From Gemmatimonadaceae bacterium (GTDB lineage Bacteria; Gemmatimonadota; Gemmatimonadetes; Gemmatimonadales; Gemmatimonadaceae), in contig JADYYN010000264.1 of NCBI GenBank assembly GCA_020853635.1, positions 1-45,520 of the forward strand: a stretch of DNA of 45,520 bases, in the 5' to 3' direction. Both the position numbers and the translations under genes were made by a program. Position 1 is the first letter of the stretch. Every line of letters starts with the position of its first letter. Positions 1 to 45,520 of this stretch are shown here, one piece after another. The notes beneath the pieces were generated by a model. The model searched no databases. It was not told where the DNA came from and saw nothing but the letters and a program-made list of their open reading frames with translations.

Positions 1-1382
1 AGTCCCTTCGGGAGATCGGTCGCGATCCACGTGGCGCCGTCATCCTCGCTTCGCAGCAGACGGTCCGGTGCGCCTCGCCCCACCATGACCAACGCCCACA
101 CCGATCGCCCGACCGCAGCCATGGCGTACACTTCCTGTGTGCCGCCCAGTGGAACCGCGGTCCACGACGCGCCTCCGTCCGCACTCCGATAGAGCACCGG
201 TGAACGCTCCAGCGGCCAGCGCGACTGCAGGCCGAGCAGCGTCACCGAGTCCGCGGGGTGCACGAGCGAGATGCCGATTCGCAGCTCGTCGTCTGCAACC
301 GGCCCCGTGCTGCCGCCGAGGACGCGTGTCCAGCCGCTGCCGAACTGCGGCGCGCGGTAGAGACCACCCACAGCGAACCAGAGTTGCCCCTTCGGCCCCA
401 CGCTCAACGCGGGCCGCCATCTTCCTTCCGGCAGTGATCCGCTCGCTGCGGACTCAGACGAGGGGCCCGCGCGCCTACGAATCGCAGAGCCCGGTGCGAC
501 CGCCGCGCGCCGCGCCGCGTCGCCTGATGAATCGTACGCGGCCGTCCGGACCATCTCGAACCGGCCCGTGGCGCCGCAACAGTACGCGTTCTGAACCCAG
601 GTACCGCGTATGGTGTCGTTTCGAATCCGCCCGGCGAGTGAAAGCCCACCATGACTCATGCGCGGAATGAAGCCGAGGTAGACCGAGTCGGTGTTCGGAA
701 TCAGCGCGGACACCTCCCGCAGCAGGTCCGGCCCGCCGCCGAATACTGTCGTACTCACATCTTCCGCGTAGGGACCACCAAAGAACGGGGCGAGATCGAC
801 ATCGAATCGCCCGGTCACCGGACGGACAATCTCATCGACGATGGGGTCGCCCATGATGGTTTGGAATGCCGTCTCGAGACGCAACGTGCCGACCGTGCGT
901 CGTCCGGCCGGCTTGGGGTGCATCTCCGAGGGCGAGTCCAGATCGAGCCGGATGCGCCAGTCGCCGCGCAGATCGCAACAGGGCGCATCGACTCGGAGCA
1001 TGCGTACTTCGCGCCGCACGGAAGACTCGGCGACGCCAGAGAGCATGAGCACCGCTTCGCGGTATCCTTCGCGCGTGAGCGCGAGGCTCTCCGGCAGCCG
1101 AGCCAGGGTACGGAGGCAGGCCCATCCCTGTGCGTCGGTTGCAACGAACTGCGCGTCGTCCGATAACCAGACATTCGGCAGCGGCTTCCCAGTGAGAGAG
1201 TCCCGGACCACCACGCCCACCGCGGCGGCGGAATCGAGCGGCTCACACCGCTGCGCAATCTGCGCCGTGTCGGCAAGTACGCGTCCTGCCGTGCGATACG
1301 GCGAGGTCCGCGCCATGGACATCCAAGCGGCTGCAACGGCCACCACGAGCAGAACCAATGAACCTGCGACGCGTGCAGTCAT
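1..1382 (-). CDS. Exported Asp-box (BNR) repeat protein, 3' end outside window
   Basis: An open frame runs from an ATG at 1382 off the left edge, giving 460 codons without a stop. The N-terminus has a hydrophobic segment (about residues 5-22), so the protein is probably exported or membrane anchored. Residues about 55-115 resemble a carboxypeptidase-regulatory-like fold (PLPNVWLSDD, then TDAQGWACL). Near the right-hand end of the visible protein are two Asp-box motifs, YRSADGGASW and LLRSEDDGATW, typical of sialidase or BNR beta-propellers. An AGGAGG lies 3 nt before the ATG, which is close but supports this start. The function is unknown; the Asp-box call is firm, the N-terminal domain less so. 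The gene lies 136 nt downstream of the beta-propeller gene on the same strand. Confidence 0.75.
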   Translation of the reverse strand, partial: MTARVAGSLVLLVVAVAAAWMSMARTSPYRTAGRVLADTAQIAQRCEPLDSAAAVGVVVRDSLTGKPLPNVWLSDDAQFVATDAQGWACLRTLARLPESLALTREGYREAVLMLSGVAESSVRREVRMLRVDAPCCDLRGDWRIRLDLDSPSEMHPKPAGRRTVGTLRLETAFQTIMGDPIVDEIVRPVTGRFDVDLAPFFGGPYAEDVSTTVFGGGPDLLREVSALIPNTDSVYLGFIPRMSHGGLSLAGRIRNDTIRGTWVQNAYCCGATGRFEMVRTAAYDSSGDAARRAAVAPGSAIRRRAGPSSESAASGSLPEGRWRPALSVGPKGQLWFAVGGLYRAPQFGSGWTRVLGGSTGPVADDELRIGISLVHPADSVTLLGLQSRWPLERSPVLYRSADGGASWTAVPLGGTQEVYAMAAVGRSVWALVMVGRGAPDRLLRSEDDGATWIATDLPKG

Positions 1383-1518
1383 TCGCCTCCTACCCGACTC
1401 GATTTTGGGTTGCTCCACCCTAAGGCGCAAAGATGAGCCGGGAGTTGGGTCGGAGTTAACGTTCGATGAAGTTCTTCGCTGATCGAGCCACGGCGCGGCC
1501 ACACGCGACTTCGAGTCT

Positions 1519-2547
1519 TCATCGCCGGACCAACGCCCGCACCTCAATGCGCGGATACGGATCCTCACTCACCACCGCCGCGACCCCACCCCCGATCGCC
1601 ATCATCAACGGCAGCGCCTTCGTCGTCGCCATCACGCGCCCGCTTCGCAGGTCGATCGCATGCGACGTCACCGACACCGTCTCGATCGCTGCGCGTCGCC
1701 CCCGCCCCACGCCGCCCGGTAGCCGCTTGATCCGCTTCACCTGCACCAGCGCGACGGTATCCGACATCAAGTGGATGGACTCCGTGAAGTCGCTCCCCCA
1801 GAACTCGGACACACTCTTCGCGTTGCCCGAGTACCTCACGCCTTGATAGTCCGGCAGCCTCGCGGACCAGAGAAGTTCTCCCGAGGCCGAGTACGACCGG
1901 ATGCCCGCGCCGCAGCACTCGGCCAGAACGATTCGACCGTTGCGCTCGTCGCAGCGAACCGAGACGGCCTGGCGATTCGCGCGCGTGCGCACCGCCTCTG
2001 ACGTATCGCGATTGAACCCCTCGCCGAACGACGCCTGCGCGATCGCGTCTCGGTCCACGATGTGCACCATCTTGTCGTCCTTGTAGCCCCCGACGACGAA
2101 CCGCGTACCGAGCGTGCACGTCGACCGCGGAAACAGGTCAGCCCCCACGCTGCGCACATAGTGAAGCCCGGACGCATCGGTGCGGAACTCGGCGATCCCG
2201 TTGATCTCGTCGACGACGAACAGTGTAGAATCGCCATCGTGCAGCATGGTGTGCGGATACGCGAAATCCGCGGGACCGCGCCCGGCCCGACCGGCGCGCC
2301 CGATGAACTTCCCGTTGGATGCGAACATGCGCACGCTGTGGTCACCGGTGTCCAAGACGTAGATCCGTCCGACGCGGTCGAAGGCCACGGCGCGTATGGT
2401 GCTGAAGAGGTCAGGGGCGGGTTCGGACTCTTCGCCGAGTTCGAGCTTCACCGCGCCTAAACGCGGGAACTCGAAACGTGACTGCGCAGCCAGCGCCGCC
2501 GGTGCCAGAGCAGCGAGTGCGAGCAAACCGCGTGCGATGCTTCCCAT
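1519..2547 (-). CDS. Secreted six-bladed beta-propeller (NHL-like) protein
   Basis: This 342-residue protein has an N-terminal signal peptide ([20 protein letters not shown], cleavage probably after AQS). Repeated blade motifs follow: [18 protein letters not shown], then [17 protein letters not shown] and later [12 protein letters not shown]. This matches the 6-bladed beta-propeller/NHL family, which usually has no known enzymatic activity and may bind ligands or proteins outside the cytoplasm. I chose the ATG at 2547 because a GGAG lies 10 nt upstream and the signal peptide starts there; an in-frame ATG at 2580 has no ribosome site. It is divergent from iorA, with a gap of about 100 nt. The specific role is unknown. 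Confidence 0.8.
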
Positions 2548-2640
2548 GTGGACCACTCTCCAATCCATTGATCGTCGCATTGGCCCGCGCGCCGCATCCT
2601 ACCCCGCAATACCTCGCTCGCCGCCTTCAGCGCCACACCC

Positions 2641-2646
2641 TATACT
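2641..2646 (+). promoter_or_regulatory. Candidate -10 element for a leaderless iorAB transcript
   Basis: The hexamer TATACT ends 5 nt before the ATG of iorA. With normal spacing, transcription would start at or next to the A of the ATG, giving a leaderless mRNA. No Shine-Dalgarno site is visible, which fits. I see no good -35 hexamer, so this rests on the -10 alone. Confidence 0.4.
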
Positions 2647-2651
2647 ATCTC

Positions 2652-3125
2652 ATGCGCCTCACCATCAACGGCACCCCCCGCGACTACACCGGGGACCCCG
2701 CCCAGCCGCTCCTCTGGTACCTCCGCGACGAGCTCGCCCTCACCGGCACCAAGTTCGGATGCGGTATCTCCGCCTGCGGCGCCTGCACCGTGCACATCGA
2801 CGGCAAGCCCGCGACCTCCTGCGTAGTCCCCATGTCCACGCTCGAGAACAAGGCCATCATCACCATCGAAGGCCTGAGCGACGCCGGCGATCACCCGGTG
2901 CAACAAGCGTGGGCCGCCGCCAACGTCCCGCAGTGCGGCTACTGCCAGTCCGGCCAGATCATGGCCGCCGCTGCCCTCCTCAAGGCCAAGCCCAAACCCA
3001 ACGAAGCCGATATCGATGCCGCCATGTCCGGCGTCATCTGTCGCTGCGGCACCTACTCGCGCATCCGCGAGGCCATCAAGAACGCGGCTGGTATGGGAAG
3101 CACCACCACTGCAGGAGCGCGCTGA
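2652..3125 (+). CDS. iorA: (2Fe-2S) subunit of an isoquinoline 1-oxidoreductase-type molybdenum hydroxylase
   Basis: This 157-residue protein is the small electron-transfer subunit of a xanthine-dehydrogenase-family enzyme. Residues about 36-60 carry the plant-ferredoxin cluster motif ([15 protein letters not shown], then a Cys in ATSC). Residues about 98-140 carry the second [2Fe-2S] site ([10 protein letters not shown] and [12 protein letters not shown]). Length and order match IorA and other two-domain small subunits. I placed the start at the ATG before RLTING, which gives a standard N-terminus. The stop is separated by one base from the iorB start, so the two are co-translated. The real substrate is unknown; many relatives oxidise aldehydes or N-heterocycles. 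Confidence 0.88.
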
Positions 3126-3126
3126 T

Positions 3127-5427
3127 ATGACGCAGCCCACCCTGCCCTGGCTCGATCGCAACAACACACGCAACAGCAAGCGCGCCGAGCTAAACGAAGG
3201 ACTCGACCGCCGCGACTTCCTCACCCGACTCGCCGCCACCGGCTTCGTCCTCGCCATCTCCGCCTCCGGCATCAGCTGCCTCGGCGACTCGGCGAGCTCC
3301 AGCACCAACACCGACGGCAGCTTCGAACCCTCCGTCTTCCTCCGCATCGGCAACGACGGCCTCGTCACCATCATCGTGCACCGCTCCGAGATGGGCCAAG
3401 GGGTGCGCACCGGCCTCGCTATGGCGATGGCCGATGAACTCGAAGCCGATTGGTCGATGGTGCGGCTCGAACAAGCGGTGGGTGATTCGAAGTATGGCGA
3501 TCAGAACACCGATGGCTCCACCAGCGTCCGCAATGGTGGCTGGCTCAAGTTCCGCCAAGCGGGTGCGGCCGCTCGCGCCATGCTCGAACAGGCCGCAGCC
3601 GCCGAGTGGGGCGTGCCGCGCAGCGACGTGAAGTCCGCCAACGGACAGGTCACCCACGCCGCCTCCAATCGTACGCTCGGCTACGGCGCACTCGCTGCAC
3701 GCGCCAGCACACTCGACGTCCCCACCGACGCGCCGCTCAAGACGCCCGACCAGTACCGCTTCATCGGCAAGACCGTCGCGTCGCTCGACCTGAACGCAAT
3801 GATCACCGGCAAGGCGAAGTACGCGCAGGACATGGCGATGGACGGCATGCGCATCGCCGTCATCCAGCGCCCACCCGTGTACGGCAGCAAGGTCGCCAAG
3901 TTCGACGCCAGCGCGGCGATGGCTGTGCCCGGTGTCGTGAAGGTCATCGAAGTCCCCGCCGCAGAAATCCCCGCCGGCTTCAAGCCGCTAGGCGGCGTCG
4001 CGGTGTTGGCGACGAGCACTTGGGCCGCGATCGAAGGGCGCAAGAAGTTGTCGATCGAGTGGACCGCGAGCCCCAACGACTCCTACGATTGCGTGGAGTA
4101 TCGCAAGGAACTCGAGGGCTCCGTGCGCGCCGACGGCAACGTGGTGCGCAACCTCGGCGATGTGTACAAAGCCATCGACGGCGCCGCGAAGAAGGTGAGC
4201 GCCGAGTATTACGTGCCGCACCTCGCGCACGCACCCATGGAGCCGCCGGCCGCGCTCGCCAACTACGCTGCGGGCAAATGTGAGGTCTGGGCCTGCACGC
4301 AGGACCCGCAGACCGCGCGTTCGGCGGTCGCCAACATCGTCGGCCTCAAGGATGCGAACGTCACGGTGAACGTGACCCTGCTCGGCGGCGCGTTCGGGCG
4401 GAAGAGCAAGCCCGATTTCATCGCCGAGGCGGCGTACCTCTCGAAGGAGATGAAGACGCCGGTGAAGGTGGTGTGGACGCGTGAGGATGACATTCAGAAC
4501 GGCTATCCGCACACGGTGAGCATGCAACGTCTGGAGGCCGGGCTCGACGCCAACGGCAAGATCGTCGGCCTACTGCATCGTGTGGCGTCACCGCCCATCG
4601 GCTCGACGTTCTCCGGCACCGACGAGTACCACTCCGAGGGCGAACTCGCGCTCGGCGTGCTCGACTTGCCGTACGCGATCCCCAACGTGCGTGTGGAGGC
4701 CTGCAAGGCCCCTGCCCACACGCGCATCGGCTGGTACCGCTCGGTGAGCAACATCCCGCACGCGTACGCGATCGGGTGTTTCATGGACGAACTCGCGCGC
4801 GCCGCGGGCCGCGATCCGATCGAGTTCCTCATCGACGCGTTGGGCGGCGACCGCAAGATCGACATGACCGCAACGGGCGCGGTGAAGCCGGTGGACAACT
4901 ACGGCGCCAAGTGGGAGGACCACCCCAACGACACCGCGCGGCATCGCGGTGTGTTGGAGCGCGTGCGCGACGAGTCCGGCTGGGGCAGTAAACTCCCCGC
5001 GGGTGAAGGCCGCGGCGTGGCGGTGCACCGCTCGTTCCTCACGTATGTCGCGGCCGTGGTGCGCGTGAAGGTCGCGCGTGACGGCACGGTGACCGTGCCG
5101 CGTGTGGACATCGCGATGGACTGCGGGTTCGCGGTGCACCCGGAGCGTGTGCGCTCGCAGTGCGAGGGCGCGGTGGTGATGGCGCTGTCGAACACGATGG
5201 AGAGCGCGCTGACGTATGCGCGGGGGCGTGCGGTACAGTCGAACTATGCGGACTATCGGGTGCTGCGGATGGCGGGCGCGCCGAAGGAGATCCGGGTGCA
5301 CCTGGTGGAGTCAGGTGGGCCGATGGGTGGTGTTGGGGAGCCGGGAGTGCCGCCGGTGGGGGCGGCGTTTGCGAATGCGGTGGTGGCGGCGACCCATCAG
5401 CTTCCCCATCGTACAGAACGTTCCTAG
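3127..5427 (+). CDS. iorB: Molybdopterin-binding large subunit, isoquinoline 1-oxidoreductase type; altered C-terminus
   Basis: This 766-residue protein is the catalytic molybdenum-cofactor subunit of the IorAB enzyme. A twin-arginine motif near residue 27 (RRDFLTRLAATGF) predicts folded export to the periplasm by Tat, together with IorA. Family motifs include HRSEMGQGVRTGLAMAMADE, GGAFGRKSKPDF and the GVGEPGVPP loop holding the catalytic Glu. After AFANAVVAAT the frame ends in HQLPHRTERS. From memory, relatives continue with a short tail such as TGKRIRxLP, so the last handful of codons appear to have been replaced. This break coincides with the start of the AT-richer island. The active-site Glu is upstream of it, so activity may survive. 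Confidence 0.85.
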   Translation: MTQPTLPWLDRNNTRNSKRAELNEGLDRRDFLTRLAATGFVLAISASGISCLGDSASSSTNTDGSFEPSVFLRIGNDGLVTIIVHRSEMGQGVRTGLAMAMADELEADWSMVRLEQAVGDSKYGDQNTDGSTSVRNGGWLKFRQAGAAARAMLEQAAAAEWGVPRSDVKSANGQVTHAASNRTLGYGALAARASTLDVPTDAPLKTPDQYRFIGKTVASLDLNAMITGKAKYAQDMAMDGMRIAVIQRPPVYGSKVAKFDASAAMAVPGVVKVIEVPAAEIPAGFKPLGGVAVLATSTWAAIEGRKKLSIEWTASPNDSYDCVEYRKELEGSVRADGNVVRNLGDVYKAIDGAAKKVSAEYYVPHLAHAPMEPPAALANYAAGKCEVWACTQDPQTARSAVANIVGLKDANVTVNVTLLGGAFGRKSKPDFIAEAAYLSKEMKTPVKVVWTREDDIQNGYPHTVSMQRLEAGLDANGKIVGLLHRVASPPIGSTFSGTDEYHSEGELALGVLDLPYAIPNVRVEACKAPAHTRIGWYRSVSNIPHAYAIGCFMDELARAAGRDPIEFLIDALGGDRKIDMTATGAVKPVDNYGAKWEDHPNDTARHRGVLERVRDESGWGSKLPAGEGRGVAVHRSFLTYVAAVVRVKVARDGTVTVPRVDIAMDCGFAVHPERVRSQCEGAVVMALSNTMESALTYARGRAVQSNYADYRVLRMAGAPKEIRVHLVESGGPMGGVGEPGVPPVGAAFANAVVAATHQLPHRTERS

Positions 5428-5547
5428 CAAGTTCGTACGAGGGGGGGGGGCCGAGAGGCGAACACGCGCTAGTTCCGACTGCGTCATCTTCTGGGAGGAC
5501 GTCAGTCATTCCGAGGCAAACTCAGGTATTCGGAGTGCCCCAATTGG

Positions 5548-7311
5548 CTACTCGCCTTGGCGCTTGAATGCGATGCCCAAGAGGCGCTCGCTTGGGTCGG
5601 CATCTGACAATCGCAAGCGCACAAAACTGTCAAACTTAAACTCATCCGTGAACTCCTCGTAGGGCACCATGTCCGAATTGAGCGCGCAAATGTACTGCGC
5701 TCCCAACGCAAAGGTGACCTGCTGCGCGCGCTCGAGAGCGCGGGCACGCTGGCGCACATCGACGGAGTCATACAGAAGGGAGTCGTGCACGAGGAATTTG
5801 ATTCCCGTGCCGAGCCGACACTGGCGCTGAAGCATCGCCAGATCGAAGCAAAACACCTTCATCTTGTCGATTCCTTCGCTACCACTGCGATCAATATCAA
5901 CGTTGAGCCGGTAGCCCCGCTCATCTATGTCGATCGTCAGTTGCCCCGGAGAACTATAGAGCGACTCAGAGTGCTCACTGAATCGAAGGATCATCTCTGA
6001 CCAGTCTGCCGTTCGCTCGGCATGTTCCGTTGCCGCTACTCGCGACAGATCGACACGCTGCGCCTTGACCTCGCGTTTGCTCTCAGTCAGACCGCGCACG
6101 TCCGCAATGCGCGAAACAATCCGATCCAGTTCACCGCGCAGAAGTACGAACCTCTCCTGCAGCTTGGTCATCTCCTGCAACGCACCGTGTGATTGAAGAA
6201 CCTGAAGCATCTCAGCTCGCCGTGACGTCGACTGGGCCACGCGCGCCGCGCGCACTGCAATCAATCGCTCAACTCGCGAGACCTCTCCCTCTAGGAATGC
6301 ACGGCGATTCCGAACGACTGAAGCATGAAACGCGCGCACCTCGTCTAGTGAGCGCACGACGCTCCCGGGCAGTTCCACGCCCGACTCCTCGAAGAGTCGA
6401 CGTACGTCGCGCTCATCGGACGGCTTTTCATCGGCTAGCGACGCGATGTATCGCGCGAGCAATCGGCGGTCGACCACGTTAGCGTTGAGATCCGAATGAA
6501 TCTCCGACGTCAGTCGATCAGCATCTGATTGAATCGCATCGTACTGCGGATGCACACGGAAAGTACTCAATGCCCCGGCTGCAACCTCCACCTCACGCTC
6601 CAGTCGCACGCGACGCGACTCGAGCTCACCGGCGGTACCGGACTCGCCTCCGATCGCTCCAGTCTTGATCGCTGCCTCGAGCGCCTTTACCCGCGCCTCG
6701 CGATCTCTTAGCAGCTGCCAGCTCGAGGCAACCTCCCAGCTCAGGCCGATTAAGTAAGCGCAGTGCACCTGGACGTCCCACTTCTTCTGTTTAGCGAAGT
6801 GCTCGAATGGCGTGGCGTACGCGGCAGACCCGAGTCGCAAGAAGTATGAGATCAGGCTACGAAAGGATGGAGCGTACGGACCATTCTGCGACTCCGTGGG
6901 CAGACCGAACAAGGCCGACCCGAGCAGTTCTTTCCAGCGCTCGACTTTGAGGAAGCGGCCGCGAACGCCACTTCTTTCCTCCGGCTGTATCGGCCAGCCT
7001 GTCGTCGGACCATCTACGACCACCACACCAGCGGTGGCGGTAGCTCGCGTTACGACAACGCGAGTCCCCAAGATCGTCAACTCCAGCGAGAACTCCCAAT
7101 CCCGCAGTTCGTCGACCGCGAGGTGGCTGTTCTTGCGAAACCCACTCCCTAGACAGAAGTCGATAATCTCGAAAAGCGTCGACTTTCCTACTCCATTTCG
7201 CGTGTCGCGATCCGTCGATGTGTCAGTCCGATCCGCAAGAATGACGTTCAGGCCGGGACCGAACTCAACTCGGTGAAAGGTCGGCTTGTTGGCGTCGACA
7301 GAGTGAATCAC
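5548..7311 (-). CDS. DUF2326 ABC-type ATPase of an ABC-three-component (ABC-3C) defence system
   Basis: This 587-residue protein belongs to the SMC/RecN-like DUF2326 family. The Walker A motif is NGVGKSTLFEIIDFCLG near residue 40. Long charged helical segments, probably coiled coil, span about residues 195-410. A C-terminal ATPase half contains KFLVHDSLLYDSVD, the Walker-B-like region of this family. In predicted ABC-3C systems this ATPase is the sensor or motor that works with a middle component and a nuclease effector. The start is a GTG that overlaps the middle-component stop by 4 nt (GTGA), so translation is probably coupled. RecF or Rad50 were alternatives, but the neighbours favour ABC-3C. 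Confidence 0.85.
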   Translation of the reverse strand: MIHSVDANKPTFHRVEFGPGLNVILADRTDTSTDRDTRNGVGKSTLFEIIDFCLGSGFRKNSHLAVDELRDWEFSLELTILGTRVVVTRATATAGVVVVDGPTTGWPIQPEERSGVRGRFLKVERWKELLGSALFGLPTESQNGPYAPSFRSLISYFLRLGSAAYATPFEHFAKQKKWDVQVHCAYLIGLSWEVASSWQLLRDREARVKALEAAIKTGAIGGESGTAGELESRRVRLEREVEVAAGALSTFRVHPQYDAIQSDADRLTSEIHSDLNANVVDRRLLARYIASLADEKPSDERDVRRLFEESGVELPGSVVRSLDEVRAFHASVVRNRRAFLEGEVSRVERLIAVRAARVAQSTSRRAEMLQVLQSHGALQEMTKLQERFVLLRGELDRIVSRIADVRGLTESKREVKAQRVDLSRVAATEHAERTADWSEMILRFSEHSESLYSSPGQLTIDIDERGYRLNVDIDRSGSEGIDKMKVFCFDLAMLQRQCRLGTGIKFLVHDSLLYDSVDVRQRARALERAQQVTFALGAQYICALNSDMVPYEEFTDEFKFDSFVRLRLSDADPSERLLGIAFKRQGE

Positions 7312-7535
7312 TTCCGCTCCCTTCTAAGCGTATCGCCTGTGAGCTCAATGAGTCCCATCGCGTACAAGAGATCGAGAGCCAGGACGAAACGACCAAAGCT
7401 TGTGACGCGAGCACGCGCACGCACTCGGGACCAGAGTCTCGAGACAGTGACGGGCTGCTCGATCTCCCGCAGCAAGAGCGCGCTAACGCCTAGCAGTGAT
7501 TGATCTTCACCAATGTGCTTCGTTGGAAGAATCAC
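7308..7535 (-). CDS. ABC-three-component system middle component (MC6-like)
   Basis: This 75-residue protein starts MILPTKHIGEDQSLLGVSA and contains FGRFVLALDLLYAMGLIEL. Both stretches resemble, from memory, the middle-component 6 family of ABC-3C systems, a small winged-helix-like adaptor between effector and ATPase. It overlaps both neighbours by 4 nt (GTGA at each end). I am confident that it is the middle component because of size, position and sequence; the exact subfamily number needs a profile search. Confidence 0.8.
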   Translation of the reverse strand: MILPTKHIGEDQSLLGVSALLLREIEQPVTVSRLWSRVRARARVTSFGRFVLALDLLYAMGLIELTGDTLRRERK

Positions 7536-8311
7536 TTCTCAAAGACCTCGCACGCTTCAAACAGATGCACGAGGACAGCGAGTCCCGCTGCCTGTTGCTT
7601 GTATGTGCGAAATCCCCTTTGCGCAAATGCGCACATTGCATCGAACAGCTCGCTTCCGCGCAGCCCTTGCAAGCGAGCGCCATAGTACTCACTAAGGAAA
7701 CCGGCCTTAAGCCGCTCCGGAAAATCGGGATCATCCGCAGCAACTGATTCGATGTAGGCCGCGACTGTGTTGGCCACACTCAGTCCCATGGTAATGATGG
7801 CAACAGCGTCACCGCCAATGTCGTTCTTCTGCATCTTCGCTTCTACACCCACTACTGTAAGATCGCGTGTCACGGCCGCTGGCGTCTGCGACTCTGCCCA
7901 ACGCGTAGCCTCTTCGAGTTCCGGGAATCCTACGTCCGCGAATCCCGCCTCAATCGCCTCGCGAGCCTTCCGTTCATGCTCAGACTTTATCGACTTCAGT
8001 CGCTCGATCGGATAAGCGAGCTCTCCTTCTGGAATCGTATCGATCTTTGTATGGCACGAGGGACACAGATAGATCAGGTTGCTCACGTGGTTCCGTTCCT
8101 GAATCGACATGCTCTCGACAAACCGGGCGGAGCGCCCTTTGCCCGCCACTCCCCCGTTCTCGCCTGCAATGTGAGCAGCCTCGCCGATACGAATTAGACT
8201 ACCCGGCGCAGCTTCCTCAGCGAGTTCCCGGCCACATTCGGGCAAAGCGCAGATTCCGCCACTTACGAATGCGAGCGCGATCTTGGTCCGCTCCGTTGGG
8301 GGCAACCTCAC
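7532..8311 (-). CDS. ABC-3C effector: HNH endonuclease with ABC-3C C-terminal domain
   Basis: This 259-residue protein is the first gene of the operon. The N-terminal domain is an HNH nuclease: zinc-binding Cys pair CALPECGREL near residue 21, the core GEAAHIAGENGG near 44, and RNHVSNLIYLCPSCHTKID near 75-93. A helical linker follows. The last 60 or so residues (ERLKAGFLSEYYGARLQGL to HLFEACEVFEK) resemble the C-terminal domains that dock ABC-3C effectors on the middle component. The likely role is DNA cleavage on phage or plasmid sensing. The start is GTG at 8311, with only weak ribosome-site support. All predicted metal and catalytic residues look intact. Confidence 0.85.
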   Translation of the reverse strand: MRLPPTERTKIALAFVSGGICALPECGRELAEEAAPGSLIRIGEAAHIAGENGGVAGKGRSARFVESMSIQERNHVSNLIYLCPSCHTKIDTIPEGELAYPIERLKSIKSEHERKAREAIEAGFADVGFPELEEATRWAESQTPAAVTRDLTVVGVEAKMQKNDIGGDAVAIITMGLSVANTVAAYIESVAADDPDFPERLKAGFLSEYYGARLQGLRGSELFDAMCAFAQRGFRTYKQQAAGLAVLVHLFEACEVFEK

Positions 8312-8529
8312 CTCAGTCAGTTTGTTGAAGTCGCTGCTGCCACCGGCTCAGTAGCACGCACCATACTACCGCCGCGCACCGCCTCTCGTAAGTCGCGGCT
8401 CACGCCCGAGGCGGACACCGCGCTGTGTGAAGCGCGGAACAAGATACCAATGCTCTGTTAGCGAAGCCTGCCCACGCGAAGCAACTCTATCGCCGCCTCG
8501 ACCCTTGCCCCAGAACCCCCCTGGATCTG

Positions 8530-8760
8530 CTTGCGCCCCGGCCTGTCGAGCGCTTCTGACGTCCGCTCTTCGAACGCCGTCGTGGTCGCCGTGAAAAGCA
8601 CGTCTCCACCTTCTCCTCCAGCGGATTCACGACGTACGCCTTCCGCCCCGAAGCGACCCTCCAGCTCACCAACGCGAACACCTCGTCGGTCGCGGAGACC
8701 GGTCTCAGTAACGTCGTCAACGGCTCCCCACCCAGCGAAGGCTCGTCGTAGATAAACACG
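8530..8760 (-). pseudogene. Decayed internal fragment of recG
   Basis: In one minus-strand frame this stretch reads EPLTTLLRPVSATDEVFAL and SGRKAYVVNPLEEKVE. A second frame continues ATTTAFEERTSEALDRPGR. These align with the intact RecG encoded at 10964-13057 (REPVTTALRPESAREKVFAF, AGRQAYVVYPLVEDSEKV, ATSAFEELTAGALHGRR). The matching part of intact recG is about 11500-11740. The two strands also align at DNA level, roughly two-thirds identical by eye. The frame shift, premature loss of both ends and lack of helicase motifs show it is not functional. The rest of 8312-8805 shows no gene that I can support. Confidence 0.7.
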
Positions 8761-8805
8761 CCTAGCTCGCCTCAAGTCGTAGGCACGAGAGTCCGCGCGT
8801 TCCGA

Positions 8806-9534
8806 CTAGCTGATATTGTCGCGCATCTCTGCAGGTATGGCAGCTACGAGAAGGGAGAACTCATCACGCGCAATTGGTGAGGAGGTCCGTTCGTGGAAAA
8901 CATCCATTGCTGATCTTCCAAGCTCCGCAACCACCAACTCTTGGACCGCTAAGTCGGGACTGAGGCTGTATCGCTGGCAGAGCCTTAGCGCTTTGGCAGC
9001 AAGACTCCTGCGCGAGACAAGCGAACAGTGCTGAAGGCTCAAAACTCCTGTCTTAATTGTCTGAATGAAGCCGTACTCGTAGAAGGCTCCACTGGACGTA
9101 ATCACAGCTGTGTCTAAGGAAAGCGAAGCAGATCGCGCAACTGCGCGAAAACGGTTTGAATCGCGAACTAAACCACCCGTGACACCCACAGTCTCAGAGA
9201 CAGACCACAGGTCCGCATCGAACCTCGCAAGCCTGAGGCGCATTCCCCCCAGTCGGGTAGTGGCGAGCGCACGAACACAGGAGGCTCCCTCTGCCCATTC
9301 CTGGAGCAGAGCTTCCAACTCATGCTTACCCGCACTTACCACTATGTCCACATCTCGAGGTGCTGCGGCATCCCGCAGAATCCAGCCGCGTACGGCCCCT
9401 CCCACTATGGCCCAGTGTCGGCGTCGGGACCGCACAAAGCGCAGCAAGTCGCCCAGTTCGCTATACTCGCGGAGAGCGTTTGCCAGTCCCTCGACGGCTC
9501 GTTCCCTCGCCTCAGCACTCGAGATTGCCGTCAT
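8806..9534 (-). CDS. Pol-beta-superfamily nucleotidyltransferase paired with a dGTPase
   Basis: This 242-residue protein has a nucleotidyltransferase head near residues 42-125. WAIVGGAVRGW is the GG motif, PRDVDIVV supplies the two metal-binding Asp residues, and RFDADLW probably supplies the third. The layout resembles the head of CCA-adding enzymes (GGAVRD, DID), but the protein is much shorter than a CCA enzyme. The second half is helical (AAKALRLCQRYSLSPDLAVQ) and of unknown fold. The ATG at 9534 shares one base with the dGTPase stop (TGATG); a GTG one codon earlier would give a GTGA overlap. The substrate is unknown; modification of a tRNA, a nucleotide or the partner protein are all possible. 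Confidence 0.75.
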   Translation of the reverse strand: MTAISSAEARERAVEGLANALREYSELGDLLRFVRSRRRHWAIVGGAVRGWILRDAAAPRDVDIVVSAGKHELEALLQEWAEGASCVRALATTRLGGMRLRLARFDADLWSVSETVGVTGGLVRDSNRFRAVARSASLSLDTAVITSSGAFYEYGFIQTIKTGVLSLQHCSLVSRRSLAAKALRLCQRYSLSPDLAVQELVVAELGRSAMDVFHERTSSPIARDEFSLLVAAIPAEMRDNIS

Positions 9535-10832
9535 CACAGGGACACACCAGAGAGCTTTTGATACAAGTCCACCGCATAGCGATCGGTCATTCCCGAAACG
9601 TAGTCAACCACTCTTCGAATATTGCTGGCCTCCGAGTCCTCAGAGAACGAGCCCTCCCACATCAGAGGCTCGGGAACGGTCGCCCCGAGCTTCGACCCGA
9701 GCCGCACCTCGTCATGGAACGCATCAAGAAGGCCTTCGATTGCCTTCTTCCCGCCCGCTTCAACTCGAACGATTGCTGGATCACCGAAAATCTTCGAATC
9801 TTCAAGCTTCTTTATCGCCGCGTAGAGTCCTGCTAGGCTCGACTCCTTTATTAGCTCACCTGTCTGTTTGCCGCTGCAGAGAGCGTCGATCCGACTGATG
9901 AACTCGTTCTCGCAAGCCTTTGCGAAGGCCGTGGTCGCATGAACCCTAAAGTGCTGGTATGCTCGCAGTTCCTTTTCGCTCTGGGAGCTTCCAGCGCACG
10001 CGCTCAGACGTAGGTCCATCTCACGGAGCAGTTCCTTAGACTTAGAGCCACCCTCGTTCTCCAAGACTCCGCGCATCTCTTCGTAGGACACCAACTTCAG
10101 CTTGATTGCGTCCTCTATATCAACCAGCCGATTAACAATGTCATCCGCCGCTTCTACCAAGTAGGAGAGCGGATGTCGCTGACCCACCTCCAGTCCGACA
10201 CTCTCGGCTACGGCTTCGTACGCGGGCCGCTCGGACGACATCACACTCCATTTCCCGCGATTTCGTAGGCTCCCGTCCTCGGGAATATTTGACAGGCTAG
10301 GAGTCGAGGGATACTTGAGCGTCGCCGCTAGGCAGGCGGTCGTGAGATTGAGGCCGTAAGGCTTACCGTGATGTTGGAGACGAGTCGCAATCCGAAAACC
10401 CTGTGCATTTCCGTCGAAGCAGCGCTGATCGGCTGGCGCCCCGACCTTGTCTGCCCACCTTCTGATTGCCAGCTCCCCTTCATGTCCGAACGGCGGATTG
10501 CCAATATCGTGAAGCAAGCACGCGGATGCGACGATTCGACCAAACGACTCAACCGAGTCCTCAACACCAATCTCTCCAGCCAGCTTCTTCGCAACCACGC
10601 GCCCCATCCGTTCACCCACCACCGCGACTTCCACGGAATGCGTCAGCCGGCGACGGACGAAGTCGGTTGCAGCCAAGGGACTAACTTGGGTCTTGTCCTG
10701 CAAGCGACGAAATGAGGAAGAGAATACGACTCTGTAATAGTCCGACAAAAAATCGTTACCTTCGTCGCCGCTCTCCGCGGGCGCGCCGTCCCTAAGTCGT
10801 TTCCTGTTAAGCAGTTGAGCCCAACTAGCCAT
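9534..10832 (-). CDS. dGTPase-like dNTP triphosphohydrolase (HD domain)
   Basis: This 432-residue protein matches the Dgt family, which splits dNTPs to deoxynucleosides and triphosphate. The family N-terminal motif YYRVVFSSSFRRLQDKTQV is followed by RRRLTHSVEVA (first metal His near residue 64). LLHDIGNPPFGHEGE near residue 112 holds the HD pair and the downstream His. A GGGAG lies about 6 nt before the ATG. dGTPases can act as antiphage enzymes by draining dNTPs, and the location in a defence island fits that. It heads a two-gene operon with the nucleotidyltransferase. A housekeeping role is the alternative. Confidence 0.85.
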   Translation of the reverse strand: MASWAQLLNRKRLRDGAPAESGDEGNDFLSDYYRVVFSSSFRRLQDKTQVSPLAATDFVRRRLTHSVEVAVVGERMGRVVAKKLAGEIGVEDSVESFGRIVASACLLHDIGNPPFGHEGELAIRRWADKVGAPADQRCFDGNAQGFRIATRLQHHGKPYGLNLTTACLAATLKYPSTPSLSNIPEDGSLRNRGKWSVMSSERPAYEAVAESVGLEVGQRHPLSYLVEAADDIVNRLVDIEDAIKLKLVSYEEMRGVLENEGGSKSKELLREMDLRLSACAGSSQSEKELRAYQHFRVHATTAFAKACENEFISRIDALCSGKQTGELIKESSLAGLYAAIKKLEDSKIFGDPAIVRVEAGGKKAIEGLLDAFHDEVRLGSKLGATVPEPLMWEGSFSEDSEASNIRRVVDYVSGMTDRYAVDLYQKLSGVSL

Positions 10833-10963
10833 AAATGTCTCCCGCTGGAGTTCCGCCTACTCCCCACACCGAAGTAATACCGAAATTAGGCTCCGCTACG
10901 AGGAACCCGCAAGTCATGTTAATCGACGTACTGGTCAAGCACTTGGTGCTGCCGTTCACTTGG

Positions 10964-13057
10964 TCAGCCGACGCGGAAGAGTTCAAGCGCCCTCCCATAC
11001 CCCCGCCGAAGTATCCCTTGCATCGCCTTATACGCCGGCTTCTTCAACTCCGGATCCTCCGCCAACACCCGCTCCGCCACCCCCCGAGCCACCTCCGACA
11101 ACTCCTCATCCTTGAGCGGATCCGCCACACGAAAAGTGGGCACCCCCGACTGCCGCTCCCCAAACAAATCCCCCATCCCTCGCAACCGAAGGTCTTCTCG
11201 GGCGATCTCGAATCCGTCCTCGGTGTCCATAAACACCTGCAACCGCCCCATCGCCTCCTCCCCCACATCCCCCAGCAGCACACAGAACGACTCCAACCCC
11301 GCCCCACGCCCCACCCTTCCTCTCATCTGATGCAGCTGCGACAGTCCGAACCGCTCCGGATGCTCGATCAACATCACCGTCGCATTCGGCACATCGATCC
11401 CCACCTCGATCACCGTCGTCGCAACCAGCACGTCCAAAGCACCATCACGAAACGCCCGCATCACACTGTCCTTCTCGTCCGCGCCCATCTTCCCGTGCAG
11501 CAACGCCACGCGCCGCCCATGCAGCGCGCCCGCCGTGAGTTCCTCGAACGCCGACGTCGCCGCCTTGAGCGCGACCTTCTCCGAGTCCTCCACCAGCGGA
11601 TACACCACGTAGGCCTGCCGGCCCGCGACGATCTGCCGGTTCACGAACGCGAACACCTTCTCGCGTGCCGATTCCGGCCGGAGCGCCGTCGTCACCGGCT
11701 CGCGGCCCGGCGGACGCTCGTCGAGCAACGACACCTCCAGGTCCCCGTACATCGTCAGCGCCAGTGAACGCGGGATCGGCGTCGCAGACATCAGCAGCAC
11801 ATCGGGCTTGAGTGCCGCACCGCGCGCCTCCATCAACACGCGACGCTGATCCACACCGAACCGGTGCTGCTCGTCGATTATCGCGAGGCCCAACTTCGCG
11901 AACTTGGTCCCCTCGGCTACCAACGCGTGTGTGCCCACGGCGATCAACGGCTCACCACTCTCCAGGCGCGTCGCCGCCAGCTTACGCTCCTTCGCCGAGC
12001 GTGAGCCGGTGATCAGCACCGGCACGATCCCCAGCGGCGCGAGCAGGCGGTCCAAGGTGCGCGCATGCTGCTCGGCCAACAACTCGGTGGGCGCCATGAA
12101 CGCCACCTGATAGCCGTTCTCCATCGCGAGGAGCGCGGCGAACACGGCCACCACCGTCTTGCCCGCGCCCACATCGCCCTGCAGCAGGCGATGCATCTTA
12201 TGCGGCGCACACATGTCGGCGACGATCTCGCGCACCGAGCGCACCTGCGCCTTGGTGAGCTGGAACGGCAGCGCCTCGCGGAACTTGCTCGTGAGGTCCT
12301 TCTTGTTCACGAACGTGATGCCGTCGCGCGCCTGCTGCGCGATCTGCCGCGCTCGGCGATGCAGGATGTGCACGAACAGCAGTTCCTCGAACGCCAATCG
12401 TGCGCGCCCCGCGAGTGCACTCGCCAGACTCGTCGGCCGGTGCACCGCCGCCAGCGCCTCCCGCAGCGACGGCACCTTGGCCTCCTGCAACATCCACGGC
12501 GGGAGATACTCCTCCACCTGCGGCAACAGTTGATCGAGATGTGTCTCGATGAGTCCGCGGATCTGCTTGAACGACAGCCCTTCGGTCGCCGGATACACCG
12601 CGAGCACGCGACCGCCACTGGTGCCATCGGCATCTTTGCCCAAGTTGACGAACTCGCGCGGCGCGAGCTGACGCCCGTGGAAGAACCGCACGGGGCCGCT
12701 CAGCAGCAGCACATCATCCGTGTTGATGGAGCGGTCGAGCCAAGGCTGCCCCGGCCAACCCACTTCGATCAGCCCGCTCGCGTCCTGCACCACGGCCTGG
12801 AACACGCGCAGCCCTTTGCGCGTGGGCAGGATGCCCTTGCTGATCACCGTGCCGATCACGGTCGCGTCATCGCCCACCCGCAGTCGCGCGATCTGCTGCA
12901 CGGTGCTCGCGTCTTCATATCGATGGGGGATATGGAAGAGCAGGTCGCGCGCGGTGAAGATGTTCAGGCGATTCAACAACTCCGCGCGGCGCGGGCCGAC
13001 CCCCTTGAGGTAGGTGACCGGCGTCTCGAGCGTGAGCCGCCCCGCGGTGGCCGTCAC
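10964..13057 (-). CDS. recG: ATP-dependent DNA helicase RecG
   Basis: This 697-residue protein remodels stalled replication forks and branched DNA. The N-terminal wedge region starts TPVTYLKGVGPRRAELLNRL. Helicase motif I is GDVGAGKTVVAVFAAL, motif II is IIDEQHRFGVDQR, motif III is LLMSATPIPRSLAL, and motif VI is QLHQMRGRVGRG. Length is normal for the family. The GTG start overlaps the ftsY stop by 4 nt (GTGA), so the two genes are co-transcribed. An internal piece of a recG copy lies decayed at 8530-8760. Confidence 0.97.
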   Translation of the reverse strand: MTATAGRLTLETPVTYLKGVGPRRAELLNRLNIFTARDLLFHIPHRYEDASTVQQIARLRVGDDATVIGTVISKGILPTRKGLRVFQAVVQDASGLIEVGWPGQPWLDRSINTDDVLLLSGPVRFFHGRQLAPREFVNLGKDADGTSGGRVLAVYPATEGLSFKQIRGLIETHLDQLLPQVEEYLPPWMLQEAKVPSLREALAAVHRPTSLASALAGRARLAFEELLFVHILHRRARQIAQQARDGITFVNKKDLTSKFREALPFQLTKAQVRSVREIVADMCAPHKMHRLLQGDVGAGKTVVAVFAALLAMENGYQVAFMAPTELLAEQHARTLDRLLAPLGIVPVLITGSRSAKERKLAATRLESGEPLIAVGTHALVAEGTKFAKLGLAIIDEQHRFGVDQRRVLMEARGAALKPDVLLMSATPIPRSLALTMYGDLEVSLLDERPPGREPVTTALRPESAREKVFAFVNRQIVAGRQAYVVYPLVEDSEKVALKAATSAFEELTAGALHGRRVALLHGKMGADEKDSVMRAFRDGALDVLVATTVIEVGIDVPNATVMLIEHPERFGLSQLHQMRGRVGRGAGLESFCVLLGDVGEEAMGRLQVFMDTEDGFEIAREDLRLRGMGDLFGERQSGVPTFRVADPLKDEELSEVARGVAERVLAEDPELKKPAYKAMQGILRRGYGRALELFRVG

Positions 13058-13986
13058 CCCTCCAACAACTCGCGCGCGAACGTCGCCGCGTCGAACGCCA
13101 CCAGGTCCGCCGCCTGCTCGCCCATGCCGATGAACTTCACCGGCACGTCGATCGCCTCGTGCACCGCGAGCACCACGCCACCGCGCGCGGTGCCATCGAG
13201 CTTGGTGACCACCAGCCCCGTCACCGGCACCGCGGCCGAGAAGATCTCCGCCTGCTGCACCGCGTTCTGCCCCACGGTGCCGTCGAGCACCAGTAGCGCC
13301 TCGTGCGGCGCGCCGGGGAGTCGCTTCTCCACCACGCGCTGCACCTTCTTGAGTTCGTCCATGAGCGCGCTGCTCGTGTGCAGGCGCCCGGCCGTGTCGA
13401 TGATGACCACGTCCACGTTGCGCGCCACACCCGCGTCGATCGCCTGCCAGGCCAGCGCACCGGGATCACCACCGGGTGAGCCGCCCACGAACTCCGCACC
13501 CGTGCGTTCGGCCCACACACGCAGTTGATCGATCGCCCCCGCACGGAACGTGTCACCCGCGCCAAGCAGCACCGACTTGCCCTCGGCGCGCAGCTTGGAG
13601 GCGAGATTGCCGATGAACGTCGTCTTCCCCGCCCCGTTCACGCCGAGCACCATGATCACCGCGGGTTTGCTCGCGGGGAGATGCAGCGTGGGGTCGGACT
13701 TGCCGCTGCGCAGCGCCTGTTCGATCCCCGTGCGGAGCGCACCGAGGAACTCGTCCTGCGACTTCACCGTCCCGCGCGTGGCCTGATGCTTCACGGCATC
13801 GACGAGCCGCAGCGTGACCGGCACACCGAAGTCCGACTCGAGGAGCATCTGTTCGAGTTGTTCGAGCGAGCCCTGGTCCACCCCACCGCGCGCGATCACC
13901 GCGACGTCGGTCAGCGCGATGTCCTTGATGCGCTGCCAGAGCGACTTGCGGGGGGCGTCGTCTTTTTTGCGGAAGAGGAGGGCCAT
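13054..13986 (-). CDS. ftsY: Signal recognition particle receptor FtsY
   Basis: This 310-residue GTPase docks SRP-ribosome complexes at the membrane for co-translational insertion. The NG domain is clear: GVNGAGKTTFIGNLASKL (G1), GAGDTFRAGAIDQLRVW, VVIIDTAGRLH (G3), VVTKLDGTARGG (G4) and the C-terminal GMGEQAADLVAFDA. I start at the ATG giving MALLFRKKDD; upstream in-frame codons overlap the small gene before it and look non-conserved. There is no long acidic A domain, which is common in bacteria with short FtsY. It overlaps recG by 4 nt. Confidence 0.95.
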   Translation of the reverse strand: MALLFRKKDDAPRKSLWQRIKDIALTDVAVIARGGVDQGSLEQLEQMLLESDFGVPVTLRLVDAVKHQATRGTVKSQDEFLGALRTGIEQALRSGKSDPTLHLPASKPAVIMVLGVNGAGKTTFIGNLASKLRAEGKSVLLGAGDTFRAGAIDQLRVWAERTGAEFVGGSPGGDPGALAWQAIDAGVARNVDVVIIDTAGRLHTSSALMDELKKVQRVVEKRLPGAPHEALLVLDGTVGQNAVQQAEIFSAAVPVTGLVVTKLDGTARGGVVLAVHEAIDVPVKFIGMGEQAADLVAFDAATFARELLEG

Positions 13987-13990
13987 GAGC

Positions 13991-14170
13991 TTACTGCGCG
14001 ACGAAAGACGGCTCGTCGGACGCTTCGAAGTACTCGAGGCCGCCGGCTTCGCGGAGGGCTTCGATGCCCTTAATGAACTCGTCGGCAAACGCGATCCTAT
14101 CGTCCGACAGGGACGTCGGGGTGGGCGCAGCCGATTTCGCAGTTTTCGATTTGGGTTTCCGCTTCGGCAT
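13991..14170 (-). CDS. Small basic/acidic hypothetical protein upstream of ftsY
   Basis: This 59-residue protein begins MPKRKPKSKTAKSAAP, then has an amphipathic helical part (DDRIAFADEFIKGIEALREA) and an acidic end. It stops 4 nt before the ftsY start, so it is probably translated with ftsY. I recognise no family. The ATG at 14170 was preferred to an upstream in-frame codon at 14224, because the Lys-rich stretch looks like a natural N-terminus. A TACACT hexamer 13 nt before the ATG could be a -10 element. Confidence 0.55.
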   Translation of the reverse strand: MPKRKPKSKTAKSAAPTPTSLSDDRIAFADEFIKGIEALREAGGLEYFEASDEPSFVAQ

Positions 14171-14245
14171 GGTGTCTTGGTTTAGTGTAGAGGCAAGATA
14201 CCGCCGAGTGACTTCAAGAACCAAACGTATTCCGCTGGCGCGCGT

Positions 14246-15841
14246 TTACCGCAACCCGATCTTTCTCCGCAGCAACCATTCCGCGCACAGCGCCAGAATC
14301 GCAATCGCCGCCAACCACCACGCCCCCAGCGCCCGCGGCGCCTGATCCACCGGCACCCCATCGCCAACGGCCCCTTCCTGCACCGTCGCTCGCCGCGGCA
14401 CGTACTCACTCCGCCCCGCCCCGCCCGCACTCGCCCGCGCTGCCGCCGAGGCCGCCGCACGCGGATCCGCGCCCACCCAGTCGAAGATGCTGCCCCAGAC
14501 GGCATTGAACGCATCCGCCGACCGGCCACCGCGGAGCTTCCACCGCCACAACCCCGACGCCGGGATCAACGCCGACCGCCGCGCGCCGTCCTCGAGGAAC
14601 ACCACCCCGCGCTCGTCGAAGCGTCGCGCCCGACGCGCGAGCACCGCAGAGAACCCGCGACCCGTCACGGACGTCACATCCAGCGGCGGCAGCGAGTCCC
14701 ACGGCACTCCGGCCAGCGTCGCCGCGAGGGGCGAGTCGCCCGTGCCCACCGGGTAGTAGTCGTCCGGCACCGTGGGCGGGACCACCAGCACCAACGCGCG
14801 TTTGGTGAGCGTGCGCGGCGCGCCGAAGATCGCCGTGTCACCGTGCAGCACCAGCAGCGGCGCGGCCGCGGCCGCCGCGCGCACGGCCTGCTCGGTCACG
14901 GGGCGCAGTGAGCCGTCCACACGCCACTGCCCGGGCGCCACGCGCCAGAAGCCCTGCACCGGCCCGCGCCGCGTGCCGCGCAGCACCGCCAGCGCAAAAC
15001 GCGCGTCCTGGTCCGGGCTGCTCGATATGAACGTCGCTGCCGCAGCACCCGACACCACCAGTTCCGCGCTCGCCGTATCGTTTTCCTGCACGGCATCGGC
15101 GCTGCCGAGTGCGGCCGCGAGCTTCCGCGTCGCATCACTGGCCGGAACGGGCACGGCCACTCGCACCTCGCGCTCCTCGAACGGCTCCAGCGCGCTCACC
15201 GGCGTGGTCTCGATCACCCGCGCGTCGAGCGAGAGTGTGAGCGTAGTCGCCGCTGACCCCGCCGCCCCGGCCTTGGCCAACACGCGCACGGTGATGGTAT
15301 CGCCACCCAGCGCGCCGCCCGGCGCGTCGAGCAGGGCGATCGCCACGTCCGGCCGCGGCGCCGACCCCAACACGCGCACCGCCGAGCCGCGCGGCAGGCG
15401 CGCGACCCGCTCGGGGTCGTCGATCGCGCCGTCGGTCACCAGCACCAGCGGCCGACCCACGGCCATCGCCGCGTCGACCAGCGCGCCCACGCGCGAACTG
15501 CGGTCGCGTGGTACGGTCGGCAAGGAATCGCTACGCACGGTGTCGCCGAACAGCAGCACGGAGTCGGCCCCCGCCGCGATCACGGAATCGACCACCTCAC
15601 GCGCCCGCGCCCAGCCCTCGGCGCCGCCGGCCGTCGCCCAGCTCGCCGAGGCGTCCACACCCACCCACGGGCTGAGCGGGCGGCTGGGGCCTAGGGGGGC
15701 ATTCAATAGAAGGGCCACCACGGCCGTTCCGGCGAGCGCACGGAGCGCGAACACCTGCACCGCACGGCCAGCGGGCCGAAGGCGGTACGTGAGGACCGCG
15801 AGGCCGAAGCCTGCGAGGAGGGCGAGGATCCAGGTGAACAT
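14246..15841 (-). CDS. Membrane-anchored von Willebrand A-like protein
   Basis: This 531-residue protein starts with hydrophobic segments (TWILALLAGFGLAVL and a second at about 33-50). WVGVDASASW near residue 59 is a DxSxS MIDAS-like motif, and VLVTDGAIDD lies about 75 residues later; both suggest a von Willebrand factor A fold. The centre holds probable beta-rich domains. The C-terminus has another membrane helix (WWLAAIAILALCAEWLL) followed by RRKIGLR. The layout resembles BatA-type or other aerotolerance-family membrane proteins, but I cannot name a subfamily. It sits between the M23 peptidase and ftsY, so a cell-envelope role is plausible. Confidence 0.6.
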   Translation of the reverse strand: MFTWILALLAGFGLAVLTYRLRPAGRAVQVFALRALAGTAVVALLLNAPLGPSRPLSPWVGVDASASWATAGGAEGWARAREVVDSVIAAGADSVLLFGDTVRSDSLPTVPRDRSSRVGALVDAAMAVGRPLVLVTDGAIDDPERVARLPRGSAVRVLGSAPRPDVAIALLDAPGGALGGDTITVRVLAKAGAAGSAATTLTLSLDARVIETTPVSALEPFEEREVRVAVPVPASDATRKLAAALGSADAVQENDTASAELVVSGAAAATFISSSPDQDARFALAVLRGTRRGPVQGFWRVAPGQWRVDGSLRPVTEQAVRAAAAAAPLLVLHGDTAIFGAPRTLTKRALVLVVPPTVPDDYYPVGTGDSPLAATLAGVPWDSLPPLDVTSVTGRGFSAVLARRARRFDERGVVFLEDGARRSALIPASGLWRWKLRGGRSADAFNAVWGSIFDWVGADPRAAASAAARASAGGAGRSEYVPRRATVQEGAVGDGVPVDQAPRALGAWWLAAIAILALCAEWLLRRKIGLR

Positions 15842-15844
15842 TGG

Positions 15845-15867
15845 CGACCGCGAAGTATACGCGGTCG
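15845..15867 (-). promoter_or_regulatory. Inverted repeat around a -10-like TATACT, upstream of the vWA gene
   Basis: The arms CGACCGCG and CGCGGTCG are a perfect 8-bp inverted repeat. The 7-nt centre on the minus strand reads TATACTT, a good -10 hexamer, 12 nt before the vWA start codon. It could be an operator over a promoter, or simply a hairpin after the M23 gene. No -35 is obvious. Confidence 0.35.
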
Positions 15868-15881
15868 GGGGCGGTTCGGTT

Positions 15882-15902
15882 GTCCCGCGAGACGCGCGGG
15901 AC
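15882..15902 (-). terminator. Hairpin at the end of the M23 peptidase gene
   Basis: GTCCCGCG and CGCGGGAC form a perfect 8-bp stem with a 5-nt loop (AGACG on the plus strand), starting 9 nt after the M23 stop. No T-run follows, so it may be a weak, RNA-stabilising or factor-assisted terminator. Confidence 0.4.
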
Positions 15903-15910
15903 GAACGGCG

Positions 15911-17209
15911 CTAGCTGCGGGGCGGCAGCGGCGTTGCCCCGGGGGCGGCTGCCGGCGCGTTCTCCGTCGCCTGCTCAGCGTGCACCACACCCGCCGGCTG
16001 ATCCAGCGCGAACACGGCCGCAGCACGGATGCGATCGAACAGCGCGAGATCCTTCCCACCAAGTGGCGGCCCCGCACTCGCCTGCAACGCACGGCGCGGA
16101 TCGCGCTGCACACCGTTCACCAGCACTTCAAAGTGCAGATGCGGCCCGGTGGCCAAGCCCGTCATGCCCACGTAGCCGATGGTCGTGCCGATCTCCACAC
16201 GCGCACCCGTGCGCGTGCCGGTCGCATACCCGCGCAGGTGGCCGTAACGCGTCACGAAGCCGTTGGGATGCCGCACTTCGACCGTGTTGCCGTAGCCGCC
16301 CTTGCGGCCCACGAACGTCACGACGCCATCGCCGATGGTACGCACCGGCGTGCCCGCGTCAGCGGCGTAGTCCATGCCCTGGTGATTGCGGAACGTGCCG
16401 AGCACTGGATGCTTGCGGCGACCGAAGTTGCTGGAGATGCGACGGAACGAGAGCGGCGCACGCAGAAAGCTCGCCGCGAGCGACCGGCCCTGCTGGTCGT
16501 AGTACTTGCTGCGGCCGTTGTCGACGTCCATGCGGATGGCCTGCACTTCGCTGCCCGCGCGTTGCAGGCCCGCCGCGATCACCGTGCCGATGCGCACTGC
16601 GCCGGTCTCCAGCGACTGGCGCTCGAACAACACGCGCACTTCATCGCCCTGCTGCAACTCGCGCGACATGTCCACGCGGTATTCGTAGATGTCGGCGATG
16701 TTCCACGCGAGTTCCTGCCGCGCGCGCGCATTGAGCACATCCTTGGCGCCGGCTTCGACGGCTTCGTACAACGAGCTCGTCACCACGCCGCGCACCACCA
16801 GCGTGTCGGTCTTCCAAACGAGGCGTTCGTCCACCGAGAGCCAGGACGAATCCTGCTTGAACACCTTCACGATGCGATCGAGTGCGAGATAGAACCGCAC
16901 TTCGCTCGGCACGTGCGTCGTGGAATCGCCGCTCACTTCCACGCGCAATCCCGCCGGAATGCGACGCGGGTCGAGCGGCGATGCCGCGATCACGTTGGCC
17001 GCCTCTTTGGAGTCGAGGCCGCGCTTCAACAATACTTCAGTGAGCGTCTGTCCCGACGCGAGCGTGTCGTTGAGGAACCAGCGCTGCGGCTCGGTGGGCG
17101 CTGCGAAGCGGTCGCCCGGACGTCCCGGACGCGGAGCCGGTAAACGAAGTGCGGCGATCGCGAGACCGACGATCACCGCACTGGTGACGAAGCGACCGAC
17201 GCCCTTCAT
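15911..17209 (-). CDS. M23-family peptidoglycan endopeptidase coupled to ftsZ
   Basis: This 432-residue protein has an N-terminal membrane anchor or signal segment (FVTSAVIVGLAIAAL). A region about residues 50-95 (SGQTLTEVLLKRGLDSKEAA) resembles the OapA/LysM-like part of such enzymes. The C-terminal M23 domain has the zinc motifs: HQGMDYAADAGTPV (HxxxD), YGHLRGYATG, and GPHLHFEVLVNG (HxH). All metal residues look intact, so it is probably an active DD- or LD-endopeptidase rather than an EnvC-like activator. The ATG shares one base with the ftsZ stop (TGATG), indicating translational coupling to division. Confidence 0.9.
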   Translation of the reverse strand: MKGVGRFVTSAVIVGLAIAALRLPAPRPGRPGDRFAAPTEPQRWFLNDTLASGQTLTEVLLKRGLDSKEAANVIAASPLDPRRIPAGLRVEVSGDSTTHVPSEVRFYLALDRIVKVFKQDSSWLSVDERLVWKTDTLVVRGVVTSSLYEAVEAGAKDVLNARARQELAWNIADIYEYRVDMSRELQQGDEVRVLFERQSLETGAVRIGTVIAAGLQRAGSEVQAIRMDVDNGRSKYYDQQGRSLAASFLRAPLSFRRISSNFGRRKHPVLGTFRNHQGMDYAADAGTPVRTIGDGVVTFVGRKGGYGNTVEVRHPNGFVTRYGHLRGYATGTRTGARVEIGTTIGYVGMTGLATGPHLHFEVLVNGVQRDPRRALQASAGPPLGGKDLALFDRIRAAAVFALDQPAGVVHAEQATENAPAAAPGATPLPPRS

Positions 17210-18423
17210 CAATCCATCTGTCGACGAATGAACGTCGGGATCTCCATGTCGGAGAGATCCTCGAGCGGACGCTGCTGCGGACGCGGACGCGGCACGGCAT
17301 TGCCCGTGTTCGCCGTCCCGGCCGCCGGCGCACTCGGCGCCTTGGGCACGTTGTTCAGCGACGGCGACTGCGTGCCGATGATCGGACGCTGACGCGCCTG
17401 ATCGAGATTGATGATCGGCGTGGAACCCGCGCGCTGGATGAGGCCCGACGCCTGCTGCGTCTTGCGATCGAAGCCCGTCGCGATGACGGTCACGCGCACT
17501 TCGCCCTGCATCGCCGGCTCGTTCACCGCGCCGAAGATGATCTCGCTCTCCTCGCCCACCGCTTCCTTCACGATCTCGGCGATGGTGTTGATGTCGCCGA
17601 GCGTCATCTCGTTGCCGCCGGTGATGTTGATCAACACGCCACGCGCGCCGGCGATGGTGATGTTGTCGAGCAGCGGCGACTCGATGGCCATCTTGGCGGC
17701 GTCCACCGCGCGGTTCTCACCGCGACCGATGCCCGTGCCCATGATCGCCGAGCCGCCGTCCTTCATGACCGTGCGCACGTCGGCGAAGTCGACGTTCACG
17801 ACGCCGGCCTTGGTGATGATCGAGGAGATGCCGCCGGTCGCCTGCAGCAGCACTTCGTCGGCCTTCTTGAGCGCGTCCTGGAACGGGATCCCCTTGCCGA
17901 CGACGGCGAGGAGGCGCTCGTTGGGGACGACGATCATGGTGTCGACGTGCTTGGCCATCTCGGCGATGCCTTCGTCGGCCTGACGCATGCGCTTGCGGCC
18001 TTCGAAGAGGAACGGCTTGGTGACGATGCCCACCGTGAGCGCGCCGGCTTCGCGCGCGAGTTCGCAGACGATGGGCGCTGCACCGGTGCCGGTGCCGCCG
18101 CCCATGCCGCAGGTCACGAAGACGAGGTCGGCGCCCTGCACAGTGCGCGAGACCTCATCGCGATTCTCCTCGATGGCCTGGCGCCCGATCTCGGGTCGCG
18201 CGCCAGCACCGAGGCCTCGCGTGAGCTTCTTGCCGATCTGGATCTTGACGTCCGACTTGCTGTTGAGCAGCGCCTGCGCGTCGGTATTGACTGAGATGAA
18301 CTCCACGCCGTCGAGGTGCTCCTCGATCATGCGGTTGACGGCATTGCCGCCACCGCCGCCGACGCCCACGACCTTCATCCGGGCGTTCTGGGAGGCGTTG
18401 TCCTCGAATTCGAAGATGCTCAT
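17209..18423 (-). CDS. ftsZ: Cell division GTPase FtsZ
   Basis: This 404-residue tubulin homologue forms the Z-ring. The glycine-rich start ([16 protein letters not shown]), the nucleotide loop [15 protein letters not shown] and the T7 synergy loop ([16 protein letters not shown]) are all present. A disordered Pro/Ala linker follows, then the conserved C-terminal peptide [12 protein letters not shown], which binds FtsA. Length is normal. Unlike the usual order, ftsZ is separated from ftsA by a CZB gene on the other strand and by repeats, so it must have its own promoter. A TATATT hexamer about 43 nt before the ATG is a weak -10 candidate. Confidence 0.98.
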
Positions 18424-18453
18424 CGGGGTGGTGTGCTTTGGAGGGGTTTCAGG

Positions 18454-18477
18454 GATGCTTGAGAGAATATAAGCATC
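18454..18477 (-). promoter_or_regulatory. Inverted repeat flanking a -10-like hexamer upstream of ftsZ
   Basis: GATGCTT and AAGCATC form a perfect 7-bp inverted repeat with a 10-nt centre. On the minus strand the centre begins with AT and yields TATATT, a candidate -10. An operator controlling ftsZ is possible. The -35 region is poor, so this is tentative. Confidence 0.35.
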
Positions 18478-18574
18478 ACAGTGGTTGGACGATTGAATGC
18501 GGGCTGGGAAACGGGTTTGCGGGCGTGGATTCGCTCTTGATTCGAATATTTGTGATGTGGGTTGGAACTACTCT

Positions 18575-18876
18575 ACCACAGAGGGCACAGAGGGCACAGA
18601 GGGCACAGAGAACGGCGGGAACGGCGCTACCACAGGGACACAGGGGACACAGGGGGGCTGGTGGCGCTTGGTCGGGGGTCGCTGGTGGGGAGGGACTTTT
18701 TCTTGGGAACTGCGCGTGCGGGGCTGGGGTCGGAGCCGGCCTGTCGTTCCCCCAAAACGGACCCGTCCAACCACGCAAAACCGTCCCCCGAGCGCCCCCT
18801 GTGCCCCCTGTGTCCCTGTGGTGAAAGCCGTTGCAGGTCTCCGCCGTCCTCTGTGCCCTCTGTGCCCTCTGTGTTG
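18575..18876. repeat. Long palindromic intergenic element, copy A (CACAGAGGG type)
   Basis: The left arm (18575-18657) starts with four tandem 9-mers of the form CACAGAGGG, then ACCACAGGGACACAGGGG. The right arm (18795-18876) is close to its reverse complement, ending with CCTCTGTGC 9-mers. The centre of about 135 bp is G- or C-rich and itself partly symmetric. The element resembles copy B at 22921-23228 and could fold into a long hairpin. No coding potential is credible: overlapping open frames are low-complexity. The remainder of 18424-18938 holds the ftsZ upstream region and about 60 nt before the CZB gene. Confidence 0.8.
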
Positions 18877-18938
18877 AAGGCAGTTCACGAACTCAAGCCC
18901 CCCTCCGATACTGGACATATCACCCAAACCCCTCGAGA

Positions 18939-19304
18939 ATGACCTCCGCCGCCCACATCGACAAAGCCATCGGCGCCCACGGCATGTGGAAGTCCCGCCT
19001 CAAGATGGCCATCGACACCGGTAAGATCGACGCTCCGCTCCCGACCATCAGCGCCGACAACAAGTGCGCCTTCGGCGAGTGGCTCTACGGCGCCGAGGTG
19101 ACCCCCGCGCAGAAGGCCTCCCCGCACTACCAGAAGGTGCGCACGCTCCATGCGGCGTTCCACAAGCAGGCCGCGAAGGTCGCCGAGTTCGCGACCAAGG
19201 GGCAGAAAGCCGAGGCCCTCAAGTCGATCGGGCTGCAGGGCGACTACGCGAAGGCGTCGGCGGAGCTCACGACGGCGATGAGGGAGTGGAAGGCGGCGCT
19301 GTAG
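18939..19304 (+). CDS. Stand-alone CZB-domain (zinc-binding chemoreceptor-type) protein
   Basis: This 121-residue protein is almost entirely a CZB domain. The pattern AHGMWKSRLKMAI (first His), CAFGEWLYG (Cys), HYQKVRTLHAAFHKQA (two His) matches the zinc-site residues of chemoreceptor zinc-binding domains. These sense zinc or oxidants such as HOCl in chemoreceptors and diguanylate cyclases. Here it is free-standing. I chose the ATG after the repeat-derived reading frame. It lies on the opposite strand, divergent from ftsZ and convergent with ftsA, so it is an insertion in the dcw cluster. Confidence 0.8.
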   Translation: MTSAAHIDKAIGAHGMWKSRLKMAIDTGKIDAPLPTISADNKCAFGEWLYGAEVTPAQKASPHYQKVRTLHAAFHKQAAKVAEFATKGQKAEALKSIGLQGDYAKASAELTTAMREWKAAL

Positions 19305-19320
19305 GAACGGCCACAGCGTT

Positions 19321-19346
19321 GTGAGTGGTGAGTGGTGAGTGGTGAG
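19321..19346. repeat. Tandem heptamer GTGAGTG
   Basis: The 7-mer GTGAGTG is repeated 3.7 times between the CZB gene and the end of ftsA. It is short and non-coding. Confidence 0.85.
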
Positions 19347-19356
19347 GAACGACGAA

Positions 19357-19379
19357 GGGGCGACCTCCCTCATCGCCCC
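19357..19379. terminator. Possible bidirectional terminator hairpin between CZB gene and ftsA
   Basis: GGGGCGA and TCGCCCC form a 7-bp stem with a 9-nt loop between two convergent genes. No T-run is present on either side, so termination would be weak or factor-assisted. Confidence 0.35.
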
Positions 19380-19388
19380 CGCAGTTAC

Positions 19389-19416
19389 TTACAGCTTACA
19401 GCTTATAGCTCACAGC
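19389..19416. repeat. Tandem heptamer TTACAGC (imperfect)
   Basis: Four heptamers (TTACAGC twice, then TTATAGC and TCACAGC) lie just beyond the ftsA stop. They share the 7-nt period of the neighbouring GTGAGTG array. Confidence 0.8.
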
Positions 19417-19420
19417 GCCC

Positions 19421-20689
19421 TTACCAGAAGTCCTGCAGCCAAGTCTTAAACCGCGCCGCCAAGTTATCCATCGAAGGCCCAGCCGACGGCGCCATCGAGA
19501 TCCGCTTCCCCTTCCCGGCCGTAGTCCCGATCGCCACCCGGTGCGCCCCGTACTGCACCAGCCCAGTCACGGTCGAAAACCGCGGACTCTGCACCGAATC
19601 CGACAACCCGCCCAGGAACTCCCCCGGCACCCCGAGTCGTGCGCCGGTGCCGAAGATCTCGCTCGCCAGGTCTGCCGTCCCCGGCTGCGCCGCGGCGCCA
19701 CCGGTGACCACCACGCCGGCCGAGAGCTTCTTGATCAGCCCCGCCTGCTCGATGTCGCGGAGGACCATCTCGAAGATCTCCTGCGTGCGCTGATGGATGA
19801 TGTGCGCCAACAGACTCCGCGGGATCTCGCGCTCACCCTGTGCGCCGGTGCTCGGCAGACGGATCTTCTCGTGATGCGGCACGAGCGGCTCGAAGGCCGC
19901 GCCGTACTGCTCCTTGAGCTTCTCGGCGTCGGCCTGCGTGACGCCCAAGCCGTGCACGAGATCGCTCGTCACGTTCAAGCCACCGTAGCCGATGGTGCCC
20001 AAGTGGCGGATCTTGCCCTCGTGGAACACGGCGACGTCGGTGGTGCCGGCGCCCATCTCCACGAGTGCGACGCCGAGTTCTTTTTCGTCGTCGGTCAACA
20101 CACTCAGCGCGCTCGCCAAGGGCTCGAGCACGAGTTCGTTCACCTTGTAGCCCGCGCGCTCCACGGCCTTGCGCAGGTTCATCGCTGGCGATGAGCCGAT
20201 GGTGACGAGATACATCTCCGTCTCCAGGCGCGTGCCGATCATGCCGATGGGATCGCGGATGCCGATGTTCTTGTCGACCGTGTATTCCTGCGGGATCGCA
20301 TGGATGAGCTCGCGGTCCTGCGGGATCGCCTGCGCGCGCGCGACGGCGTTGGCGCGCTCCACATCGGCCTTGGTGATCTCGCTGCCGGTCACCGACGCGA
20401 TGCCCGTGCTGGTCATCGCCTGCACGTGTTCACCGGCGATGCCCGCGTACACGCTCTCCACCTGCGCGCCCGCCATGCGTTCGGCGTCCTGCATCGCCTT
20501 GAGGATGGAGCGCTGCGTCTCTTCGATGTCGGCGACGACACCTTTGCGCAGGCCGGTCGTGCGCGCCTGCCCCACGCCAAGGATGTTGACGGTGGGATGC
20601 TTCGGCAGATCCCCCACGACCTCTGCGATCACCGCAGTGGTCTTGGCGGATCCGATATCGAGGCCGGCGACGAGACGATCGATGTTCAT
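19421..20689 (-). CDS. ftsA: Cell division protein FtsA
   Basis: This 422-residue actin-like ATPase tethers FtsZ to the membrane. The phosphate-1 motif is GLDIGSAKTTAVIAEV; VALVEMGAGTTDVAVFHEGK is phosphate 2; SAGVVVTGGAAAQPG is the adenosine motif. The C-terminal end LAARFKTWLQDFW is an amphipathic helix suited to membrane binding. I chose the ATG at 20689; a TTG 10 codons earlier overlaps ftsQ. It follows ftsQ by 7 nt. Confidence 0.97.
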   Translation of the reverse strand: MNIDRLVAGLDIGSAKTTAVIAEVVGDLPKHPTVNILGVGQARTTGLRKGVVADIEETQRSILKAMQDAERMAGAQVESVYAGIAGEHVQAMTSTGIASVTGSEITKADVERANAVARAQAIPQDRELIHAIPQEYTVDKNIGIRDPIGMIGTRLETEMYLVTIGSSPAMNLRKAVERAGYKVNELVLEPLASALSVLTDDEKELGVALVEMGAGTTDVAVFHEGKIRHLGTIGYGGLNVTSDLVHGLGVTQADAEKLKEQYGAAFEPLVPHHEKIRLPSTGAQGEREIPRSLLAHIIHQRTQEIFEMVLRDIEQAGLIKKLSAGVVVTGGAAAQPGTADLASEIFGTGARLGVPGEFLGGLSDSVQSPRFSTVTGLVQYGAHRVAIGTTAGKGKRISMAPSAGPSMDNLAARFKTWLQDFW

Positions 20690-20696
20690 GGGGACT

Positions 20697-21506
20697 TCAG
20701 TTCTCAGGGAGTCGAGCAACCACCTGGTCGCGGAATCGGAGATCGAGTTCCACCACCGTGAGGGCGCGCCGCGCGAGATCGAGTTCGACGGGGATCACAT
20801 CGGCGAGCCGTTCCGCGGTGACATCGGCGAGCGCCAGGATGCGATGTTCGGGAAAGACGAGGATGATGTCGCCCCGCGCTCCCCGACGCGCCTCGCTCAC
20901 GCGGGCGAAGAGTGCCGGAGAATGTGCACGCAGGTCCCCGAGGAGCCGGAGGAGCAGCGTGTCCCGAGCCGCGAGCACCGGCAGGTCGACGTCGACACGC
21001 GTCGGATCGACCGGCAGTGACTCCCCGGACGCGTCGGTGACCACGAGTCCCCGCGCGGAGTTCACGAGCGCCACAGGGGGATTCTCAGTCACGCGGACGA
21101 CCAGGGTGCCTGGGAGCCGCCGTCCGATGCGCACGTCGCGCACCTGAGGATGCTCCTTCACCCGCGCCACGAGGGGCGTCACGTCATCCCAGATGGATGC
21201 CGTCGTGTCGACCCTCAACCGCGAAACGATTTCGTCAGGGGCCGCGTAACGGGCGCCCTCGATCACCACACGACGGACGCGGAAGAAATCCATCTCGCGC
21301 AGGATCGCGCGACCCCACCACGGCGAGGTGATCAGCGCGAACACCGCGAGAATTTGTCCCACGCGGCGCAGGCGCTTCTTCCAGCGCGGTTCTTCGGCGG
21401 GGGGCGCGCCGGAGCCGCGGAGCATGCCGTCGCCTTCACCGCGACGGGCGCCCCGCGCGCCGTTTCCCTCGCCCGTGCCGAGTGCGTTGTCGCCGATGGG
21501 GCTCAT
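20697..21506 (-). CDS. ftsQ: Cell division protein FtsQ (POTRA domain)
   Basis: This 269-residue bitopic protein has a cytoplasmic N-terminus, one membrane helix (VGQILAVFALITSPWWG near residues 47-63) and a POTRA domain (FFRVRRVVIEGARYAAPDEI). Length and order are standard. It recruits FtsL and FtsB at the septum. The ATG at 21506 follows the murC stop by 7 nt; longer in-frame N-termini overlap murC and are Arg-rich shadow sequence. Confidence 0.9.
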   Translation of the reverse strand: MSPIGDNALGTGEGNGARGARRGEGDGMLRGSGAPPAEEPRWKKRLRRVGQILAVFALITSPWWGRAILREMDFFRVRRVVIEGARYAAPDEIVSRLRVDTTASIWDDVTPLVARVKEHPQVRDVRIGRRLPGTLVVRVTENPPVALVNSARGLVVTDASGESLPVDPTRVDVDLPVLAARDTLLLRLLGDLRAHSPALFARVSEARRGARGDIILVFPEHRILALADVTAERLADVIPVELDLARRALTVVELDLRFRDQVVARLPEN

Positions 21507-21513
21507 ACTTGTT

Positions 21514-22890
21514 CTACGCGCCGAGTCGCGCGAGAAGTTCCGGTCCCGTCTTGGTGATGTCGCCGGCACCCACGGTGAACACCACGTCGCCCTCGCGCAC
21601 CATCCCGGCGAGCGCCTCGGCCGCCTGCGCGCGCGGGCCTTCCCACGCGGGCGCCTTCCCTGCCTTGGCCGCCGCACTCGCGATGAGCGCACTCGTCACG
21701 CCCGGCATCGGCTGCTCGCGCGCCGGGTAGATGTCGCAGAGCGCGATCACATCGGCGCGCGTGAGTGCCGCGCCGAACTCGGCGGCGAAGTCCTTGGTGC
21801 GCGAGAACAGATGCGGCTGGAACGCGACCACGATGCGCCGCCCCGGATACGCCTCGCGCGCGGCCGCGAGCGTGGCCTCGAGTTCGGTGGGATGATGCGC
21901 GTAGTCATCGACCACCTGCACGCCCTTCGCCACACCGATACGCTGAAAGCGCCGCTCCGCGCCCACGAACGACGCGAGCCCCGGCGCCATCTCGCTCACC
22001 TTGAGTCCCCACGGGCCGATGCCGCAGGCGAGCGCCGCGAGCGCGTTGCGCACGTTGTGCAGCCCCGGCACGCCGAGCGTGACGTCGCCCATCGGCTTGT
22101 TGTCGTAGACCACGCTGAACGTGGTGCGACCGTCGTGATGGCGGATGTCCTTCGCGACCAGTCGCGCATCCGGGCTGGTGATGCCGTAGCGGATGACTTC
22201 GGCAGTGACCGGCGACGGCAACTTGTTCGCACCCGGATCATCGGCGCAGAGCACCACGAAGCGCGCGCGTCGCACGTACTCAGAGAACGTGTCGTGGATG
22301 TCCTGCAGGTCGCGATAGATGTCGAGGTGATCGGCTTCGACGTTGGTGACCACCGCGACGGTGGGATGCAGCGCGAGGAACGACCGATCGTATTCGTCCG
22401 CTTCGACGACGAAGACGTCGTGTTCCCCCTTGGAGAGATTCCCGCCCCACGCCGTCACGCGCGCACCGACCACACCCGTCGGCGCCTTGCCCGCCGCCGC
22501 GAGCGCTTCGGTGACCATCACCGTGGTGGTGGACTTGCCGTGTGTACCCGCCACGCCGATGAGCATGCCACCGGCTGTGGCCTCGGCGAGTGCTTCCGCG
22601 CGGCGGATCACCTCGATGCCGAGGGCGCGCGCGCGAAGAATCTCCGGGTGGTCCTTCGGGATGGCGCTCGAGACGATCAGCGCGCGATGCCCTTCGACGT
22701 GCGAAGGATCGTGTCCCTTCGTGACCGGGATCCCGAGCGCGACCAAGTCCGCTGCGCCATCGGGATTCTGGTCACAGCCCGTCACCTTCGCGCCACGCCG
22801 GTGCATGAGCTCCGCGAGCGCGGACATGCCGGCGCCGGCGATGCCCTGAAAATGGATTGGGAGGGGGTTTGTGGCTGACAGTAGTGGCAT
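21514..22890 (-). CDS. murC: UDP-N-acetylmuramate--L-alanine ligase MurC
   Basis: This 458-residue cytoplasmic enzyme adds L-Ala to UDP-MurNAc. The N-terminal Rossmann motif HFQGIAGAGMSALAELM, the ATP loop GVAGTHGKSTTTVMV, FVVEADEYDRSFL and VVDDYAHHPTELEATL are typical of MurC. The ATG at 22890 is used; a TTG three codons upstream is less likely. murB does not follow it as in many bacteria. The repeat element B lies 30 nt upstream and separates it from murG. Confidence 0.97.
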   Translation of the reverse strand: MPLLSATNPLPIHFQGIAGAGMSALAELMHRRGAKVTGCDQNPDGAADLVALGIPVTKGHDPSHVEGHRALIVSSAIPKDHPEILRARALGIEVIRRAEALAEATAGGMLIGVAGTHGKSTTTVMVTEALAAAGKAPTGVVGARVTAWGGNLSKGEHDVFVVEADEYDRSFLALHPTVAVVTNVEADHLDIYRDLQDIHDTFSEYVRRARFVVLCADDPGANKLPSPVTAEVIRYGITSPDARLVAKDIRHHDGRTTFSVVYDNKPMGDVTLGVPGLHNVRNALAALACGIGPWGLKVSEMAPGLASFVGAERRFQRIGVAKGVQVVDDYAHHPTELEATLAAAREAYPGRRIVVAFQPHLFSRTKDFAAEFGAALTRADVIALCDIYPAREQPMPGVTSALIASAAAKAGKAPAWEGPRAQAAEALAGMVREGDVVFTVGAGDITKTGPELLARLGA

Positions 22891-22920
22891 TGGTGTCAAT
22901 GAAATCTAGTAACTGCTTTT

Positions 22921-23228
22921 ACCACAGAGGGCGCAGAGGGCACGGAGAACTGCAAAGGCGTTCACCACAGGGGCACAGGGGGCCACAGGGGTTCACAGGG
23001 GGAACTGCCCGTGGGGGGCGGGGGTCGCTGGAGCGTACGGATCTTCCTTGGGGGAACTACAACTGCACAAAGATCGCGGTCGACGCACACGCAGTTCACA
23101 AAGAAGAAGTCCGTCCCCCAAGCGACCCATGCCTCTGAGAACAGTCCCCCCTGCGTCCCCTGTGTCCCTGTGTTAGCAGTTCGCAGTTCTCCGCAGTGTC
23201 CCTCTGTGCCCTCTGTGTCCTCTGTGGT
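22921..23228. repeat. Long palindromic intergenic element, copy B, filling the murG-murC gap
   Basis: The left arm (22921-23002) reads ACCACAGAGGGCGCAGAGGG and so on. The right arm (23146-23228) is the approximate reverse complement and ends CCTCTGTGTCCTCTGTGGT. Part of its centre (CACGCAGTTCACAAAG, GAAGTCCGTCCC) aligns with the reverse complement of the centre of copy A. It occupies nearly all of 22891-23248, where an operon of overlapping genes would otherwise run on. No coding sequence is credible here. Confidence 0.8.
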
Positions 23229-23248
23229 GAAAAGCAGGAGATCCCCGC

Positions 23249-24331
23249 CTACAACCAAGCCGAGAGAAACGCAGCGATCTGCGCCGCCGCCCCCGGCCGC
23301 CCTCTCCGCAATGCCGCCTCACTCATCCCACGCAACCTCCCCGCATCGCCGAGCAACCCCCCGACCACTCGATCCAGCGCCTCCACACTCATCTCCCCCT
23401 CCACCAGCACCTTCGCCGCCCCGGCCTTCTCCATCGCCCTCGCATTCGCCGTCTGATGATCCTGCGCCGCCGTCGGCAGCGGGACGATCACCATCGGCAC
23501 GCCCCACGCACACAACTCGCTCGTGCCCATCATCCCACCTCTCACAAGAGCGAGGTCGGCAGTCGCGTACGCCTCGGCGATGGGACTGATGTACCCGAGC
23601 ACGCGCACGTCCGGCCGATCGAGATGTTTGTACGCATCGAAGTGCGCCTTGCCCGTCGCCCAGAGCACACACACACCCTTCGGCAGCCCGCGCTCCACCC
23701 ACGCGGCGACGGCGCGGTTCAGTGCGCGCGCGCCCTGCGATCCACCGAACACCAGCAGTACCGTCGCCGCCGCAGGGAATCCCCAGCGTGCACGCGCTTC
23801 AGCGCGCGCCGGTTTGATATCGGGTGGCGGTTCGATGGGGTTGCCGGTGTCGCGGTACACGCAGCCGGTGTGCGGCAGCATCGACTCGGCTTCGGGATAG
23901 CCCAAGTACGCTTCGCGCGAGAGCCGCGCGCTCCAGCGCGCCGTGATCCCCGGGATCGCATCACCGATGTGCTGCACCACGGTGATGCCTTTGCGCGAGC
24001 CCCAATAACTCGTGAGGCCGGCCGCGTAGCCACCGGTGCCGACGATCAGCTTGGGCTGCAGCTGTCGGCCGAGTGTGTTGAGCTTGTTCCAGCTCGAGAG
24101 CGCGCCGCGCACGGTGCGCCAGTTCTTCCACACCTGCGGCCTGTACAATGGATGCAAGTCGAGCAGCAGGTGCGGGAACTCGGTGGTGGGCAGCACGTCG
24201 CGTTCGATGCCGCGCTGCGCACCCACGAAGAACGGCTTCACCTCGGGCCGCGCGCGCACCAGCGCACGTGCGATGGCGAGTCCGGGATAGAGATGCCCCC
24301 CGGTACCGCCGCCGGCGAAGAGGACGTTCAC
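23249..24331 (-). CDS. murG: UDP-GlcNAc transferase MurG
   Basis: This 360-residue membrane-associated glycosyltransferase makes lipid II from lipid I. The N-terminal loop LFAGGGTGGHLYPGLAIA and the C-terminal nucleotide-sugar site (VFGGSQGARALN, GGMMGTSELCAWGVPMV, QTANARAMEKAGAA) are typical. The start is GTG at 24331, overlapping the ftsW stop by 4 nt (GTGA); longer frames upstream are shadow of ftsW. Length is normal. Confidence 0.96.
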   Translation of the reverse strand: MNVLFAGGGTGGHLYPGLAIARALVRARPEVKPFFVGAQRGIERDVLPTTEFPHLLLDLHPLYRPQVWKNWRTVRGALSSWNKLNTLGRQLQPKLIVGTGGYAAGLTSYWGSRKGITVVQHIGDAIPGITARWSARLSREAYLGYPEAESMLPHTGCVYRDTGNPIEPPPDIKPARAEARARWGFPAAATVLLVFGGSQGARALNRAVAAWVERGLPKGVCVLWATGKAHFDAYKHLDRPDVRVLGYISPIAEAYATADLALVRGGMMGTSELCAWGVPMVIVPLPTAAQDHQTANARAMEKAGAAKVLVEGEMSVEALDRVVGGLLGDAGRLRGMSEAALRRGRPGAAAQIAAFLSAWL

Positions 24332-25590
24332 CGCGACGCGGCGAACGGGTCCGTGGCCGCCGCGCCGATCACCCGTTCCTTCGTGCTCCCGATGTTCACG
24401 AGGATGCCCGTCATCGCGAGCGAGAGAACGATGTTCGAACGACCGTACGAGATGAACGGCAGCGTGAGGCCCGTCGTCGGCAACAGACCGATCACCACAC
24501 CGATGTGCAGGAACGCAGTGATGAGCATCGTCACCGTGAGGCCGATCGCCACCAACTGCTGGAACGGTGTGCTCGCGCGCTTCGCGATGCGGAAGCCCAT
24601 GTAGCCCCACGCCGTGAACGCGAGGATCAACCCCGCCATGCCCACGAATCCCCACTCCTCACCGATGTTGCTGCCGATGAAGTCGTTGTACGGCAGCGGC
24701 AGGAATCCGAACTGCTGACGTCCCTGCCCGAAGCCCACGCCGAACAATCCACCCGAACCCACGGCGATCAACGACTGCTGCAGCTGATGGTTCACACTCG
24801 CCGCCGAATCGGCCGCACCCGACGCGAACCCGAGGATACGTCGCAGCACGTACTCACGCTTCACCAACTCATGCCACAGCACCGGCACACTGGCGATGAG
24901 CACCACCACGAAGTGTCCGATGCGCGCACCCGCCGAATACAGCATGATCCCCATCACGATCGTGTAGAACAGGGCCACCGACAGGTCCGGCTCGATCGCC
25001 ACCAGCAGGTTGAGCACGCCGAGGATCACGAGGAACGGCAACATGCCCTTGCTCAGGCGCCGCAGTCCTTCTTCCCCGCCCTTCTTCACGATCAGCATCG
25101 CCGTCCACACCACCAGCGCGAGCTTGCCCAACTCCGACGGCTGCAATGACCCGCCGAGCAGGAAGCGCCGCGAACCGTTGATCGGCGGCGCGATGCTCTT
25201 GGTGAACGGCAACACGGTGAGCAGCAGCAGCACGATGGTCAGTCCCATCAGCGGCCACGCGAGCTTCTTCCAGCGCTCGGCGTCGAACTTGGCGAGCACC
25301 ACGAACGCCACGAATCCCGCCGCCACACCCGTGAGCTGTCGCGCGAGGAAATGCCAGCTCGGACGACCCGCCGCCATCGCCACGCCCGCGCTCGCGGAGT
25401 ACAACGTGGCTACGCCGAACGCGAGCAGTGCGGCGGTGATGATCACCAGGAAGCGCGCTTCGGCGGACATGCTCCAGCGCTCACGCGCGATCGCGCCGCC
25501 TTGAGCGCGCGTGGGAGTCTCGCGCGAGAAGAAACCGCGCAGCCCAGAGGGTCGCGTGCGTCCGCCGAGCGGGATCGCAGGGGAACTCAT
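24328..25590 (-). CDS. ftsW: Septal peptidoglycan polymerase FtsW (SEDS family)
   Basis: This 420-residue protein has about ten membrane helices and SEDS signatures such as PPINGSRRFLLGGSLQPSE, LVAIEPDLSVAL and GLLPTTGLTLPFISYG. It polymerises glycan strands with the FtsI transpeptidase. The unusually long cytoplasmic N-terminus (about 45 residues) precedes the first helix. The ATG overlaps the murD stop by 4 nt. The position in the dcw cluster argues for FtsW rather than RodA. Confidence 0.95.
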   Translation of the reverse strand: MSSPAIPLGGRTRPSGLRGFFSRETPTRAQGGAIARERWSMSAEARFLVIITAALLAFGVATLYSASAGVAMAAGRPSWHFLARQLTGVAAGFVAFVVLAKFDAERWKKLAWPLMGLTIVLLLLTVLPFTKSIAPPINGSRRFLLGGSLQPSELGKLALVVWTAMLIVKKGGEEGLRRLSKGMLPFLVILGVLNLLVAIEPDLSVALFYTIVMGIMLYSAGARIGHFVVVLIASVPVLWHELVKREYVLRRILGFASGAADSAASVNHQLQQSLIAVGSGGLFGVGFGQGRQQFGFLPLPYNDFIGSNIGEEWGFVGMAGLILAFTAWGYMGFRIAKRASTPFQQLVAIGLTVTMLITAFLHIGVVIGLLPTTGLTLPFISYGRSNIVLSLAMTGILVNIGSTKERVIGAAATDPFAASR

Positions 25591-26921
25591 TGTCCGAGCG
25601 CGAGGCGACGAAACGTCGCGCCACGCTCCTCATAGTTCTTGAACATGTCGTAGCTTGAGCAGGCGGGAGCAAGAAGCACCACGTCCCCGGGCGCAGCGAG
25701 CGCGCGGGCACGCGAGATGACCTGCTCGAATGACGATCCGAGACGCTCCACGGGCACGGCGCCACCGAGGGCGCCCACCAGATCGGCTTCGATCGTCGCC
25801 GCCGCCTCACCATAGGCCAGCACCACCTTCGCATGCTGCCGCACCGCGTCGAGCATGGCGGTGTAGGCTTCACCCTTGTGTCGGCCGCCCAGCAACAGCA
25901 CGGTCGGTCGGGTCATGCCCTCCAGTGCCGTCCGCGCCGCGCCGATGTTCGTCGCCTTGGAGTCGTTCACCCACAACACGCCGTCCACCTCGCCCACCGG
26001 CTCCAGCCGATGCGGGATGGCGTGGAAGCTCAGGAGACCGGCCGCGATCTTCGCGCGCCCGGCTGCCGTCTGGCACGTCGGGTCCGCCACCCACACGGCC
26101 AACGCCGCACACAGCGCGTTCGCCACGTTGTGGTCACCCAGCAGCGGCAACAAGTGACGCTCCAGCAACGGCGCGCCACCGAGCATGAGCATGGCATGCG
26201 AGGCGTCGTACCACGCCTCCGCGTGCGAGTCCTTGAGCGAGAAGCGATGCGGCACACCCGGCAGCGCCTGCGTCCGCCGCATCACCTCGGCGTCGTCGGC
26301 GTTGACCACGCGGTGTGACGAGCTGCTCGCGTTGCGGAACAGCAACTGCTTGTCGCCGTAGTACTCGTCGAGCGAGTGGTAGCGGTCCAGGTGATCGGGC
26401 GCGAGGTTGGTGAGTACCGCCACCTGCGGCGCCACGCTCGGCGTGTCGTGCAGTTGGAAGCTCGAGAGCTCCACCACCATCCACTCGGGCTTGTCGCCAC
26501 CCAGCGCGATGGCCGTGAGCGGCGTGCCGATGTTCCCTGCCTCGATGGTCTTGCGACCGAGTGCGCGCAGCAGGTGCGCGATCAGTGCGGTGACCGTGGT
26601 CTTGCCGTTGGTTCCGGTGATGCCGATGTACGGCACGTCGGGCATGGCGCGCAGCGCGACTTCGATCTCGCTGACGATCGGCACCCCGGCGGCCTTGGCG
26701 GCCGCGAGCGGCGGCGCATCGGGCGGCACACCTGGCGAGGCGACCACCACCCCGGCCCGCGCGATGCGCGCCAAGTCATGCCCGGGCGCGATCTTCGCGT
26801 CGCTGCCGTACACCGGCACGCCGGCCGCCTCGAGGAGTTGTACCGCGGCCCGCCCGCTCGCTCCGAGCCCGATGACCGCGACCTCGCCGCCGGCCGCGAG
26901 CGCACGGAGCGCGTCGCTCAC
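25587..26921 (-). CDS. murD: UDP-MurNAc-L-alanine--D-glutamate ligase MurD
   Basis: This 444-residue ligase adds D-Glu. Its motifs are AVIGLGASGRAAVQLL (UDP site), GITGTNGKTTVTALIAHLL (ATP loop), NLAPDHLDRYHSLDEY and WVNDSKATNIGAARTAL. The GTG start at 26921 overlaps the mraY stop by 4 nt (GTGA). Upstream in-frame sequence is Arg/Gly-rich shadow and was rejected. Confidence 0.96.
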   Translation of the reverse strand: MSDALRALAAGGEVAVIGLGASGRAAVQLLEAAGVPVYGSDAKIAPGHDLARIARAGVVVASPGVPPDAPPLAAAKAAGVPIVSEIEVALRAMPDVPYIGITGTNGKTTVTALIAHLLRALGRKTIEAGNIGTPLTAIALGGDKPEWMVVELSSFQLHDTPSVAPQVAVLTNLAPDHLDRYHSLDEYYGDKQLLFRNASSSSHRVVNADDAEVMRRTQALPGVPHRFSLKDSHAEAWYDASHAMLMLGGAPLLERHLLPLLGDHNVANALCAALAVWVADPTCQTAAGRAKIAAGLLSFHAIPHRLEPVGEVDGVLWVNDSKATNIGAARTALEGMTRPTVLLLGGRHKGEAYTAMLDAVRQHAKVVLAYGEAAATIEADLVGALGGAVPVERLGSSFEQVISRARALAAPGDVVLLAPACSSYDMFKNYEERGATFRRLALGQ

Positions 26922-28051
26922 CGGATCTTCAGCGTGGAGAGCGCCACGAACGCACAGAGGATCCCGATGATCCAGAACCGCACCACCACCTGCGTTTCCG
27001 GCCAGCCCTTCATCTCGAAGTGGTGATGGATCGGCGCCCGCAGGAACACGCGGTTGGCCTTCGCGTACTCCACACCGAACTTCCGCTTGCGCCACTTGAA
27101 TGCGCTGCGCTGAATGATCACCGACAACGTCTCGGCCACGAACACGCCGCCCACGATCAGCACCAGGAACTCACTCTTGAGCAGGATCGCCACCGCACCG
27201 AGTGCACCACCCAGTGCCAACGACCCGGTGTCGCCCATGAACACCTGCGCCGGGTGCGCATTGTACCACAGGAACCCGATCGCCGCGCCGAACACCGCCG
27301 AGCAGAAGATCGTGAGTTCACCCGAACCGGCGAGATAGAAGATCTGCAGGTACGCCGAGGCGTCCTCGCGGCCCATCGCATACGCGAACACGGCGAGCAC
27401 CAGCATCGCGATCGCCATCAGACCCGCCGCCAGCCCATCGAGCCCGTCGGTGAGATTCACCGCGTTGCTGGTCGCCGTCATCACGAAGGTGACGAAGAAC
27501 AGGTACAGGATGGGGAAGGTCGGGATGATAAGCACGTACTTGTAGAACGGCAGCGTCATCGACGCGCCGGGCAGGTCGTTCAGCGGGTACTGCCAGAGGA
27601 ACAATCCCAGCGCCAGACCGATGGTGATCTGTCCCGCGAGTTTGTAGCGCTCCACGAGCCCGTCGTTCTTCTTTCCCTCGCGCTTCTGTTTGAGCTTGAG
27701 GTAATCGTCGAGGAACCCGATCGCACCCATCAGCAGCGTCACGCCGAGCGCGAGCCACACGTACACGTTGTCGAACCGCATCCAGAGCAGCGTGGAGATC
27801 AGCACCGCCGCGAGGATGATGATGCCACCCATCGTCGGGGTCTTGCCCTTCCCCGCGTGTGTATCGGGCGTGCCTTCGCGCACCACCTGATGCACCATCA
27901 TCCGCTGCAACCGACCGAGGATCCACGGTCCCAAGATGAAACTCACCAGCAACGACGTGATGACCGCGCCCGCCGACCGGAACGAGATGTACCGGAAGAT
28001 GCGGAACGACGGTTCGATGTCGGTGAGCGGGAGCAGGAACTCGTAGAGCAT
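26918..28051 (-). CDS. mraY: Phospho-MurNAc-pentapeptide transferase MraY
   Basis: This 377-residue integral membrane enzyme makes lipid I. The family motifs GKGKTPTMGGIIILAAVL, IGFLDDYLKLKQKREG (catalytic Asp pair) and AVNLTDGLDGLAAGLMA are present, as is FMGDTGSLALGGALG. About ten membrane helices are visible. The ATG at 28051 shares one base with the murF stop (TGATG). A longer frame upstream is an overlap artefact. Confidence 0.97.
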   Translation of the reverse strand: MLYEFLLPLTDIEPSFRIFRYISFRSAGAVITSLLVSFILGPWILGRLQRMMVHQVVREGTPDTHAGKGKTPTMGGIIILAAVLISTLLWMRFDNVYVWLALGVTLLMGAIGFLDDYLKLKQKREGKKNDGLVERYKLAGQITIGLALGLFLWQYPLNDLPGASMTLPFYKYVLIIPTFPILYLFFVTFVMTATSNAVNLTDGLDGLAAGLMAIAMLVLAVFAYAMGREDASAYLQIFYLAGSGELTIFCSAVFGAAIGFLWYNAHPAQVFMGDTGSLALGGALGAVAILLKSEFLVLIVGGVFVAETLSVIIQRSAFKWRKRKFGVEYAKANRVFLRAPIHHHFEMKGWPETQVVVRFWIIGILCAFVALSTLKIR

Positions 28052-29376
28052 CAGGCGGTGGCCCAGGTGGTGAGATGCGGCACGAGCCGCTCGAGCTTCA
28101 CGCCGCGCGATGCCTTGAGCAGGATCGCCGCGTCGGGCTTGAGCAGCGGCTCGAGCCGCGGCCAAAGATCGTCCACGTCATCGGCGACCAGCACGCGAGG
28201 GTCGTTGGGAGCGAGTGCGCGCAGCGCCGGGCCGAATTCCCCGATGCCACACACCAGATCGTGCCCCGCCGCCAGCGCCGCCTCGGCGACCTCGCGATGG
28301 GCCCGTTCCGCGTGCACTCCCAGTTCCCGCATCGTGCCGAGCACCGCTACCCGCTGACGGCCACCGCCCACGTCGCGCAACAGCGCGATCGCCGCGCGTG
28401 CCGAGCCGGGGTTCGCGTTGTACGCGTCGTTGATCAACACGGCCTTGCCCAGCGGCGCCACGTTGGAACGCATGGGCGGCATCGGCATCCCGCCGATCCC
28501 CGCCGCGGCATCCTCGGCGCTGACACCGAACTCCTTGCTCACGGAGAGGGCGAGCGCGGCGTTGCGCAGGTTGTGCGCCCCGCGCAGCGGCACCTCCACC
28601 GTGGCGCCTTCCCACTCGATCCAGCCGCGGCCGTCGGCGTGCAGGCCATGCTTGGTGGGCAAGTGCGCGGCCACCACACGCGTGGCGCGCCGTGTCGCTT
28701 CGTCCACCACCGCCTGCTCGCTGCCCGGCACCACCGCCACGTTCACTTCATCACAGAGCGACATCTCCTCGGCCATCACACCTTCGATGGAGCCCAAGCC
28801 CTCGAGATGTTCCTCCTGCACCGTTGTCACCACCACAAGATCAGGCGCGATGATGTCGCGCAGCAGCGCGATCTCGCCCGGCTCGTTGGTGCCTGCCTCG
28901 ATCACCGCCACATCGGTGCCTTCGCCCAGCGCGAGCAGCGTGAGCGGCACGCCGATGCGATTGTTCAAGTTGCCCGTGGTCGCGTGCACCTCGTAGCGCG
29001 AGCCGAGCACGGCGCGCAGCAGTTCCTTGGTGCTGGTCTTGCCGTTGGAGCCGCCTACGGCGATCACCGGCCGTCCCCACGCCTTTCGACGGTAGTGGCC
29101 GAGCGCGCCCAATGCGACCAGCGTATCGGGGACTTCGAACACCGGCACGCCCAGCGTAGCCGCACGGCGCGCATCGTTCACCACGAGCGCGGCCGCCCCG
29201 GCCTTCACGGCGTCGGCGAGGAAGTCATGTGCGTCGAACCGTTCACCTTTGAGCGCCACGAAGCACTCGCCCGGCTTGATGGCGCGGGTGTCGGTGGTGA
29301 TGCCACTGATGAGCCGCTGGTCGGACGGGCCGCCGCCGAGTGCTTGTGCGATCCGTTCCAACGTCCAGAAACTCAT
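28051..29376 (-). CDS. murF: UDP-MurNAc-tripeptide--D-alanyl-D-alanine ligase MurF
   Basis: This 441-residue ligase adds D-Ala-D-Ala. The ATP loop is AVGGSNGKTSTKELLRAVL; the family IEAGTNEPGEIALL and INDAYNANPGSARAAI motifs are present. Length is normal. The ATG overlaps the murE stop by 4 nt. No ddl gene is seen in the cluster, so its D-Ala-D-Ala substrate must be made elsewhere in the genome. Confidence 0.97.
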   Translation of the reverse strand: MSFWTLERIAQALGGGPSDQRLISGITTDTRAIKPGECFVALKGERFDAHDFLADAVKAGAAALVVNDARRAATLGVPVFEVPDTLVALGALGHYRRKAWGRPVIAVGGSNGKTSTKELLRAVLGSRYEVHATTGNLNNRIGVPLTLLALGEGTDVAVIEAGTNEPGEIALLRDIIAPDLVVVTTVQEEHLEGLGSIEGVMAEEMSLCDEVNVAVVPGSEQAVVDEATRRATRVVAAHLPTKHGLHADGRGWIEWEGATVEVPLRGAHNLRNAALALSVSKEFGVSAEDAAAGIGGMPMPPMRSNVAPLGKAVLINDAYNANPGSARAAIALLRDVGGGRQRVAVLGTMRELGVHAERAHREVAEAALAAGHDLVCGIGEFGPALRALAPNDPRVLVADDVDDLWPRLEPLLKPDAAILLKASRGVKLERLVPHLTTWATA

Positions 29377-30953
29377 GCCGGCTCCGCGCGCGAGGCGCTC
29401 TGTTTGAGGATGTCGTGCACGATCGCCTTCTCGTCGAACGGGAACGACGTCGTGCCGCGGATCTGATACGTCTCGTGGCCTTTGCCGGCGAGCACGACGA
29501 CGTCCTGTGCAGGGTCCGCGAGTGCGATGGCGTGTGCGATGGCCGCGCGACGGTCCTCGATGCGCACGTAGCTCCCGTGCGGCAACGGCGCGACGATGTC
29601 GTCGAGGATGGCGTTGGGATCTTCGGTGCGCGGATTGTCGCTGGTCACCACGATACGATCGCCATACTTGAGCGCGGCCAGCGCCATGAGCGGACGCTTG
29701 CCCTTGTCGCGGTCGCCACCGCAGCCGAACAGCACGATGAGTCGGCCCGGTGTGAACGGCCGGAGCGCGAGGCAGGCGCGTTCGAGTGCGTCGGGCGTGT
29801 GCGCGTAGTCGCGCAGCACCGTGGGGTGCTCGTGCAGCACTTCGAGTCGGCCCGGCACCTGCGGCAGCGTCGCGAGGCGCGCAGCCACATCGGCCACTGG
29901 CACACCGAGCGCCAGCGCCGCACCGGCCGCGCCGAGCGCGTTACTCACATTGAAGTCGCCGATCAGCGGCAGCCGCACCGCTGCCGAACCGCCCAGTGTC
30001 TCCAGAGTCCACTCGCTGCCACGCGGCGTGAAGCGCACGTCGCGGGCGCGGACGTCCGCGTCGACGGGGGCGGCACCCGGTGGGGCAGCGCCTGCCGTCG
30101 CGTCTGCAGCGAACCGGACACGCCGCGGCGCCTTGGGCAGCGCGTCCCACGCCGGATCCTCGGCGTTCACCACCGCTGTGCCCTGCTCCGTCAGCAACCC
30201 GACCAAGAGCGCCTTCGCCTCAAGGTACGCGTCCATCGTCTTGTGATAATCCAGATGGTCGCGCGTGAGGTTGGTGAACACCGCCGCGTCGAACCGCACG
30301 CCGAGCACGCGCTGCTGATGTAGCGCATGCGACGAGACCTCCATGGCCACCGTCCCGACGCCGTGCTGACGCAACTCGAACAACCCCCGCTGCAGCTCGA
30401 TCGGCCCCGGCGTGGTGAGCCCGCTGCCGCCGGGCAACATCGCGCCTTCACTGCCGATCAACACGCCCAACGTGCCGATGCTCGCCGCCGGACTCTCCGC
30501 GGAGTCGAGCAGATGCCGCACGATGCCCACGGTGGTGGTCTTGCCGTTGGTGCCGGTCACACCCACGAAGCGCATGGCCTTGGCCGGCTCGCCGTAGAAC
30601 GCCGCCGCCGCGATCGCCGACGCGGCGCGGCTCTCCCGCACCACGAGCGCGGGCAGCGACGCCGCGGACGCGTCTTCGACGATCGCGCACACCGCGCCCG
30701 CCGTCGCCACGTCGGCGAGATATGCATGCCCATCGCGCTCGCTCCCGCGCACCGCCACAAAACACGTGCGCTGGCCGATCTTCCGACTGTCGTCGGTGAT
30801 CGCGAGGACGCCATCAGGCAGCGTGCCCTGCACGCTGAGCAACTGGCCCGCGCGCTCCAACGCCGCGCGGATCGTCTCGAGAGGGACGAGGCGACTCATG
30901 TCTGCTGAACCGTCCGGGTGGGGGGCGTTGTTCCGAACGTCACCCGGCGTCAC
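29373..30953 (-). CDS. murE: UDP-MurNAc-tripeptide synthetase MurE (meso-DAP type)
   Basis: This 526-residue ligase adds the third amino acid. The ATP loop is VGVTGTNGKTTTVGIV. The VTSDNPRTEDPN segment contains the DNPR signature of meso-diaminopimelate-adding enzymes, as opposed to lysine-adding ones. I use the GTG at 30953 because it overlaps the ftsI stop by 4 nt, as at most neighbouring junctions. An ATG at 30899 (18 codons later) is an alternative with a cleaner N-terminus. Confidence 0.95.
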   Translation of the reverse strand: MTPGDVRNNAPHPDGSADMSRLVPLETIRAALERAGQLLSVQGTLPDGVLAITDDSRKIGQRTCFVAVRGSERDGHAYLADVATAGAVCAIVEDASAASLPALVVRESRAASAIAAAAFYGEPAKAMRFVGVTGTNGKTTTVGIVRHLLDSAESPAASIGTLGVLIGSEGAMLPGGSGLTTPGPIELQRGLFELRQHGVGTVAMEVSSHALHQQRVLGVRFDAAVFTNLTRDHLDYHKTMDAYLEAKALLVGLLTEQGTAVVNAEDPAWDALPKAPRRVRFAADATAGAAPPGAAPVDADVRARDVRFTPRGSEWTLETLGGSAAVRLPLIGDFNVSNALGAAGAALALGVPVADVAARLATLPQVPGRLEVLHEHPTVLRDYAHTPDALERACLALRPFTPGRLIVLFGCGGDRDKGKRPLMALAALKYGDRIVVTSDNPRTEDPNAILDDIVAPLPHGSYVRIEDRRAAIAHAIALADPAQDVVVLAGKGHETYQIRGTTSFPFDEKAIVHDILKQSASRAEPA

Positions 30954-32941
30954 CGCTGCGCAACGAGCCGGATGGTCGTGCCGGCCGGCATCACGGTGCC
31001 GGCGGCGGGCAAGGTCTCGGCATGATCGCCGCGCACGATCGACACACGGAAGCCCGCGCGATGCAGTTCACGAACCGCGTTGCGCGTGGTCAACCCACGC
31101 ACACTCGGCACCGGACGCGCGCTCACCACGCGCTTCACCACCGGGGTGTCCACACCGAGCTCCACCACGAACGGTGCGCCGGGCTGCTCGGCGTCGCGGG
31201 CCTTCTCCTCGGCCGCGGCCACCGCGCGGGTGGTCTCCTCGCGCAGCGCGGCGGCCGCGGTGTCGTTTGCCGCCACTCGCACCGGCGGGCCCGCGAGCTT
31301 GGACGGATCGAGCGCCGCATCACGCGCGGCGATCGCCGCCTCGAGCACGGCCTTCGTCACCGGCGCGGCGATCTTGCCGCCGTAGTACGCGCCACTCGGT
31401 GCATCAAGCTTGACCAAGATCACCAGCTGCGGATCCTCGGCCGGGAACAGGCCCACGAAGCTGGCGGTGTACGACCCGTCCTCATAACCCTTGCCATCGT
31501 CGCGCATGCGACGCGCGGTGCCCGACTTGCCCGCGAGCTGGTAGCTCGCCAGGTCCGCCGAGGTCGCCGTCCCGTCGGTCACGACTTCGCGCAGCAGGCC
31601 GCGCATGGTCTTGGCCGTCTTCTCCGACATGATGCGACGCACCACGCGACGCTTGGCCTTCCAGCTCACATCGCCGTCGGCGTCGCGTAGTTCCTTCACC
31701 AGCGTGGGCTCGAGCAACTCCCCGCCGTTGGCGATCGCGCCGTAGGCGAGTGCGAGCTGCAGCGGCGTGACCGCGAGCTCGTAACCCATAGAGAGCGACG
31801 CCGGCGACTGCTTGGACCACGTCGACGGCGGACGCAGGCGTCCGTTGGACTCCGACGGATACGGCGCACCGGTGGTCATGCCGAAGCCCGCGTCGCGCAG
31901 CGCTTCGTACTGCTCGCCCGGCGTGAGTCGCTCGGCGAACTGCACGATGCCGATGTTCGACGAGTAGCGAATGACCTCGGCGAAGCTCATCTGCTTCGCC
32001 TTATGGATGTCGTGGATCACGCGGCCGTGGAGCTTGTACGTGCCGTCGTAGGTGTTCACGGTCTCATCGAGCTCCACGCGCTCCTTCTCGATCAGCGCAG
32101 CGGCGATGAACGGCTTGAGCGTCGACCCCGGCTCGTACGGCTCCGTGAGCGCCGTCGCACCCGAGGCATCGGCGCGCGCACGACGGCTCGCCAGCGCGCG
32201 GATCTCGCCGGTGTGCGGGTCGAGCACGACGATGTCGCCACCGCGCGCATCCAGCGTCTGGATCGCGTCGGTGAGCGCGCGCTCCGCGATGTCCTGCAGA
32301 CCCTGATGCAGCGTGAGCACTGCGGTGCGGCCCGGCGAGGGCGGCACGTAACCTTCTTCGGGTGAGGTGAGCACACCCAACCGCCCGGTCTTGGCCAAGC
32401 GCGTCCTCCCCGGCACACCGCGCAGCACGCCGTCCAGCGCGACTTCCACGCCACCCACCGCCTTCCCGTCACGGTCCACCGTGCCGAGCAGACGACGCAG
32501 GCCGTCGGTGGACGGCGGCACGCGTTCGAGCACGGGCCGCGGATGCACACCGCGCATCTTCAGGATGTCATCGACATCCGTGGAGAGGAATCGACCGGGC
32601 AGCTCCACCCATTTGCGTTTGCGGTCGATGGACCGCTGCACGAACTCGTTCGTCACCCCCACGCGCCGCAACGCAGCGGCGAGTTCGCGCGGCTGCTTCA
32701 CCTCGGTGGGCGCGATGTCGAGGCGAACCAGCGAACGGCTCTCCACGAGCACGGTGCCGGCGGCGTCGAGGATCGCGCCGCGTGCAGCCGGGATCTCGCG
32801 TTCCACCATCTGCTGCGTGGTCGCGCGCGCGCGCCAACGGTCGGCCTGGCCCACCTGGACCCAGGCGGCACGACCGACCAACGCGACGGCGAAAAGAAGG
32901 AAGGCGCCGTGGACCAACCCGACGCGACTGACGCGGATCAC
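30950..32941 (-). CDS. ftsI: Septal transpeptidase FtsI (PBP3-like) with C-terminal PASTA domain
   Basis: This 663-residue class B penicillin-binding protein crosslinks septal peptidoglycan. It has one N-terminal helix (LLFAVALVGRAAWV), a dimerisation domain, and a transpeptidase domain with the SxxK motif EPGSTLKPF, SxN in YSSNIG and KSG in LAGKSGTARRM. The last 60 residues (VPSVRGLTTRNAVREL and on) form one PASTA domain, which binds muropeptides or beta-lactams in other proteins. The GTG start overlaps ftsL by 4 nt. Confidence 0.95.
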   Translation of the reverse strand: MIRVSRVGLVHGAFLLFAVALVGRAAWVQVGQADRWRARATTQQMVEREIPAARGAILDAAGTVLVESRSLVRLDIAPTEVKQPRELAAALRRVGVTNEFVQRSIDRKRKWVELPGRFLSTDVDDILKMRGVHPRPVLERVPPSTDGLRRLLGTVDRDGKAVGGVEVALDGVLRGVPGRTRLAKTGRLGVLTSPEEGYVPPSPGRTAVLTLHQGLQDIAERALTDAIQTLDARGGDIVVLDPHTGEIRALASRRARADASGATALTEPYEPGSTLKPFIAAALIEKERVELDETVNTYDGTYKLHGRVIHDIHKAKQMSFAEVIRYSSNIGIVQFAERLTPGEQYEALRDAGFGMTTGAPYPSESNGRLRPPSTWSKQSPASLSMGYELAVTPLQLALAYGAIANGGELLEPTLVKELRDADGDVSWKAKRRVVRRIMSEKTAKTMRGLLREVVTDGTATSADLASYQLAGKSGTARRMRDDGKGYEDGSYTASFVGLFPAEDPQLVILVKLDAPSGAYYGGKIAAPVTKAVLEAAIAARDAALDPSKLAGPPVRVAANDTAAAALREETTRAVAAAEEKARDAEQPGAPFVVELGVDTPVVKRVVSARPVPSVRGLTTRNAVRELHRAGFRVSIVRGDHAETLPAAGTVMPAGTTIRLVAQR

Positions 32942-33228
32942 TGCTTGGGAGCTTCTCGGTTGGGACGTGGCAGACGGATGACGAGCGACTCAGGCGGCAC
33001 GCGCATGCCGAGTCGTTCCTCGGCGGTGCGCGCTAACCGAGCGCGGCTCGCGGCATCACGGATCGCCCCTTCGAGGGCGGCCTGCTGTGCATCGAGTGCG
33101 GCCCGGCGTTCACGGAGCTTGCTGAGTTCGCGCGCCTGCGCTTGCCCGGTGCTCCGCCTCCCTATGACGCCTGTGGCCACCACGACGAAACCTAGGAACA
33201 CGAGCAGGGCGATCGACCGCGGACGCAT
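32938..33228 (-). CDS. ftsL: Cell division protein FtsL-like
   Basis: This 96-residue bitopic protein has an N-terminal helix (RSIALLVFLGFVVVATGVIG) followed by a leucine- and alanine-rich coiled-coil segment (RELSKLRERRAALDAQQAAL). The position between rsmH and ftsI is diagnostic, since sequence conservation of FtsL is low. The ATG lies 2 nt after the rsmH stop. Confidence 0.85.
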   Translation of the reverse strand: MRPRSIALLVFLGFVVVATGVIGRRSTGQAQARELSKLRERRAALDAQQAALEGAIRDAASRARLARTAEERLGMRVPPESLVIRLPRPNREAPKQ

Positions 33229-33230
33229 GC

Positions 33231-34247
33231 TCAGATGCCCTCGTGATCGCGACGCAGCGCGCCGCGTCGGCCACCCGCCCGCTCGTCGGTTCCACCCGCC
33301 TTCCGCCACACCCGCAAATGTGCACTCCGCGCCCGAGGATTCGTCGCCGTCTCGCTCTCCGACGCGGTGATCGGCTTGCGCGTCACGAGCGTGCCCAACG
33401 CCACGCCACCACAGGTGCACATGGGCTGCCGCGGCGGGCAGATGCACTCGGTGCTCCACTCGCGGAACAGTTGCTTCACCAGTCGGTCTTCGCCCGAATG
33501 GTAGGCGATCACTGCCAGTACCCCACCGGGCACGAGCCGTTCGCGCAACGTCACCAGCCCGCGGGCGAGGCCGTCGAGTTCGTCGTTCACCGCGATGCGC
33601 ACCGCCTGGAACAGCCGCGCGAACTCCCCCGGCCCGCTGCGACTGCCGAGCACCGCGCGGATGGCCCCCACCAGGTCGTCGGCGGTCGCGAAGGGTTTGC
33701 GCTCGCGGCGGTGCACGATCTCGCGCGCCATGCGCCGCGCCTTGGGTTCGTCGCCGAACTCCTTGAACGTGCGCTCCAGTTCGCGCTCCTCAGCCGTGTT
33801 GAGGTAGCCGGCGGCGTCGAGCTCCTGCGTGGGGTCCATGCGCATGTCGAGTGCGACGCCGGGCCGGAACGAGAATCCGCGCGCGTCGGCATCGAGTTGG
33901 TGCGATGACACGCCCAGGTCGAGCAGGATGCCATCGAACGTGCGCCCGTCGAGGGCCGCGATCTCGTCGATCGCGTCATGATTGCCTGCCACCGCCTCGA
34001 ACGTGCCGCGCTCCTCGAACCCGCGCAGCCGTTCTCTCGCCACCGCCCGCGCCGACTCGTCGCGGTCCACGCCCACCACGTGATGGCCGCGTTCGAGCAA
34101 TGCAGCGCTGTGTCCACCGCCGCCCAAGGTGCCGTCGAGCACCCGCGGCGCATCGGCGAGCACACCGCACACCTCGTGCACGAGCACAGGCGCGTGCCAG
34201 GCGATGGCGAAGGTCTCGGAGTTGTCGGAGCGCTCGGGAGTGGTCAC
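33231..34247 (-). CDS. rsmH: 16S rRNA (cytosine1402-N4)-methyltransferase RsmH
   Basis: This 338-residue SAM enzyme (former MraW) methylates C1402 of 16S rRNA. The SAM motif DGTLGGGGHSAALLERG and LLDLGVSSHQLDADARGFSF are typical. The Cys-rich CICPPRQPMCTCG occurs in several relatives. VIAYHSGEDRLVKQLF corresponds to the conserved FHSLEDR, with Leu replaced by Gly. Start codon GTG. It heads the dcw operon; mraZ is absent. Confidence 0.96.
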   Translation of the reverse strand: MTTPERSDNSETFAIAWHAPVLVHEVCGVLADAPRVLDGTLGGGGHSAALLERGHHVVGVDRDESARAVARERLRGFEERGTFEAVAGNHDAIDEIAALDGRTFDGILLDLGVSSHQLDADARGFSFRPGVALDMRMDPTQELDAAGYLNTAEERELERTFKEFGDEPKARRMAREIVHRRERKPFATADDLVGAIRAVLGSRSGPGEFARLFQAVRIAVNDELDGLARGLVTLRERLVPGGVLAVIAYHSGEDRLVKQLFREWSTECICPPRQPMCTCGGVALGTLVTRKPITASESETATNPRARSAHLRVWRKAGGTDERAGGRRGALRRDHEGI

Positions 34248-34253
34248 CAGAGA

Positions 34254-34259
34254 AGGATA
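34254..34259 (-). promoter_or_regulatory. Candidate -10 for a leaderless dcw transcript
   Basis: TATCCT lies 6 nt before the rsmH GTG on the minus strand, so transcription could start at the start codon itself. There is no Shine-Dalgarno site. No convincing -35 is seen. Confidence 0.35.
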
Positions 34260-34289
34260 CTCTGGGAACGTGGCTCGGCGAAGCGAACC

Positions 34290-34320
34290 ACCCCCGCCGT
34301 CGCTACGCGACGGCGGGGGT
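34290..34320. terminator. Perfect 14-bp GC-rich hairpin between the TPR gene and rsmH
   Basis: ACCCCCGCCGTCGC and its exact reverse complement enclose a 3-nt loop (TAC). It lies about 20 nt after the stop of the upstream TPR gene, on the same strand as rsmH, so it probably ends that transcript and insulates the dcw operon. A T-run is missing. Confidence 0.6.
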
Positions 34321-34341
34321 GTTCGGTGCGGCGGGTTGCGC

Positions 34342-36069
34342 TTACTTGCAGAGCGTCTTGACCTGCCCGTCGAGGTACGGAGAGAGCTGGTTCACCGCGC
34401 CGAGGATCGTCGCCGCATTTTCCGGGAAGGCACGTCCACCGCGCTGGGTGTAAATCATCGCGTCCGTCGCGGCCGCCTGCCCGATCTTCGCCTCATCGCA
34501 GCTCTTGCTCGCGGCAAGGCCCTGCGCCGTCAACTGCGCGATGTAGTACGACGACACACCGATGAGGAACGCCGCGTTGGTCTTCACCGTCGCGTCGGTC
34601 GCCGTGCTGTCGGCGAAGTGCAGGTACGGCAGGCCCATCTGGTAGTCGGCCGGCTTCTTGGCTGCCGCGTCGAGCGCGTCGGCCGCCTTACGCATGCCGT
34701 TACCGATGTTCAGCGCGATGCCGCCCACCGTGTTCACATCATCGCCCGCGTCCTTGGCCATCCGCAACGCCGCGAGCGCGGAGTCCGGCATCTGCAGGTC
34801 GTTGAACGCGATCGCGATCTGCGTCCAGCCGTTTGGGATCTTGGGGTTGATCTCGAGCGCGCGCTTGGCGGCCGCGATCGACTGCTGACCCTGGCCCGCC
34901 TTCTTGAGCGCGGCGGCGTACATCTGCCACAGATCGGCATCACCCGAGAACTTCTGCGTCGCCTTTGCCGCCGCCTCGGCCGCCTTCTGCGGCTGGCTGT
35001 CGGTGTCGAAGATCGCGACGATACGCGTGAAATACTCCGCCGTCGCGAGCGAGGTATCGATACCCACCATCTCCTCGCCCACCTTCACCGCATCCTTGAA
35101 GTCCTTCGCGGCCACGAGGATCTTGAACTGCAGCGAGAGCAGCGCCGGGTCACCCGGGTTCTCGGACACGGCCTTGGAGACGTACTCCTTGGCCGCGGCG
35201 AAATCACCGGTCGAGGCCAGTGCCTCGATCACCTTCACCGAGAGTTCGCGGTCCGTCGGGTTGGCCGCGAGCAGGCGGATGAGATAGTCGCTCGACGCCT
35301 TGGCGTTGCCCATGCGCGCCTCGACGTCCGCACCCACCGCAAGCGCCGCGCGCGAGTTCGGGTCGATCTCGAGGATCTCCTTCGCCGCGGCGAGCAGCTC
35401 CGCGTCCGCCGCCTTCTTGGCGGAGAGCACGTTCATCTTGCAATAGCGCACGAGCACAGCGTTCGGGTACTCGGCGATCGCTTCATCGGCGAGCTTCACC
35501 GCTTCGTCGTACTTCTGCGTCTGCGCCGCGGTTCGGCAGGCCTTCTCGTTGGCGATCTGCTTGCGGGCGTCCTGGATGCCCTTCACCAGCCCAGCCGCCG
35601 CACGATCCGGACGGTTGGCCGAGAACGACGGAATGGGCTGCATGAGGCTGTTGTCGCGCGTGAGCACGAGCCATGCCTCCGCCTTCCACATCTCACCATC
35701 CTTCGAGATGCGGCCGCGGATGTACTCGTCCGCGCGCTGCTGCTTGGCCAGCGCCGACTCATCGCTCGGCTGCAACTGCGCCGTGGTGTCATAGCCAGAC
35801 TGCTCGAGCATCATCACGACGTCCTTGCGGTCGATCACCCACAGGATGCGCGAGGGGAACGCGCGGATCAGGCGCTCACGGAGCTCGTCCGAGGCCTCCG
35901 GGCCCGCCTTCTTGTCAGCGGAGCCGAACACCTGGACCATCAGGCGCGGGGTGTCCGGCCGGGGCGGCGTACGCGCCGGCTGCGCTGCAACGGACACAAC
36001 CCCTGAGGTGGCCATGACGGCCACGAGGGTGGCGATGGAGCGGGCGTTGAACCGAGCCTTCACTTTCAT
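34342..36069 (-). CDS. Secreted TPR-rich protein
   Basis: This 575-residue protein has a signal peptide (ARSIATLVAVMATSGVVSVA, cleavage near AAQ). The first part (RLMVQVFGSADKKAGPEA, RLIRAFPSRILWVID) resembles a Curlin-like or surface-associated module of unknown role. It is followed by many TPR-like helices from about residue 165, for example AEYPNAVLVRYCKMNVL and AKRALEINPKIPNGWTQIAI. A strong GGAGG lies only 2 nt before the ATG at 36069. It is better spaced, about 8 nt, for the in-frame GTG two codons later, so that GTG may be the true start. Function unknown. Confidence 0.75.
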   Translation of the reverse strand: MKVKARFNARSIATLVAVMATSGVVSVAAQPARTPPRPDTPRLMVQVFGSADKKAGPEASDELRERLIRAFPSRILWVIDRKDVVMMLEQSGYDTTAQLQPSDESALAKQQRADEYIRGRISKDGEMWKAEAWLVLTRDNSLMQPIPSFSANRPDRAAAGLVKGIQDARKQIANEKACRTAAQTQKYDEAVKLADEAIAEYPNAVLVRYCKMNVLSAKKAADAELLAAAKEILEIDPNSRAALAVGADVEARMGNAKASSDYLIRLLAANPTDRELSVKVIEALASTGDFAAAKEYVSKAVSENPGDPALLSLQFKILVAAKDFKDAVKVGEEMVGIDTSLATAEYFTRIVAIFDTDSQPQKAAEAAAKATQKFSGDADLWQMYAAALKKAGQGQQSIAAAKRALEINPKIPNGWTQIAIAFNDLQMPDSALAALRMAKDAGDDVNTVGGIALNIGNGMRKAADALDAAAKKPADYQMGLPYLHFADSTATDATVKTNAAFLIGVSSYYIAQLTAQGLAASKSCDEAKIGQAAATDAMIYTQRGGRAFPENAATILGAVNQLSPYLDGQVKTLCK

Positions 36070-36164
36070 CTCCTCCAAGTGTTGATCTTCGTACCCCGTT
36101 CGGGCCGGGGAGTTCAGGTCCTGCGGGGTACCGCCATCACGGCCACTGCACACTTCGGTACTGA

Positions 36165-36238
36165 TGGGCGAAGAGGGATTCGAACCCCCGACACCCTGCG
36201 TGTAAGGCAGGTGCTCTAACCAGCTGAGCTATTCGCCC
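36165..36238 (-). tRNA. tRNA-Val (anticodon TAC)
   Basis: The 74-nt minus-strand gene folds into a complete cloverleaf. The 7-bp acceptor stem GGGCGAA/TTCGCCC is perfect, the D arm is GCTCAGCTGGTTAGAGC, the anticodon stem CCTGC/GCAGG holds the loop CTTACAC with TAC, and the T loop is TTCGAAT. The discriminator base is A; CCA is not encoded. It sits between a small membrane-protein gene and the TPR gene. Confidence 0.95.
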
Positions 36239-36274
36239 CACGAGCGTCCCCGCCCGCGGGACTCTCGGACACCG

Positions 36275-36454
36275 CTACTTCAGGATCGCGATCGGGACGA
36301 GGATGCAGTACCCGATGATCAGAAGGATCGGGGCGACGGTGATCCCACCGCGCCACAGATCCGCATAACCCAACGCCAGGGTGGCAGCCGCCAGGCCCCA
36401 CCACAAACCGGGGCGGGAGGTCGACGGAGTCTCGGATTGGGTCGCCTTGCTCAT
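36275..36454 (-). CDS. Small membrane protein of 59 residues
   Basis: This short gene encodes MSKATQSETPSTSRPG, then two hydrophobic helices (LWWGLAAATLALGYADLW and ITVAPILLIIGYCILVPI). The stop TAG is at 36275 and is followed by the tRNA gene 36 nt later. No family is recognised. A near-consensus promoter ends 9 nt before the ATG, predicting a 5' leader of only about 3 nt. Clear open frame, two-helix pattern and promoter support it as real. Confidence 0.65.
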   Translation of the reverse strand: MSKATQSETPSTSRPGLWWGLAAATLALGYADLWRGGITVAPILLIIGYCILVPIAILK

Positions 36455-36463
36455 AGGGAGGGG

Positions 36464-36492
36464 AGTCTAGACCAACCATAGTAGCGTGTCAA
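36464..36492 (-). promoter_or_regulatory. Sigma-70-type promoter TTGACA-17-TAGACT
   Basis: On the minus strand TTGACA (36492-36487) and TAGACT (36469-36464) are separated by exactly 17 nt. The predicted start of transcription is near 36457, 3 nt before the small membrane-protein ATG. It should also serve tRNA-Val and perhaps the TPR gene. The -35 is the best match I found in the window. Confidence 0.75.
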
Positions 36493-36519
36493 CCAAAATC
36501 TCCCCGCCTTCACCAACCC

Positions 36520-37572
36520 TTAATCCGCCCCGACTTGCGGTCCGCCCGACTCCACGGGGCCACGCGAACCGGGGGCCGCCGCCGCCTCTCCAAGCAAAGC
36601 GGCCAGCGCACTCGCACGTTCCCGCGCCTCCTGCGCCGCCTCGGCCGCCCGCATGCGGTCCAGTCGCGCCTGCAACTCGCGCCGTTTGCGCCACCACAGC
36701 GGACCCAGCAACACCACCAGCACCACGGCGATCAGCGAGAGGTCCGCCCCGACGGCCAGCAGGCCGTACTGCGCCCGGACGCTCGACTTGAACCGCTGCT
36801 CGAAGTCCGCCTCGGTGAGCCCGTGCGCCGCACGAAGCGCGCGGCCGAACGTCCCCGTCTCCTTCCAGTGCCGGAACAACAGCACCAACGGGCGCTCGGG
36901 ATCCAACGACACCAGCTCCGCCACCGCCCGGTGGGCCAGCGCGTAGGTGCGGTCCGCGGTGGCCGCACCGGCGTAGAAGCCCGAGTCCAGACCGGCCAGC
37001 GTCGGCACCCCGCGCCACACCAGCCCCACGCTCGTCTCGATCACCTGCCCGCGATCCCACTCCCCGGCCACGTACGACGCGTACCCCTCGTCGAACCAGC
37101 GCGGCACCGGCCCCATGGCCTCGGCCAGCGCCAGGTGCGCGATCTCGTGGCGCAGCGTGCGTAGCGGGTCGCGGTTGGCGGATTCGTCCCGCCCCCGCAT
37201 CACGATCAGCCGCTCGCGAGGGAACGCGAACGCGGCGCCCCACTCGGGGGCGCCATCACCCACCCAGTCGCGGAAGGTCTCCTCGTCGGGCGCCAGCGCG
37301 ATGCGCACGGTGTCGCGCAGCACCGGCAGTCCCGCGAAATCGTCGCCGCGCCACGCCGCCGCGAGGAACGACTGCGCGAGCCGCGCTTCGTCCGGGTAGT
37401 GCAGGATCTGGAATCGCCCGCGCGAGACCACCGCGGCGCCGGGCGCGAGGCTGTCGAGGAACGCGAACGTGCGCGGCGAATCAGGCTGCGTCTGCGTCTG
37501 CGCCTGCGCGGGTTGCCACACTAGGGCGAGGGCGCACGCGATCACGCGCGCGCGCGCCGCCCACCGCGTCAC
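36520..37572 (-). CDS. Exported gluzincin-like (peptidase MA family) metallopeptidase
   Basis: This 350-residue protein has a signal peptide (IACALALVWQPAQA). Residues about 140-180 hold a zinc-peptidase motif, LRHEIAHLAL (HExxH), with WFDEGYASYV downstream as the third ligand helix, as in gluzincins of the peptidase MA type. A C-terminal membrane helix (LSLIAVVLVVLLGPLWW) and a coiled coil of charged residues follow. I chose the GTG at 37572 because it overlaps the TPR stop by 4 nt; a longer frame from 37674 would overlap by about 100 nt. It is the last gene of the chemosensory operon; its substrate is unknown. Confidence 0.75.
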   Translation of the reverse strand: MTRWAARARVIACALALVWQPAQAQTQTQPDSPRTFAFLDSLAPGAAVVSRGRFQILHYPDEARLAQSFLAAAWRGDDFAGLPVLRDTVRIALAPDEETFRDWVGDGAPEWGAAFAFPRERLIVMRGRDESANRDPLRTLRHEIAHLALAEAMGPVPRWFDEGYASYVAGEWDRGQVIETSVGLVWRGVPTLAGLDSGFYAGAATADRTYALAHRAVAELVSLDPERPLVLLFRHWKETGTFGRALRAAHGLTEADFEQRFKSSVRAQYGLLAVGADLSLIAVVLVVLLGPLWWRKRRELQARLDRMRAAEAAQEARERASALAALLGEAAAAPGSRGPVESGGPQVGAD

Positions 37573-38435
37573 ACGTCGCGCGGCGGCTCTCCCCCACTCT
37601 CCACGAGCGCCAGCATCGACGCGCATCGTTTGCCCCACGGGTTGAACTTGTTCGCCGCGAACCCGTCCTTCCACGCCTGCAGCGCGTGCTCGCGCTCGTC
37701 GTTGAACCAGTGCGCACGCCCCAGCTCGTAGTACGCCTCGATCAAGTTGGGCCCGAGCCCCAGCGTCTTGCGGAAGAACGTCTGCGCGTCCTCGTACATC
37801 TCCCGCTCAAGATACACGAGCCCGAGGTAGAAGTGCGCGTACAACACCGCCTTGCGGTCGTTGTCCAGACGGATCGCCTTGGACAAATGCTCGATCGCCT
37901 CGCCGAAGATCCGCTTCTTCAGGCAGATGTAGCCGACGTTGATGCGCGCCAACGAGTTGGCCGGCTCGCGCACCAGCACCTTCTGGAAGTTCATCAGCGC
38001 GTCGTCGTATTTCTCCTGTAACATCTGCGCCCAGCCGAGCAGCGCCTCGCTCTGCGGATCGCCCGGCGAGAGTTCGATCGCCTTCAGCAGCGCCTGCTCC
38101 GCGCCCTCGTGGTCGCCCAGCGACAAACGCGACCACCCCTTCTCGATGAACGTCGAGGCGCCGATGTGATCGGCATGCACCACCGGCTTCTCGGCGTTGA
38201 ACTGCGGGGCCGCGCTGCCGTTCCCGCCGCCCTGCTGCGACTTCCACTTCTCCACCAGCTGCTTGATGTCGTCGCGCAGCGTGCTCAGCTCGGCGATCTG
38301 TGCCTCCACCGACTTGAAGAGCGTCACGATCTCGGTCTTCACCACCGGGCGCTCGTCCTCGGAGAGCCCGGCGTCGAGTCGACCGTCGATCGCCGTGTAC
38401 TTCGCCTTGTACGAGGCCAGCGTCTCGTCAGCCAT
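37569..38435 (-). CDS. TPR protein with N-terminal coiled coil in chemosensory operon
   Basis: This 288-residue protein begins with a helical segment (VKTEIVTLFKSVEAQIAELS, then DDIKQLVEKW). TPR repeats follow from about residue 90 (GWSRLSLGDHEGAEQALLKA, NVGYICLKKRIFGEAIEHLS, AHFYLGLVYLEREMYEDAQT). No signal peptide is seen, so it should be cytoplasmic. The ATG overlaps the end of the second cheW gene by 8 nt. It probably acts as a scaffold. Confidence 0.75.
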   Translation of the reverse strand: MADETLASYKAKYTAIDGRLDAGLSEDERPVVKTEIVTLFKSVEAQIAELSTLRDDIKQLVEKWKSQQGGGNGSAAPQFNAEKPVVHADHIGASTFIEKGWSRLSLGDHEGAEQALLKAIELSPGDPQSEALLGWAQMLQEKYDDALMNFQKVLVREPANSLARINVGYICLKKRIFGEAIEHLSKAIRLDNDRKAVLYAHFYLGLVYLEREMYEDAQTFFRKTLGLGPNLIEAYYELGRAHWFNDEREHALQAWKDGFAANKFNPWGKRCASMLALVESGGEPPRDV

Positions 38436-38940
38436 GCGCCGCTCCCTGCGCGATCGCGCGCGCCATCTCCAGCCGTTCGGTCGACGTGAGCAACTTCGCC
38501 GTTGCGAGCACCACCAACAACGCATCCCCTTCGCGCACGATCCCCTCCAAGTAGTCCTTGGCCAGCCCCCGATAGATCGGCGGCGGCGCTTCGATCGCCG
38601 TGGCATCGACCGCACGCACCGCGTGCACCGCGTCCACGATCACACCCACCCGTCCATCCGGTCCTTCGATCACCAACGTCCGCGCGCCCGCCGGCACCGG
38701 CTCCAGGTCGAATCCCAAGCGCTCCCGCAGGTCGATCACCGGCACCACCGTGCCCGCATGATCGATCACGCCGCGCAGCCAGCCGGCGGCGTTGGGCACC
38801 GTGCGAGGCGGCGTGTACCGCAGCACGCGTTCCACCACGAAGATGTCCGCCGCGAACCGCTCACCGGCGACCTCGAAGGTCACCAGCTGCCGTTTCCGCT
38901 CCGTCTTCGTCGCACTCGCTGTCGCCTCTGCTCCGGTCAT
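38428..38940 (-). CDS. cheW: CheW-like coupling protein (second copy)
   Basis: This 170-residue protein has a CheW fold: RQLVTFEVAGERFAADIFVV, WLRGVIDHAGTVVPVIDLRE and the later VGVIVDAVHAVRAVDA. CheW proteins join chemoreceptors to CheA. The ATG overlaps the previous cheW stop by 4 nt. The presence of two CheW genes but no CheA in view is notable. Confidence 0.85.
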   Translation of the reverse strand: MTGAEATASATKTERKRQLVTFEVAGERFAADIFVVERVLRYTPPRTVPNAAGWLRGVIDHAGTVVPVIDLRERLGFDLEPVPAGARTLVIEGPDGRVGVIVDAVHAVRAVDATAIEAPPPIYRGLAKDYLEGIVREGDALLVVLATAKLLTSTERLEMARAIAQGAAHG

Positions 38941-39395
38941 CGCATCTCCGCGGTCAGCTTTGCCACTACCTGCGCACGAATCCCTGCCATCTCGACAACC
39001 CCGGCGAGGCGACCACCCAGGTCCAACACGCCCGCCAGTCCCGTGGTCGCCGTGCCCGTCTGCGGCACCGATCTCCACTGCTCAGGCTCGACGCGTACGA
39101 GGTCCTCCACGTCATCCACCAGCATGCCGAATCGCGTGCCCTCGGCTTCGAGGACGAGCAGTGTCCCACCCGCGGCGTTCCGGGGCACCCCGAGCAGCGC
39201 CGCACCGTCGAGCACGGTGAGCAAGCGCTCCCGGATCGCACACTGGCCGATCACCCCGGCCGGAAGCAAGGGCAGCGACGTGATGATGGGCGTGTCGAGC
39301 ACTTCGAGCACGTCGCCGATCGGCAGCGCGAAGGACTCACCGCCCAGGCGCACGAGCAGCAGCGACGTGCCAGCCACCGAGGTCGCGGTGCTCAT
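38937..39395 (-). CDS. cheW: CheW-like coupling protein (first copy)
   Basis: This 152-residue CheW domain protein contains LLLVRLGGESFALPIGDVLE, LPAGVIGQCAIRERLLTVLD and FGMLVDDVEDLVRVEP. It overlaps the cheB stop by 4 nt (ATGA). It is only about as long as a single CheW domain. Its sequence differs clearly from the other copy, so the two may have different partners. Confidence 0.85.
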   Translation of the reverse strand: MSTATSVAGTSLLLVRLGGESFALPIGDVLEVLDTPIITSLPLLPAGVIGQCAIRERLLTVLDGAALLGVPRNAAGGTLLVLEAEGTRFGMLVDDVEDLVRVEPEQWRSVPQTGTATTGLAGVLDLGGRLAGVVEMAGIRAQVVAKLTAEMR

Positions 39396-40480
39396 GTTCG
39401 GTACCCCGCGCGATCGTCGAGCAGCATGGTCGCGACTTTCGCGATCTGCTGCACCGGCACCTCGAAGTCCGCCCCCGCCTCCAGCAACGCCTGCTGTGGC
39501 ATGCCGTAGATCGACGACGTCTCGCGGTCCTGCACCACGGCACCGGCGCCGGCCGCGCGCAGGGCCTTGAGCCCAGAGGCCCCGTCGCGCCCCATGCCGG
39601 TGAGCACCACACCCACACTGCGCGCGCCGAAGTACTTCGCCACCGACATGAACAGGTAGTCCGCCGCCGGTCGCACGCCGTGCAGCGCGGCCCCGGTGTC
39701 GAGGGCGATGCTCAGTCCGTCGGGTCCGCGCGCCACGGTCATGTGATATCCACCGGGCGCGAGATACACGCGCCCCGGATACAACACGTCGCCGTGGGCG
39801 GCCTCCGCCACGGTGAGATCCGACAACTGGTCGAGCCGCCGCGCGAGCCCCGACGTGAAGCCGGGCGGCATGTGCTGCACGATGAGGATCGCCGCGTCGA
39901 GTGTCGCCGGGAACATCGGCACCACGTCGGCCAGCGCCCGCGGCCCGCCGGTGGAGCTCGCGATCGCCACGGCCATGGTCGCGCGCTTGGGCGGCAGCTT
40001 GGGCGGCGCCGGCGGACGCAACTGCGGCCGCGCGAGCATGCGCATGCCCTGCAGGTTCATCATCACCGACGCGCGCAGTGCGTCCTCGATCCGCCGACGG
40101 CTGCCTTCCCAATCGGCGCGCGAGTTGCCTGCCGGTTTGCCGACGAAGTCCACCGCGCCCAACTCCAGCGCGCGGATGGTCAGGTCCACGGAGCCGCGCG
40201 TCGTCGCACCGCTGATCATCACCACCGGCCGCGGCAACTCGCTCATGATGTAGCCGAGCACGGCGAGGCCGTCCAAACCGGGCATCTCGATGTCGAGCGT
40301 GACTATGTCGGGGTCGAGCTCATGCACGAGGCGCAGCCCTTCTTCGCCGTCGCGTGCGATCGCCACCACCTCGAAGTCGCCGATGCTCTCGATCAAGTCG
40401 CGCAACACGGCCGCGAGCAGCGCATTGTCGTCGACGATCAACACGCGATGCAGCTCACTGCGCTGAGGGCTAGAGGACAC
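39392..40480 (-). CDS. cheB: Chemotaxis response regulator methylesterase CheB
   Basis: This 362-residue protein has an N-terminal receiver domain (phospho-Asp in DIVTLDIEMPGLDGLAVLGY) and a C-terminal methylesterase/glutamine deamidase domain. The catalytic triad is visible: Ser in ASSTGGPRAL, His in VQHMPPGFTSG and Asp in GMGRDGASGL. I chose the GTG at 40480 because a GGAGG lies 5 nt upstream; a GTG at 40492 also reads in frame. It overlaps cheD by 11 nt. Confidence 0.92.
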   Translation of the reverse strand: MSSSPQRSELHRVLIVDDNALLAAVLRDLIESIGDFEVVAIARDGEEGLRLVHELDPDIVTLDIEMPGLDGLAVLGYIMSELPRPVVMISGATTRGSVDLTIRALELGAVDFVGKPAGNSRADWEGSRRRIEDALRASVMMNLQGMRMLARPQLRPPAPPKLPPKRATMAVAIASSTGGPRALADVVPMFPATLDAAILIVQHMPPGFTSGLARRLDQLSDLTVAEAAHGDVLYPGRVYLAPGGYHMTVARGPDGLSIALDTGAALHGVRPAADYLFMSVAKYFGARSVGVVLTGMGRDGASGLKALRAAGAGAVVQDRETSSIYGMPQQALLEAGADFEVPVQQIAKVATMLLDDRAGYRT

Positions 40481-40949
40481 GTTCGCCTCCACGCACCGAG
40501 CGCACGTGCAGCGCCCCGGTGTTCACATCGAGCGTCACGCTGCGGCCGGCCACGCCACCGGTCTCCTCGCCCACCAGCGCGATACCTGCCTTGGCCAGCG
40601 ACGCCTTGGCTGCCGCCACATTGCGCGCGCCCACCTGGCCACCGGTGCCCGTGAGCATCGCGCCGAACAGCGAGGCGCCGCCGGCGATCTTGGCCACCAG
40701 TTCACCGCGCGCACCCATCTGCCGCATCGCGTCCACCAACAGCGGCACCGCCGTCGTCGCGAAGCGCGCCGGCTGATCGACCTCGCGCGAGAGACTCGGG
40801 TCGGGCAGCAGGATATGCGCGAGCCCGGCCACGCGGAACTTCCCGTCGTGCATCGCGCTCGCCACGCAACTGCCCAACCCGATCGTCACGAGACGACCGC
40901 TGCCACGCGCCACGGCGTAGTGCGCGATGCGGACGTGCTGGTCGGTCAC
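40470..40949 (-). CDS. cheD: Chemoreceptor glutamine deamidase CheD
   Basis: This 159-residue protein has the CheD signature VTIGLGSCVASAMHD with the catalytic Cys, and GLAHILLPDP with the catalytic His. A Lys/Gly-rich motif KIAGGASLFGAM also fits. It deamidates receptor glutamines, and in some bacteria binds CheC. The GTG start overlaps the cheR stop by 4 nt. Confidence 0.9.
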   Translation of the reverse strand: MTDQHVRIAHYAVARGSGRLVTIGLGSCVASAMHDGKFRVAGLAHILLPDPSLSREVDQPARFATTAVPLLVDAMRQMGARGELVAKIAGGASLFGAMLTGTGGQVGARNVAAAKASLAKAGIALVGEETGGVAGRSVTLDVNTGALHVRSVRGGERVL

Positions 40950-41770
40950 GCGGCACGACGGAAGATGCGCTGACGCGCATCCACCGGCTCGAACAGGGTG
41001 CGCAGCGGGCCCAACAGCGTCTCCACCTTCCCCAGCACCAGAAACCCGCCCGGCGCGAGCGCGTCATGGAACTTCCGCATGAGCGGCTCCTGACTCTCGC
41101 GGCCGAAGTAGATGATCACGTTGCGACAGGTGATCAACTGCAGCCCCTGCGCCGGCGGCGGGTCGCTCAACAGATCGCGCCGCTCCACATCCACGAGCGC
41201 CTTGATCTCCGGCACGGCGGCATGCGGCGCCTCAGCCGAGAAATAGCGCGTCTTGAGCGCCGCAGGCATCTCGCTGAACGCTTCGGCTGCATAGGCCCCG
41301 CGCTTGGCCGACTCCAGCGACGCCCGATCGATATCGCTGCCGATGATCCGCACGCGCTTGAGCTTCGCCTCGTTCAGCGTGCGCATCGCATGCGCATGGA
41401 ACAGTGACGCCAGCGTGTACAGCTCCTCGCCCGACGAACAACCCGCGCTCCACACGGTCACCGCCGGGGTCTCCAGCGCGAACAGTGCGGGCACCACGGT
41501 CTCTGCCACCAGATCCCACACACTGGCGTCGCGGTACAGCTTGGTGACGTTGATGGTCAGCGTGTCGATCAGCGCATCGAACTCCGCCGGGTCGCGGTCG
41601 AGCAGCAACGAATACGCGGCAAAGTCCGGCGTGCCGCGCGCGCGCATGCGCACCGCGATGCGACGGCGCAGACAGCCATCCTTGTAGTTCGCACACGAGA
41701 ACCCGCGGACCGCCGCGATCTTCTGGGTCAGGGCACGGAACCCGGGCTCGTCCACCGCGCCCGCGTTCAT
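40946..41770 (-). CDS. cheR: Chemoreceptor methyltransferase CheR
   Basis: This 274-residue SAM-dependent enzyme methylates receptor glutamates. The N-terminal helical domain (TQKIAAVRGFSCANYKDGCL, RRIAVRMRARG) is followed by the SAM motif VWSAGCSSGEELYTLAS and ITCRNVIIYFGRESQEPLM. The ATG at 41770 overlaps the DUF4388 gene stop by 4 nt. No TPR extension is fused to it. Confidence 0.93.
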   Translation of the reverse strand: MNAGAVDEPGFRALTQKIAAVRGFSCANYKDGCLRRRIAVRMRARGTPDFAAYSLLLDRDPAEFDALIDTLTINVTKLYRDASVWDLVAETVVPALFALETPAVTVWSAGCSSGEELYTLASLFHAHAMRTLNEAKLKRVRIIGSDIDRASLESAKRGAYAAEAFSEMPAALKTRYFSAEAPHAAVPEIKALVDVERRDLLSDPPPAQGLQLITCRNVIIYFGRESQEPLMRKFHDALAPGGFLVLGKVETLLGPLRTLFEPVDARQRIFRRAA

Positions 41771-43386
41771 CGGCCGCCGCGCGCCGCCGTGAGCTGTTCG
41801 CGCGCCTCGCGATGGTTGGGATCGAGCACCAACGCGCGCTCCCACGCATTCATTGCTTCCGTCACGTCCCCGAAGCCCGCGCGCAGCGTCCCGATCCGCG
41901 CCCACACCTCAGGGCCCAGCGTCTCGTGATGCTTGACCGCGCGCATGTACTCCTCGAGCGCCTGGTCGGGCAGCGCACGGAGCATCATGATGTCGCCGCG
42001 GTTGCGATGCAGCGGCGCCAGCCCCGGGTCCTCGGTGAGCCCACGATCCAACGCCGCGAGCGCCTCGTCCTCGCGATCCGCCGACGCCAACGCCACGGCA
42101 AGGTTGTTGTGCAACGCGGCTGCGTGCGGATGCGCGGCCGCACCTTCGCTCAACATCGCGATCGCCTTGTCGCGCTGCCCGCTCAGTCCCGCCGCCAACG
42201 CCGCCGAGTGGAACCACACGGCCGACGGCGCACGCTGGCCGAACAGCGGGCGCGCATGCATGAAGTGGCCGTCGGCGTCCTCGAACCGCCCTTCGCGCAA
42301 CGCGAGGATGCCTAGCGACGTGTGCACGCGCGGTTCTTCCTCACCACCACGCACCAACGCGTCCTCGAGCGCCTGCCGTGCCTCGGTGAGTCGGCCCAAC
42401 CGTTCGAACGCCAGCGCCAGGTTATGGAACACCGACGCCTTCGCCCCACGCTGCCGCGACGCGGCCTCGAGATGCGTGAGCGCTTCGCTCCACTTCCCCA
42501 GGCGCAGATGCGCCAATCCGAGATAGAACCGTGCGCCCAGGTCATCGGGTCGCAGCTCGGCCACGCGACGGAACTCGCGCACGGCTTCATCGAGCATGCC
42601 GGTCTTGTAGAACGCCACGCCGAGATTGCGATGCTCCTCGATCTTCACTTCGGCGGCGACTTCCTCGGCGGGCTTGGTTTTGCCCACGCGATGCAGGAAG
42701 CCCGCGGTGGCGAGACCGAACAGCGCCTTGCCCACCTCGAACTCGACCAGCCCGGACTCGTCCACCAGTGAGGCCACGTCGCGCCGCCCGTCGATCAGCG
42801 GCAGCAGTGTCTGCTGCTCGAGCGTCAACTGCGCGCCAGTCTCACCCAAGCGCCGGCGATCGACCTCGAACACGATGTCGAAGCTCGGCACCTTCTTCTC
42901 GATCAGCGACCACTCGTCCACGCGCCGCGCGCCTTCGAGCAGCAGCGACTCGGGATTGATCGACACGAGGAAGTCCTGTTCCTCGGGCCGGATGTCCGAC
43001 TCGAAGTTGAACGTGCCCTCGGCCCAGGTGAACAGGTAGTACACGGCCTCTTCGATCTGGATGCGGATCTGCTGGTGCAGGTCCTCACGCGTGATCATCG
43101 CGCGCTCCACCAGCAGTTCACCGAGTCGCTTGGTGCGGCTCTTCGACTGCAGGTCGATCGCCTCGTCGAGCTGCAGCTGCGTGAGCAACTGGCTCTTCAC
43201 GAGGATGTCGCCGAGTCGGTCGCGACGGTTCACGATGGACGCGTACGAGATGCGTCCCTTGTCGAAGTAGATGGAGCCGAAGTTGTTGCGGTGCGTGACC
43301 GACAGACAGCCGCTCTTCTTGCCCATCGAGAGCAACTGCAGCACGTCCGGCAGCGACGCTTCCTTGAGTGAGCCGCGAATGGCCAT
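41767..43386 (-). CDS. DUF4388 (PATAN)-TPR protein
   Basis: This 539-residue cytoplasmic protein starts with the DUF4388/PATAN motif (GSLKEASLPDVLQLLSMGKK, GSIYFDKGRISYASIVNRRD). About residues 60-210 look like a winged-helix-like second module (LGDILVKSQLLTQLQLDEAI). From about 240 come TPR repeats (NLGVAFYKTGMLDEAVREFR, ALTHLEAASRQRGAKASVFH). DUF4388 proteins elsewhere belong to GTPase-linked and response-regulator systems. The ATG shares one base with the stop of the DnaA-like gene (TGATG). Confidence 0.85.
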   Translation of the reverse strand: MAIRGSLKEASLPDVLQLLSMGKKSGCLSVTHRNNFGSIYFDKGRISYASIVNRRDRLGDILVKSQLLTQLQLDEAIDLQSKSRTKRLGELLVERAMITREDLHQQIRIQIEEAVYYLFTWAEGTFNFESDIRPEEQDFLVSINPESLLLEGARRVDEWSLIEKKVPSFDIVFEVDRRRLGETGAQLTLEQQTLLPLIDGRRDVASLVDESGLVEFEVGKALFGLATAGFLHRVGKTKPAEEVAAEVKIEEHRNLGVAFYKTGMLDEAVREFRRVAELRPDDLGARFYLGLAHLRLGKWSEALTHLEAASRQRGAKASVFHNLALAFERLGRLTEARQALEDALVRGGEEEPRVHTSLGILALREGRFEDADGHFMHARPLFGQRAPSAVWFHSAALAAGLSGQRDKAIAMLSEGAAAHPHAAALHNNLAVALASADREDEALAALDRGLTEDPGLAPLHRNRGDIMMLRALPDQALEEYMRAVKHHETLGPEVWARIGTLRAGFGDVTEAMNAWERALVLDPNHREAREQLTAARGGR

Positions 43387-45290
43387 CAGCCGAGCTCCTC
43401 AACCAGGCGTCCACCGATATCCGGCCATTCCCACACCACCCGTTCGCGGTCGAGGAAGGTGCGGTCACCCGCCGCACCTGCCGCCGCCGCGGGCGCCATC
43501 GTCGTCGCCGCGTTGGCCCCGAAGCCCAGCTCCTCGCGCGCGAGCGCGGCGTCGAGCACGCCACCGCGCGCATCGGCCGCAGCCGCCAGGCGATTCACCA
43601 CGCCGATCAGCTCACGCACACTCTGCACCGGCGGATCACTCACCACATCGAGTAGCTCCGGCATCGCCGGGCGGCCGAGTGCGGTGAGGAAGCGCGCGAC
43701 GAGCTTCTCGCGCAGCGGACGGTCCGGCGGCAGGATCTGCGCCGTCAGGCCGCCCTCGAACCGCGAGCGAAGCCGGTCGGCCAACTCGGGGATCTCGGCC
43801 GGCGAACGGTCGCTCGAGAGCACGATCTGCTTCCCTGCCTCGGCCAGCGCGTTGAACACGAAGAAGAACTCGTCCTGCGTGCGCTCTTTGCCCGCGAGGA
43901 ACTGCACGTCGTCCACGATGAGTGCGCCGGCGGCGCGGTAGCGATTGCGCCAGCGCTCCACCGTGCCTTCCTGGATGGCCGTGATGAGCTCATCCACCAG
44001 CGTCTGCGCATGCACACAGGCCACATGAAGGGTCCCGCCCGACGCCTCGGCGATCGCATTGCCGATCGCGTGCACGAGGTGCGTCTTGCCCACGCCGCTC
44101 GAGCCGGTGACCAGCAGCGGGTTGTAGCGCACGCCCGGCGCCGCGATCACCGCGTCGGCGGCGTGCACCGCGAGCTGGTTGGCCGCACCTACCTCGAAGC
44201 CGTCGCGCGAGAACGCGCGATTGGGGCCACCGGGCGGCATCTCGCCGGCGAGAGCCTTCTCCACGAAGTCTTCGGCGTCGGCCAAGCGCTCGGGATCGCG
44301 GAACAACTCGTGGCCGCCGAGGGCCTCATCGACCGCCGTGGCCTGCCGCTCCAACGCGCGCAGATGCTCCACCGCCTCCACGTACACCGCGACCAGCGCC
44401 GGCACGTCGGGATCACTCGGCAGCCCGAGCGCGCGCTCCAGCACCGCCGTCTTGTAGCCCTCGCCCTGCCAGTACGCGATGGTCTCTCGCAGCCGCACCT
44501 GCCACGACTCCACGTGCTGTTGCACCACCGACGTCACATCGCTCAGGAAACTCAGGAACTCGCCGGTGGACACGCCGGTCAGGCCACCATCCGTCGCGGC
44601 CTTGTGCGCGCCGGAGTTGCGGTCGCCACCGAGTGTCTGGCGTGCGATCCACTGATTGAGCGCGCCCTGCAACTCGCGCACCGACTGCACGCCGCGCTGC
44701 GCCAGCGTGTCGAGTGTGCGGTCCGGCACCACCACGCCGCGCTCCGCACACGACGCGCGTAGGATCGCCACGCGCGCCTCGAACTCCGGCGGGCTCACGT
44801 CCACCACGAGACCGCCCGAGAGGCGCGAGATCAAGCGCTCGTCAACGTCGGAGATCTCCGACGGCGGACGGTCACTCGTGCACACGATCTGTCGCCCCGC
44901 TTCCTGCATCGCCGAGAAGAGGCGCAGCAACTCCGCCTGCATCTCTCGGCGGCCGGCGAGGAACTGGATGTCGTCGAGCAGCAGCAGGTCCACATGCGAG
45001 AGCCGCCCGCCGAACGCCTGCGACTCACCGGCCGACACGGCCGCGTGGAACTGTTCCGAGAACTCGTCGAGCGTGAGCGCGAGCACTTCGCCCTCGGGCT
45101 GTAGTTCGGCGAGTCGATGCCCGGTGGACGTCAGCAGGTGCGTCTTGCCCAGCCCCGATGGTCCATAAATGAAGAGCGGGTTGTACGCCGTGCCCGGCGC
45201 CTCGGCCACCGCACGCGCGGCCGCGGCGGCGAGGCGGTTGCCCGCGCCCACCACCAATCGGTCGAACGTCAGTCGCGGATCGAGCCGCAT
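43386..45290 (-). CDS. Tandem DnaA-type AAA+ ATPase in Mgl/chemosensory operon
   Basis: This 634-residue protein contains two DnaA/Hda-like AAA+ modules. Module 1 (about 5-230): RLTFDRLVVGAGNRLA, Walker A YGPSGLGKTHLL, Walker B LLLLDDIQFLAG, sensor I CTSDRPPSEI, arginine-finger region LISRLSGGL. Module 2 (about 360-600): Walker A TGSSGVGKTHLV, Walker B LIVDDVQFLAG, sensor SSDRSPAEI, and LRSRFEGGL. Both look catalytically complete. There is no N-terminal domain I and no C-terminal helix-turn-helix domain IV, so it is not a replication initiator. A helical linker of about 130 residues joins the modules. It lies between the mglA-like gene and DUF4388-TPR with gaps of 1 nt and a 1-nt overlap. Confidence 0.85.
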   Translation of the reverse strand: MRLDPRLTFDRLVVGAGNRLAAAAARAVAEAPGTAYNPLFIYGPSGLGKTHLLTSTGHRLAELQPEGEVLALTLDEFSEQFHAAVSAGESQAFGGRLSHVDLLLLDDIQFLAGRREMQAELLRLFSAMQEAGRQIVCTSDRPPSEISDVDERLISRLSGGLVVDVSPPEFEARVAILRASCAERGVVVPDRTLDTLAQRGVQSVRELQGALNQWIARQTLGGDRNSGAHKAATDGGLTGVSTGEFLSFLSDVTSVVQQHVESWQVRLRETIAYWQGEGYKTAVLERALGLPSDPDVPALVAVYVEAVEHLRALERQATAVDEALGGHELFRDPERLADAEDFVEKALAGEMPPGGPNRAFSRDGFEVGAANQLAVHAADAVIAAPGVRYNPLLVTGSSGVGKTHLVHAIGNAIAEASGGTLHVACVHAQTLVDELITAIQEGTVERWRNRYRAAGALIVDDVQFLAGKERTQDEFFFVFNALAEAGKQIVLSSDRSPAEIPELADRLRSRFEGGLTAQILPPDRPLREKLVARFLTALGRPAMPELLDVVSDPPVQSVRELIGVVNRLAAAADARGGVLDAALAREELGFGANAATTMAPAAAAGAAGDRTFLDRERVVWEWPDIGGRLVEELG

Positions 45291-45291
45291 G

Positions 45292-45520
45292 TCAGCGCCC
45301 CGTGGTCCCCGTGCTCAACTTGCGGAGCACGAGTTCGGAGATGCCGCGCAGCGTCTCGAAGACACCCGGGCCATGCAGGGCGTCAGCGGAGAACGAAGGC
45401 ACGTTGCGGAAGTTGAGGGCTTCATCGAGATCGGTGACCGGCGTGATGATGTCCGCCGGGAGATCCTGCTTGTTGTACTGGATGACGAGCGGGACCGTGC
45501 GCGCGTCCACACCCTGCTCG
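45292..45520 (-). CDS. mglA: MglA-like small Ras-type GTPase, C-terminal part only
   Basis: The frame enters from the right edge and stops at 45292, giving about 75 residues. VPLVIQYNKQDLPAD contains the NKxD guanine-specificity motif of small GTPases. The sequence up to the end, FSADALHGPGVFETLRGISE, matches, from memory, MglA proteins that act as polarity switches in gliding and chemosensory systems. The G1-G3 boxes lie outside the window. It precedes the DnaA-like gene by 1 nt. Confidence 0.75.
   Translation of the reverse strand, partial: EQGVDARTVPLVIQYNKQDLPADIITPVTDLDEALNFRNVPSFSADALHGPGVFETLRGISELVLRKLSTGTTGR

Follow-up and report, generated by a model that had tools for sequence, protein, structure and literature searches.

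A tandem DnaA-type ATPase paired with a DUF4388-TPR protein appears to be a replication ATPase reused in signalling in Gemmatimonadota

Introduction

DnaA-clade ATPases act in replication and transposition, and an Hda-like protein could in principle lend an arginine finger to another ATP site. The protein described here, DnaA2, shares the domain III AAA+ module with DnaA and, like the DnaA-family AAA+ protein Hda, has no detectable domain IV. It differs from DnaA in possessing two modules, a helical domain, a C-terminal tail, a place in a signalling operon and separate clades in the phylogeny, with neither domain I nor domain IV detected. Hda is not the best match for DnaA2 among the models or folds compared, and the DnaC/IstB helicase loaders are not the closest to it in fold or sequence.

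The genetic setting recalls three described systems. The MglA-SgmX pair of Myxococcus, which functions in polarity and type IV pilus control, likewise places MglA and TPR proteins in a motility context; a DnaA-type ATPase is not mentioned in the available portion of that literature, whereas the DnaA2 cluster combines a partner bearing a c-di-GMP motif with Che genes. The PATAN (DUF4388) proteins of cyanobacterial phototaxis are reported to belong to a Che-type pathway and to be linked with type IV pili, and the title of a reference cited there describes an alpha-helical insertion in PATAN (PMC5812497). The DnaA2 partner has the PATAN domain in common with these proteins, but here it is joined to TPRs and goes together with a DnaA-type ATPase, whereas in the same source the cyanobacterial domain is paired with a CheY receiver. 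The MshEN c-di-GMP domain is described as two 24-residue motifs forming a 53-residue unit (PMC5013675); the DnaA2 partner carries the same paired motif, but inserted in DUF4388 and eroded in some members. A DnaA2-type ATPase associated with MglA, DUF4388 or motility was not found described in the open-licence literature searched, and six gemmatimonad or dnaA-paralog papers were taken as unrelated from their titles and the beginnings of their abstracts.

Results

The window, which is the whole 45,520-nucleotide stretch analysed, contains an open reading frame at 43386..45290 on the minus strand, the strand of every feature given below, that encodes the 634-aa DnaA2. Bac_DnaA is matched in two stretches, and profile searches and structure matches identify two complete DnaA domain-III AAA+ modules. 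Module 1 (aa 3-222; 44625..45284) has an intact ATP site and altered ssDNA-contact residues, and module 2 (aa 357-598; 43497..44222) contains the ssDNA motif and an arginine finger. The extra elements of the protein are a middle helical domain (aa 243-347; 44250..44564), with AlphaFold helices at 244-276, 296-320 and 333-347 and no credible sequence match in the PDB (best E 0.075), and a C-terminal tail that is conserved in the family (aa 615-634, RERVVWEWPDIGGRLVEELG; 43389..43448). Domain III of DnaA gives the best structural matches, among them the nucleotide-bound entries 2hcb and 3r8f as well as 8btg, an origin-opening complex; the predicted placement of the two modules relative to each other is not confident (AlphaFold pTM 0.49). 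The source genome also encodes a separate, normal DnaA.

The earlier note on this DNA had described two DnaA-type modules in one protein, lacking the N-terminal domain and domain IV. The two modules, with their conserved ATP-site and finger residues, are confirmed, and profile searches of the 634-aa protein detect neither DnaA domain I nor domain IV, nor the helix-turn-helix that the note had named as contrary evidence. Across the family, a significant match to the domain IV helix-turn-helix profile is found in none of 58 DnaA2-family proteins, compared with 21/21 canonical DnaA proteins. Conversely, the tail, with the consensus E-K-x-V-W-x-W-P-x4-R-L-I-E-E, is found by pattern in 58 of 60 DnaA2-family proteins (one match being spurious) and in none of the 21 canonical proteins.

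The helical-domain profile finds relatives of DnaA2 in 176 of the 298 Gemmatimonadota genomes, a lower bound because four profile-negative genomes proved to be DnaA2-positive. The two modules group in one clade each, both distinct from the canonical DnaA of the phylum, which is itself a separate clade in a quick tree (SH-aLRT 100), and some genomes with a normal DnaA have no DnaA2. In most cases the AAA+ module is doubled; module 2 is gone but the tail is present in f6, f9, G054, G130 and G081, the last of which was initially scored negative and carries a one-module form together with the partner; in G177 and G258 the tail belongs to ORFs in which no AAA module is detected. An apparent gene fusion in G154 (L142) was rejected, since the reading frames are frameshifted and not fused. 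Beyond the phylum, a single contig scan, sensitive to close relatives only, was made. No DnaA2 relative was found in viral contigs, and the listed matches from phages (25 of 38) and from plasmids (40 of 50) each span fewer than 900 bases and therefore represent one module.

Residue conservation in the 41 two-module proteins reveals a division between the modules. In module 1, the Walker A lysine and the Walker B DD are invariant (41/41), the sensor-2 arginine is present in 40 and the arginine finger in 39; the ATP site is always retained there, and the ssDNA-contact residues are lost, with R245 replaced by E in 35. Module 2 keeps its finger in 40 of the 41, yet K178 in only 29 and D236 in only 28. 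All ten f5 sequences of module 2 have a dead ATP site, in which A or G stands for K178 and G for D236, and retain the finger. The ISM-type residues of module 2 are common, with I or V at 211 in 39/41 and R at 245 in 37/41; R245 is, however, a weak indicator of ssDNA binding because it varies even among canonical DnaA sequences. Box VII is conserved, as are the fingers of both modules.

The window ends within an MglA-like GTPase gene, of which the C-terminal 75 residues remain before the contig end (45292..45519); a complete relative encoded at the equivalent place matches solved MglA with an E value of 4.5e-72. On the other side of DnaA2 lies the 539-aa DUF4388 (PATAN)-MshEN insert-TPR protein (41767..43386), whose start shares one base with the DnaA2 stop. 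It is followed by a CheR methyltransferase (ORF limits 40946..41905), CheD (40470..40949), CheB (39392..40492), an ORF with CheW as its last part (aa 251-378; 38937..40112), a second CheW (38428..39078) and a TPR protein that is a conserved cluster member (37569..38615). In the window, as in several relatives, the cluster adjoins an mraW-ftsI division cluster.

The constant companion of DnaA2 is the DUF4388-TPR protein, not MglA. Among the loci of relatives, the former directly follows the ATPase gene in 62 of 63, whereas mglA is found no more than 400 nt upstream in 41/58; the 29 loci listed with full flanks mostly have a spacing of 3-60 nt. Ten f5 loci with room upstream occupy an ileS-rluD site, where the DUF4388-TPR gene is present (read cleanly in nine, frameshifted in L142) and mglA and cheA/R/D/B are not adjacent; mglA is also not adjacent in L059, L116 and L212. 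G081 retains the one-module ATPase and the DUF4388-TPR gene, with the mglA and che genes of the cluster missing, and L054, L055, L109, L111 and L155 have no adjacent cheR or cheD, yet retain mglA and the ATPase. Conversely, seven g5 and g7 genomes that lack DnaA2 keep the operon-type mglA. A TGA noted inside mglA as a selenocysteine candidate is the terminal stop in G093, the sole case read. The proposal that DnaA2 is locked in an operon with MglA thus stands as far as a signalling operon and frequent adjacency are concerned, and fails as a lock in all ten f5 loci; a lock to the chemosensory adaptation genes does not hold, since the f5 loci, G081 and the five loci just named lack them nearby. 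Consistent placement beside both mglA and DUF4388 is borne out for the latter only, and the neighbours recur across Gemmatimonadota loci, so the association is far from absent in related genomes.

Within the DUF4388 domain of the partner, an MshEN-like c-di-GMP motif pair (aa 57-110; 43057..43218) is recognized by NF053729 with 44.7 bits (cut-off 38). The copy at aa 87 fits the strict pattern, and that at aa 57, with Q at the G/A/S position, fits only the looser one. The corresponding insert of the L045 partner matches the V. cholerae MshE structure 5htl (E 4.1e-7). In 14 of 65 DnaA2-type loci no copy fits the published relaxed pattern as coded here, so the predicted c-di-GMP binding is not universal. 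By automatic reading, the distance between the DUF4388 start and a landmark is 110-112 aa in 55 of 66 DnaA2-type loci; in the 11 not read automatically, the insert is seen by motif or alignment in all except the frameshifted L142.

In nine of ten DnaA2-less loci, the landmark lies 58 aa from the DUF4388 start. In the one lineage in which loss of the ATPase is seen, the partner has lost its last TPRs and a 53-residue insert, which matches the MshEN motif pair in size, whereas loci that lack mglA and che genes but have the ATPase retain the insert. This MshEN-type c-di-GMP motif and its loss along with the ATPase go beyond the earlier note. Since the nine DnaA2-less loci in the partner tree form one clade (100/99), the co-loss is scored as a single event. 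A general loss of c-di-GMP signalling was rejected as its cause, because GGDEF genes occur in all 13 genomes tested for them, including four of the DnaA2-less lineage, and because within this lineage the paralogue DUF4388b of five g5 genomes retains an insert-sized span.

A search for counter-examples covered 80 genomes without a helical-domain match, a part of that group, using the partner at E 1e-30. The partner was absent in 71, and an intact insert-bearing partner without the ATPase was shown in none of the 80. Among the nine partner matches, four belong to genomes that are in fact DnaA2-positive (G128, G235, G257 and G161, with the tail preceding the partner at the contig end in the last two). 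G186 is cut at a contig end, the G151 match is DUF4388b, G205 and G259 are of the DnaA2-less, insert-less type, and the G153 partner is a remnant after one large deletion. PilT-family ATPases are present in 37/37 genomes, and type IV pili were therefore discarded as a marker of DnaA2 presence or absence.

Discussion

The reading favoured here, held tentatively and at somewhat less than even odds, is that DnaA2 is an ATP-switched DnaA-type assembly, docked through its tail on a c-di-GMP-responsive DUF4388-TPR protein and usually serving MglA and the chemosensory pathway. DnaA2 would be an old DnaA paralogue which, having departed from replication, now serves signalling as an ATP-dependent assembly switch. 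Module 1 would bind ATP, the finger of module 2 may act in trans on a neighbouring module-1 site, and the ATP state may decide whether chains join through DnaA-type contacts. The tail is a candidate for docking DnaA2 on the adjacent DUF4388-TPR protein, and the MshEN insert would make docking or assembly dependent on c-di-GMP. In most lineages, the unit may stand between MglA/MglB polarity control and the CheA-CheY pathway, where it probably sets the place or time of type IV pilus motility. The two-module mechanism is not general, because f6, f9 and a few others are without module 2. A wider formulation is doubtful: that c-di-GMP read by DUF4388-MshEN-TPR gates, phylum-wide, an ATP-dependent tandem DnaA-type assembly setting MglA/Che motility. 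Equally doubtful, taken jointly, is its division of labour, in which one module is the ATP site and the other a built-in arginine finger with a nucleic-acid-type contact.

Nucleotide-bound, origin-opening DnaA forms helical assemblies, and the structure matches to such DnaA, together with the conserved box VII and both fingers, would suit an ATP-stabilised helical DnaA2 filament that positions MglA and chemosensory proteins, with hydrolysis serving only disassembly. Such a scaffold is rather unlikely, as forms with one module or none are maintained and the ATPase is kept in loci that have no adjacent mglA or che genes. The same gaps in adjacency (the ten f5 loci, L059, L116 and L212) weigh against a protein acting mainly on the GTPase as effector, GAP helper or anchor, with DUF4388-TPR as an accessory; this is improbable despite the 41/58 loci with closely spaced mglA, given that operon-type mglA is retained in the seven DnaA2-less g5 and g7 genomes.

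An Hda-like AAA+ contact of module 1 or 2 with canonical DnaA, linking c-di-GMP or motility to initiation, would agree with the ISM-type residues and finger of module 2 and with the adjoining division cluster. The neighbours, however, are signalling genes, no DNA-binding domain is detected, module 1 mostly carries E at the R245 position and some genomes with a normal DnaA lack DnaA2, which makes this role distinctly improbable. The TIGR00362 score (475 bits across two stretches, cut-off 344) would suit a simple additional copy of DnaA or a duplicate in decay; this is contradicted by the trees and by the missing domain IV in 58/58 proteins, and the strong conservation and the synteny across families in clades apart from the phylum's DnaA leave it hardly credible.

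The favoured ATP-switched assembly has practical consequences: annotation through TIGR00362 can mislabel the DnaA2 gene as DnaA, and the ATPase, the tail and the MshEN insert provide a clear set for genetic tests. In Gemmatimonadota, a replication ATPase appears to have taken on a new role as a signalling switch. If this is true, the assembly mechanism of DnaA would be reusable as a general switch, with the DNA-binding domain dropped, the ATPase doubled and the whole turned to motility signalling.

Gene order around DnaA2

The tandem DnaA-type protein DnaA2 (634 aa; 43386-45290, minus strand) contains two Bac_DnaA stretches, which confirms the earlier proposal of two such modules in one protein beside an MglA-like GTPase; the C-terminal 75 residues of this GTPase are encoded on the same strand at the right end of the window, where the contig end cuts the gene. 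Downstream, also on the minus strand, lies the gene of the 539-aa DUF4388-TPR protein (the partner), whose start codon overlaps the DnaA2 stop by one base, followed by CheR, CheD, CheB, two CheW and a TPR protein in this order. A cell-wall cluster, identified by Pfam matches, lies beyond the Che genes (mraW, the PBP gene ftsI, mur ligases, mraY, ftsW and murG). The canonical DnaA of the genome is present on another contig. TIGR00362 matches DnaA2 (43386-45290) above the equivalog cut-off over two stretches, so that automatic annotation may have the gene labelled "DnaA".

The source assembly is a draft (83.7% complete), and the upstream gene order was read from relatives. The end of contig C93, which was expected to hold the upstream half, overlaps the window inside mglA by 85 nt (L064 13928-14012 versus 45436-45520) with 84.7% identity, which indicates that the two contigs either derive from different strains or do not adjoin each other, and suggests that the draft genome is a mix of related strains.

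Neighbours were counted in 63 loci of relatives, with three duplicate records removed and the window excluded. The next gene downstream of DnaA2 encodes DUF4388-TPR in 62 of these (the exception, L142, is frameshifted), at no more than 300 nt from the last matched base in 57 loci and at 306-468 nt in five. In 41 of the 58 loci with room, MglA is found no more than 400 nt upstream; in three (L101, L103 and L104) it is 477-1353 nt away, L058 has a divergent MglA (38%) directly upstream, and adjacent MglA is absent in 13 (ten of lineage f5, plus L059, L116 and L212). The operon described in the earlier note as locked with MglA and DUF4388 thus stands for the DUF4388 gene but is too strongly worded for mglA.

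The fullest order is CheW-CheY-CheA-CheC-TPR906-DUF4388b-TPR/Robl-Robl-MglB-MglA-DnaA2 (DUF4388b being a paralogue of the partner), continuing as DUF4388TPR-CheR-CheD-CheB-CheW-CheW-TPR-peptidase, flanked, where loci read far enough, by ileS-lspA-rluD on one side and mraW on the other. The signalling cluster repeatedly adjoins the mraW-ftsI division and cell-wall cluster (window 23249-34247, L109, L112, L148 and L213). The predicted peptidase (PF13485; window 36520-37674) stays beside DUF4388-TPR even in f5 loci without che or mglA there. TPR906 (906 aa, TPR-rich; L064 7984-10704) recurs regularly in the MglA part of the cluster, and an SgmX-like role for it is speculative. A second MglB-MglA pair lies outside the cluster at L156 8866-10040 (G012 contig C1, about 1,008,000), and many of the genomes tested have an additional MglA-type match. 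In G153 (L240 7559-10025) the cluster is reduced to remnants, apparently by a single large deletion that begins in cheY and ends inside the DUF4388-TPR gene.

A profile of the middle helical domain matches 176 of 298 Gemmatimonadota genomes (completeness at least 80), spread over 86 of 119 genera; this is a lower bound because the profile misses, for example, G081, G128, G235, G257 and G161. One of seven close relatives found, with 80% identity (L007 711-2606), is on a 3,159-base contig titled Planctomycetota, which may reflect mislabelling or contamination, transfer being the other possibility.

Conserved residues and the C-terminal tail

Residues other than V211, R245 and R285 are named here by the roles commonly given to them. 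Among 41 two-module proteins, module 1 retains the Walker A lysine and the Walker B DD in all, the arginine finger in 39 and the sensor-2 arginine in 40. For E. coli DnaA, the functions of V211, R245 and R285 follow PMC12122000. The position of the ssDNA residue V211 is H in 23 of the 41 module 1 sequences and that of R245 is E in 35, whereas module 2 has I/V at 211 in 39 and R245 in 37. Forty module 2 sequences have the finger, but K178 is kept in just 29 and D236 in 28, and the sensor-2 column of the alignment is empty in 16. All ten f5 proteins combine a dead module 2 ATP site with a retained finger and R245, and the one-module forms (n = 12) keep the ATP-site lysine in 12 and the finger in nine. 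R245 by itself is poor evidence for the binding of ssDNA, as canonical DnaA varies at this position. Judged from the conserved residues, module 1 would provide the ATP site and module 2 would act as the finger donor.

A sequence comparison with the PDB gave nothing credible for the middle helical domain (best E 0.075). The C-terminal tail has the consensus E-K-x-V-W-x-W-P-x4-R-L-I-E-E, and a tail pattern matches 58 of 60 family proteins (including one spurious match, in the frameshifted G154) and none of 21 canonical DnaA; of the two misses, G165 has a visible variant and G076 is eroded. The tail is kept without module 2 in lineages f6 and f9 and in G054 and G130, and in two ORFs without a detectable AAA module (G177 and G258; 204 and 222 aa), which makes it the most persistent feature of the protein. 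In G081, a single AAA module is almost directly joined to it. The tail is a likely candidate for a docking peptide.

The MshEN insert of the partner and its loss

The insert in the DUF4388 domain of the partner matches the NCBIfam MshEN c-di-GMP motif (44.7 versus a cut-off of 38), and that of L045 matches the V. cholerae MshE structure 5htl (E 4.1e-7). As given in PMC5013675, an MshEN unit comprises two 24-residue motifs and a 5-residue spacer, or 53 residues. The distance from the DUF4388 start to an EEAVY landmark is 110-112 residues in 55 of 66 DnaA2-type loci (those read automatically) and 58 residues in nine of ten DnaA2-less loci (in the remaining one, L151, a contig end truncates the gene), a difference of 53 in most. 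In the other 11 DnaA2 loci, the insert is seen by motif or alignment in all but the frameshifted L142. Partners of the DnaA2-less loci have 419-438 aa versus 537 or more, and an alignment of three shows that the last TPRs are also missing. Since the nine DnaA2-less loci included in the partner tree form one clade, the co-loss of DnaA2 and the insert counts as one event, which limits the case for a c-di-GMP link.

GGDEF genes are still present in the DnaA2-less lineage, and DUF4388b retains an insert-sized span in five of its genomes. At the G081 locus, mglA, the che genes, DUF4388b and TPR906 are all missing, but a one-module DnaA2 and an insert-bearing partner are retained. Another 80 profile-negative genomes gave no demonstrated case of an intact partner that has the insert but no DnaA2 beside it; the G186 partner is cut and could be of either kind. 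Motif copies matching the coded pattern number none in 14, one in 27 and both in 24 of 65 DnaA2 loci, which counts against a link to c-di-GMP. An alpha-helical insertion in PATAN (DUF4388) is already published, according to a reference title quoted in PMC5812497; no description of one coupled to a DnaA-type ATPase was found in searches of open-licence papers.

A tentative hypothesis, which we consider somewhat less probable than its converse, is that DnaA2 assembly would be switched by ATP, that the protein would dock through its tail and that c-di-GMP would gate the switch. DnaA2 and DUF4388-MshEN-TPR together look like the unit of selection, one that most lineages connect to MglA and chemosensory control.
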